From a virus, in the IMG/VR virus record IMGVR_UViG_3300017963_007645, positions 1-34,700 of that record: a stretch of DNA of 34,700 nucleotides, one strand, 5' to 3'. The notes under the pieces were generated by a model. That model did no database searches and was not told the DNA's origin. It saw only the letters and a program-made list of their open reading frames with translations. The translations under genes were made by a program, and so were the position numbers. How positions within the stretch are numbered: the stretch's first letter is position 1; each line of letters starts with the position of its first letter. Positions 1 to 34,700 of the stretch are shown here, piece after piece.

Positions 1-1
1 A

Positions 2-370
2 ATGACAAGGAAGACACCACAGCAGAAACCGTTCGGCCAGGTACTCCGCGACAAGAGAATCGAAAAGGGTTACAGCTTGCGAAAGTTCGCCAAGATGGTT
101 GGCATCAGTCCGACATATCTGTCGCAGGTCGAACAGGTGAACGTCGATCCGCCAACCGCCGACCGTGTGAAACGGATGGCGGAAATCCTCGAAGAAAATG
201 TGGACGAGTGGACGGCGCTGGCCGGTCGTGTACCACAGGACCTGCCGGAGATCATTCAGTCGGAGCCAACCGAAATGCCCGAACTGCTCCGCGAGGCCCA
301 CGGTTTGACCGCCGAGCAATTGCGGAAGCTCCGTGACCAAATCAAGCGACTCCGAAAGGAGGATGAGTGA
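2..370 (+). CDS. XRE/Cro-CI family helix-turn-helix regulator
   Basis: This is a DNA-binding repressor-type protein of 122 aa. Residues about 12-66 form an HTH_3 domain: the segment FGQVLRDKRIEKGYSLRKFA, then MVGISPTYLSQVEQ, is the typical helix-turn-helix with the recognition helix around SPTYLSQVE. The C-terminal third is charged and probably dimerises or binds the neighbouring peptidase. The start ATG lies two bases from the window edge, so an upstream start cannot be excluded. Its stop overlaps the next gene (GTG at 367), which codes for an ImmA-like peptidase. That pairing is known from temperate phages and ICEs, where ImmA cleaves the repressor. I infer that this is the lysogeny or operon repressor; its targets could be the palindromes at 3591-3627. 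Family certain, exact role inferred. Confidence 0.88.
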   Translation: MTRKTPQQKPFGQVLRDKRIEKGYSLRKFAKMVGISPTYLSQVEQVNVDPPTADRVKRMAEILEENVDEWTALAGRVPQDLPEIIQSEPTEMPELLREAHGLTAEQLRKLRDQIKRLRKEDE

Positions 371-1137
371 TAGACATGCCGCGACGACGTTCATCGCCAG
401 GTCGGCAGGTTCCATATCTGCCCAAGCGGCACATCGAAGATGAGGCTGCGCTGTTGCTGGCCGAGTACGGCAACAAACACGGCCAGGTTACAGCGCCCCC
501 GATCCCAATTGACGAAATCGTGGAACTCTACCTGGATCTGAGGCTCGAACTGAGAGACATGCAGCAGTTGTTCGGCTTCGCAGACGTCCACGGCGCCCTT
601 TGGGTCAATGAACGCCGGGTAGGCATCGACCAGTCGCTCGATCCCGATCAGTGGCCAGCGAAGATTGGTCGCTATCATTTCACGTTGGCGCACGAGGCTG
701 GCCACTGGCGGCTTCATCGACAGATCTATATGAGCCGGGCGGACCAACGCTCGTTGTTGCCTGACAGAGGTGAGCGACCCGGCTACATCTGCCGGTCGAG
801 CGAGGCGAAGAAACCGATCGAGTGGCAGGCAGATTTCTTCGCCGCAAACTTGATGATGCCCCGCGAGATGGTCAATCGCGCTTGGCACGAGTGGCACGGC
901 AGCATGGAACAGATCGCGTTGGACGACCTCCGTCCGAAGCAGCGCGAGATCCTGATCGCCGAAACGCTCCGTCGCGGCGGGACCAAGTTCGGCGACAACG
1001 CCACCCACGACATGATGCTCGAACACACGGCCCGCCCCCTTGCCGAACGATTCCAGGTATCGGCCGAGGCCATGCGGATTCGGCTTGAAGAACTGAAGCT
1101 CCTGGTTCGGAAAAGAGAAGCAACGCTGTTCGACTGA
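367..1137 (+). CDS. ImmA/IrrE family metallopeptidase
   Basis: A zinc metallopeptidase of 256 aa, predicted to cleave an XRE-type repressor, as ImmA of ICEBs1 does. The HExxH motif is present as HEAGH (residues 109-113). The family's downstream glutamate is at E152 in EWQADFFAANLMMP, the usual ExxAxxFAxxLLMP signature. The start used is GTG at 367, inside the GGATGAGTGA overlap with the XRE gene. An ATG at 376 is the alternative and would remove only three residues. Translational coupling with the repressor is likely. A basic N-terminal stretch (PRRRSSPGRQ) precedes the catalytic domain. No sign of damage to the active site. The family call is strong; cleavage of the adjacent repressor is inferred from known pairs. 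Confidence 0.9.
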   Translation: MIDMPRRRSSPGRQVPYLPKRHIEDEAALLLAEYGNKHGQVTAPPIPIDEIVELYLDLRLELRDMQQLFGFADVHGALWVNERRVGIDQSLDPDQWPAKIGRYHFTLAHEAGHWRLHRQIYMSRADQRSLLPDRGERPGYICRSSEAKKPIEWQADFFAANLMMPREMVNRAWHEWHGSMEQIALDDLRPKQREILIAETLRRGGTKFGDNATHDMMLEHTARPLAERFQVSAEAMRIRLEELKLLVRKREATLFD

Positions 1138-1209
1138 GCGGCGAAATTTTTTTCAACGCAGTGTTTACGGTTTAGTTTACATGGACGCCATTTATGAAGG
1201 GACACAAAC
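1138..1209 (+). promoter_or_regulatory. AT-rich gap, possible internal promoter
   Basis: This 72-base gap is the most AT-rich stretch of the first operon. It holds a run of seven T residues near 1147 and a direct repeat GTTTAC-GGTTTA-GTTTAC. Downstream lies CATTTATGAAGGGA, which includes the ribosome-binding site of the next gene. It could be a promoter for the two unknown genes downstream. No clear -35/-10 pair can be asserted. Confidence 0.3.
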
Positions 1210-2421
1210 ATGGCAAATTTCGATCCGAAACGGATCCTTCGGCAGACATCGAACCATCTGCTGGACGACCTGTTCCAGGCGCATGGCCACGAATTGGAAG
1301 TGCCCTGGGAAGACCTGAAACAAACTCAGGTCGATGAAATCTTTGATGCTTGGCAAGCGTTGCCCGAACATGAACGGCGGGCGATCGAGATCGTTCTGCA
1401 TGAAGTCAACGAGATGGCCACCGAGGATGGCGTGCGGGCCATCGTGGAGGAGGCCAATGATCAGGCCAACGAGGAACTTGTCGAGGAGATCGAGGAGTAC
1501 GACAGCCGCTACGACAAAGCGGTGTGGACGTACATAAAGGCTCGCGACGTTTGGGATGTGGCCGTTCGCTTCGCACGGGCTGACAGTCTCTCGCGTGGAC
1601 GCTATTGGATCAAACGCATGGACATTCCGACGGAAGAGCCGGACACCAGCGATGAAACAATCGCGGAACTGGAGAAGGCGCTGTCAGCATTTTTCCTGAT
1701 GACGCAGGCCCGCGGGCGGCTTTGCAGGATCGAACATTATGTCCGGGCCAGCGGTACGGACTATTTCTTCGCCTATTTGGACGACTACGCCGACACTTAC
1801 ATTAACTTCGATGAGGAAGGAGGGTTCGCCCGCACGCCGGAGCGCCGCGCTTTCGAGGTCGTGTTCGTCTACGATCGGGAACACGGCACTCTCGAAATGT
1901 ACGCCCGAGGCGGCAAAAGGGTGAACGAACCGCTTCAGGAAATCTTCTGTCGCGTAATTCTCGGTGAAGAACTTGGGCCGGAGGATCGGGACTCGCATCC
2001 TTACGAGCTAAACGGACTGATTAGCCGGCATTTCGCGTTCCCCACAGATCCCGAAGACGGGATCGAGAGTGTGCGAATCCGGAAGCTCCGCCTTACGGTC
2101 AAGGGTATGTCGCGGCGACGGATTATGTTGGAAGCCGATCCCGACGCGGGGCCGGACGACATCTACGATATGATGGAACAGTACCTGGACCAGGAACGCA
2201 TCCCGGCATCCATCTTGAACGTCACGCAAGCGGGGTTCAAACTCACGTTCGACCAACAGGAGGGCGAACGACGGCGATCGCTTTCGTTCGAGGTGTCCTA
2301 CCCGAACTCAAGCAACCTGAAAAGCAAGCCGGAACGGCTTCGTGATATTGGCGAGAAGTACCTCAGGAATTGGGGAGTTGATCGTGCCGCAGGTCTTGAA
2401 GACACTGTCGCAGCTACTTAG
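1210..2421 (+). CDS. hypothetical protein, acidic, 403 aa
   Basis: I do not recognise a family. The protein is strongly acidic in its N-terminal third (EEANDQANEELVEEIEEYD around residues 80-100), which is probably helical or coiled. A central part is rich in aromatic residues (YFFAYLDDYADTYINFDEEGG), and a C-terminal part alternates beta-type strands and basic residues. No signal peptide or membrane segment is visible. The start is ATG 1210 with GAAGGGA 8-14 bases upstream. It follows the repressor/peptidase pair and overlaps the next gene by 38 bases, so the four genes look like one operon ending at the terminator at 3697-3743. XRE-ImmA pairs often accompany toxin or defence genes. A role of that kind is possible but has no direct support here. 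Confidence 0.75.
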   Translation: MANFDPKRILRQTSNHLLDDLFQAHGHELEVPWEDLKQTQVDEIFDAWQALPEHERRAIEIVLHEVNEMATEDGVRAIVEEANDQANEELVEEIEEYDSRYDKAVWTYIKARDVWDVAVRFARADSLSRGRYWIKRMDIPTEEPDTSDETIAELEKALSAFFLMTQARGRLCRIEHYVRASGTDYFFAYLDDYADTYINFDEEGGFARTPERRAFEVVFVYDREHGTLEMYARGGKRVNEPLQEIFCRVILGEELGPEDRDSHPYELNGLISRHFAFPTDPEDGIESVRIRKLRLTVKGMSRRRIMLEADPDAGPDDIYDMMEQYLDQERIPASILNVTQAGFKLTFDQQEGERRRSLSFEVSYPNSSNLKSKPERLRDIGEKYLRNWGVDRAAGLEDTVAAT

Positions 2422-3568
2422 ATCGCCAGCGACTTTGCTCACCGCCGACGAGTTGAATGAGATCGACGACCACGCTCGCGGCGTGCTGATCGACTTGCAA
2501 GTGTTTGTGCCGGCGCAGACCGCGAGGCATGTCGTTTGCGATCAGTGCCATGAAGGCCATGTCGAAGAGGTGTCCCGGGTTTCAAGGCCTGAGGGCGGCC
2601 CGGGCTTCTTCATCAGTTGCCCGGAGGCCGGCTGGGTCTCAGTAGACCCCTCAAGGCTGTGCCAGTGGAAACCGGATGTCACACGATTGGCCTCGTTGCT
2701 CGCGGAAGCCATTGGAACTGGAAACGCCGCCGAGCCCATCATCCGAGATTCGGCTTGGAGGATTGGCGACATCACGATCGCTGGCGGCGTTTACGGCGTG
2801 TTCCTGATTTGCCCGAATGAGCATGACGCAGCAGACTTGGTGACGAAGTTTCGGAAGACATGCCCACCAGAGTCTTCTATTCTTGTTCTGGCGAATGATA
2901 CCGATGTTGTGGCGAATGAGTTTGCCGCTGCGGTTCCGCTGTGCGCGGCGTTTCAGTGGGACGGCGAACAACTCGAACTCAATCATCCCCGCGTTCGATC
3001 ACTACTCCGAGCAGAAATCGCCAAGTCGGAGTTCGTGTTTCAGCGCAGTGCCCATTTCTGGATCCTAAGGTTCGACGGGGCGACGAAGCACTTCAAGGAT
3101 TCCGCAGGGATGACTTACATCGCACGTCTGCTCGCCGAACCGTTCCGCGATATTCCGGCCGTTTCTCTGCTGGCAGCTCGTGCCGACATCGACCCACGAA
3201 TTGCATCCGGGTCATCAGGAGAAATCTTGGATGACGAAGCGCGGAAAACGTACAAGGAACGCTACCAGGGCTTGCAGGCAGACCTCTCCGAGGCGGAGAA
3301 CAACAACGACACCGCTCAAGTCGAGAAACTGCAGACGGAAATGGACCAGTTAACCACCGAACTCGCCAGAGCCACGGGCCTGGGCGGTCACAGTCGTGAG
3401 AAGACGGACGCCGAAAAAGTGCGGAAATCTGTTTCCATGGCTGTAACACGCGATGTTTCCAAGATCGAATCTGAGCACAAACCCCTGGCCCGCCATCTCA
3501 CTGCGTTCATCTCCATGGGCCGGGTCTTCCGGTACTCGCCGGAGAATCCCATCGACTGGCTGACCTAG
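2384..3568 (+). CDS. hypothetical protein with Cys cluster and coiled coil
   Basis: An unrecognised protein of about 394 aa. Near the N-terminus there is a CDQCHEGH motif followed by two further cysteines (SCPEAG and RLCQWK), a plausible zinc site. Later there is a predicted coiled coil (YKERYQGLQADLSEAENN onward). The C-terminal end has the pattern ARHLTAFISMGRVFRYSPE, which resembles a tail seen in some winged-helix regulators and ATPases. The frame is open from GTG 2342. I chose GTG 2384 because GGGGAG lies six bases before it and the overlap with the upstream gene shrinks to 38 bases. It is the last gene before a strong terminator. It may work with the 403-aa neighbour; function unknown. 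Confidence 0.72.
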   Translation: MPQVLKTLSQLLRSPATLLTADELNEIDDHARGVLIDLQVFVPAQTARHVVCDQCHEGHVEEVSRVSRPEGGPGFFISCPEAGWVSVDPSRLCQWKPDVTRLASLLAEAIGTGNAAEPIIRDSAWRIGDITIAGGVYGVFLICPNEHDAADLVTKFRKTCPPESSILVLANDTDVVANEFAAAVPLCAAFQWDGEQLELNHPRVRSLLRAEIAKSEFVFQRSAHFWILRFDGATKHFKDSAGMTYIARLLAEPFRDIPAVSLLAARADIDPRIASGSSGEILDDEARKTYKERYQGLQADLSEAENNNDTAQVEKLQTEMDQLTTELARATGLGGHSREKTDAEKVRKSVSMAVTRDVSKIESEHKPLARHLTAFISMGRVFRYSPENPIDWLT

Positions 3569-3590
3569 CTTCAGCCCTCTCGCCGGAGTT

Positions 3591-3627
3591 GCCACACGCT
3601 TTGTGGCAATGCCACACGAGTTGTGGC
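3591..3627. repeat. tandem palindromes, candidate operator
   Basis: Two 17-bp inverted repeats of the form GCCACA-N5-TGTGGC lie at 3591-3607 and 3611-3627. The period is 20 bp, close to two helical turns. They sit just after the last gene of the first operon and before the rightward early gene at 3761. Twofold symmetry plus helical phasing suits a dimeric repressor. I infer the XRE protein as a candidate ligand. Confidence 0.6.
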
Positions 3628-3696
3628 GCCCCATCCCCAGAGGCTATGGCCCGGCGAATCCATAGACTGGCAACATCCGCCATCCAGGCGGTGCAA

Positions 3697-3743
3697 CGCC
3701 CCGAGAAGAGCCTTTCGCCGGGCCCGCTTCTCGGGGCGTTTTT
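3697..3743 (+). terminator. rho-independent terminator
   Basis: A perfect 12-bp stem (CGCCCCGAGAAG at 3697-3708 pairing with 3727-3738) encloses an 18-base loop and is followed at once by TTTTT (3739-3743). It faces rightward and would end the operon 2-3568. It also lies between the palindromes and the gene at 3761, so any transcript started at the palindromes would cross it. Two small hairpins precede it (CTATGG/CCATAG at 3644-3665 and CCGCC/GGCGG at 3677-3691). Confidence 0.85.
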
Positions 3744-3760
3744 CATTTAAAGGGTCCGGT

Positions 3761-4081
3761 ATGGACAAACAGAAGTCGTCTCTTCCCGAACCGCGTCGGC
3801 GTATCGTCGAGCTGATGCAAAAGGTCAACTTCGGCCGCATCGAGAACCTGGTCGTGCGGAATGGCCAACCGGTGCTTTCGCCGTCGCCGCGCATCGTCCG
3901 CGAGGTGAAGTTCGGCGGTGAAAACGGCCCGCGCCCGGAAGCCTCGATCGAGGACTTCGCGCTTAAGGCCCAGGTCGTCGAATTGTTCCGCTACATGGAC
4001 GAACTTCACGACGGCGTGATCGGCGTCCTCGAAATCAAGCATGGCCTACCCTTCCGCATGGCCGTGGAGGACGCCGCCTGA
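3761..4081 (+). CDS. hypothetical protein, 106 aa
   Basis: A small soluble protein without recognised domain. The open frame extends upstream to 3623, but that part runs through the terminator and hairpins. I chose ATG 3761, which follows the terminator directly and gives a sensible protein starting MDKQKSSLPEPRRR. The ribosome-binding site is weak (AAAGGGT, 3749-3755). The protein has a basic N-terminus, a beta-like middle (NLVVRNGQPVLSP) and a helical C-terminus ending in a hydrophobic stretch. Its place as first gene of the rightward early block suggests an early regulatory or helper role, but that is only context. Confidence 0.7.
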   Translation: MDKQKSSLPEPRRRIVELMQKVNFGRIENLVVRNGQPVLSPSPRIVREVKFGGENGPRPEASIEDFALKAQVVELFRYMDELHDGVIGVLEIKHGLPFRMAVEDAA

Positions 4082-4154
4082 CTGTCGGGCTAGGCCCCCG
4101 CTGCAAAGTCACTGTTTCCAATGTTTGTTTCCTGACAATTTGCCGGCCGCGAAG

Positions 4155-4204
4155 TGGAGGCGATTGTGGGCGACGCCAACTCGGCGTAACTCGCATCGCC
4201 TCCA
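4155..4204. other. nested inverted repeat in intergenic region
   Basis: TGGAGGCGAT at 4155-4164 pairs with ATCGCCTCCA at 4195-4204 (10 bp). Inside its 30-base loop a second stem, ACGCC/GGCGT (4173-4177 and 4183-4187), is present. The sequence after it is TTTCTCTT, so it may be an imperfect terminator after the 106-aa gene. Alternatively it is a structured leader of the sigma-factor transcript. The whole gap 4082-4282 otherwise contains no credible gene. Confidence 0.45.
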
Positions 4205-4253
4205 TTTCTCTTGGCCTGCAATCCTGCCGTTCGTCGGTCGTTGCCCACGCACC

Positions 4254-4273
4254 TCTCCTCGGCCGCGAGGAGA
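4254..4273 (+). promoter_or_regulatory. hairpin covering the sigma-factor ribosome-binding site
   Basis: TCTCCTCG (4254-4261) pairs perfectly with CGAGGAGA (4266-4273) across a four-base loop, GCCG. The downstream arm contains the GAGGAG ribosome-binding site of the gene starting at 4283, with ten bases between it and the ATG. Folding would hide the site, so this is a candidate translational switch. Confidence 0.55.
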
Positions 4274-4282
4274 AGAAACCCA

Positions 4283-4870
4283 ATGGGTATCGACCAACAT
4301 CTTGAAGATCGTGATTCGTTTGCTTCCCAACTCATCCGCCAAAAGGCACGGCAGCTCGTCCGGCACCCCGGCTTCACCAAGTCGGACCGTCCGGACATCG
4401 AGCAGGAACTGGCCATCGAGCTGGTCCAGAAATACGACCAGTTTGATCCGAAGCGTGCCCGTGAGACGACGTTCATCGCTCGAGTGATCGAGCACAAGGC
4501 CGTCTCGTTGGTCCGCGCCCGCCAGGCCGAGAAGCGGCACTTCCGCCGCAACGGCACATCGCTGAACGAGACGGTCTCGGACGGCGAGGGCGGGACCGTT
4601 GAGCGCGCCCAGACAGTCGACGCCGCCAGCGCAAAGCGGCACACGGGTCAGGCCCCGCGCACCGATGAGGAAGTGGCCCGGCTGAAACTCGACATCGACG
4701 AGGTGATCGAAACGCTCCCGGCGGATCTGAGGAAGCTCGCCGAGATGCTGACCGAAATGACCGAGTACGCCGCCTCGCAGCAGCTCGGCAAATCGCGCCG
4801 GCAGGTGGCCAACGACGTGGCCCGGTTGCGCGAGCGATTCGAGGACACAGGCCTGCGTGATTATCTGTAG
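4283..4870 (+). CDS. sigma-70-like RNA polymerase sigma factor
   Basis: This 195-aa protein looks like an ECF-type sigma factor that would redirect host RNA polymerase to phage promoters. Residues about 15-80 match region 2: an acidic helix SDRPDIEQELAIEL, then KYDQFDPKRARETTFIARVI and a basic end VSLVRARQAEKRHFRR. After a Ser/Thr/Gly-rich linker, residues about 135-190 match region 4, with IETLPADLRKLAEML and the helix-turn-helix YAASQQLGKSRRQVANDVAR. The frame is open from 4211. ATG 4283 is preferred because GAGGAG lies ten bases upstream and the domain begins there. That site lies within a hairpin. Candidate targets are the three repeated leftward promoters at 14483-17760, which is inference. 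Confidence 0.78.
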   Translation: MGIDQHLEDRDSFASQLIRQKARQLVRHPGFTKSDRPDIEQELAIELVQKYDQFDPKRARETTFIARVIEHKAVSLVRARQAEKRHFRRNGTSLNETVSDGEGGTVERAQTVDAASAKRHTGQAPRTDEEVARLKLDIDEVIETLPADLRKLAEMLTEMTEYAASQQLGKSRRQVANDVARLRERFEDTGLRDYL

Positions 4871-4947
4871 ACACGCGGACAACGCGAGAAACCGCTGCGT
4901 ATGTAACCCAGTAGCCAGCCGACGTTCTTCTCACTCGGAGATTCACG

Positions 4948-5253
4948 ATGAGCAGAGAAATCTACAAGTACGTTTTCGATTCGTCCGTCGATATCGCGGA
5001 CGTCGAAACGTCGCTGCTGCTGGCGTTGCTCGCTACGGAGAGCTTGCACGGTGAATCGCAGGTGCGGCTGGAGGCGGCCCATGCCCTGGACGCCGAAGGC
5101 CGCGCCTGCGTCATCGATGCCGGCGGTGACGTCGGCCGTGACCTGAACCGCCTGTTTGTCGGATTCGTTCGTCGCGAGTTCGGCGAGGACGCCTTCCGCG
5201 TGGAACGCGTGGACCGACATCCCAACTGCAAACCCGAAGAGGTAGCCGCATGA
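4948..5253 (+). CDS. conserved hypothetical phage protein, 101 aa
   Basis: A small acidic protein whose sequence falls into strand-helix units (IYKYVFDSSVDIADVETSLLL, then helices around SQVRLEAAHALDAEGRACVI). No catalytic motif is visible. ATG 4948 follows CTCGGAG with suitable spacing. Its last codons overlap the start of the ATPase gene (ATGA-type overlap at 5250-5253), so the two are probably translationally coupled. This position, directly before a Sak4-like ATPase and a DUF669 protein, suggests a role in phage recombination or replication. I see no direct proof. Confidence 0.75.
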   Translation: MSREIYKYVFDSSVDIADVETSLLLALLATESLHGESQVRLEAAHALDAEGRACVIDAGGDVGRDLNRLFVGFVRREFGEDAFRVERVDRHPNCKPEEVAA

Positions 5254-6035
5254 CATTGCTTTCGCGCATCGAGCGCGGCCGGACGCCAATGCCGCCTCGA
5301 ATCCTCACCTACGGCGTGGAAGGTATTGGCAAGAGTACGTTCGCATCGGAGTCGCCCCGGCCGATTTTCATTCAGACCGAAGACGGGCTGGGGCAAATCG
5401 AATGCGACAAGTTTCCCCTGGCCAGTTCGTTTGAGGAAGTGCATCAAGCGCTCGGCGAACTGCACACGGAGAATCACGACTTTGAGACGGTCGTGATCGA
5501 TTCGCTGGACTGGCTCGAGCGGCTGATCTGGGACGCCGTCTGCAAGGAATACGGCGTCAAGTCGATCGAGAAGGCCGACGGCGGTTACGCCCGTGGCTAT
5601 AGCCACGCCCTGGTCTACTGGCGGCAGATCGTCGACGGGCTCAATGCCCTGCGGAACAACCGCAACATGGTCGTGCTGCTGATCGCGCACACCAAGGTCG
5701 AACGGTTCGAGGACCCTGAATCTTCGGCCTACGACCGCTATTCGCCGCGATTGCACAAACACGCCGCGGCCCTCATCTCCGAGTGGTGCGATGCGGTGCT
5801 TTTCGCCACCCGCAAAATCCGCACCCAAACCGAGGACGCCGGCTTCAACCGCAAGCGGACCATCGCCAACGCCATCGGCAAGGACGGTGGTGAGCGAATC
5901 CTCCGCTGCATCGGCGGCCCTTCATGCATTGCCAAGAACCGTTTCGGGATCGTCGAGGAGTTGCCGTTGTCATGGGCAGCATTCATGACGGCCCTCACCA
6001 ACAACCAATCGTCTGGAGAAAAGACACATGGCTGA
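5250..6035 (+). CDS. RecA-like/Sak4-type AAA ATPase
   Basis: A 261-aa P-loop ATPase of the phage nucleotide-binding type (AAA_24, Sak4-like), expected to act in single-strand annealing or recombination-dependent replication. The Walker A motif is GVEGIGKST (residues 22-30). The Walker B strand is FETVVIDSLDWLE, and a later strand is MVVLLIAHTKVERFE, which resembles the RecA-core sensor region. It lies directly before a DUF669 protein, a RusA resolvase and a helicase, the classic company of Sak4. ATG 5250 overlaps the upstream stop. There is an 8-base overlap with the gene at 6028. The core family is sure; the exact recombination activity is inferred from relatives. Confidence 0.88.
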   Translation: MTLLSRIERGRTPMPPRILTYGVEGIGKSTFASESPRPIFIQTEDGLGQIECDKFPLASSFEEVHQALGELHTENHDFETVVIDSLDWLERLIWDAVCKEYGVKSIEKADGGYARGYSHALVYWRQIVDGLNALRNNRNMVVLLIAHTKVERFEDPESSAYDRYSPRLHKHAAALISEWCDAVLFATRKIRTQTEDAGFNRKRTIANAIGKDGGERILRCIGGPSCIAKNRFGIVEELPLSWAAFMTALTNNQSSGEKTHG

Positions 6036-6483
6036 TCTACGCGGATTTGACGCGAACCAGGTGGAACCGTCCGCCGATTTCGAGCCCATTCCGGCCGGCA
6101 AGTACGAGGCGGTGATCACCGAATCGGAGATGAAGCCGACCAAGGCCGGCACTGGCCACTATCTGCAACTCACCTTCCAGGTCATCGAAGGCGAATTCAA
6201 GAACCGGTTTCTGTGGGCCCGCCTGAACCTCGACAACCCGAATGCGACGGCCGTTCAGATCGCCCGGGCAGAACTGTCGGCCATCTGCCGCGCGGTAGCC
6301 GTGATGGCGCCTAACGATTCGACCGAGCTGCACAACCTGCCCTTGGTGATTTCCGTCAAGTGCAAGAAGCGTGAAGACACGGGCGAGATCGCCAACGAGA
6401 TCCGGGGCTATTCGCAGAAAAAGGAACCAGAGGTGGCCGCCGCGTCCAACGGGAACAACACGCCGCCCTGGAAACGTTCGTGA
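6028..6483 (+). CDS. DUF669 family protein, probable ssDNA-binding partner
   Basis: A 151-aa protein that matches DUF669 by pattern: FEPIPAGKYEAVITESEMKP near residues 18-37, then TGHYLQLTFQVIEGEFKNR and a conserved NLDNPN turn. The family is an OB-fold-like phage protein usually coded beside Sak/Erf/Sak4 annealing proteins, and it is thought to bind single-stranded DNA. The C-terminus is low in complexity (EVAAASNGNNTPPWKRS), as in many SSB-like tails. The start ATG 6028 has GGAGAA upstream and overlaps the ATPase gene by eight bases. Its stop overlaps the RusA start. Confidence 0.85.
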   Translation: MADLRGFDANQVEPSADFEPIPAGKYEAVITESEMKPTKAGTGHYLQLTFQVIEGEFKNRFLWARLNLDNPNATAVQIARAELSAICRAVAVMAPNDSTELHNLPLVISVKCKKREDTGEIANEIRGYSQKKEPEVAAASNGNNTPPWKRS

Positions 6484-6830
6484 TGCTCAGGTTTGAACTG
6501 CCCTATCCGCCGTCCATCAACCATTACTGGCGCCGGGTCGGGCCGCGAACACTAATCAGCCGCGAGGGTCGCCGTTTCCGCGAGCGTGTGGTGGCGATCC
6601 TCGCGGCCCTCCACATCCGGCCGCTGAAGGGAAAGTTGGCGGTCCACGTCGAGGTCTTTCCGCCCGACCGGCGTCGTCGTGACATCGATAACGTCCAAAA
6701 AGCCTTGCTCGATGCACTCGAACACGGCGGCGCTTACGCCGACGACAGCCAGATCGTCAAGCTCACGATCGAAAAAGGCGAACCGGTCGTCGGCGGCAAA
6801 ACACTGGTTCGCATTCGGAATGCTGAATGA
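6483..6830 (+). CDS. rusA: RusA-family Holliday junction resolvase
   Basis: A 115-aa endonuclease that resolves Holliday junctions. The N-terminal segment ELPYPPSINHYWRR is the RusA signature. The catalytic aspartates are visible as D67 and D69 in RRDIDNVQKALLDAL and D87/D88 in GAYADDSQI, the same layout as in E. coli RusA. The length is typical. The start is taken as ATG 6483 within a TGATG overlap with the upstream gene; GTG 6480 is possible. It is followed with a 4-base overlap by the helicase gene. All key residues are present. Confidence 0.93.
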   Translation: MLRFELPYPPSINHYWRRVGPRTLISREGRRFRERVVAILAALHIRPLKGKLAVHVEVFPPDRRRRDIDNVQKALLDALEHGGAYADDSQIVKLTIEKGEPVVGGKTLVRIRNAE

Positions 6831-8491
6831 TCACGTTGCGACCATACCAGGAGGCCGCGAAAGCGGCCGTCTACGATCACCTGCGTACGCGGGACGACAA
6901 CCCGTGCGTCGTGGTCCCGACCGCCGGCGGCAAGACGCCCGTGATGGCATCGATCTGCAAGGACGCAGTTGGTCTGTGGGATGGCCGTGTGCTGATCCTG
7001 GCCCATGTGAAAGAACTGCTGGAGCAGACGACCGACAAGCTTCGGGATATCTGCCCCGAGGTGAAATTCGGCGTCTACTCGGCCGGGCTGAAACGGCGCG
7101 ACACCGAGCATTCGGTGATCGTCGCCGGCATCCAGAGCGTCTACAAGCGGGCCTGCGAGCTCGATGCGTTCAACTTGATCATGGTCGACGAGGCCCATCT
7201 CATTCCGCCCGAAGGCGAAGGAATGTATCGCACGTTCCTGGTCGCGGCCAAGGTGGTCAATCCGGAGGTACGAGTGATCGGCTTGACGGCCACGCCCTTC
7301 CGTCTCAAGTCGGGAATGATCTGCGGGCCGGAGAATATCCTCAACCACGTCTGCTTCGAAGTCGGCGTGAAGGAGCTGATCCGAGACAACTACCTCTGCC
7401 CCCTGGTGAGCAAGGCGGGCACGCAGAAGGCCGACACGAGTGACCTGCACGTTCGTGGTGGCGAGTTCGTGGCCGGCGAGGTCGAGGACCTGATGGACCA
7501 GGACAGCCTGGTGCAGGCCGCCTGCGCCGAGATCGTGGCCCTGACATTCAATCGACACTCCTGCCTGATCTTCGCCTCAGGGGTCAAGCACGGCCAACAC
7601 GTCGCCAAGGTCCTTGCGGACATGGGCGGCCAGGAGTGTGGTTTCGTCTGCGGAGAGACACCGACAAAAGAACGCGATGAGCTGCTGGACCGCTTCCGCC
7701 AGGGAGAACTGAGGTACCTGGTTAACATCAATGTGCTCACCACCGGCTTCGACGCGCCGAACATCGACTGCGTCTCCATGCTGCGACCGACCCTTTCACC
7801 GGGGCTGTATTACCAGATGGTGGGTCGCGGTTTCCGCCTGCATCCGGGCAAGCGGGATTGCCTCGTGCTCGACTTTGGTGGCAACGTGCTGCGCCACGGG
7901 CCGGTCGATCAGATTCAGGTCCGGGAGCATATCTCGAACGGCAACGGCGAGGCGCCGGCCAAGGAATGTCCCGAGTGCCATTCACTGATCGCCGCCGGCT
8001 ACGCGGCCTGTCCGGACTGCGGATACGAGTTCCCGCCGCCGGAGCGCAGACGGCATGATGCCAAGGCGTCCGACGCCGGTGTACTGTCCGACCAGTTCAC
8101 CGACACCGAGTACGACGTCCGCGACATCACCTACAGCGTCCATACGAAGCGTGACGCGCCGCCCGACGCCCCGAAGACCATGCGGGTCGACTACCGCCTG
8201 GGCCTCGACCACTGGCAATCCGAGTTCATCTGCCTCGAGCACAACGGCTACGCGAGGCAGAAGGCAGTTGCCTGGTGGCACCGGCGATCCCCCGATGCCG
8301 TGCCCGACACGGCGGAGCTCGCTGTGCAGATTGCCGAAGGGGGTGGCGTGGCGCACACCGAGATGATCGTTGTGCGCAGCGTTGCCGGCGAGAAGTACGA
8401 CCGCATCGTGGGCTACAAGCTCGGCCCTGTCCCCGAGCCGCTGCCTGTTTACGACAACCTCGGTTACGACGAGGACGAGATTCCATTTTGA
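6827..8491 (+). CDS. SF2 DEAD/DEAH-box helicase with zinc ribbon
   Basis: A 554-aa superfamily 2 helicase. A Q-tip-like LRPYQEAA starts the protein. Motif I is PTAGGKT (31-37), motif II is VDEAH (120-124) and motif III is LTATPFR. Motifs V/VI are seen in INVLTTGFDAPN and QMVGRGFRLH. A four-cysteine zinc ribbon follows (C381, C384, C395, C398), then a beta-rich C-terminal domain of about 140 residues without clear match. Phage helicases of this type unwind DNA during replication or repair. It overlaps the RusA gene by four bases and ends in TTTTGATAA, where the next gene starts. Confidence 0.92.
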   Translation: MITLRPYQEAAKAAVYDHLRTRDDNPCVVVPTAGGKTPVMASICKDAVGLWDGRVLILAHVKELLEQTTDKLRDICPEVKFGVYSAGLKRRDTEHSVIVAGIQSVYKRACELDAFNLIMVDEAHLIPPEGEGMYRTFLVAAKVVNPEVRVIGLTATPFRLKSGMICGPENILNHVCFEVGVKELIRDNYLCPLVSKAGTQKADTSDLHVRGGEFVAGEVEDLMDQDSLVQAACAEIVALTFNRHSCLIFASGVKHGQHVAKVLADMGGQECGFVCGETPTKERDELLDRFRQGELRYLVNINVLTTGFDAPNIDCVSMLRPTLSPGLYYQMVGRGFRLHPGKRDCLVLDFGGNVLRHGPVDQIQVREHISNGNGEAPAKECPECHSLIAAGYAACPDCGYEFPPPERRRHDAKASDAGVLSDQFTDTEYDVRDITYSVHTKRDAPPDAPKTMRVDYRLGLDHWQSEFICLEHNGYARQKAVAWWHRRSPDAVPDTAELAVQIAEGGGVAHTEMIVVRSVAGEKYDRIVGYKLGPVPEPLPVYDNLGYDEDEIPF

Positions 8492-10743
8492 TAACAAACG
8501 ATGAGTCACCATCGGCACTGCTGGCCGCGGCGAACGAGTACCGCGCTGGGGGATTGTGCGCTCTGCCGGCGCGTCGAGCCGAGAAGCGGCCGGCCGTCGG
8601 ATCATGGAAACCATATCAGACACGTCCTCCGACTGAGGCCGAGTGGACGGCGTGGTGGGCCAACGGGCAGGATGCAGTATGCCTCTTGTGCGGCCAGGCG
8701 TCCGGCAACCTGGAAACCATCGACTTCGATGTCGGGGGTGAGTTGTTCTCGGCATGGTGGGATCGCATTCCGGTCGACCTCCGCGATCGGCTCGTTGTCG
8801 AGACTACCCAGTCCGGCGGCCGGCACGTGGTCTACCGATGCGAGGCCGAGATCTGTGGCAACCTGAAGCTCGCCCAGCGCAAGGACGGCGACACGGTCGT
8901 CACGCTGATCGAGACTCGCGGCGAAGGCGGGTTGTTCTTGTGTGCCCCGACTGCCGGCTACGAGATCACGCAAGGCGACCTCCGCGACCCGCCTGTGCTC
9001 ACCGAAGCCGAGCGGGACGTGCTGTTGCAGGCCGCATGGGAGCTCAATCAGTACGTTCCCCCGGTATGTGACGGGCCAACCACCGAGCAGGTGTCAGCAC
9101 CGGCCGCCGGAAATGGCTCCCCCGCCGCCGAAAGGCCGGGCGATGATTTCAACAGTCGCGGTGACGTGACGGCCGTGCTGCGGCAACATGGATGGTCATG
9201 CGCCCGCGGCGGAGACAACCAGTACTGGCGACGGCCGGGAAAGCCATCGGGTTGGTCGGCCACGCTCAAGGACCGGGTGTTCTACGTCTTCAGCGCCAAC
9301 GCCACGCCCTTCGAGCCGCAACGGGCCTATTCGCCGTTCTCCGTTTACGCGCTGCTCGAGCACGGGGGCGACTACGAGCTGGCTGCCCGGTCTTTGCGGC
9401 AGTCGGGATACGGTGGTGACGGTGCCGTCGTGACCTCGTCCGACGTCGATCTGTCGGGCATCCTTGGCCCGATCGAACGTCCTCCACCGGGCGCCGGCGG
9501 GCCTCCAGATCCGGGTCCATTGCCCGAAGGTCTGCTGCGTGTTCCCGGCTTCGTCTCGGAGGTGATGGACCACTGCCTGGAGACGGCGCCGTACCCGAAC
9601 ACGGTGATGGCCTTCTCCGGGGCGCTTGCCCTGCAAGCGTTCCTGGCCGGGCGCAAGGTCCGCGACCCGGGCGACAATCGCACAAACCTGTACCTGCTGG
9701 GCCTGGCCCACTCGTCGGCCGGCAAGGATTGGCCACGGAAGATCAACACTCGCATCCTGCATGAAATCGGCCAGGCCGAATGCATCGGCGAGCGGTTCGC
9801 CAGCGGCGAGGGCATCCAGGACTCGCTGTTCATCCATCCCTGCACGCTGTTCCAGACCGACGAGATCGACGGCATCTTGCAGTCGATCAACAAGGCCCGG
9901 GATGCGCGGCACGAGAACATCATGTCGACGCTGCTGACGCTCTACTCCAGCGCCAACAGCGTGTTCCCCATGCGGCGCAAGGCGGGCAAGGAGCTGCCGG
10001 GGGTGATCGATCAGCCGTGCCTGACGATCTTCGGCACGGCGATCCCCAACCACTACTACGAGGCCCTCTCGGAGCGGATGCTCACCAACGGCTTCTTCGC
10101 CCGCATGCTGATCCTCGAATGCGGCCGACGAGGCACGGGGCAGGAGCCGAGCATCCAGGACCTGCCCGAGTCCGTGTTGGAGACAGCCAAGTGGTGGGCC
10201 GACTTCCGGCCCGGCACCGGCAATCTCGAACAGTGGCACCCCGTGCCGACCATCGTGGAGCAGACCGACGACGCCAGGCAGATCCTCGTCGAGGCCCGCG
10301 AGGAGGCCGAGGGGGAGTACGCTGAAGCCGAGGGGAACAACGACTCGGTCGGTACAACCGTGTGGGGTCGGGTCAGCGAGCACACCCGCAAGCTGGCGCT
10401 GATCTACGCCGTGAGTGAGAACCGCAGCTCACCGGAGATCGGTCAGGTGGCGGCCGATTGGGCCGTGCATTTCGTCATGCACCAGACCCGCCGCATGCTG
10501 TTCATGGCCCACGCCCACGTGGCGGACAACCCGTTCCACGCCGAGTGCCTGAAGCTCATGCAGAAGCTGCGCGATGCGCCCGATAGGACGCTCTCACACA
10601 GCGTGCTGCTGAAGCGGATGAAGATCGACGCCGCATCGTTTCAGCAAATCATCTCCACGCTGGAGCAGCGAGGCGACCTGGTGACCATCACCAGGTCGAC
10701 CGCCGGCCGGCCCAACCGCTGCTATCAACTCGTCGAGGGGTGA
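8488..10743 (+). CDS. primase-polymerase fused to DUF3987-like helicase domain
   Basis: A 751-aa replication protein. Residues 1-160 form a bifunctional prim-pol domain: the LPARRAEKRP loop, metal-binding D79 and D81 in ETIDFD, and the SGGRHVVYR motif (109-117). Residues about 215-300 form a middle domain (DDFNSRGDVTAVLRQHGW to LRQSGYG). Residues about 345-700 are a P-loop region of DUF3987 type, with AHSSAGKD ending at D414 and Walker B QTDEID (D458, E459). The start must be TTG 8488, because no ATG or GTG lies before the prim-pol core and the upstream open frame lies inside the helicase gene. In the P-loop, aspartate follows the lysine in place of Ser/Thr. Confidence 0.88.
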   Translation: MITNDESPSALLAAANEYRAGGLCALPARRAEKRPAVGSWKPYQTRPPTEAEWTAWWANGQDAVCLLCGQASGNLETIDFDVGGELFSAWWDRIPVDLRDRLVVETTQSGGRHVVYRCEAEICGNLKLAQRKDGDTVVTLIETRGEGGLFLCAPTAGYEITQGDLRDPPVLTEAERDVLLQAAWELNQYVPPVCDGPTTEQVSAPAAGNGSPAAERPGDDFNSRGDVTAVLRQHGWSCARGGDNQYWRRPGKPSGWSATLKDRVFYVFSANATPFEPQRAYSPFSVYALLEHGGDYELAARSLRQSGYGGDGAVVTSSDVDLSGILGPIERPPPGAGGPPDPGPLPEGLLRVPGFVSEVMDHCLETAPYPNTVMAFSGALALQAFLAGRKVRDPGDNRTNLYLLGLAHSSAGKDWPRKINTRILHEIGQAECIGERFASGEGIQDSLFIHPCTLFQTDEIDGILQSINKARDARHENIMSTLLTLYSSANSVFPMRRKAGKELPGVIDQPCLTIFGTAIPNHYYEALSERMLTNGFFARMLILECGRRGTGQEPSIQDLPESVLETAKWWADFRPGTGNLEQWHPVPTIVEQTDDARQILVEAREEAEGEYAEAEGNNDSVGTTVWGRVSEHTRKLALIYAVSENRSSPEIGQVAADWAVHFVMHQTRRMLFMAHAHVADNPFHAECLKLMQKLRDAPDRTLSHSVLLKRMKIDAASFQQIISTLEQRGDLVTITRSTAGRPNRCYQLVEG

Positions 10744-11051
10744 AGAAATGGCTGAAAGTGAAAGAAGTCTGGAGAACGAAGCCGGTCGCCGGGTGAAGCA
10801 GGGGGAAGGAAGGGTGAACGAAGTGGAGCACGTAAGTCCTTATAAAACAGTACTCTCTCTTCTTCTTTCTTCTCTTTCACCTGTATGCGTGCGCCCGCCC
10901 GCCCGTGCGTGTATTCCTGTGTTCGCGTGTGATAGGGGCGAAAGAAGAAGAAAGTCGTTAGGTACTTCCCGCCCGTTGGAGGTAGGTGCCCCCCGCGGGA
11001 ACAGCCGCCAAGGGGAGCACAGTTTGTTTTCGTGGTCCGAACAGGAATCGC
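10744..11051. other. gene-poor tract with strong strand asymmetry, candidate origin
   Basis: After the primase gene comes a purine-rich leader (to about 10830), a TTATAAAACAG box, and a pure pyrimidine tract of about 25 bases near 10855-10878. Next is an alternating GCGTGCG-type and CCCGCCC stretch, then a purine tract GCGAAAGAAGAAG near 10938-10955. An 11-base segment of the pyrimidine tract is the inverse of part of the purine tract. Such skewed, easily melted DNA beside primase and helicase genes would suit a replication origin. I see no iterons. Confidence 0.35.
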
Positions 11052-11125
11052 TCAGTCGATGGCCGGCGAATGCTGGTACTGCACTGGGGACAGGGAACCC
11101 TGATCGACGTCCCACGGCCGGATAA
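10748..11125 (+). CDS. doubtful ORF, 125 aa
   Basis: An open frame starts ATG 10748, five bases after the primase stop. Its first 30 codons are charged and plausible, but the middle translates the low-complexity pyrimidine tract into Leu/Ser runs and the end is Arg/Gly/Ser rich. It overlaps the end of the opposite-strand gene by 74 bases. I do not recognise it and think it is more likely an accident of composition than a gene. Confidence 0.2.
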   Translation: MAESERSLENEAGRRVKQGEGRVNEVEHVSPYKTVLSLLLSSLSPVCVRPPARACIPVFACDRGERRRKSLGTSRPLEVGAPRGNSRQGEHSLFSWSEQESLSRWPANAGTALGTGNPDRRPTAG

Positions 11126-12341
11126 CCCGCATGTCTCCCCCAAAGGCAACCGGGGTGGTTTCTCGCGAATCGAGTTCGATGTGATGAACGATTACCAACA
11201 CCATCCGTTCGCGGTTTTGTCGAGCGTGCTCAACCTCATTTCTGGTGAGGAACACCGAGCCTCCTTCGCCGGTCGTGCCCTTGACCTCGACATGCAATTC
11301 TTCCACCGCGTCCGTGCAATGGAGGTCGTAGGGGTGATCCGGCGATACGTCGTCAACTTCGTATCCAAGCCCCAGGAAGTAGTCTTCGGCCATGGCCTGC
11401 GCGTGAAGCTCCACAGCACGACGCGCTGCTGGATTAAGGGAAAAACCTTGACCGCGGGATGGCCGAACTATTTGAGCCAATGTTCCGCGACCCTCGGTGG
11501 CGAGTTCCAGTACCGCGTGCCATTGTTCGGGTTCGACAGTGAAGATATTGCCTCCCCGCGCCCGCGCAACGGCCAGATCGGAAAGCCATGGCGTATTTCC
11601 ATCCTCCCACAGTGGAAGGCCGGGCGACGGGAGAACACGGAAGCGGATACGCTCACTGGGACCGATGATTGGTCCTCGCCAGAAGCGGTTCTCTTCGGGG
11701 GGGCTAGGCAAAACCGCCAGTCCGGCAGTGACTTCGCCAAGCGCGATCACGCCTCGACGATCGCCGCTACCCTTGGCCTGCCAAACGAGAATACGATCAC
11801 CTGGTTGGGGGGCCCCGCGGTCGACTGTCCATACCAGCTCATCGAGAGCGGACACCGCTTCAAGGCCTGCAAACCGATCTGGATTACACAGAAGCGACCA
11901 ATAACGTCGAGCTGGGTTGATTTTGGCAAAACGCCATTTCTCAACATCCGTACCCTCCAGCGATCCCGCGCCGACTGCCCGTTCGCACCAGCGTGTCAAT
12001 CTTTCGGTCAGACGGGAATCGCTCGAATATCCGTCCAATACTGCTTCGATCGCACGATGAGTTACCCCCCCGTCGAACTGGGCACCAGTCGATCGACCAG
12101 CCAGGGCGCTCTCGTACCGATCGAACGTCATGCTTCGGAATCCAACGAACTTCGACGGTCCGAAGGTTTCCTCATCAGTATCGACAACCCAATAAGTTGT
12201 CTGCCGAACCAGTACCTCAACGCGCTCAACGTTGGCGGTAAGCTCGCGATTGAAGCGTCGAATGTTGTCACGAATCTCGCCGGAAGTTCTGACCGTCTCC
12301 AATGTGACGGATTGAGGCGAGCCGGTTGGTCCTGACGCCAT
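11052..12341 (-). CDS. EVE domain-DUF3883 nuclease-like protein
   Basis: A 429-aa protein. The N-terminal part (1-135) has an unassigned module with the phrase FGPSKFVGF. Residues about 147-285 form an EVE (PUA-like, modified-base-reading) domain: RRYWSLLCNPDRF, then ELVWTVDRG, PGDRILVWQA and RRGVIALGEV. Residues about 306-395 are DUF3883 of the PD-(D/E)xK fold, with YDLHC (D339) and HVEVKGT (E352, K354), followed by VFLTRNEVEHA. Such fusions are known or predicted modification-dependent restriction enzymes. I chose the ATG at 12341 (minus) because AGGGAG precedes it; the frame is open to 12431 but would overlap the divergent methyltransferase gene. It is the only leftward gene in this block and looks like inserted cargo. 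Confidence 0.83.
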   Translation of the reverse strand: MASGPTGSPQSVTLETVRTSGEIRDNIRRFNRELTANVERVEVLVRQTTYWVVDTDEETFGPSKFVGFRSMTFDRYESALAGRSTGAQFDGGVTHRAIEAVLDGYSSDSRLTERLTRWCERAVGAGSLEGTDVEKWRFAKINPARRYWSLLCNPDRFAGLEAVSALDELVWTVDRGAPQPGDRILVWQAKGSGDRRGVIALGEVTAGLAVLPSPPEENRFWRGPIIGPSERIRFRVLPSPGLPLWEDGNTPWLSDLAVARARGGNIFTVEPEQWHAVLELATEGRGTLAQIVRPSRGQGFSLNPAARRAVELHAQAMAEDYFLGLGYEVDDVSPDHPYDLHCTDAVEELHVEVKGTTGEGGSVFLTRNEVEHARQNRERMVLVIVHHIELDSRETTPVAFGGDMRVIRPWDVDQGSLSPVQYQHSPAID

Positions 12342-12402
12342 GGTATCTGCTCCCTGTAATCGGGGGGTGGCACAGGCATGCACATCATACGGAGAAGGAT
12401 AA
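12342..12402. promoter_or_regulatory. divergent promoter region
   Basis: These 61 bases separate the leftward nuclease-like gene from the rightward methyltransferase gene and carry both ribosome-binding sites (AGGGAG on the minus strand near 12351-12356, GGAGAAGG at 12391-12398). Any promoters for the two genes would have to sit here or in the opposite gene. No clear consensus boxes are seen. Confidence 0.5.
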
Positions 12403-13722
12403 ATGAAAATCGAGCTTTGGGATATTAGCAAAGTGCGTCCCTACGAGAAAAATCCGCGTGTCAATGACAACGCCGTCGACGCGGTGGCGGAGTCGATTCA
12501 GCAGTTCGGGTTCCGCCAGCCGATCGTGGTGGACACGGAAGGCGTGATCATCTGCGGGCACACTCGCTGGAAGGCCGCACAGAAGCTGGGCCTGGAGAAG
12601 GTGCCGGTCCACGTCGCCAAGGACCTGACGCCCGAGCAGATCAAGGCGTACCGGATCGCCGATAACAAGACGGCCGAACTGGCCGACTGGAACTACGACC
12701 TGCTGCCGATCGAGCTGTCGCAGCTCCAAGGAATGGATTTCGACCTGGGGCTGCTTGGATTCTCGGAAGACGAGCTGGCCAAGCTGCTCGACCCGGGCGT
12801 GACGGACGGTCTGACCGATCCCGACGAGGTGCCGGAGCCGCCGGACGAGGCGGTCACGCAGCCTGGCGACCTGTGGATACTCGGCGATCACCGTTTGCTC
12901 TGCGGCGACAGCGGCAATCCGGAGCACGTCGACCGCCTGCTCGACGGCGCATCGATCCACCTGGTTAACACCGACCCGCCGTACAACGTCCGGGTCGAAC
13001 CGCGGAGCAACAATGCCATCGCTGCCGGCCTGAGTTCGTTCCAGGGAACCAAGCACCACCAGAAGTTTGACGTCGAGCGGCACCCGGAGAAGGCGAAACC
13101 GACGCAGAAGAAGATGCGGGCAAAGGACCGGCCGCTGGAAAACGACTTTGTGTCCGACGAGGCGTTCGACCAGTTGCTTGCCGCTTGGTTCGGCAACATC
13201 GCCCGCGTGCTGGAGCCGGGGCGCGGCTTCTACATCTGGGGCGGGTACGCGAACTGCGGGAACTACCCGCCGGTGCTCAAGGCGACGGGCCTGTACTTTT
13301 CTCAAGCGGTCATCTGGGTGAAGGAACACCCGGTGCTCACCCGCAAGGATTTCATGGGGAACCACGAGTGGTGTTTCTATGGGTGGCGGGAAGGGGCCGC
13401 GCATCATTTTCTCGGCCCGAACAACGCGGTGGATGTCTGGTCAGTGAAGAAGGTGAATCCGCAAAGCATGGTTCACTTGACCGAGAAACCGGTCGAGCTG
13501 GCCGTGCGGGCCATCCAATACTCGTCACGAACGGGCGAGAACGTGCTGGATCTGTTCGGCGGGAGCGGGTCCACGCTCATCGCGTGCGAGCAGACGGGGC
13601 GGAAGGCGTTCTTGATGGAACTCGACGCGCTGTATTGCGATGTGATCGTCCAACGCTGGGAGAACTTCACTGGCAAGAAGGTGCAGCGCGTTGCGGCGGC
13701 GTTGCAGGAGGCCGAGGCGTGA
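12403..13722 (+). CDS. ParB-domain DNA methyltransferase (N4/N6, beta class)
   Basis: A 439-aa fusion. Residues 1-100 are a ParB N-terminal-like domain (VRPYEKNPRVNDNAVDAVAE, and IICGHTRWKAAQKLG at 49-63). Residues about 155-430 are a DNA amino-methyltransferase. The catalytic motif IV is DPPY (191-194), and the S-adenosylmethionine motif I, LDLFGGSGST, lies near the C-terminus. The order IV before I defines the beta class, and the target is adenine N6 or cytosine N4. ParB-methyltransferase fusions are frequent in phages, where they protect phage DNA or mark it for replication or packaging. It is divergent from the EVE-DUF3883 gene, so the two may form a modification/restriction pair. ATG 12403 follows a good GGAGAAGG. 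Confidence 0.92.
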   Translation: MKIELWDISKVRPYEKNPRVNDNAVDAVAESIQQFGFRQPIVVDTEGVIICGHTRWKAAQKLGLEKVPVHVAKDLTPEQIKAYRIADNKTAELADWNYDLLPIELSQLQGMDFDLGLLGFSEDELAKLLDPGVTDGLTDPDEVPEPPDEAVTQPGDLWILGDHRLLCGDSGNPEHVDRLLDGASIHLVNTDPPYNVRVEPRSNNAIAAGLSSFQGTKHHQKFDVERHPEKAKPTQKKMRAKDRPLENDFVSDEAFDQLLAAWFGNIARVLEPGRGFYIWGGYANCGNYPPVLKATGLYFSQAVIWVKEHPVLTRKDFMGNHEWCFYGWREGAAHHFLGPNNAVDVWSVKKVNPQSMVHLTEKPVELAVRAIQYSSRTGENVLDLFGGSGSTLIACEQTGRKAFLMELDALYCDVIVQRWENFTGKKVQRVAAALQEAEA

Positions 13723-13745
13723 TCGACCTAGCCAGCCACGATGTA

Positions 13746-13970
13746 CTACGAGCCGGAATTGGCGGCGTCGATGATTTCGAAGAGGTCCGGCGGCGACACC
13801 AGCATGAGCGTCCGACCATTATCCCAGGCGACGTCGATTTGGTGCCACATCCGCTTCCCATCGTGGCGATAGATGTCGACGACGGTCCCGACCTCCCCTT
13901 CGGGAACCGGATCGGGGTCGTCATGCATGGCTACAAGCCGAACGCGGTCGCCCGGGCGTGGAATCTTCAT
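13746..13970 (-). CDS. DUF4314-like small protein
   Basis: A 74-aa protein. The pattern PRPGDRVRLVAMHDDPDPVPEGEVGTVVDI, then VAWDNGRTLMLVSPPDLFEII, fits DUF4314. This is a small beta-barrel (SH3/KOW-like) family found in phages and mobile elements, with no established activity. The start overlaps the stop of the upstream gene (ATGA at 13967-13970), so it is the last gene of the leftward unit headed at 14437. It converges on the methyltransferase gene with 23 bases between the stops and no visible terminator. Confidence 0.8.
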   Translation of the reverse strand: MKIPRPGDRVRLVAMHDDPDPVPEGEVGTVVDIYRHDGKRMWHQIDVAWDNGRTLMLVSPPDLFEIIDAANSGS

Positions 13971-14200
13971 CGTTTCGTCTCCGTTTTGAGCATGTCATGA
14001 TGCCAGTTTCCGAGTTCAATTTCATCTTCGGTTGCCTCGCGAATGGTGCGGATTTCGATCGGCACTTCCTTGCCCAACCGTTCCCTCAGGTCCGCGTACA
14101 GATCATGCAGCGCGAGGCGCCCGAGTTCGCGAGCCTGCGTTTCGTCTTCGGCGTCCACCAGGACGTATCGTGCAAGCGTCGCAACATAATAAATCGTCAT
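13967..14200 (-). CDS. hypothetical protein, 77 aa
   Basis: A small protein of beta-alpha-beta appearance: TIYYVATLARYVLVDAEDE, then a helix TQARELGRLALHDLYADL, then VPIEIRTIREATEDEIEL. It has no family that I recognise. The ATG at 14200 has AGGAGGA upstream on the minus strand. It lies 18 bases after the preceding gene and overlaps the DUF4314-like gene by four bases, so these three form one unit. Confidence 0.7.
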   Translation of the reverse strand: MTIYYVATLARYVLVDAEDETQARELGRLALHDLYADLRERLGKEVPIEIRTIREATEDEIELGNWHHDMLKTETKR

Positions 14201-14218
14201 GGTTTGGTCCTCCTGCGT

Positions 14219-14437
14219 CTAATGTGTTCCGGGCACGCTGATGATGCGGCCCGTCGCTTCGTGGTGGTGCCACGTCGTTGGCTGAATGCCCTCGTTTTGC
14301 AGGCGACGGTACTCGGCTTCCTCCACCGTGAAAAACCGGCCGGAGAAGCTGATCGCGTGATCGCCGGAAAAGTTCAGCTCGACCAGAGCGTCGTGCGCCG
14401 TCGCGTGCTCCCGGCCGCGGATTTGGATGGTTTGCAT
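14219..14437 (-). CDS. hypothetical protein, 72 aa
   Basis: A small unrecognised protein with the sequence pattern MQTIQIRGREHATAHDALVE, GDHAISFSGRFFTVEEAEY and a His-rich C-terminal part (TTWHHHEATGRI). The open frame runs upstream to 14599. The ATG at 14437 has AAAGGAA upstream and lies 46 bases from the conserved promoter-like element, so I take it as the start. First gene of its unit. Confidence 0.68.
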   Translation of the reverse strand: MQTIQIRGREHATAHDALVELNFSGDHAISFSGRFFTVEEAEYRRLQNEGIQPTTWHHHEATGRIISVPGTH

Positions 14438-14482
14438 GATCGGTTCCTTTCGATTCTGTCGCCACGTCGCGTGCCCACCACT

Positions 14483-14546
14483 ACACAGGAGCCACACCCG
14501 GCCCGAAACATCAATAGCCCATTGGGAAAACCGAGGGATGTTTTGG
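14483..14546 (-). promoter_or_regulatory. repeated leftward promoter-like element, copy A
   Basis: Read on the minus strand: TTGATG (14514-14509), 17 bases, then CTCCTGTGTAG. The same TTGATG-N17-CTC arrangement occurs in copies B and C. Between the boxes all three have TTTCGG shortly after TTGATG. The upstream box conserved in B and C is only half matched here (GTTTTGG region). It stands 46 bases before the start of the gene at 14437. Confidence 0.6.
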
Positions 14547-14663
14547 CAACCCCGAAAGGCGACTATCGCACGAGCCATTTTTCCGATCGTATCGCCCACG
14601 TTGCGACGTTCGTACCGTGTCGCGGCCAGCGGGCTGCGTTGGCCACCGAGCCAACCAACGAGA

Positions 14664-14686
14664 AAACGCCCCGCGTGGGGGCGTTT
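14664..14686 (-). terminator. terminator of the leftward unit 16489-14708
   Basis: A 9-bp stem (AAACGCCCC at 14664-14672 with 14678-14686) surrounds a 5-base loop. On the minus strand the stem ends in GGGGCGTTTTCTCG, a short T-run. It lies 22 bases beyond the stop at 14708. The upper strand also has TTT after the stem, so it may work weakly in both directions. The rest of 14438-14707 holds no gene apart from the promoter-like copy A. Confidence 0.72.
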
Positions 14687-14707
14687 GTGGCGACGACGTG
14701 GCGAACC

Positions 14708-15244
14708 TTACGGTTGGTCGCCCGTGTCGTCTGCCAAGGCGGACATGTCGTCGCACCATGCGGCCTGCTTTGCGTAGTGGTCGCGTTGGCCCGCGTCATC
14801 GGTCGCCTCTGCGGCTTGACGCCAAAGCGCGGCCGCCCGGGGCCAGTCGTTGGCCCGCTGCGCCGCTTGGGCCTGGTTCGCCAGGTCTTGGCCGGCGGTC
14901 GCTCCGTGCTCCAGCGCGTGGTACTCGATCAGGGCGTCTTCGACGAAGAAGTCCGTGGTCGGGAACAGGCGGCGGTGTCGGGCTTCCAGGCAACCCCGTT
15001 CCTTCATGAATGCTACCGCGACCGACGTCTGCGTGCAGGGAACGTCGGGCACGGCTTCCCACAACATGCCGGTCGTAACGCCGGCCGTCGCGTTCTCTTC
15101 AATCGCATGGGCGACCGCCTTGTACGACTCCAGGGAGCAGCGGTGGCTGTACGTGCCGCCATCGCGTTTGGTGACCGTGCGAACCAGGTGGCCCAATTCC
15201 ACGGCGAAGGATTGTCGCTCGTCGATGGATGGTCTGCGCGTCAT
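14708..15244 (-). CDS. hypothetical protein, 178 aa, helical C-terminus
   Basis: An unrecognised soluble protein. The N-terminal part is RRPSIDERQSFAVELGHLVR. Two clusters follow that include Cys and His (TYSHRCSLESY, and DVPCTQTSVAVAF). The last 70 residues look like a TPR-style helical pair: HGATAGQDLANQAQAAQRAN, then DWPRAAALWRQAAEATDDAG, then YAKQAAWCDDM. The ATG at 15244 has GGAGGG upstream and is three bases after the stop of the gene at 15248-15454, so they are co-translated. A terminator follows its stop. Role unknown. Confidence 0.75.
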   Translation of the reverse strand: MTRRPSIDERQSFAVELGHLVRTVTKRDGGTYSHRCSLESYKAVAHAIEENATAGVTTGMLWEAVPDVPCTQTSVAVAFMKERGCLEARHRRLFPTTDFFVEDALIEYHALEHGATAGQDLANQAQAAQRANDWPRAAALWRQAAEATDDAGQRDHYAKQAAWCDDMSALADDTGDQP

Positions 15245-15247
15245 GGG

Positions 15248-15454
15248 TCAGCCCTCCACCCGGCTGCGAAGCCTCTGCGCCGACCGGATGGTGATACGGC
15301 GTCCGGTCGATTCGTTGACGGCATTGATGATGGTCTTCGCGCGGCTACTGCCAAACGCGGGAACCTCCCTCAGTTCGGTGACGCGAACGGTCACAAGTTG
15401 GCCGGAGACCTTGGCCCGGTAGCGGCCGCCAACTTCGACGTCTTTCAGTTTCAT
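15248..15454 (-). CDS. hypothetical small beta protein, 68 aa
   Basis: A short protein with an SH3-like look: KLKDVEVGGRYRAKVSGQLV, then TVRVTELREVP, then INAVNESTGRRITIRSAQRL. I do not recognise the family. The GRY/GR pattern with alternating hydrophobic residues is common in small phage beta-barrels such as the DUF4314-like gene in this block. The ATG at 15454 has AAAGGAC upstream. A terminator-like hairpin lies between it and the HARE gene, so its transcription depends on read-through or an unseen promoter. Confidence 0.7.
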   Translation of the reverse strand: MKLKDVEVGGRYRAKVSGQLVTVRVTELREVPAFGSSRAKTIINAVNESTGRRITIRSAQRLRSRVEG

Positions 15455-15481
15455 GGCATGGTCCTTTCGTTTGGTGGAAAT

Positions 15482-15506
15482 GAAAACAGCCGCCGTTGCC
15501 GGCGGC
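15482..15506 (-). terminator. terminator-like hairpin after the HARE-HTH gene
   Basis: GCCGCCG (15489-15495) pairs with CGGCGGC (15500-15506) around a 4-base loop, and the minus strand continues with TGTTTTCA. It lies 20 bases after the stop at 15527. A 7-bp stem and four T residues make a moderate terminator, so partial read-through into the next two genes is plausible. Confidence 0.6.
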
Positions 15507-15526
15507 CGATTCGTGTCGAATTGCCT

Positions 15527-15874
15527 TCAGCTCTTGGCGGCGAACTTGCCGCGCTCGGTCTTCTTGAACCGGGAGTCTTTCCCCTTGGTCTGAATCTCGC
15601 GGAGAATCGCGCTGTACAGCGTGGCGTGCGGCGTCTTGCCGCCGGGGCTGGTCCAGAGCTTCTTGGCGGCCATCACCTCGACCAGCTCTTTGCAGTTCAT
15701 CGGTTTCTTCGCCGCGGCCAGCACCTTCGCGGCGGCGTCGATGGCGCTGAGCTTCTTGGCCTTTGCCCCGCCCTTGGCGGCGGCCTTGCCGCGGGTCTTC
15801 TTGGCCGGCGTTGCCTTTTTCGTCGTGGCCTTCCGCGCGGCGGTCTTCTTCGTCGTGGTCTTCCTCGTAGCCAT
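15527..15874 (-). CDS. HARE-HTH protein with histone H1-like lysine tail
   Basis: A 115-aa basic protein. Residues 2-42 are almost only Lys, Ala, Thr and Arg with KKTAARKATTKKATPAKK repeats, like bacterial histone H1 homologues. Residues about 43-112 form a HARE-HTH winged helix: LSAIDAAAKVLAAAKKPMNC, then KELVEVMAAKKLW, then GGKTPHATLYSAILREIQTK and a basic wing, SRFKKTERGKF. HARE-HTH domains occur in RNA polymerase delta, chromatin proteins and restriction enzymes and bind DNA. A role in compacting or silencing DNA is inferred. The frame is open to 15958; ATG 15874 is chosen because the domain and tail begin there and AGGAGC precedes it. Confidence 0.85.
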   Translation of the reverse strand: MATRKTTTKKTAARKATTKKATPAKKTRGKAAAKGGAKAKKLSAIDAAAKVLAAAKKPMNCKELVEVMAAKKLWTSPGGKTPHATLYSAILREIQTKGKDSRFKKTERGKFAAKS

Positions 15875-15973
15875 GATTCGGCTCCTCGTGAAAATCGTTC
15901 TCGATGGTTCGGGGGCTGCCATCGTCAGGCGGCGGGAACCACCCGCCGCGACGCCCATGCGGGCGTTTCGGCT

Positions 15974-16225
15974 TTAGTAGGCGACCTCCCAGGCCCGCTT
16001 CGACCCGTAGCAGCGCTGCTGGCCTTCGACGATGAAGACCACCTGATCTTCGTCCACGTCTTCGTCTTCCCCGTCGTCGCGGTCGTTGATCTCTTCCCCC
16101 GACGCGAGGCCGGCGATCCCGTTTTCAAAGGGCCAGTTCTGTTGCGTCATCAAACGGACATCCACGTCGCCTCCCAGCGCATCGCGGTAGTCCTCCAGGC
16201 GTTCGATCAATTCGTCGATGGTCAT
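15974..16225 (-). CDS. hypothetical acidic protein, 83 aa
   Basis: A small protein with an N-terminal helix MTIDELIERLEDYRDALGGD, a strand VDVRLMTQQNWPFE and a very acidic linker (EEINDRDDGEDEDVDEDQ), then VVFIVEGQQRCYGSKRAWEV. The pattern of the first and last part recalls small phage proteins of unknown function. The ATG at 16225 has AAAGGAC upstream. It is co-oriented and close to the genes at 16262 and 15874. The gap 15875-15973 after it has two strong hairpins without a T-run on this strand. Confidence 0.7.
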   Translation of the reverse strand: MTIDELIERLEDYRDALGGDVDVRLMTQQNWPFENGIAGLASGEEINDRDDGEDEDVDEDQVVFIVEGQQRCYGSKRAWEVAY

Positions 16226-16261
16226 GGTCGCGGTCCTTTCTTCTGGCGTCGTGGGCGTTGC

Positions 16262-16489
16262 CTACTCTTCGGTGCCGTCGAGGAAGGCGACAACGGAAGA
16301 CAGACGCTTGTTGACTTCGTTCATGCTGCCGACGTGCGCCCAATTGATCGGGTGCTCGTCGTTGCCCGGCGCGGGCAGGTCGAACAACAGCTCGCGGATG
16401 CGTTCGACCAGGTCTTGGGCGACCAGATGGGCGTTCTCGTAGGCGGCCTCGGCGTTCAGCTTCGGCTTCTTTTTCCGGCGTGCGTTCAT
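16262..16489 (-). CDS. hypothetical protein, 75 aa
   Basis: A small protein with a basic start MNARRKKKPKLN, then a helix AAYENAHLVAQDLVERIREL, then DEHPINWAHVGSMNEVNKRL and a short C-terminal helix. It is the first gene of the leftward unit headed by promoter-like copy B, whose 5' boundary lies 48 bases before the start at 16489. The Shine-Dalgarno is GGAGAG. No family recognised. Confidence 0.7.
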   Translation of the reverse strand: MNARRKKKPKLNAEAAYENAHLVAQDLVERIRELLFDLPAPGNDEHPINWAHVGSMNEVNKRLSSVVAFLDGTEE

Positions 16490-16536
16490 GGTTGCTCTCC
16501 GTTTGGTAGGGGGTTGGGATTCGCGTTCGGACAGTC

Positions 16537-16600
16537 ACACAGGAGCCATGCAATCCGAAACGCATCAAGCGCGGTTGGCGACAATTTCGCCGGAATTCGG
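16537..16600 (-). promoter_or_regulatory. repeated leftward promoter-like element, copy B
   Basis: Minus strand: CCGAATTC (16600-16593), 24 bases, TTGATG (16568-16563), 17 bases, then CTCCTG followed by TGTGACTGT. The CCGAATTC to TTGATG spacing of 24 bases is the same in copy C, and the TTGATG to CTC spacing is the same in all three copies. It stands 48 bases before the start of the gene at 16489. Confidence 0.68.
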
Positions 16601-16713
16601 CAGGTTTTTTCCGAAGTGAAACAGGGCAAGATGCGAGCGCCGGCGGCCCTGTTGGCCACGTGTCGCGATGAAGGGCGCTGGTGGTCGGAGGAATCGCGGA
16701 CTGCCAACGAAAT

Positions 16714-16747
16714 ACGCCACGCGGGCGACTGGGCGACCACGTGGCGT
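16714..16747 (-). terminator. hairpin after the amidoligase gene
   Basis: ACGCCACG (16714-16721) pairs with CGTGGCGT (16740-16747), an 8-bp stem with an 18-base loop. On the minus strand it is followed by ATTTCG only, so it is a weak terminator candidate 24 bases after the amidoligase stop. The remaining gap 16490-16771 contains promoter copy B and a TTGGCCACGTGT box (16652-16663), and no gene. Confidence 0.45.
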
Positions 16748-16771
16748 TTGGTGGCGAAGGCGGCGCCGGCG

Positions 16772-17644
16772 TCAGGCGGCGGCGCGGCCCGCGGCGTCGT
16801 ACTTCCGGGCCATTTCGATCAACTTCGCCTTGATGGCCTTCATGTCGGGGGCGGCGGCCTCGGCGGCGAGCAGCCCGAAGACCCTGTTGCGGAGCGCCCC
16901 CTTGTACCAGCCTTTCGTCCATCCCAGCCGGTAGAACAACCGGTTGAGTTCCGTTTCGCCTTCGCCCGCGCCCGGGCGGTCCCAGCAGCTCCGCGTGCCT
17001 TCCCGCTTCGTGTAGTCCCAATCCGAGCGGCGCGTCGTGTTCAAAGCGAGTTCGACCAATCCGAGGCACATCATCAGGTAGCCGGCCACCTTCGTCTTGT
17101 TGAGAGTGCCTGCGAAAGCCCGGAACTCGATGCGGTTGCGGCCGCGGGCCAGGTGCGTGAGGTTCAGCAGGTGGTAGCGGTCGGCTTCGCACCGCTGCTT
17201 GGCGTCGTCGTGGTTGCCGTATTCTTTGATCTTTTTGCTGTACCGGTTCTGTTCGCGGCGCTTCGTGCCCGTGCTGGCGTAGATGGCCCGCTCGTGGTTG
17301 CCGACCAGGGAAATCAATCGAGCCAAGGCGGCGGCGTCCCCGTTCCATTCGATGGTGATGTGCAGGCCACAGCTTGGGTTGACCCGGCCGTTGCGGGCGT
17401 TGATCGCGTCGATGGCGGCCTCGACCTCTCGAAGCCCCTCGTAGCCGCGAAGCTTGGGGCTGACAAACTCGCACCCGTGTCGTCCGTAGGCCTGCGTCCG
17501 GATGCTGCCATCGCGTTCGGCTTTCCATCCCGCGGGCAGCCAGGCGACCGGCAGGCCCCGGTGGTAGCTACCAATCGGCGTCCTATCCGTGTCGGGCAGG
17601 GTGGTTTCAAGTTCGATTCCCCAGGCAATCTCGGTGGCGTTCAT
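16772..17644 (-). CDS. amidoligase-family enzyme (COOH-NH2 ligase)
   Basis: A 290-aa protein with the conserved blocks of the amidoligase family of the glutamine-synthetase superfamily: GIELETT (9-15), DGSI (45-48), GCEFVSPKLRG (57-67), SCGLHITIEW (91-100), RYHLLNLT (156-163) and IEFRAFAGTLN (172-182). The acidic and basic residues that coordinate metal-ATP in this superfamily (E11, E13, H95, E173, R175) are all present. The enzymes join a carboxyl and an amine, for example to tag a peptide or modify a cell-wall or nucleic-acid component. The substrate is unknown. It is alone in the unit headed by promoter-like copy C. ATG at 17644 with AGGAAC upstream. Confidence 0.85.
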   Translation of the reverse strand: MNATEIAWGIELETTLPDTDRTPIGSYHRGLPVAWLPAGWKAERDGSIRTQAYGRHGCEFVSPKLRGYEGLREVEAAIDAINARNGRVNPSCGLHITIEWNGDAAALARLISLVGNHERAIYASTGTKRREQNRYSKKIKEYGNHDDAKQRCEADRYHLLNLTHLARGRNRIEFRAFAGTLNKTKVAGYLMMCLGLVELALNTTRRSDWDYTKREGTRSCWDRPGAGEGETELNRLFYRLGWTKGWYKGALRNRVFGLLAAEAAAPDMKAIKAKLIEMARKYDAAGRAAA

Positions 17645-17697
17645 GGTTTGGTTCCTCGTTTTGGTTGGCGGTGCCGTTGCAATTCGTTTTGACAGTC

Positions 17698-17760
17698 ACA
17701 CTGAGCAGTGCGGGCCGAAAAACATCAAGCGGAGAGGGCAAGAATGTGCAAAGAATTCGG
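17698..17760 (-). promoter_or_regulatory. repeated leftward promoter-like element, copy C
   Basis: Minus strand: CCGAATTC (17760-17753), 24 bases, TTGATG (17728-17723), 17 bases, then CTCAGT followed by GTGACTGTC, which is shared with copy B. It lies 54 bases upstream of the amidoligase start at 17644. The gap 17645-17941 also holds an AT-rich stretch near 17760-17795 that could contain a rightward promoter for the packaging genes. Confidence 0.68.
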
Positions 17761-17892
17761 AAACTTTTAATGCTGAGTAATTACAGAATTGGCTTAGCAG
17801 CGGGGTCGCGCCACGGGCCACGATTTGGCCCGCTGGGGCGACTGCGGAAGGTCGGCCACTGGTACGCGGAACGCCTCGGAAACGCACGACTT

Positions 17893-17913
17893 GGCCACGT
17901 GTGCGGCCACGTG
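17893..17913. repeat. direct repeat GGCCACGTG, candidate packaging or binding site
   Basis: Two copies of GGCCACGTG lie at 17893-17901 and 17905-17913, 12 bases apart, each with the palindromic core CACGTG. A further exact copy within TTGGCCACGTGT occurs at 16652-16663. The pair lies 29 bases before the small terminase-like gene, a usual place for pac or cos recognition sites. The role is inference. Confidence 0.35.
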
Positions 17914-17941
17914 GGGAACTGAGCGGATTGGAGAGCACTGG

Positions 17942-18145
17942 ATGAGCGAATCCGAGCAGCTGAATCCGATGGCGTTGACTATCGAGCAGGCGGCCCGCGT
18001 CTTGACGGCCTCGGGCAGCAAGCCGGTCACCCTGGAGATGCTCCGCAACGACATCGACGCCGGCGCCCCCACCAATCCGGATGGCACGGTCAACCTGGTG
18101 GACTTCGCCGCCTGGCTCGTAAGGGAGATGGGCCGTGGCGAGTGA
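17942..18145 (+). CDS. small DNA-binding protein, terminase small subunit-like
   Basis: A 67-aa protein with a short helix-turn-helix look: MALTIEQAARVLTASGSKPV, TLEMLRNDIDAGAPTN, then NLVDFAAWLVREMG. It lies directly before the large terminase, overlapping its GTG start, the usual site of a small terminase subunit. The end part resembles residues 26-60 of the large terminase (VINERQLHRHR to VDLLRYVAWLIQI), so the same small domain may be present twice. ATG 17942 has GGAG eight bases upstream; the frame is open to 17825. Confidence 0.6.
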   Translation: MSESEQLNPMALTIEQAARVLTASGSKPVTLEMLRNDIDAGAPTNPDGTVNLVDFAAWLVREMGRGE

Positions 18146-20402
18146 CCCCCGGAAACTACGACCGAGCGAGTTGTGCCAGTTGCTCAACTCCACGCCCCTG
18201 GGCGAGGTGATCAACGAGCGGCAACTCCATCGCCACCGCACGCGGGCCGGCCTGCGGATCGGGGACGGGCGGTTCGTTGACCTTCTGCGGTACGTCGCCT
18301 GGCTCATTCAGATTCGCCACGAGTTGAAGCGCGAAGCGGACACCGATCCCTACGGGACGCTCAAGGAGCGTGCCCGGGCCCGCAATGCCGCGCTGTCGTT
18401 GGCCGGTCGGGACATAGGCGAACTGCCGGCGGTCGTCGATTCCGAGCGGAAGGAACAAGCGTCGACCGACTTCCGGTTCTTCTGCGAGTCGTACTTTCCA
18501 CTGACGTTTCATCTGAAGTGGTCGCCGGACCACCTGAAGGTCATCGCCAAGATCGAACAGGCTGTGTTGCACGGCGGCCTATTTGCGATGGCCATGCCGC
18601 GTGGCAGTGGCAAGACGACCATCTGTGAATGCGCGTGCATCTGGGCGGTGCTCAACGGCCACCGGGAATTCGTGTGCCTGATCGGTTCCGACGAAGGGCA
18701 TGCCATGGACATGCTCGACTCGATCAAGATGGAACTCGACGGCAACGACCTGCTGCTGGCCGACTTCCCGGAGGTCGTTTACCCAATCCACTGCCTGGAT
18801 GGGATCGCCAACCGGTGCAGCGGGCAGCTCTACAATGGCGAGCGCACCCACATTGGCTGGACCGCTCGCGAGATCGTACTGCCGACGATGCCGGGCTCCA
18901 TCGCAAACGGGGCCATCATCAAGGTCGCCGGCATTACCGGTCGCATCCGCGGCATGAAGTACAAGCGGGCCGACGGCAGAACGGTACGGCCGTCGCTTGT
19001 GGTTCTCGACGATCCGCAGACGGACGAATCGGCTCGCTCACTTACGCAGTGCGCAACGCGGGAAAGCACGCTCGCCGGCGCCGTTCTCGGCCTTGGCGGC
19101 CCGGGGAAAAAGATCTCGGGCATCATGCCCTGCACCGTCATCCGCCCCAGCGATATGGCGGATAGCATCCTGGATCGCGACAAGCATCCCGAATGGAACG
19201 GCGAGCGGACCCGGATGGTCTACTCGTTCCCCACCGACGAGAAACTTTGGGCTCGGTATGCCGAGTTGCGGGCCGAGGGACTTCGTAATGGTGACGGCGG
19301 CAAGCAGGCCACTGAGTTCTATGGCCAACACCGCGAAGAGATGGATGCCGGTGCGTCTATCGCCTGGCCAGAGCGGTTCAACCACGACGAATTATCGGCC
19401 ATCCAGCACGCCATGAACCTCAAGCTGCAGGACGAGGCGGCGTTCTTCGCGGAGTATCAGAATGAGCCGCTGCCGGAGGAGACCGTCGATGAGGATCTGC
19501 TTAAGGCAGACCAGGTCGCCGCCAAGATCAACCGCATGGTACGCGGTGCGATCCCGCTGACATGCAACCATCTGACCATGTTCATCGACGTTCAGCAGAA
19601 GCTGCTGTACTACGTCGTGGCAGCCTGGGAAGACGACTTCACGGGTTACGTGATCGACTACGGCAGCTATCCTGGTCAAAAGCGACCGTACTTCACGTTG
19701 CGTGATGCCCGCCACACGCTGGCTGTCGCCGCGCCGGGCACGGGACTCGAAGGTTCGATCTACGCGGGGCTGGACAAACTCACGGACAAATACCTCGTCC
19801 GGGAGTGGAAACGCGACGACGGAGCGGTCCTCCGGATCGAGCGATGCCTGATCGACGCCAACTGGGGCAACTCGACGGACGTGGTCTACCAGTTCTGCCG
19901 CCAGAGCAAACATGCCGCCGTGCTTATACCGAGCCACGGCCGGTTCGTCGGCGCGTCGAGCATTCCGTTCTCGGACTACAAGCGGAAGCAAGGTGATCGT
20001 GTCGGGTTGAACTGGCGGTTCCCGAATGTCCGCGGCAAGCGAGCCGTCCGCCACGTCATCTTCGATACCAACTGGTGGAAGTCGTTCGTCCACGCCCGGC
20101 TAGCCGTGGCGATGGGGGATCGCGGTTGCCTGTCGCTATTTGGGAAGGAAGCGGAACAGCATCGGCTCTTCGCCGAGCACATCACGGCGGAGTATTACGT
20201 GAAGACCGAAGGCCGTGGTCGGACCGTCGACGAATGGAAGATCCGCCCCGAACAGCCGGACAACCACTGGCTGGACTGCCTGGTCGGCTGCGCCGTGGCG
20301 GCGTCGATGCAGGGCGCTGTGTTGTTCGGCACCGAGGCAGTCGCCCCGCCCAGAAAGCAGCGTATTAGCTTCGCTGAACTGCAGCGGAGGAACCGACGAT
20401 GA
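18135..20402 (+). CDS. terL: phage terminase large subunit
   Basis: A 755-aa packaging motor protein. The N-terminal 65 residues are a small DNA-binding-like domain, unlike most large terminases. The ATPase has Walker A PRGSGKT (155-161) and Walker B SLVVLDDP (287-294). The C-terminal nuclease domain (from about residue 475) has acidic strands such as MFIDVQQKLLYYVVAAW, CLIDANWGNSTDVVYQF and DNHWLDCLVGCAVAAS. It cuts and pumps DNA into the prohead at the portal vertex. GTG 18135 overlaps the end of the small gene by 11 bases, and its stop overlaps the zinc-ribbon gene. Length is above the usual 450-650, explained by the fused N-terminal domain and insertions. Confidence 0.9.
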   Translation: MASDPRKLRPSELCQLLNSTPLGEVINERQLHRHRTRAGLRIGDGRFVDLLRYVAWLIQIRHELKREADTDPYGTLKERARARNAALSLAGRDIGELPAVVDSERKEQASTDFRFFCESYFPLTFHLKWSPDHLKVIAKIEQAVLHGGLFAMAMPRGSGKTTICECACIWAVLNGHREFVCLIGSDEGHAMDMLDSIKMELDGNDLLLADFPEVVYPIHCLDGIANRCSGQLYNGERTHIGWTAREIVLPTMPGSIANGAIIKVAGITGRIRGMKYKRADGRTVRPSLVVLDDPQTDESARSLTQCATRESTLAGAVLGLGGPGKKISGIMPCTVIRPSDMADSILDRDKHPEWNGERTRMVYSFPTDEKLWARYAELRAEGLRNGDGGKQATEFYGQHREEMDAGASIAWPERFNHDELSAIQHAMNLKLQDEAAFFAEYQNEPLPEETVDEDLLKADQVAAKINRMVRGAIPLTCNHLTMFIDVQQKLLYYVVAAWEDDFTGYVIDYGSYPGQKRPYFTLRDARHTLAVAAPGTGLEGSIYAGLDKLTDKYLVREWKRDDGAVLRIERCLIDANWGNSTDVVYQFCRQSKHAAVLIPSHGRFVGASSIPFSDYKRKQGDRVGLNWRFPNVRGKRAVRHVIFDTNWWKSFVHARLAVAMGDRGCLSLFGKEAEQHRLFAEHITAEYYVKTEGRGRTVDEWKIRPEQPDNHWLDCLVGCAVAASMQGAVLFGTEAVAPPRKQRISFAELQRRNRR

Positions 20403-20626
20403 AGCAAGGTCATGGCGAAGACGATGACCGTGGCATCTCGTGTCCGGTGTGCGGCTGCCGCCATTTCTACACGACCCACACTGAGCCGCTCCGTGACGGG
20501 CGGGTTCGTCGCCGCAAGGTATGTCGGCACTGCGGACGTAGAATCGTGACGTTTGAGAGCGCCACCGCCAAGATTAGCCGGGGCCGTCACTGCGATCCGG
20601 CTCGTATCGATGTCCCTTCAGACTGA
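20399..20626 (+). CDS. zinc-ribbon protein, NrdR-like ribbon
   Basis: A 75-aa protein with one four-cysteine zinc ribbon: C15 and C18 (SCPVCGC), C42 and C45 (VCRHCGRRIVTFE). The basic loop DGRVRRRKVCRHCGRR resembles the NrdR ribbon, but there is no ATP-cone. It starts with ATG in a 4-base overlap with terL, so it is co-expressed with the packaging genes. It is probably a small DNA- or RNA-binding accessory factor. Function not known. Confidence 0.8.
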   Translation: MKQGHGEDDDRGISCPVCGCRHFYTTHTEPLRDGRVRRRKVCRHCGRRIVTFESATAKISRGRHCDPARIDVPSD

Positions 20627-20950
20627 CGCGGCCCGCCCACTATTTGGGGGGGCGCCACCCCTCTGTGTTTTTCAAGCCCCTCGTAAATGTCGGTGGGCGG
20701 TCTGCCACGTCGCGTGCACCCCAACCCTCCGCACGGGTCTTCGTTACGGCGCCTCTCGTAACCAGTGGGCCCCCGGGTTGGTGTCCTCATCGCTTGGCAC
20801 GACCGTTGCCTAACACGCTTCGCCAACCCCAGTTGCTACATGTAGCAACATTCTGACTTTCTTGTTGGAAACCTCCGACAGTTTGCGCTCGCACCGGGTA
20901 GGTCTCCCAATAGGCGCTGAATGTTTAGCGCGTCGACCGGAGACACGGTG
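20627..20950. other. structured intergenic region before the head genes
   Basis: No credible gene. It contains a short GGGG/CCCC hairpin with TTTTT nearby (20649-20672), a weak terminator for the terminase unit. Next is a nested pair of inverted repeats: CCAACCC (20721-20727) with GGGTTGG (20775-20781), enclosing GTTACG/CGTAAC (20743-20748 and 20757-20762). After this come an 18-bp palindrome (20832-20849) and the leader of the portal operon. It is a likely place for the late promoter. Confidence 0.55.
20832..20849. repeat. 18-bp perfect palindrome, candidate operator
   Basis: GTTGCTACATGTAGCAAC is a perfect 18-bp palindrome standing about 100 bases before the first head gene. Perfect dyad symmetry of this length is typical of a dimeric regulator site. 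The bound protein is unknown. Confidence 0.55.
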
Positions 20951-21148
20951 ATGCCCGACGTTTTGGAAACCACAATCCGCGACAACGCCCAGGGGCCGGC
21001 GAAGGCGTCAGGTGACTCCGGCTCGGTGGAGCAGCACAAGCTCGCCGAGCAGATCGAAGCGGACCGCTATCTTTCGTCTAAAGAGGCCGCCCGCTCGAAC
21101 CGCCGCGGACTCGTATTCAACAAGCTCATTCCGCCCGGGGTTTCGTAG
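20951..21148 (+). CDS. small head-region protein, gpW position
   Basis: A 65-aa protein, MPDVLETTIRDNAQGPAKAS followed by a helix EQHKLAEQIEADRYLSSKEA and RRGLVFNKLIPPGVS. It lies between the terminase and the portal, where lambda-like phages code gpW, a 68-aa head-completion protein of similar size. Sequence likeness to gpW is not clear, so the role is by position only. ATG 20951 has GGAG upstream. Its stop overlaps the portal GTG. Confidence 0.6.
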   Translation: MPDVLETTIRDNAQGPAKASGDSGSVEQHKLAEQIEADRYLSSKEAARSNRRGLVFNKLIPPGVS

Positions 21149-22611
21149 TGTTGGCGTGGCTAAAGAACCTCGTCGCTCCATCCCGACCGGCTCGCCTGCC
21201 CAGGCGGGGCTCGCGGGTGGTTCGCGCCCGCTACGACGCGGCCGTCACCACGCCCGACAACCGCCGGCACTGGGCCGGCGCCGACGGGCTTTCCGCCAAA
21301 GCGGCCAATAGCGCCGAAGTCCGGCGAATCTTGCGAAACCGGGCCCGCTACGAAGTCGCCAATAACAGCTACGCCCGCGGGATTGTGCTAACCCTGGCCA
21401 ACGACGTGATCGGTACCGGGCCGCGGCTTCAGATGCTCACCGCGGATACCGACGCCAACCGTCGGATTGAACACGAGTTCGCCCGCTGGTCCAAGTCCGT
21501 CAACCTCGCTGAGAAACTCCGAACTCTCCGAATGGCGCGGGCAGAGGACGGAGAAGGATTCATTATTCTGACCAGCAATTCGAAGCTGTCCACGCCTATC
21601 AAGCTCGAAATACGTCTGGTTGAGGCGGACCAGGTCGCCACACCCGACCTGAGTATTCTGCGCCCGAATGCGGTCGACGGGATCGTCTTCGACGACGCGG
21701 GCAACCCCGTCGAGTACCACGTGTTGAAGAATCACCCTGGCGATCTTCGTGGGGCACTCGGGCTCGATTACGACCGCTTTCCGGCCGAGTCGGTGATCCA
21801 CTGGTTTCGTGCAGATCGGCCGGGGCAGGGCCGCGGAATTCCCGACATTATGCCGGCATTGCCGCTGTTCGCGCAGCTTCGGCGATTCACCTTGGCCGTA
21901 CTGGCCGCCGCGGAGACAGCAGCCGACTTCGCCGGGATTCTCTACACAGATTCCCCGGCTAGCGGTGAGGCTGATGCGGCAGAGCCGTTCGAGCCCATCG
22001 AACTCGAGCAGCGTGCGCTCGTGACCATGCCGGGTGGCTGGAAGATGAGCCAACTGGAAGCGGAGCAGCCCTCAACCACTTTCGGCGAGTTCAAGCGGGA
22101 GATCCTCAACGAAATTGCCCGCTGCCTCAACATGCCGTTCAACATCGCGGCTGGAAATTCGTCGGGGTACAACTACGCGTCCGGCCGCCTGGATCACCAG
22201 ACCTACTTCAAGTCGATCCGCGTCGAGCAGGCCCATCTGGAGGTGTCCGTTCTCGACCGCATTCTCGCCGCCTGGTTTGACGAGGCGGTGCTCATTCCCG
22301 GTCTGTTGCCGGCCGGTCTCATTGCCGAGTGGCCCCACCAGTGGTTCTGGGACGGGCACGAGCACGTCGATCCCGCCAAGGAAGCCAACGCCCAGGCCAC
22401 ACGGCTCGCCAACCACACGGCAACCTTGGCCGACGAGTACGCCCGTCGCGGCCTCGATTGGGAAACGCAACTTCAGCAGCGAGCGAAGGAACTTGCGTTG
22501 ATGCACGAACTGGGGCTGACATCCGCCCCGACGCCGACGGCGCCCTCGGACGATGACGAGACGGACCAAGAGGAGGACGAGGAACATGCCGCTTCCAACG
22601 CGGAGAAGTGA
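21148..22611 (+). CDS. phage portal protein, lambda gpB family
   Basis: A 487-aa portal that forms the dodecameric ring through which DNA is packaged and ejected. Diagnostic stretches include ANNSYARGIVLTLANDVIGT, RIEHEFARWSKSV, IRLVEADQVATPD, VEYHVLKNHPGD, HWFRADRPGQGRGIPDIMPA and the long helix RRFTLAVLAAAETAADFAG. The C-terminal end is an acidic tail (DDDETDQEEDEE). GTG 21148 overlaps the preceding stop (TAGTG). It overlaps the protease-capsid gene by 26 bases. Length agrees with the family. Confidence 0.92.
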   Translation: MLAWLKNLVAPSRPARLPRRGSRVVRARYDAAVTTPDNRRHWAGADGLSAKAANSAEVRRILRNRARYEVANNSYARGIVLTLANDVIGTGPRLQMLTADTDANRRIEHEFARWSKSVNLAEKLRTLRMARAEDGEGFIILTSNSKLSTPIKLEIRLVEADQVATPDLSILRPNAVDGIVFDDAGNPVEYHVLKNHPGDLRGALGLDYDRFPAESVIHWFRADRPGQGRGIPDIMPALPLFAQLRRFTLAVLAAAETAADFAGILYTDSPASGEADAAEPFEPIELEQRALVTMPGGWKMSQLEAEQPSTTFGEFKREILNEIARCLNMPFNIAAGNSSGYNYASGRLDHQTYFKSIRVEQAHLEVSVLDRILAAWFDEAVLIPGLLPAGLIAEWPHQWFWDGHEHVDPAKEANAQATRLANHTATLADEYARRGLDWETQLQQRAKELALMHELGLTSAPTPTAPSDDDETDQEEDEEHAASNAEK

Positions 22612-24736
22612 CGAATCGCATCAGGCATACATCGACCGGTGTATGGGTGATGAAGCCATGGTTCGAGAGTTCCCGGACACCGATCAACGGCGAGCCGTTT
22701 GTGAACAGCACGCGAAGCTTAAGGGTGATGGATACCTGAACTTCGTGTGCGAGCCCGGTGCGATCACCATCGAGGCGGCCGAGGCCGGCGAGGGCGACGG
22801 AATGCCCAAGCTGCCTCGGTTTTCGATGGTTGCCTACACGGGCGGCCCGATGCGGATCGCCGGCTGGCGATTTCCCGTAGTCGTCGACCTGGCTGGCCTT
22901 TCGATCCCTTCGCAAAGCCGGCCGATCCGTTTCGGGCACGACATGGCCAGTGGCGTCGGGCACACCGACGCGATTCGCGTGGAAGAGGGAAGCCTCCTGG
23001 CAACCGGCCTGGTATCCCGCGACACGATGGCCGCCAAGGAGATCGTCGTGTCCGCCCGTAACGGATTCCCCTGGCAGGCGTCCATCGGCGCGGCGGTCGA
23101 GGAATTCGAGTTCGTTAAAGACAAGCAGAAGACGATCGTCAACGGCCGCGAATTCATCGGGCCGCTGAACGTCATTCGCCGTGCGATGTTGGGCGAGATC
23201 AGTTTTGTGGATTTAGGCGCCGACGGCCAAACAAGTGCCCGCGTGGCGGCCTCGGCTTCACAGTTCGAGAAGGAGCAATCCCAAATGGGTGAAACGAACA
23301 ACAACAAGCCGCAGACGGACGAAGGCCCGCAGGGCGGTGACGCCGTGAAGGCCGAAGCGACCAATGGCAAGCCGCAACAGGCGACCGCCGCAACTGCGGT
23401 GGCCGAGCAGGCGGGCCCCACGGCGGCGGACATTCGCGCCGAGGCGGTAGCCGAAACCAGTCGGATCGCCAAGATCCGGGAACTCTGCGGTGGTCAGTTC
23501 GCCGAGATCGAGGCCCAGGCCGTTCGAGAAGGCTGGGAAGTGGATAAGGTCGCGCTGGCCGTTTTGCGGGCCGGCCGACCCAAGGCCCCGGCTGCACACT
23601 TCCGCGACAACAACGTGGGCGGGACTACGCTCGAGGCCGCGTGTCTCTTGACGGCCGGGCTGCAGAATATCGAGAAGCAGTTCGATGATCAGACGCTCGA
23701 CGCGGCCGGTCGGCGGTTCCGCGGCGGGATCGGCCTGCAGGAACTGCTGCTCGAAGCGGCCTGGGCCAACGGTTACACGGGTCGGAACTTCCGCGATAGC
23801 CGGGCCGTGCTGCGGTTCGCCTTCCATCCGGAGCTGGAGGCTGGTTTCTCGACGATCGACATCGGCGGGATTCTCTCGAACGTGGCGAATAAGTTCCTGC
23901 TCGACGGGTTCTTCTCCGTCGAGCGGACCTGGCGAAATATCTGCGCCACGCGGAACGTTTCCGACTTCAAGACGGTCACCAGCTACCGACTCGTCGGGAA
24001 GGACCAGTACGAGCAGGTCGCACCCGGCGGAGAACTCAAGCACGGGACGCTGGGCGAAGAGTCGTTCACCAACAAGGCTGACACGTATGGCTTGATGCTG
24101 TCGATCGATCGACGCGACATCATCAACGACGACCTGGGCGCCATCACCACGGTGCCCCGAAAGCTCGGTCGCGGCAGCGGCTTGAAGATCAACGACGTGT
24201 TCTGGACCACGTTCATGAACAACGGGTCGTTCTTCACGGCCGGAAACAACAACTACCTGGAGGGTGCCGACACGGTCCTGTCGATCGATGGGCTGACGAA
24301 GGCCGAGGTCGCCTTCATGGATCAGGTCGACACGGACGGCAAGCCGATCGGCATTATGCCGTCGCTCATGCTGGTGCCCACGGCACTGTCGGCCATCGGT
24401 TCGCAGCTCTATAAGTCGATGGAACTGCGTGACACGACTTCCAGCACCAAGTATCCGGTGGCCAACCCGCACCAAGGGAAGTTCCGCGTCGAGGTCAGCC
24501 GCTACCTGTCGAACTCGGTCTACCAGGGCAACTCGTCGAAGGCCTGGTATCTGCTGGCCGACCCGGGCGACCTGCCGGTGATCGAGGTCGCGTTCCTCAA
24601 CGGCCAGGAGTCGCCCACCATCGAAACGGCTGAGGCCGACTTCTCGGTCCTGGGCGTTCAGATGCGTGGCTACCACGACTTCGGCTGCGCCCTTCAAGAC
24701 CCGCGAGGGGGCACAAAATCCAAGGGCGAAGCGTGA
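22586..24736 (+). CDS. prohead protease-scaffold-major capsid fusion (Mu gpT-like capsid)
   Basis: A 716-aa fusion. Residues 10-45 carry a protease N-terminal motif (IDRCMGDEAMVREFPD, then QRRAVC). Residues about 50-225 are an HK97-type (S78) prohead protease with H118 in FGHDM and S166 in QASIGA as likely catalytic pair. Residues about 230-330 are low-complexity, Gln/Ala/Glu-rich and helical, like a scaffold. Residues about 335-716 are a Mu gpT-like capsid: STIDIGGILSNVANKFLLDG, then TWRNICATRNVSDFKTVTSY and DRRDIINDDLGAI. ATG 22586 has AGGAGGACGAGG upstream; the frame is open to 22553. An internal start at 23285 could give capsid without protease. Confidence 0.88.
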   Translation: MPLPTRRSDESHQAYIDRCMGDEAMVREFPDTDQRRAVCEQHAKLKGDGYLNFVCEPGAITIEAAEAGEGDGMPKLPRFSMVAYTGGPMRIAGWRFPVVVDLAGLSIPSQSRPIRFGHDMASGVGHTDAIRVEEGSLLATGLVSRDTMAAKEIVVSARNGFPWQASIGAAVEEFEFVKDKQKTIVNGREFIGPLNVIRRAMLGEISFVDLGADGQTSARVAASASQFEKEQSQMGETNNNKPQTDEGPQGGDAVKAEATNGKPQQATAATAVAEQAGPTAADIRAEAVAETSRIAKIRELCGGQFAEIEAQAVREGWEVDKVALAVLRAGRPKAPAAHFRDNNVGGTTLEAACLLTAGLQNIEKQFDDQTLDAAGRRFRGGIGLQELLLEAAWANGYTGRNFRDSRAVLRFAFHPELEAGFSTIDIGGILSNVANKFLLDGFFSVERTWRNICATRNVSDFKTVTSYRLVGKDQYEQVAPGGELKHGTLGEESFTNKADTYGLMLSIDRRDIINDDLGAITTVPRKLGRGSGLKINDVFWTTFMNNGSFFTAGNNNYLEGADTVLSIDGLTKAEVAFMDQVDTDGKPIGIMPSLMLVPTALSAIGSQLYKSMELRDTTSSTKYPVANPHQGKFRVEVSRYLSNSVYQGNSSKAWYLLADPGDLPVIEVAFLNGQESPTIETAEADFSVLGVQMRGYHDFGCALQDPRGGTKSKGEA
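23267..23287 (+). promoter_or_regulatory. internal ribosome-binding site and ATG in the protease-capsid gene
   Basis: GAGAAGGAG at 23267-23275 lies nine bases before an in-frame ATG at 23285, right at the boundary between the protease and the low-complexity linker. Initiation here would give a 483-aa scaffold-capsid protein ending at 24736. Lambda uses a nested start (Nu3 within C) in the same way. This is sequence evidence only. Confidence 0.55.
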
Positions 24737-24778
24737 GCCACGTGACCACCAAGTCTCTGACATTCGAGGAGTAAACAG

Positions 24779-25144
24779 ATGCCTACGGCAGTTTTCGTTC
24801 AAGAAGGCAACCAAATCGACTACACGCCGAGTGTCGCGGTGGCGGCCGGTGACGTGATCGTGCTGGGAGACCTCGTCGGTGTTGCCAAGCAGCCGATTGC
24901 CGCCAATACGCCCGGTGCGCTGGCCGTTGACGGTGTGTTCGACTTTCCCAAGGCAACCGGCGCCGGCACCGCGATCTCCGCGGGGGCCAAGGTTTATTGG
25001 GACGACGTTGACCAGCAAGCGAGCGAGGAGGGAGACGAGTCGGCCAGCGGGTCGGATTCGCTCGAGGGCACGGCGCTGCTGGGTAAAGCGGTCAAGGACG
25101 CGACCGATGACGATGCGACAGTACGCGTCCGGTTGAGCCAATAG
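24779..25144 (+). CDS. DUF2190-type capsid-associated protein
   Basis: A 121-aa protein that fits DUF2190: TAVFVQEGNQIDYTPSVAVA, then GDVIVLGDLVGVAKQPIAAN, then ALAVDGVFDFPKA and AISAGAKVYWDD. The family is small beta-rich head decoration or stabilisation proteins coded after the major capsid. The middle has an acidic insertion EEGDESASGSDS. ATG 24779 has GAGGAG upstream. No signs of damage. Confidence 0.85.
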   Translation: MPTAVFVQEGNQIDYTPSVAVAAGDVIVLGDLVGVAKQPIAANTPGALAVDGVFDFPKATGAGTAISAGAKVYWDDVDQQASEEGDESASGSDSLEGTALLGKAVKDATDDDATVRVRLSQ

Positions 25145-25154
25145 GGAAACGACC

Positions 25155-25508
25155 GTGACCGACCTGTTGCGACGAGGTTCCGAGTGGCTCGAGCAAATGC
25201 GAACCACGCATGCATCCAGCCCGGTGGAGTATCGCCGGGAAGGACAGCCGGTTGTGCCGGTCAACGCCACGTTCGGCAAGACGGACTACGAGATTGCCGA
25301 CGAGGCGGGCCTGACGGTCGGTTCGCACGTTTGGGATTTCCTGATCCGGGCCGACGAGCTGGGCTTCGAGCCACAGGCGGGCGATGTGATCGCGGCCAGT
25401 GGACGCAAGTACGAGGTTCTGAACCTCGGTGGCGAAGGCTGCTGGCGGTTCAGCGACCCGTTCCGACAGACATATCGAATCCACACCCGAGATACAGGGA
25501 GCCTATAG
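25155..25508 (+). CDS. probable head-tail connector protein
   Basis: A 117-aa protein with MTDLLRRGSEWLEQMRTTHA, then VEYRREGQPVVPVNATFGKT, DFLIRADELGFEPQAGDVI and a C-terminal GGEGCWRFSDPFRQTYRIHT. The pattern of a helix, then beta strands with the GDVI turn, resembles head-closure proteins of siphoviruses. The position between the capsid and tail genes agrees. GTG 25155 has AATAGGGAAACGACC upstream, a weak site. Its stop is only a base before the next GTG. Confidence 0.72.
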   Translation: MTDLLRRGSEWLEQMRTTHASSPVEYRREGQPVVPVNATFGKTDYEIADEAGLTVGSHVWDFLIRADELGFEPQAGDVIAASGRKYEVLNLGGEGCWRFSDPFRQTYRIHTRDTGSL

Positions 25509-25509
25509 C

Positions 25510-25956
25510 GTGAGCCTGGCGACCGACATCGCCGACGCCGTCACTGCCGAACTCAACGCGGCGCCCGACGGCACCTTCAGTCAGACGATGACGGCACAGC
25601 GGACCGTGCTGCCGGAGTCCGAGCTGCCCGAACTGGCGGACCTGAAGGTGTCGGTCGTGCCTAAGTCGGTGGAAATCACCGGTTCCACGCGAGCCACCAG
25701 TCAATACGACATCGCCATCGACATCGGCGTTCAGAAGAAGCTGGGCACGGACCTCGATGCTGAGGTCGCGGCCCTGGGAACGCTGGTTGACGAGATAGCC
25801 GACTACCTCCGTAAGCGACAACTCAACCAAACCCCGTATGCGGTCTGGGTCCGCATTACCAACGACCCGATCTACGCGCCGGAACACCTGGCAGAGCAGC
25901 GCGTGTTCACCAGCGTTTTGACGGTGACTTACCGGGCCATGAAACAGCCAACATAG
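25510..25956 (+). CDS. probable minor tail/tail-completion protein
   Basis: A 148-aa protein, SLATDIADAVTAELNAAPDG, with beta strands LKVSVVPKSVEITGSTRATS, YDIAIDIGVQKKLG and a final RVFTSVLTVTYRAMKQPT. This profile resembles tail-terminator proteins, but I cannot assign it firmly. GTG 25510 is used; the frame is open to 25429 inside the previous gene. It lies immediately after the connector gene, the usual site of tail-completion genes. Confidence 0.7.
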   Translation: MSLATDIADAVTAELNAAPDGTFSQTMTAQRTVLPESELPELADLKVSVVPKSVEITGSTRATSQYDIAIDIGVQKKLGTDLDAEVAALGTLVDEIADYLRKRQLNQTPYAVWVRITNDPIYAPEHLAEQRVFTSVLTVTYRAMKQPT

Positions 25957-25976
25957 CCGGAGGATACCAGCGCGAC

Positions 25977-26414
25977 ATGATCGGCTTCGACGTCAAACGG
26001 ATGTTCTTCGACACCAAGACCGTTCGCTCCAAGACAGACAAGGCGACACGGCGCGTACTATCTAAGTTCGGTGCGTTCGTTCGTCAGACGGCCAAGCGAA
26101 GCATCCGCAAGCGGAAGAAACCGAGTGAGCCGGGCAAGCCGCCGAGCAGCCACATCGGTCTGCTGAAGAAGTTCATCTACTTCGGCTTTGACGTGGTACG
26201 CCGCAGCGTGGTCATCGGCCCGGTGCGGCTTTCGCAGAAGGGTCGTGGCGAAGCACCATCCGTGCTGGAGTACGGCGGGAACGTGACGATGCGACCCCGT
26301 CACCGCGAGGGGAAGAAGAGTAGGGCTCGTATCCGGCCGCGGCCGTTCATGGGCCCGGCGATGGAGAAAGAGAAACAACAACTCCCCGCGTTGTGGCGGG
26401 ACAGTGTGAAGTAA
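25977..26414 (+). CDS. HK97 gp10-like tail completion protein
   Basis: A very basic 145-aa protein: KRMFFDTKTVRSKTDKATRR, then FGAFVRQTAKRSIRKRKKPS, and PSVLEYGGNVTMRPRHREGK, then IRPRPFMGPAMEKEKQQLPA. The final RPFMGPAM motif with a closing helix is a hallmark of the gp10-like family that joins head and tail. Strong positive charge suits contact with DNA or the connector. ATG 25977 with GGAGGATA upstream. The gene order agrees with siphoviruses. Confidence 0.78.
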   Translation: MIGFDVKRMFFDTKTVRSKTDKATRRVLSKFGAFVRQTAKRSIRKRKKPSEPGKPPSSHIGLLKKFIYFGFDVVRRSVVIGPVRLSQKGRGEAPSVLEYGGNVTMRPRHREGKKSRARIRPRPFMGPAMEKEKQQLPALWRDSVK

Positions 26415-26430
26415 CAACGGAGGAGACAGC

Positions 26431-26865
26431 ATGTCTACATTTTTGTTGGGCATGAATGCCAAGATCTATCAAGGGGCGGCGGGCGCCGATCTTGCGACCC
26501 TTACCGAGATGGACAACGTCAAGGACGTCACGCTCAATCTCGAAGCGGGCGAGGCGGACGTCACGACACGGGGCAATCAGGGCTGGCGAGCCACGGCCCC
26601 GACGTTGCGCGAATGCACGGTCGAGTTCGAGATGCTCTGGAATCCGGGCGACGCCGGTTTCGAGGCAATCAAGACCGCGTTCCTCAGTGCCGGGAACCTC
26701 CGGTTGGCCGTGCTGACCGGCGAAAAAGCCACATCGGGGAGCGAAGGCCCGTTGGGCGATTTCTCAATCACTAACTTTTCGCGCAACGAACCGCTCGAAG
26801 AAGGCGTCACGGTGAGCGTCACCGCGAAGCTGGCCGAGTTCGACCAATGGGTGGAGGTGGCCTGA
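26431..26865 (+). CDS. major tail tube protein
   Basis: A 144-aa protein with the tail tube fold pattern: AKIYQGAAGADLATLTEMDN, VKDVTLNLEAGEADVTTRGN, GWRATAPTLRECTVEFEMLW, GNLRLAVLTGEK and VTVSVTAKLAEFDQWVEVA. Such proteins stack as hexamer rings to form the tube. GGAGGAGA precedes ATG 26431. Its stop overlaps the following ATG in TGATG. Confidence 0.85.
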   Translation: MSTFLLGMNAKIYQGAAGADLATLTEMDNVKDVTLNLEAGEADVTTRGNQGWRATAPTLRECTVEFEMLWNPGDAGFEAIKTAFLSAGNLRLAVLTGEKATSGSEGPLGDFSITNFSRNEPLEEGVTVSVTAKLAEFDQWVEVA

Positions 26866-27335
26866 TGAAAGCATTTACCGACAGGGCCGGGCGATCTTGG
26901 ACGATCACGTTGACGCTCGGTACGGCGATGAACGTGAAAGAGCAACTGGGTGTCGACCTGCTCCAACCCGAAGCGGGCGATCCGCCGCTGCTGACGCGTC
27001 TCGGGACCGACGAGATGCTCTTGGGCGAAGTGCTCTGTGCGATGCTCCAGCAGCAGTTCGAAACGCAGGGCGTCACAGCGGAGGAGGTGCGTAACGGTTT
27101 CGACGGCCAGACCCTCTTGGCCGCTCAAAAGGCGTTCTATGAGGAACTGATCGATTTTTTCCAGAGTCGCGGCCGCACGGATCGGGCGAAGGCGGTCGCC
27201 AAGCAGGTCAAGATGATCGACGCGGCGGTGGTGGCGGTGGAAACACGGATCGATGCGCTCGACGTCGATCGGACGATTGCTGGGGCCATGTCTGGCGAAT
27301 CGCCGGAAGCCTTGGCATCGACCCCCGACCATTGA
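26865..27335 (+). CDS. tail assembly chaperone (gpG-like)
   Basis: A 156-aa protein of helical make-up, DRAGRSWTITLTLGTAMNVK then helices EMLLGEVLCAMLQQQFE and GQTLLAAQKAFYEELIDFFQ. It lies between the tail tube and tape measure genes, the standard place for tail chaperones of the gpG type, which bind the tape measure protein. ATG 26865 in a TGATG overlap is preferred over a start at 26847. A second open frame at -1 begins or continues at 27332, as in lambda G/GT. Confidence 0.75.
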   Translation: MKAFTDRAGRSWTITLTLGTAMNVKEQLGVDLLQPEAGDPPLLTRLGTDEMLLGEVLCAMLQQQFETQGVTAEEVRNGFDGQTLLAAQKAFYEELIDFFQSRGRTDRAKAVAKQVKMIDAAVVAVETRIDALDVDRTIAGAMSGESPEALASTPDH

Positions 27336-27568
27336 CGCTTCGGCAGTTGCTGCTGATGGCCGAGGGCCGCAACGAGAATCTTTGGATGCTCGCCTCCGCG
27401 GTCATGGCGTTGCTGGCCAATTGCCACCGCGATCCGAAGAAGCGGGCATTCACGCCCGACGACTTCAATCCGATGGTCCACCGGACCCAGCGGGCCGACG
27501 TGATCCGCGTCACGCCCGAAAACGTCGGTGATCTTCGCGAGGCGTTTGTCGCAATCGCTCAAGCCTGA
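27332..27568 (+). CDS. second tail chaperone ORF (gpT-like), possible -1 frameshift product
   Basis: A 78-aa stretch, LRQLLLMAEGRNENLWMLAS, helical, then DPKKRAFTPDDFNPMVHRTQ. It is in the -1 frame relative to the upstream chaperone, and the overlap of the two frames extends at least 90 bases upstream of 27332. It can be made either from TTG 27332, which overlaps the upstream stop as TTGA, or by programmed -1 frameshifting. The pattern NPMVHR recalls gpT-type tail chaperone C-termini. A clear slippery heptamer is not seen, so coupling by TTGA is the simpler reading. Confidence 0.65.
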   Translation: MTLRQLLLMAEGRNENLWMLASAVMALLANCHRDPKKRAFTPDDFNPMVHRTQRADVIRVTPENVGDLREAFVAIAQA

Positions 27569-27577
27569 GGCCTCCTG

Positions 27578-29929
27578 ATGTCAGTGTCCTCAACCGCAAT
27601 TCGCGCCGGCCGGGCGTTCGTCGAGCTGTTCGCCGACGACACGAAACTTGTGCGCGGATTGCGGCGGGCCGAGGCGAGGATCCGCGCGTTCGGGGACAAG
27701 CTCAAGAATATCGGCCGCCGGATGATGGGGCTGGGCTTGGCCGCTGCCGCTCCGCTGGCGTTGTCCACAAGGATCTTTGCCGGCTTCGACGATCAGATGC
27801 GGGCCGTTCAGGCGGTGATCGGGGCCACCGGCAAAGAGTTTGACATGCTCACCGAGAAGGCCAAGTACCTTGGCCGGACCACGTCGTTCTCGGCGGCTCA
27901 GGTTGCGGCCGGCATGCTCGAACTGGGCCGCGCCGGTTTTTCACCGAAACAGATCGACGCGGCCATCGCCTCGGTACTCAACCTCTCTCGGGCCACCGGA
28001 ACCGAACTGCCTGAGGCGTCGAACATCGCTGCCAATACACTCCGTTCGTTCGGTCTGGAGGCCGACCAGATGGGGCGGGTGGCCGACGTGATGACGGCCA
28101 CGGCCAACAACTCGGCGCAAACGCTGATGGACCTGGGCGAGGCGATGAAATACACGGCGCCGGTCGCGGCCGAGTATGGGCTTACGCTCGAGGAAACCGC
28201 CAAAACGCTCGGCGCCCTGGCCAACTTCGGCATCAAGGGCTCGATGGCCGGCACCACCATGAAAAACATCCTGCTGCGGCTGGCCGACCCGGCGATCCGC
28301 AAGCAGGTCGAAGCGCTTGGCGTCTCGGTCACCGACGCCGGCGGCAATTTGCGCAACGTCTCCGACGTCCTCCGCGATGTGGGCCAGGCCGTCGATGGGA
28401 TGCCTAACGCCAAAAAGCTGGCCATCTTCAACCAGATCTTTGGTATGCGGGCGATTGCCGGCGGGGCCAAACTGACGGTCGCCGAATTCGATCGTCTGAA
28501 CAACGCCATCGACGGCGCCGCGGGGACGGCCGCCAAGACGGCCAAGGTGATGGACAGTGGCATCGGCGGCGCCTTCCGACGCCTGTATTCGGCCGTCGAG
28601 GGAATCGCCATCGCCATTGGCGACGCGCTGGCCAAGCCGCTGTCCGACATGGCCGACTGGCTCGGCAAATGGGCCGGTGCGATTACCCAGTGGGTCCAGG
28701 ACCACCAACAGCTCGTCGTCATGGCGATGAAGGTCATCGTCGTCGTGATGGGTGTCGGGGCCGCGCTGGTGGCCCTAGGGTTTGTGTTCAGCACCCTGGC
28801 GACGGCAATTGGCGGGATCATCACGGTCGTCACGGCCGCAATCGCCGTCTTCAAGGTGATCGCTGCGGTGATTGCCTTCCTCGTTTCGCCGATCGGCCTC
28901 GTAATCGCAGCCATCGCCGCGCTCGGCGGGTACATCCTCTACGCAACCGGCGCCGCTGGCAAAGCGATCGCGTGGCTTGGTGAGAAGTTCGGCGTGCTCA
29001 AAGAAGATGCGCTGAGCGCATATCAGGGCATCGCCGACGCACTTGCGGCCGGTGACATCTCCCTGGCGGTCAAGATCCTCTGGCTGACGATCAAGATGGA
29101 GTGGACCCGGGGGGTGAATGCCTTGGAGAAGGCGTGGCTCAACTTCCGCAATTTCTTCATTCGCATTGGTTACGACGCCTGGCACGGTCTTCTCGGCGTG
29201 GTCGAAACGGTGTGGCACGGACTGGAGGTGGGTTGGATCGAAACAACGGCCTTCTTCTCCAAAGCATGGTCATCCTTTACCGGCTTCTTTGCCAAGACCT
29301 GGGAGCGGATCAAGTCCGGCGCGAAGAAGGCGTGGAACTGGATCAAGAGCCTGTTCGACGACTCGGTCGACCTGGAAGCCGAAAACAAGCTCGTCGAGCA
29401 GGAGAAGCAGGCGGCGATCAGTCGAATCGACGACGAGCAGAAGCGGAAGATTGCGGAGCGCGAGGCGCAGCGGCAGGCCGAACGTCGTCAGTCGGCCGCG
29501 GTGCATGAAGGCACGATGGCTCAAATCGGCCAGGAAAACCTCGACGCACACCAGGCACTCGACGACGAGTATTCGGCCAAGATGGCCGAGAACGAAGCCG
29601 ATCTGGCCACCGCCCGTAAGGAGTGGCAAGACGCTCTCACTAAGGCAAAAGCCAAGCGCAAGGCGGCTGAGGAGGACAAGGGCCCCGACGGTCTTGAAGG
29701 TCCGGATGCGATCATCGCCAAGGCCCAGGAGGCCGTGTCGAGTCTCAGTTCTCTAGGCGGAATCAGCGGCGCCATCGAGGTGCAAAGCACGTTCAACGCC
29801 ATGGCCGCTGCTCGCGGAATGGGCACGGGTGGTCCGGTGGACAAGATCAAGGAACGCGTCGCCGAGATCGACCGCAACATCGGGATTCTTGTTCAGGAAG
29901 CCAAGAAGGGCGGGATTCAGTTCGCATAA
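27578..29929 (+). CDS. phage tail tape measure protein (TP901 type)
   Basis: A 783-aa tape measure. The N-terminal part fits the TP901 family (DDTKLVRGLRRAEARIRAFG, DDQMRAVQAVIGATGKEFDM, LGRTTSFSAAQVAAGMLELG, GTELPEASNIAANTLRSFGL). Hydrophobic helices around residues 385-460 probably insert in the host membrane during DNA injection. A charged coiled coil (QEKQAAISRIDDEQKRKIAE onward) lies at about residues 600-720. At roughly 1.5 angstrom per residue this predicts a tail near 115-120 nm, an estimate from the known rule. ATG 27578 has a weak Shine-Dalgarno. Confidence 0.92.
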   Translation: MSVSSTAIRAGRAFVELFADDTKLVRGLRRAEARIRAFGDKLKNIGRRMMGLGLAAAAPLALSTRIFAGFDDQMRAVQAVIGATGKEFDMLTEKAKYLGRTTSFSAAQVAAGMLELGRAGFSPKQIDAAIASVLNLSRATGTELPEASNIAANTLRSFGLEADQMGRVADVMTATANNSAQTLMDLGEAMKYTAPVAAEYGLTLEETAKTLGALANFGIKGSMAGTTMKNILLRLADPAIRKQVEALGVSVTDAGGNLRNVSDVLRDVGQAVDGMPNAKKLAIFNQIFGMRAIAGGAKLTVAEFDRLNNAIDGAAGTAAKTAKVMDSGIGGAFRRLYSAVEGIAIAIGDALAKPLSDMADWLGKWAGAITQWVQDHQQLVVMAMKVIVVVMGVGAALVALGFVFSTLATAIGGIITVVTAAIAVFKVIAAVIAFLVSPIGLVIAAIAALGGYILYATGAAGKAIAWLGEKFGVLKEDALSAYQGIADALAAGDISLAVKILWLTIKMEWTRGVNALEKAWLNFRNFFIRIGYDAWHGLLGVVETVWHGLEVGWIETTAFFSKAWSSFTGFFAKTWERIKSGAKKAWNWIKSLFDDSVDLEAENKLVEQEKQAAISRIDDEQKRKIAEREAQRQAERRQSAAVHEGTMAQIGQENLDAHQALDDEYSAKMAENEADLATARKEWQDALTKAKAKRKAAEEDKGPDGLEGPDAIIAKAQEAVSSLSSLGGISGAIEVQSTFNAMAAARGMGTGGPVDKIKERVAEIDRNIGILVQEAKKGGIQFA

Positions 29930-29944
29930 GGGGCCGATCACCGT

Positions 29945-30751
29945 ATGGCAACCTCCATCGCCGAAAAACCGAGCAGTCGCAGCGCCACCGAAGGCGTCGA
30001 TAACAGCGCGTCGGCCACGCTCGAATATATCGTGAAGGGCACCGACGACGATTCGGCCGTTCATGCCCTGGTCCAGGCGACCGTCCCGGCGTTCTATCGC
30101 GGCCTCTCCTTCCAGACGTACAGCATCGACCCGGTCCATGTCGACGAGTCCGATGCGATCGGCTATTGGGACGTCTCGGCCCAGTACGGCGTGAAGGACC
30201 CGAAAGAGTCGACCTACACGTTTGACACGGGCGGCGGCAACCAGCACATCACGCAGTCGCTGGTAACCAAGGGCCGTTATCCTGCGCCGGGTTTCGTCGC
30301 GCCCGACTTCGGAGGTGCCATCGGGGTTACGCACGAGGATGTCGAGGGGGTCGACATCACTGTGCCGGTCTACAACTTCAGCGAAACCCATTACATCGAT
30401 GACGCCCTGGTCACCGACGCCTATAAGGGAACGCTCTTCCTGCTGACCGGTAAAACGAATCAAGCGGCGTTCCGCAACTTCGCCCCTGGCGAGGTCCTCT
30501 TCCTGGGCGCCTCGGGCACAAAACGAGGCAAGGACGATTGGGAGATCACTTTCAAGTTTGCGGCGTCACCGAACGTCGTAAACCTGCAAATTGGTCCGAT
30601 CACGGTGGCCTCTAAACGCGGCTGGGAACTTCTGTGGGTCCGCTATACGGACGTCGAGGATTTGGAAGCCAAGATGCTGGTGAAGCAGCCGGTGGCTGCG
30701 TACGTGGAGAAGGTCTATGAGGAAGGCGACTTTTCGGGGTTGGGAATATGA
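29945..30751 (+). CDS. probable tail protein, 268 aa
   Basis: A beta-rich protein placed just after the tape measure, as for distal tail proteins. It has a Ser/Ala-rich start (MATSIAEKPSSRSATEGVDN), an NTF2-like or beta-sandwich stretch (VQATVPAFYRGLSFQTYSID), a Gly-rich turn FDTGGGNQHITQ and a C-terminal hydrophobic part ANGG-free but acidic (YVEKVYEEGDFSGLGI). No family can be named with confidence. ATG 29945 lies 15 bases after the tape measure stop. Its stop overlaps the Ser-rich gene. Confidence 0.75.
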   Translation: MATSIAEKPSSRSATEGVDNSASATLEYIVKGTDDDSAVHALVQATVPAFYRGLSFQTYSIDPVHVDESDAIGYWDVSAQYGVKDPKESTYTFDTGGGNQHITQSLVTKGRYPAPGFVAPDFGGAIGVTHEDVEGVDITVPVYNFSETHYIDDALVTDAYKGTLFLLTGKTNQAAFRNFAPGEVLFLGASGTKRGKDDWEITFKFAASPNVVNLQIGPITVASKRGWELLWVRYTDVEDLEAKMLVKQPVAAYVEKVYEEGDFSGLGI

Positions 30752-31674
30752 GCATGGACCATCTCCGTAAAGTGCAGTCCGGGCAAAAGCTCGAAATCCC
30801 CGCGGAAACGTTCAATTCGTTCGTCGACGCGGCGCGGGATTTCAAGGACCGCCAACGCGACAAGCAATCGAAGCCGGAACCGTACTTCCCCGATTCGGGA
30901 ATCATCCTGGTGGCCAACGAATCGGGCGGTGACCGAAACCGATTCGATGTGCTGGGGGTGACGGAACCAATCATCCGGCCGGATGCCAATCTGATCGAGT
31001 TCAAACGACGGCCCACGTTTCGCGGTGTGACCCCCACCGACGCGCACAAATGCCGGTTCGTCATTCTCTTGGAGCCGGTCAAAGCGAACAAGATTGCCCG
31101 CGCCGTTATCGCGGGCGTGACGGTCGTTCGCCTCCGCATCGATGATCCACTCGACCCGTGCTGCGACGTCGAACCGGAAGTCTGCGACTACCTGCAAACG
31201 TGCATCGACGGCTCGGCCCAGATTCTGTGGAAAGAGAAGAACAGCGGTGTCTGCTGGGCCATTGTTCGACTTGGCAACTGCTGCGAATTGGACGAGTCGA
31301 GTAGCAGTTGGAGCGATTCGTCGAGTTCCTCCGATAGTTCATCAAGCCCGTCCGAAAGCGACGTCTCCGAAAGTGATTCGGAGGAATGCTGCGGTTGCCG
31401 CGGCGTGACGGCCACAGTTCGCGTGCTTATCCCGAAACCATATCGGTCCGGCGACAACCTGTGTTTTCCTCTGGCCGACCTGAAGTTCGTAGACGGCTGC
31501 TTCCAAGGCGTGACCCCGGCCGGCGTATCGTGTCACTACATTTGCTGCGACGAAAGTTCCAGCAGCAGCAGTAGCGACGACGAGATCGGCGTTCTGGACG
31601 ATTCCAGTTCTTCGTCGGACGAGTCGTCCAGCGTCTCGGACAGTTCCTCCTCTTCATCGTGGGGAGGATGGTAA
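30748..31674 (+). CDS. Ser/Asp-rich, Cys-containing virion-region protein
   Basis: A 308-aa protein. The first 150 residues form a globular domain (DHLRKVQSGQKLEIPAETFN, FVDAARDFKDRQ, then NRFDVLGVTEPIIRP). Then come Cys-rich blocks (DPCCDVEPEVCDYLQTCIDG, later CCGCRG and CHYICCDE) interleaved with two Ser/Asp/Glu tracts near residues 187-215 and 269-305, the last ending WGGW. Such Ser/Asp tracts are common in planctomycete phage-like proteins (knowledge, not tested). They could be flexible, metal-binding, or sites for glycosylation or phosphorylation. The protein overlaps the tail gene before and the transferase gene after it by four and one bases. Confidence 0.8.
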   Translation: MSMDHLRKVQSGQKLEIPAETFNSFVDAARDFKDRQRDKQSKPEPYFPDSGIILVANESGGDRNRFDVLGVTEPIIRPDANLIEFKRRPTFRGVTPTDAHKCRFVILLEPVKANKIARAVIAGVTVVRLRIDDPLDPCCDVEPEVCDYLQTCIDGSAQILWKEKNSGVCWAIVRLGNCCELDESSSSWSDSSSSSDSSSSPSESDVSESDSEECCGCRGVTATVRVLIPKPYRSGDNLCFPLADLKFVDGCFQGVTPAGVSCHYICCDESSSSSSSDDEIGVLDDSSSSSDESSSVSDSSSSSSWGGW

Positions 31675-32399
31675 TGAACGTCGACGTGGTCATCCCGCTT
31701 GGCCATGGCAGTCGCTGGGAGGACAACGAGTTGCGTTTCTGCCTTCGAGCCTTGGAGACGAATTTCCTGGACCTGGGCAACGTATGGATTGTTGGCGAGA
31801 AACCGGCCTGGTGCGTCAATGCTCGCTACCTTCGCATGCCCGACTTCTTCGCTTCGAACAAAGACGCCAATCTCATCACGAAAGTGATGACCGCTTGCTA
31901 CCAACGCAGCATGACATCCTTCTTCGTCCGGTCAAGCGACGATGAAATCCTTCTGCGCCCGAAGCGATTCGACGATCTGCGGCCGTACCACCAAGGCGAG
32001 ATCCGCCGTAGTAAGGGCAACCGCTGGCATCGCCGGCTCGATCGGACGGGACGTTGGCTCCGGAGTCGCGGGCTCACCGCTTTCAATTATGACAGTCATC
32101 TTCCCGCCCCCATGCATCGCGACCGGTTTCTGGAGATCTTCGATCGGGCCTCATACAAGAAGCTGCCGGGGCTGACGATCGATTCGACGTACTTCAATTG
32201 CTGTGGGCTCAGTAATCACGTGCGGTTGCCTCGAAGATTTCGCCTTCGCTTGGATCGTCAGATCGAGGACGTGACTCGGCTGCAGCGAGTCTTGCGCCGC
32301 GCTCACTACGTGAACATTACCGATCGTGCCATCGGCGAGACCCTCGAACGGGTCCTCAAGGAGATATTCCCGAAGCCATCGCGGTTCGAGAAAGGATGA
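31674..32399 (+). CDS. Stealth-like glycosyl/phosphotransferase
   Basis: A 241-aa protein. NVDVVIPLGHGSRWEDNELR near the start, CLRALETNFLDLGNVWIVGE, then the FVRSSDDEILLRP motif with acidic D89, D90 and E91 (88-92 region) and FNYDSHLPAPMHRDRFLEIF near 140-160 match the CR1/CR2 layout of Stealth family transferases, which add sugar-phosphate units to polysaccharides or proteins. The two other Stealth regions (CR3, CR4) are not visible, so it may be a short variant. ATG 31674 overlaps the stop of the Ser-rich gene (TAATG) and has GGGGAGG upstream. It is the first gene of the glycan cassette. Confidence 0.75.
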   Translation: MNVDVVIPLGHGSRWEDNELRFCLRALETNFLDLGNVWIVGEKPAWCVNARYLRMPDFFASNKDANLITKVMTACYQRSMTSFFVRSSDDEILLRPKRFDDLRPYHQGEIRRSKGNRWHRRLDRTGRWLRSRGLTAFNYDSHLPAPMHRDRFLEIFDRASYKKLPGLTIDSTYFNCCGLSNHVRLPRRFRLRLDRQIEDVTRLQRVLRRAHYVNITDRAIGETLERVLKEIFPKPSRFEKG

Positions 32400-32403
32400 T
32401 GGT

Positions 32404-33126
32404 ATGCGAACCCTTTGGATAATTGCCGGCATGCGTCGTAGCGGTATCCACGCCGTGGTCAACTGGATCAAGGCCGCGATCGACACGACGGGTGAACCCC
32501 ATGTTCTGCTGAATAACGTTCGCCTTTCGGTACTCAATAGCAGAAACTCGAACGCGATATTCTCGAAGAACTTCGTGTCGTCGAATTCTCGGAACGAGCA
32601 TATCTTGATTGTGTTCGAGGACAAACACCTTCAGCGCGTTTCGGCATCGCCACTACTCCGTCGCATCGGCGCAGATGAAAGCAAGCGGCTCATCGTGCTC
32701 CGAGATCCTTACAACCTCGTGGCCAGCCGCCTGCAACGAACGCGTCGCCGACGCAATCGTGACACGCATCCACGTCGCGTGGCCGGGCTGTGGCCTGACC
32801 ACGCCAAGCACGACGATACGTGGACCCGATGCGTCTACAACCAGTGGTTTCTCGATGAATCGTACCGCCGGCAGGTGGCCACCGCCCTCGGCCTCCCGAT
32901 ATGCCCGCTGTTCCCGAACCGCATTGCACGCGCGGGCAGCGGCAGTTCGTTCGACGGTGTGCGCTACGACGGGCGCGCCGGTGAGATGCCTGTCCTCGAA
33001 CGCTGGCGCCAGTTTGCCGACGACTCGGAATTTCGGCAGCACGTCAACCATCCGCTGTTGGCCACGCTGAGCGAGGAGTTGTGTGGTTTTCCCAATCCGC
33101 TGAAGGAGGTGGCCATTGATTCCTAA
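32404..33126 (+). CDS. sulfotransferase-like protein
   Basis: A 240-aa protein. The N-terminal IIAGMRRSGIHAVVNWI (6-22) is a P-loop-like motif of the kind that binds the 5'-phosphosulfate end of PAPS. RLIVLRDPYNLVASRL (95-110) matches the second PAPS-binding motif, with the typical RDPxxxxxSR arrangement. Later, YNQWFLDESYRRQ and FNR-like turns match the rest of a sulfotransferase fold. Enzymes of this type add sulfate to sugars or tyrosines. It could also act as a nucleotide-dependent kinase-like relative. ATG 32404 with AAAGGATG upstream; the frame is open to 32326. It overlaps the next gene by 11 bases. Confidence 0.68.
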   Translation: MRTLWIIAGMRRSGIHAVVNWIKAAIDTTGEPHVLLNNVRLSVLNSRNSNAIFSKNFVSSNSRNEHILIVFEDKHLQRVSASPLLRRIGADESKRLIVLRDPYNLVASRLQRTRRRRNRDTHPRRVAGLWPDHAKHDDTWTRCVYNQWFLDESYRRQVATALGLPICPLFPNRIARAGSGSSFDGVRYDGRAGEMPVLERWRQFADDSEFRQHVNHPLLATLSEELCGFPNPLKEVAIDS

Positions 33127-33724
33127 GACGATCCACCAGATCTGGCTCGGCGGCCTCGACTCACGACCCGACCGCATCGCAGCGGCGATGGCTCGTATCG
33201 AGGAAGTCTTCAACGACTACGCCTATCGCCTGTGGACGGAGGCGGATTTCGCTTCGCTCGACATTCAGCGGTATGCCCGCGTCCGGCCCTACGCCGCGCT
33301 GAGCGATCTAATGCGGTATCGCATCCTCTTACTGCACGGCGGGTGGTACGTTGACGCCGATTGTGAGCCGATCGGTCAATCGCCGCGCATGCCGATCGGG
33401 GGCCGTGTGTTTGTCGTTAACGAGGCGCATCCCAGACGCTACTGGAATGGTCTGATTGGCTGCGAACCAGGTCACATCCTTGTGGGCGACGCGTATCGGC
33501 GATCCGCAGCTGTGTTCGACACTGTTCTCAGCGGTGGACAAGTCAACAAAGGTATCGTCGATCTCACCGGGCCGAACCTGCTGTTCCGTCTGTGCCGCAA
33601 ACACAACATCTCGCCCCGCCGTGCGAATCGCTGGATGGCACACATCCATCCCGATGCGCCTCTGATTCATCGCAACCTGCACTCGTGGAAGGGGAAGAGA
33701 ATTCACGTGGAGGCTGACGCATGA
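33116..33724 (+). CDS. glycosyltransferase with DxD motif (Gly_transf_sug type)
   Basis: A 202-aa protein with the signature of the sugar-binding DxD family that includes OCH1 and capsular transferases: MIPKTIHQIWLGG at the start, ALSDLMRYRILLLHGGWYVD (61-80) and the metal-binding D80 and D82 of YVDADCEPI. Such enzymes transfer a sugar from a nucleotide sugar. TTG 33116 is the start, since AAGGAGG lies six bases upstream and MIPKTIHQIW begins the family domain. It overlaps the sulfotransferase-like gene. Substrate unknown. Confidence 0.85.
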   Translation: MIPKTIHQIWLGGLDSRPDRIAAAMARIEEVFNDYAYRLWTEADFASLDIQRYARVRPYAALSDLMRYRILLLHGGWYVDADCEPIGQSPRMPIGGRVFVVNEAHPRRYWNGLIGCEPGHILVGDAYRRSAAVFDTVLSGGQVNKGIVDLTGPNLLFRLCRKHNISPRRANRWMAHIHPDAPLIHRNLHSWKGKRIHVEADA

Positions 33725-34410
33725 ACCTCTCTGTTTGTATCGGCTACACCAACCGTTCTTACGAGAACATGGCCCGCGTCGCGGCACGGACGATCGTACG
33801 GCACACGCCGGGTGCGAAGGTCCGCCTGGTTCGGTGCCAGGACAAGGGCTACCGCAAGAACATGGGCACACGGTTCGACGCGTACATTGACGAGTCGGCC
33901 GATTGGGTGTTGGGGCTGGACGCGGACTCGCTATGCTTTGGCGACCTCCGGCCCATTGTCCGGCGGGCCGAAAGCGGTGGGTTTGAGTTTCTCGGTCGCC
34001 TTTCCGGCCGGCCGCGCCGTGCGCCGCGATCCTTCGACCGGCAACGTTACTGCCAGCTTTTCCGTGGGGCCGGCGTGACGGAACTTAGTCTCCACGTCCC
34101 GAACGTTTTTCTCATCCGCGGCCGCCACTCGGCCAAGCTAGCTGAACTCGCCACGCGGTGGACCGAGAAACTCTACGAAACCGAAAACCATGTGCTTGGC
34201 CGCTCACTCTGGTCGGACCAGGTCGGTTTCACGTTGGGCCTCGCCGAATTGCGGCTGGCGCCGGGCCAATTCGGTTTCTTCAAGGGCAACGAAGTCTCTG
34301 ATTGGACCCGAGCCCGTCGGATGTCGTCTCGTCCGGCTATCGTTCATTTCGGCGGCCGCCGCTGGCGTCGCCTCTGGGGCCAGGGCCGCATCCTGGGGTT
34401 GATCCGATGA
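33721..34410 (+). CDS. glycosyltransferase, GT8-like with DxD
   Basis: A 229-aa protein. It starts MNLSVCIGYTNRSYENMARV and contains WVLGLDADSLCFGDLRPI (62-79), where D67 and D69 form the DxD motif that holds the metal and nucleotide sugar. A later SDQVGFTLGLAEL and AIVHFGGRRWRR with a conserved His fit GT8-type and related transferases. ATG 33721 overlaps the stop of the previous gene (ATGA). It is the fourth enzyme-like gene in a run of overlapping genes, all apparently acting on sugars. Confidence 0.78.
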   Translation: MNLSVCIGYTNRSYENMARVAARTIVRHTPGAKVRLVRCQDKGYRKNMGTRFDAYIDESADWVLGLDADSLCFGDLRPIVRRAESGGFEFLGRLSGRPRRAPRSFDRQRYCQLFRGAGVTELSLHVPNVFLIRGRHSAKLAELATRWTEKLYETENHVLGRSLWSDQVGFTLGLAELRLAPGQFGFFKGNEVSDWTRARRMSSRPAIVHFGGRRWRRLWGQGRILGLIR

Positions 34411-34700
34411 GTCGACGCCCCGGCAACAACCTCATTCAGAAAACCATCTCTCTGGCCATCGCGCTTACGACCGGCCGCCGCGTGAGCGACGAGCGCATCC
34501 GACGCCGTGTCGAGATATGCTCGCGCTGTCGTTACGTCCGCATCCGCAAGACGCAGCGTGGCCGGAAGCTCAACTGCGGTCTTTGCGGTTGCCGCGTCCG
34601 CGGTCGTCGCGCCCTGGTCAATCTTGCCCGCTACGAAGAAACCCGTCGCTGGGGCTGCAAACACCCTAAGGGTTCACGATGGAAGGCCGAAGGCCAGTGA
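34407..34700 (+). CDS. zinc-ribbon protein at cassette end
   Basis: A 97-aa basic protein with cysteines C38 and C41 (EICSRCRYVRIRK) and C57, C60 and C62 (LNCGLCGCRVRGR), followed by C84 (WGCKHPKG). A zinc-ribbon or treble-clef-like fold is likely. It resembles the small Cys-rich proteins that follow tail genes in some phages. The start ATG 34407 overlaps the stop of the glycosyltransferase (ATGA). Its stop codon ends exactly at the last base of the window. Confidence 0.75.
   Translation: MSRRPGNNLIQKTISLAIALTTGRRVSDERIRRRVEICSRCRYVRIRKTQRGRKLNCGLCGCRVRGRRALVNLARYEETRRWGCKHPKGSRWKAEGQ

Follow-up and report, generated by a model that had tools for sequence, protein, structure and literature searches.

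A gene cassette beside a Ser-rich, fibre-like protein in a virus related to prophages of Planctomycetota may direct glycosylation of the virion

Glycosylation of the virion has been reported for mycobacteriophage Che8 and its relatives (Freeman et al. 2023, as cited in PMC12619734 and PMC11256854). The glycans are reported at the C-termini of capsid and tail-tube proteins, and a shield role is also reported. As in that system, the glycosyltransferases of the locus described here are phage-encoded. The proposed acceptor differs, being a distinct Ser-rich, fibre-like protein encoded beside the enzymes, and a Stealth-type phosphotransferase and sulfotransferase-like genes belong to the enzyme set. 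A Ser/Asp-rich region with glycosyltransferase genes usually adjacent is also a feature of the staphylococcal Ser-Asp repeat proteins of the SdgA/SdgB system, in which the sugar protects from proteolysis (PMC3794999). However, those proteins are Gram-positive cell-wall adhesins carrying GlcNAc, whereas here the protein belongs to a phage and the enzymes to other families. The proposed acceptor, gp3, resembles the phi29 head fibre gp8.5 and other beta-tulip decoration proteins (PMC7602432) in having an N-terminal beta-tulip base, in our case a predicted model, and a projecting C-terminal part. Unlike gp8.5, which projects a helical coil, gp3 has Ser-rich tracts and a small Cys-rich domain, and its placement on the capsid is putative. 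We found no prior report in open-licence papers of planctomycete phages with Ser-rich proteins or of phage sulfotransferases.

The window, which is the whole 34,700-nucleotide stretch that was analysed, comes from an IMG/VR viral contig whose last base is the end of the gp8 stop codon. Relatives are Planctomycetota prophages. Read directly from the sequence, gp3 to gp8 form a single tightly packed run (30748-34700) downstream of the tape-measure gene. The features are as follows.

27578..29929, + strand: tape measure protein, given for context (Pfam PhageMin_Tail 1.8e-52; PHROGs tape measure 1e-94)
29945..30751, + strand: gp2, conserved structural-module protein preceding gp3 (homologues in planctomycete genomes)
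30748..31674, + strand: gp3, proposed glycan acceptor, 308 aa (AlphaFold model, fold matches, codon analysis)
31674..32399, + strand: gp4, probable divergent Stealth-type sugar-1-phosphate transferase, 241 aa (family profile matches)
32404..33126, + strand: gp5, sulfotransferase-like P-loop protein (conserved motifs)
33116..33724, + strand: gp6, DXD glycosyltransferase of the Gly_transf_sug type (Pfam match)
33721..34410, + strand: gp7, putative glycosyltransferase with a DxD-like motif (motif)
34407..34700, + strand: gp8, zinc ribbon (CxxC...CxxCGC...C), probable transferase partner (similarity to locus L003, fused ribbons elsewhere)

gp2 and gp3 overlap by 4 nt. The gp3 stop codon, TAA at 31672-31674, shares its last base with the gp4 ATG (31674), and a ribosome-binding-like motif, GGGGAGG, lies upstream of this ATG at 31661-31667. 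A 4-base gap separates gp4 from gp5, which starts with ATG; gp6 starts with TTG and overlaps gp5 by 11 nt, and the gp6/gp7 and gp7/gp8 overlaps are 4 nt each. In the related locus L003 the order gp3-gp4-gp5-gp6-gp7-gp8 is conserved at 48-71% protein identity and the cassette is followed by an integrase, while in L002 and L011 gp3, gp4 and the start of gp5 are conserved. Because the same gene order recurs in L003, and part of it in L002 and L011, the arrangement is more than chance. gp2 homologues are present in 35 of the 36 planctomycete genomes holding a related portal gene; family and PDB searches with gp2 returned no match. Membrane helices were not found in any protein from gp2 to gp8.

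The initial annotation had described a run of overlapping or closely spaced genes after the tail genes, and the coordinates together with L003 confirm it. Its gene labels held in part: gp4 is supported as a Stealth relative and gp6 as a DXD glycosyltransferase, while for the sulfotransferase (gp5) and the second DxD glycosyltransferase (gp7) the support comes from motifs and not from a profile match. It had also named a Ser-rich, Cys-containing protein. The composition of gp3 (51 Ser and 16 Cys in 308 aa) agrees with this; its predicted fold resembles capsid-decoration or head-fibre proteins and is not plainly that of a tail protein.

The AlphaFold model of gp3 has a beta-tulip-like N-terminal base (residues ~49-178) and Ser/Asp tracts (~182-215 and ~268-308) flanking a small Cys-rich domain. 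pLDDT is ~90 across most of residues 51-180 and below 50 in the tracts; the N-terminal domain is conserved and the tracts are predicted to be disordered. When the base was compared with the PDB by Foldseek, the nine best matches were all phage capsid or head-fibre proteins, with probabilities of 0.98-1.00 and E-values, for this predicted model, of only 0.0018-0.041. With VIA-align, Z reached 8.9 over 106 residues and the first 18 matches were all phage proteins, with MoeA-type proteins at ~4.3. These matches include HFTV1 (Z 8.9), FCWL1 (Z 8.0) and T1 (Z 7.6), as well as the phi29 gp8.5 base, lambda gpD and SHP, followed by MoeA/gephyrin, and they fit a published list of beta-tulip proteins (PMC7602432). 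We found that the predicted gp3 base thus has a beta-tulip fold of the capsid-decoration or head-fibre kind. The phi29 preneck appendage gp12 also matches (Z 6.7), and therefore gp3 could be a tail or neck appendage. The model suggests that gp3 is probably a virus-surface protein with a flexible Ser/Asp-rich arm.

The Ser tracts change length fast between relatives, and gp3 length varies through them (308 aa here and 486 aa in a close relative). Codon analysis found that neighbouring serines mix TCN and AGY codons, with block switches of 29-63%, which indicates that serine itself is selected. On the strength of this mixing we rejected slippage or a microsatellite as the source of the Ser runs.

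The gp4 family profile matched GNPTAB (3.7e-14) and CpsY (4.3e-4) across the CR2 region, and the gp4 group alone matched Stealth CR2 with E just 0.24-0.27. A homologue in L098, related to gp4 at 3e-28, matched Pfam Stealth_CR2 at 1.5e-5, which is below Pfam's own cut-off, and gp4 also matched phrog_7999 (1e-20). Like the Stealth family and GlcNAc-1-phosphotransferases (GNPTAB, CpsY; PMC10668966), gp4 has a CR1-like start, VDVVIPLGHGS (MDVIYPVRPGD in the Boilgate homologue), which is similar but not identical to the IDVVYTF-like motif defined in that paper. It has the CR2 ELR..LR.L and DD core, and in a sequence alignment its HLPAPMHR aligns with GNPTAB HMPHMIDR, giving a CR3-like H.P...R whose Arg is a candidate for CpsY R419. 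Unlike the family, gp4 is short and the CR4 tetrapeptide CLND/CIND is absent, with NITD near the aligned place, while the final FP.PS.FE motif matches. For this reason we regard gp4 as probably a divergent Stealth/GlcNAc-1-phosphotransferase relative that works like the family, and not as a standard member. A structure prediction from 3 sequences (pLDDT 38.6) was set aside as too poor. A first genome scan with gp4 gave no match; among 50,697 phage records weak matches were found in mycobacteriophages Gaia, Nebkiss and Boilgate. Among the genes read next to the Gaia and Boilgate homologues none encodes a Ser-rich protein, so that a Stealth gene by itself does not point to an acceptor of this kind.

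The motifs RSGxHA and RDxYNLxASR of gp5 are kept in four relatives; they are candidates for the 5'-phosphosulfate-binding loop and the 3'-phosphate-binding motif of a PAPS-dependent sulfotransferase, and by them gp5 is called sulfotransferase-like. Pfam, NCBIfam and PDB profile searches with gp5 returned no match, nor did the 50,697 phage records or an hhalign comparison, with shallow profiles, to the GT25-fused sulfotransferase domain. Such GT25-sulfotransferase fusions are encoded in 14 sister loci and in L165. The proposal in the initial annotation that the phage sulfates its protein is plausible from these fusions, and for gp5 of the window it is putative.

gp6 matched Pfam Gly_transf_sug (1.1e-6; 29.7 bits against a cut-off of 23) with its DXD in YVDADCEP, by which it is classed as a DXD glycosyltransferase. 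Weak gp6 matches occur in Microbacterium phages among the same records. A Pfam TcdA_TcdB match (0.0017, below its cut-off) was discounted as reflecting the DXD region for sugar binding that is shared. The gp7 motif WVLxxDxDxLCFGD is conserved in the window and L003, which makes gp7 a putative glycosyltransferase; profile searches, and hhalign comparisons to two GT-like families with shallow profiles, returned no match for it. gp8 is 71% identical to its L003 counterpart. In L127 a similar ribbon is joined to the C-terminal end of a GT2-methyltransferase, and L166, L169 and L176 encode 370-382-aa proteins with such a C-terminal fusion; in L096/L097 the ribbon is a separate protein that follows a Ser-rich gp3. 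Neither gp7 nor gp8 matched any of the 50,697 phage records.

We surveyed 91 gp3 homologues, of which 34 are Ser/Thr-rich and 57 Ser-poor. Glycosyltransferase or sulfotransferase genes lie downstream in 33/34 of the former and 7/57 of the latter (Fisher p 8e-17). When MptE-like genes, which may act on sugars and are present in most of one Ser-poor lineage, are counted, the Ser-poor loci with enzymes rise to 23/57 (p 2e-8). The first set comprised 23 Ser-rich and 28 Ser-poor loci: the 87 proteins of the Ser-rich loci include GT2 (22), Sulfotransfer_1 (15), GT25 (14) and GT1 (5), and no GT2, GT25 or sulfotransferase is among the families listed for the 88 proteins of the Ser-poor loci. In a second sample a glycosyltransferase was found in all five Ser-rich loci scanned and also in the Thr/Ser-rich L186. 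The window and L003 have Stealth and Gly_transf_sug enzymes, the Pirellulaceae type a GT25-sulfotransferase fusion and GT2, L099, L124, L125 and L167 GT1 and GT2, L127 a GT2-methyltransferase, and L098 a Stealth fusion. By these family assignments, the enzymes paired with Ser-rich gp3 are unrelated between lineages. Only 3-5 changes are required to account for the Ser-rich label on the gp3 tree. There are only 3 independent pairs with good support, and nearly all point the expected way (sign test p 0.25); shared ancestry therefore explains part of the association. These comparisons argue for a strong linkage beyond chance, partly confounded by ancestry. The initial annotation would have been contradicted had the enzymes failed to accompany the Ser-rich protein elsewhere, and they do accompany it.

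Ser-rich linkers without glycosylation occur in many proteins, so the tracts could be only a flexible acidic linker, with the enzymes serving another virion or host target. The seven Ser-poor loci with glycosyltransferases fit this, but the strong co-occurrence with Ser/Thr-rich gp3, non-homologous enzymes included, and the selection of serine through both codon blocks make an unmodified linker quite improbable. These seven loci also count against decoration of gp3, and the glycosyltransferases may have targets elsewhere.

The enzymes might instead alter a glycan on the host surface, such as capsule or O-chain, and block superinfection, gp3 being an unrelated neighbour. Polysaccharide loci commonly contain genes of the GT25, GT2, Stealth and sulfotransferase families. 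In L003 the cassette is found at the prophage end that carries the integrase, a usual site for conversion genes, and two chromosomal gp5 relatives adjoin glycosyltransferase-like genes. However, gp2-gp8 include no membrane protein, flippase or lipid-linked transferase, and of the proteins encoded downstream in the Ser-rich loci only 4/88 reach the hydropathy threshold. The enzymes accompany Ser-rich gp3 and mostly not the Ser-poor form, and in the window the gp3 and gp4 genes share one base. We consider such lysogenic conversion unlikely. Of the two possibilities raised initially, decoration of the phage's own Ser-rich protein is thus favoured by comparative genomics and the non-homologous enzymes, and alteration of a host glycan is weakened.

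Among the cassette proteins of Ser-rich loci, five have matches to the Pfam TET-associated glycosyltransferase family (TAGT), and several cassettes encode radical SAM proteins, as might be expected if the transferases glycosylated modified bases in phage DNA. We regard this as very improbable: the ORFs of the window that were scanned or read include no TET/JBP or hydroxymethyl-pyrimidine enzyme, the cassette lies within the structural module, and the link to Ser-rich gp3 and the sulfotransferase fusions would be left unexplained.

Our data suggest that the phage probably glycosylates its own Ser-rich surface fibre, and perhaps also adds phosphate or sulfate to it. gp4-gp7 would be soluble enzymes from the same gene run, acting on the gp3 arm in the cytoplasm of the host, either ahead of assembly or while it proceeds. 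gp6 and gp7 would attach and extend sugars on gp3 serines, gp4 would add sugar-1-phosphate to serine or to an attached sugar, gp5 may add sulfate, and the gp8 zinc ribbon probably assists these enzymes in locating the target. This would give the particle an acidic mucin-like coat made by the virus itself, which most likely shields the particle (from proteases or clumping, for example) or tunes adhesion.

More tentatively, and with some doubt, the fibre may be a viral mucin whose serines carry phosphate-linked and sulfated sugars through a Stealth-type protein phosphoglycosyltransferase and a sulfotransferase, with enzyme sets interchangeable between Planctomycetota phages as a fast-evolving coat. 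Such chemistry on tailed-phage virions was not found in the open-licence papers searched.

On the best reading, the cassette would be a variation on known virion glycosylation. Few tailed phages are known to glycosylate their virions, and finding the acceptor is usually a matter of chance. Here the genes for acceptor and enzymes appear to lie next to each other, the pairing is recognisable from sequence alone, and it spans a phylum whose phages are almost unstudied. Cultured strains of Rhodopirellula, Rubripirellula, Stieleria and their relatives harbour such prophages, and so the prediction is directly testable. If sulfate or phosphate is present, a polyanionic mucin-like coat would join the known ways in which a phage dresses its particle, and the cassettes would supply a set of soluble enzymes acting on Ser-rich peptides.

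The 34,700 bases make up a complete IMG/VR viral record and hold a siphophage-type gene set: a gpA-like terminase, portal, fused head protease/major head protein, decoration protein, neck, major tail protein and tape measure. In a profile search, relatives of the portal lay almost all in Planctomycetota assemblies, often in several copies per planctomycete genome. Genomes G005, G019, G023 and G384 each carry several related prophages or remnants, with up to 9 gp2 and 8 gp3 matches per genome, unusually high for one phage family. The features discussed here, with other genes noted in the window, are:

30748-34700, plus strand: the cassette, gp3 to gp8
11052-12431, minus strand: 459 aa ORF that looks by eye like an EVE-type reader domain, then a DUF3883-like nuclease; possibly a phage-borne defence gene
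12403-13722, plus strand: ParB N-terminal domain fused to an N6/N4 DNA methylase (Pfam)
15527-15958, minus strand: Lys/Ala-rich stretch, then an apparent HARE-HTH-type winged helix; histone-like in composition
16772-17644, minus strand: 290 aa ORF, amidoligase-like by eye (NATEIAWGIELE...), within an opposite-strand gene block at about 14-17.7 kb where AT skew is strongly negative

Reading the window sequence bore out the six genes and the overlaps that the initial annotation had described. We found that the related locus L003 keeps the gp3 to gp8 order, with identity from 48% (gp3) to 71% (gp8), and that L002/L011 retain gp3-gp4 plus the start of gp5. This kept order shows that the gp3-gp8 unit is real and conserved. 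The record and the gp8 stop codon end on the same base. Downstream of the L003 cassette lie a gene for a small helix-turn-helix-like protein and one of the tyrosine-integrase type (a Pfam integrase domain occurs in that set); gene order therefore places the cassette at the integrase end of a prophage. A degraded relative, L005 (9905-18308), has a deletion that fuses tape measure to gp7-gp8, downstream of which lie genes resembling BREX components (by eye).

The proposed acceptor, gp3, has a small Cys-rich domain flanked by Ser/Asp tracts. Its residues 1-180 represent a widespread family (18 diverse members aligned) present in 36 of 392 sampled planctomycete genomes. AlphaFold models the base domain with confidence and the Ser tracts as disordered. 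The base matched capsid decoration proteins of HFTV1, FCWL1, T1, Sf11, E217, Pam3, TW1, XM1, phiCD508, lambda (gpD) and SHP, the phi29 head-fibre base and preneck appendage and, at lower rank, MoeA/gephyrin and herpesvirus triplex-type proteins. As judged from the model, these matches form a coherent set; a beta-tulip fold is common to lambda gpD, TW1 gp56, phi29 gp8.5, herpesvirus triplex proteins and MoeA, and phi29 gp8.5 consists of a beta-tulip base from which a spike projects (PMC7602432). We infer that gp3 lies on the virion surface (head, neck or tail) and projects a Ser-rich arm.

The arm varies in length: L011 gp3 has 486 residues versus 308 in the window and is about 90% identical outside the tracts, while homologues in Pirellulaceae-type prophages are 700-970 residues long, 27-42% of them serine, and in many cases end in a conserved Cys/Trp cap. 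Replication slippage yields runs of a single codon, whereas adjacent serines here mix TCN and AGY codon blocks (29-63% block switches), and codon analysis of the Ser tracts found no clear excess of identical neighbouring serine codons. The mixing speaks against slippage as the origin of the runs, so serine itself appears to be selected.

Against the PDB, gp4 alone gave five weak matches, three of them to GlcNAc-1-phosphotransferase-type chains. When a profile was built with the homologue from locus L098 and two mycobacteriophage homologues, Stealth-type enzymes were the sole matches (GNPTAB 3.7e-14, CpsY 4.3e-4, and a fly homologue). That L098 homologue has a Pfam Stealth_CR2 match, and its similarity to gp4 scores 3e-28. 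Because the CR4 tetrapeptide, a defining Stealth feature, was not found in gp4, we call gp4 a divergent relative predicted to work like a Stealth phosphotransferase. By Pfam, gp6 is a DXD glycosyltransferase; gp5 is putatively sulfotransferase-like from its motifs, and gp7 is a putative glycosyltransferase from a DxD-type motif. gp8 is a zinc ribbon. In L127 a similar ribbon forms part of a GT2-methyltransferase fusion, and others are fused to 370-382 aa proteins in three Ser-poor loci, which belong to a set that also held three GT9 matches; this suggests that gp8 serves the transferases. In L098, the minus-strand ORF 5636-7528 encodes a Stealth-type domain in frame with one resembling phosphoribosyltransferases (NCBIfam 0.011); its neighbours are a sulfotransferase-like gene and a gp3 rich in Ser and Glu.

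Downstream DNA was then compared around gp2/gp3 homologues at 60 loci and 38 more, with genes predicted by a simple script and scanned with Pfam. Ser-rich loci (87 proteins, 23 loci) gave GT2 22, Sulfotransfer_1 15, GT25 14, radical SAM 9, GT1 5 and Gly_transf_sug 3. Ser-poor loci (88 proteins, 28 loci) gave methyltransferases 5, MptE-like 4, Gly_transf_sug 3 and GT1 1, the remainder being mostly host-type genes. In the second sample all five Ser-rich loci scanned held a glycosyltransferase; GT2 was found in the Thr/Ser-rich L186 and GT9 three times among other Ser-poor loci. Pooled, glycosyltransferase or sulfotransferase genes occurred in 33/34 Ser/Thr-rich versus 7/57 Ser-poor loci, on labels that are our own, from Pfam results and sequence-cluster membership with no independent annotation behind them (for L011, L144 and L174, from cluster membership or gene order alone). 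The Ser-poor count becomes 23/57 (p 2e-8) if the MptE-like family, from one Phycisphaerales-type lineage, is included. The loci are related rows: the Ser/Thr-rich label changes 3-5 times on the gp3 tree, and the independent supported pairs, nearly always in the expected direction, number only three, too few for significance. A stronger argument than the counts is that the enzymes are non-homologous between Ser-rich lineages, which carry Stealth plus Gly_transf_sug, GT25-sulfotransferase fusions plus GT2, GT1 plus GT2, radical SAM plus GT2, a GT2-methyltransferase, or a Stealth fusion. The acceptor-enzyme pairing is well supported by comparative sequence. In one lineage (L101-L123 and relatives), a Ser-poor gp3 precedes a gene resembling MptE or a sialyltransferase, often accompanied by a methyltransferase gene. 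Radical SAM genes that carry an iron-sulfur motif are a repeated component of the glycosyltransferase cassettes in Pirellulaceae-type loci, among them L118 and L136.

That the enzymes modify a host surface glycan, as the initial annotation had also proposed, is less likely, because gp2-gp8 include no membrane component and the occurrence of the enzymes goes with a Ser-rich gp3. Service in DNA hypermodification is unlikely, since the window ORFs scanned or read included no enzyme that oxidises or hydroxymethylates bases. We propose instead that soluble enzymes, encoded in the same tight gene run as their acceptor, would modify the gp3 arm in the cytoplasm, giving the particle an acidic mucin-like coat. 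The closest working parallel is SdgA/SdgB, enzymes encoded beside Ser-Asp repeat proteins, which they guard against proteolysis (PMC3794999). Among phages, the parallel is the mycobacteriophage glycan shield (PMC12619734, PMC11256854). On this evidence, the cassette is a real, conserved and testable system, predicted to carry out a variant form of phage virion glycosylation.
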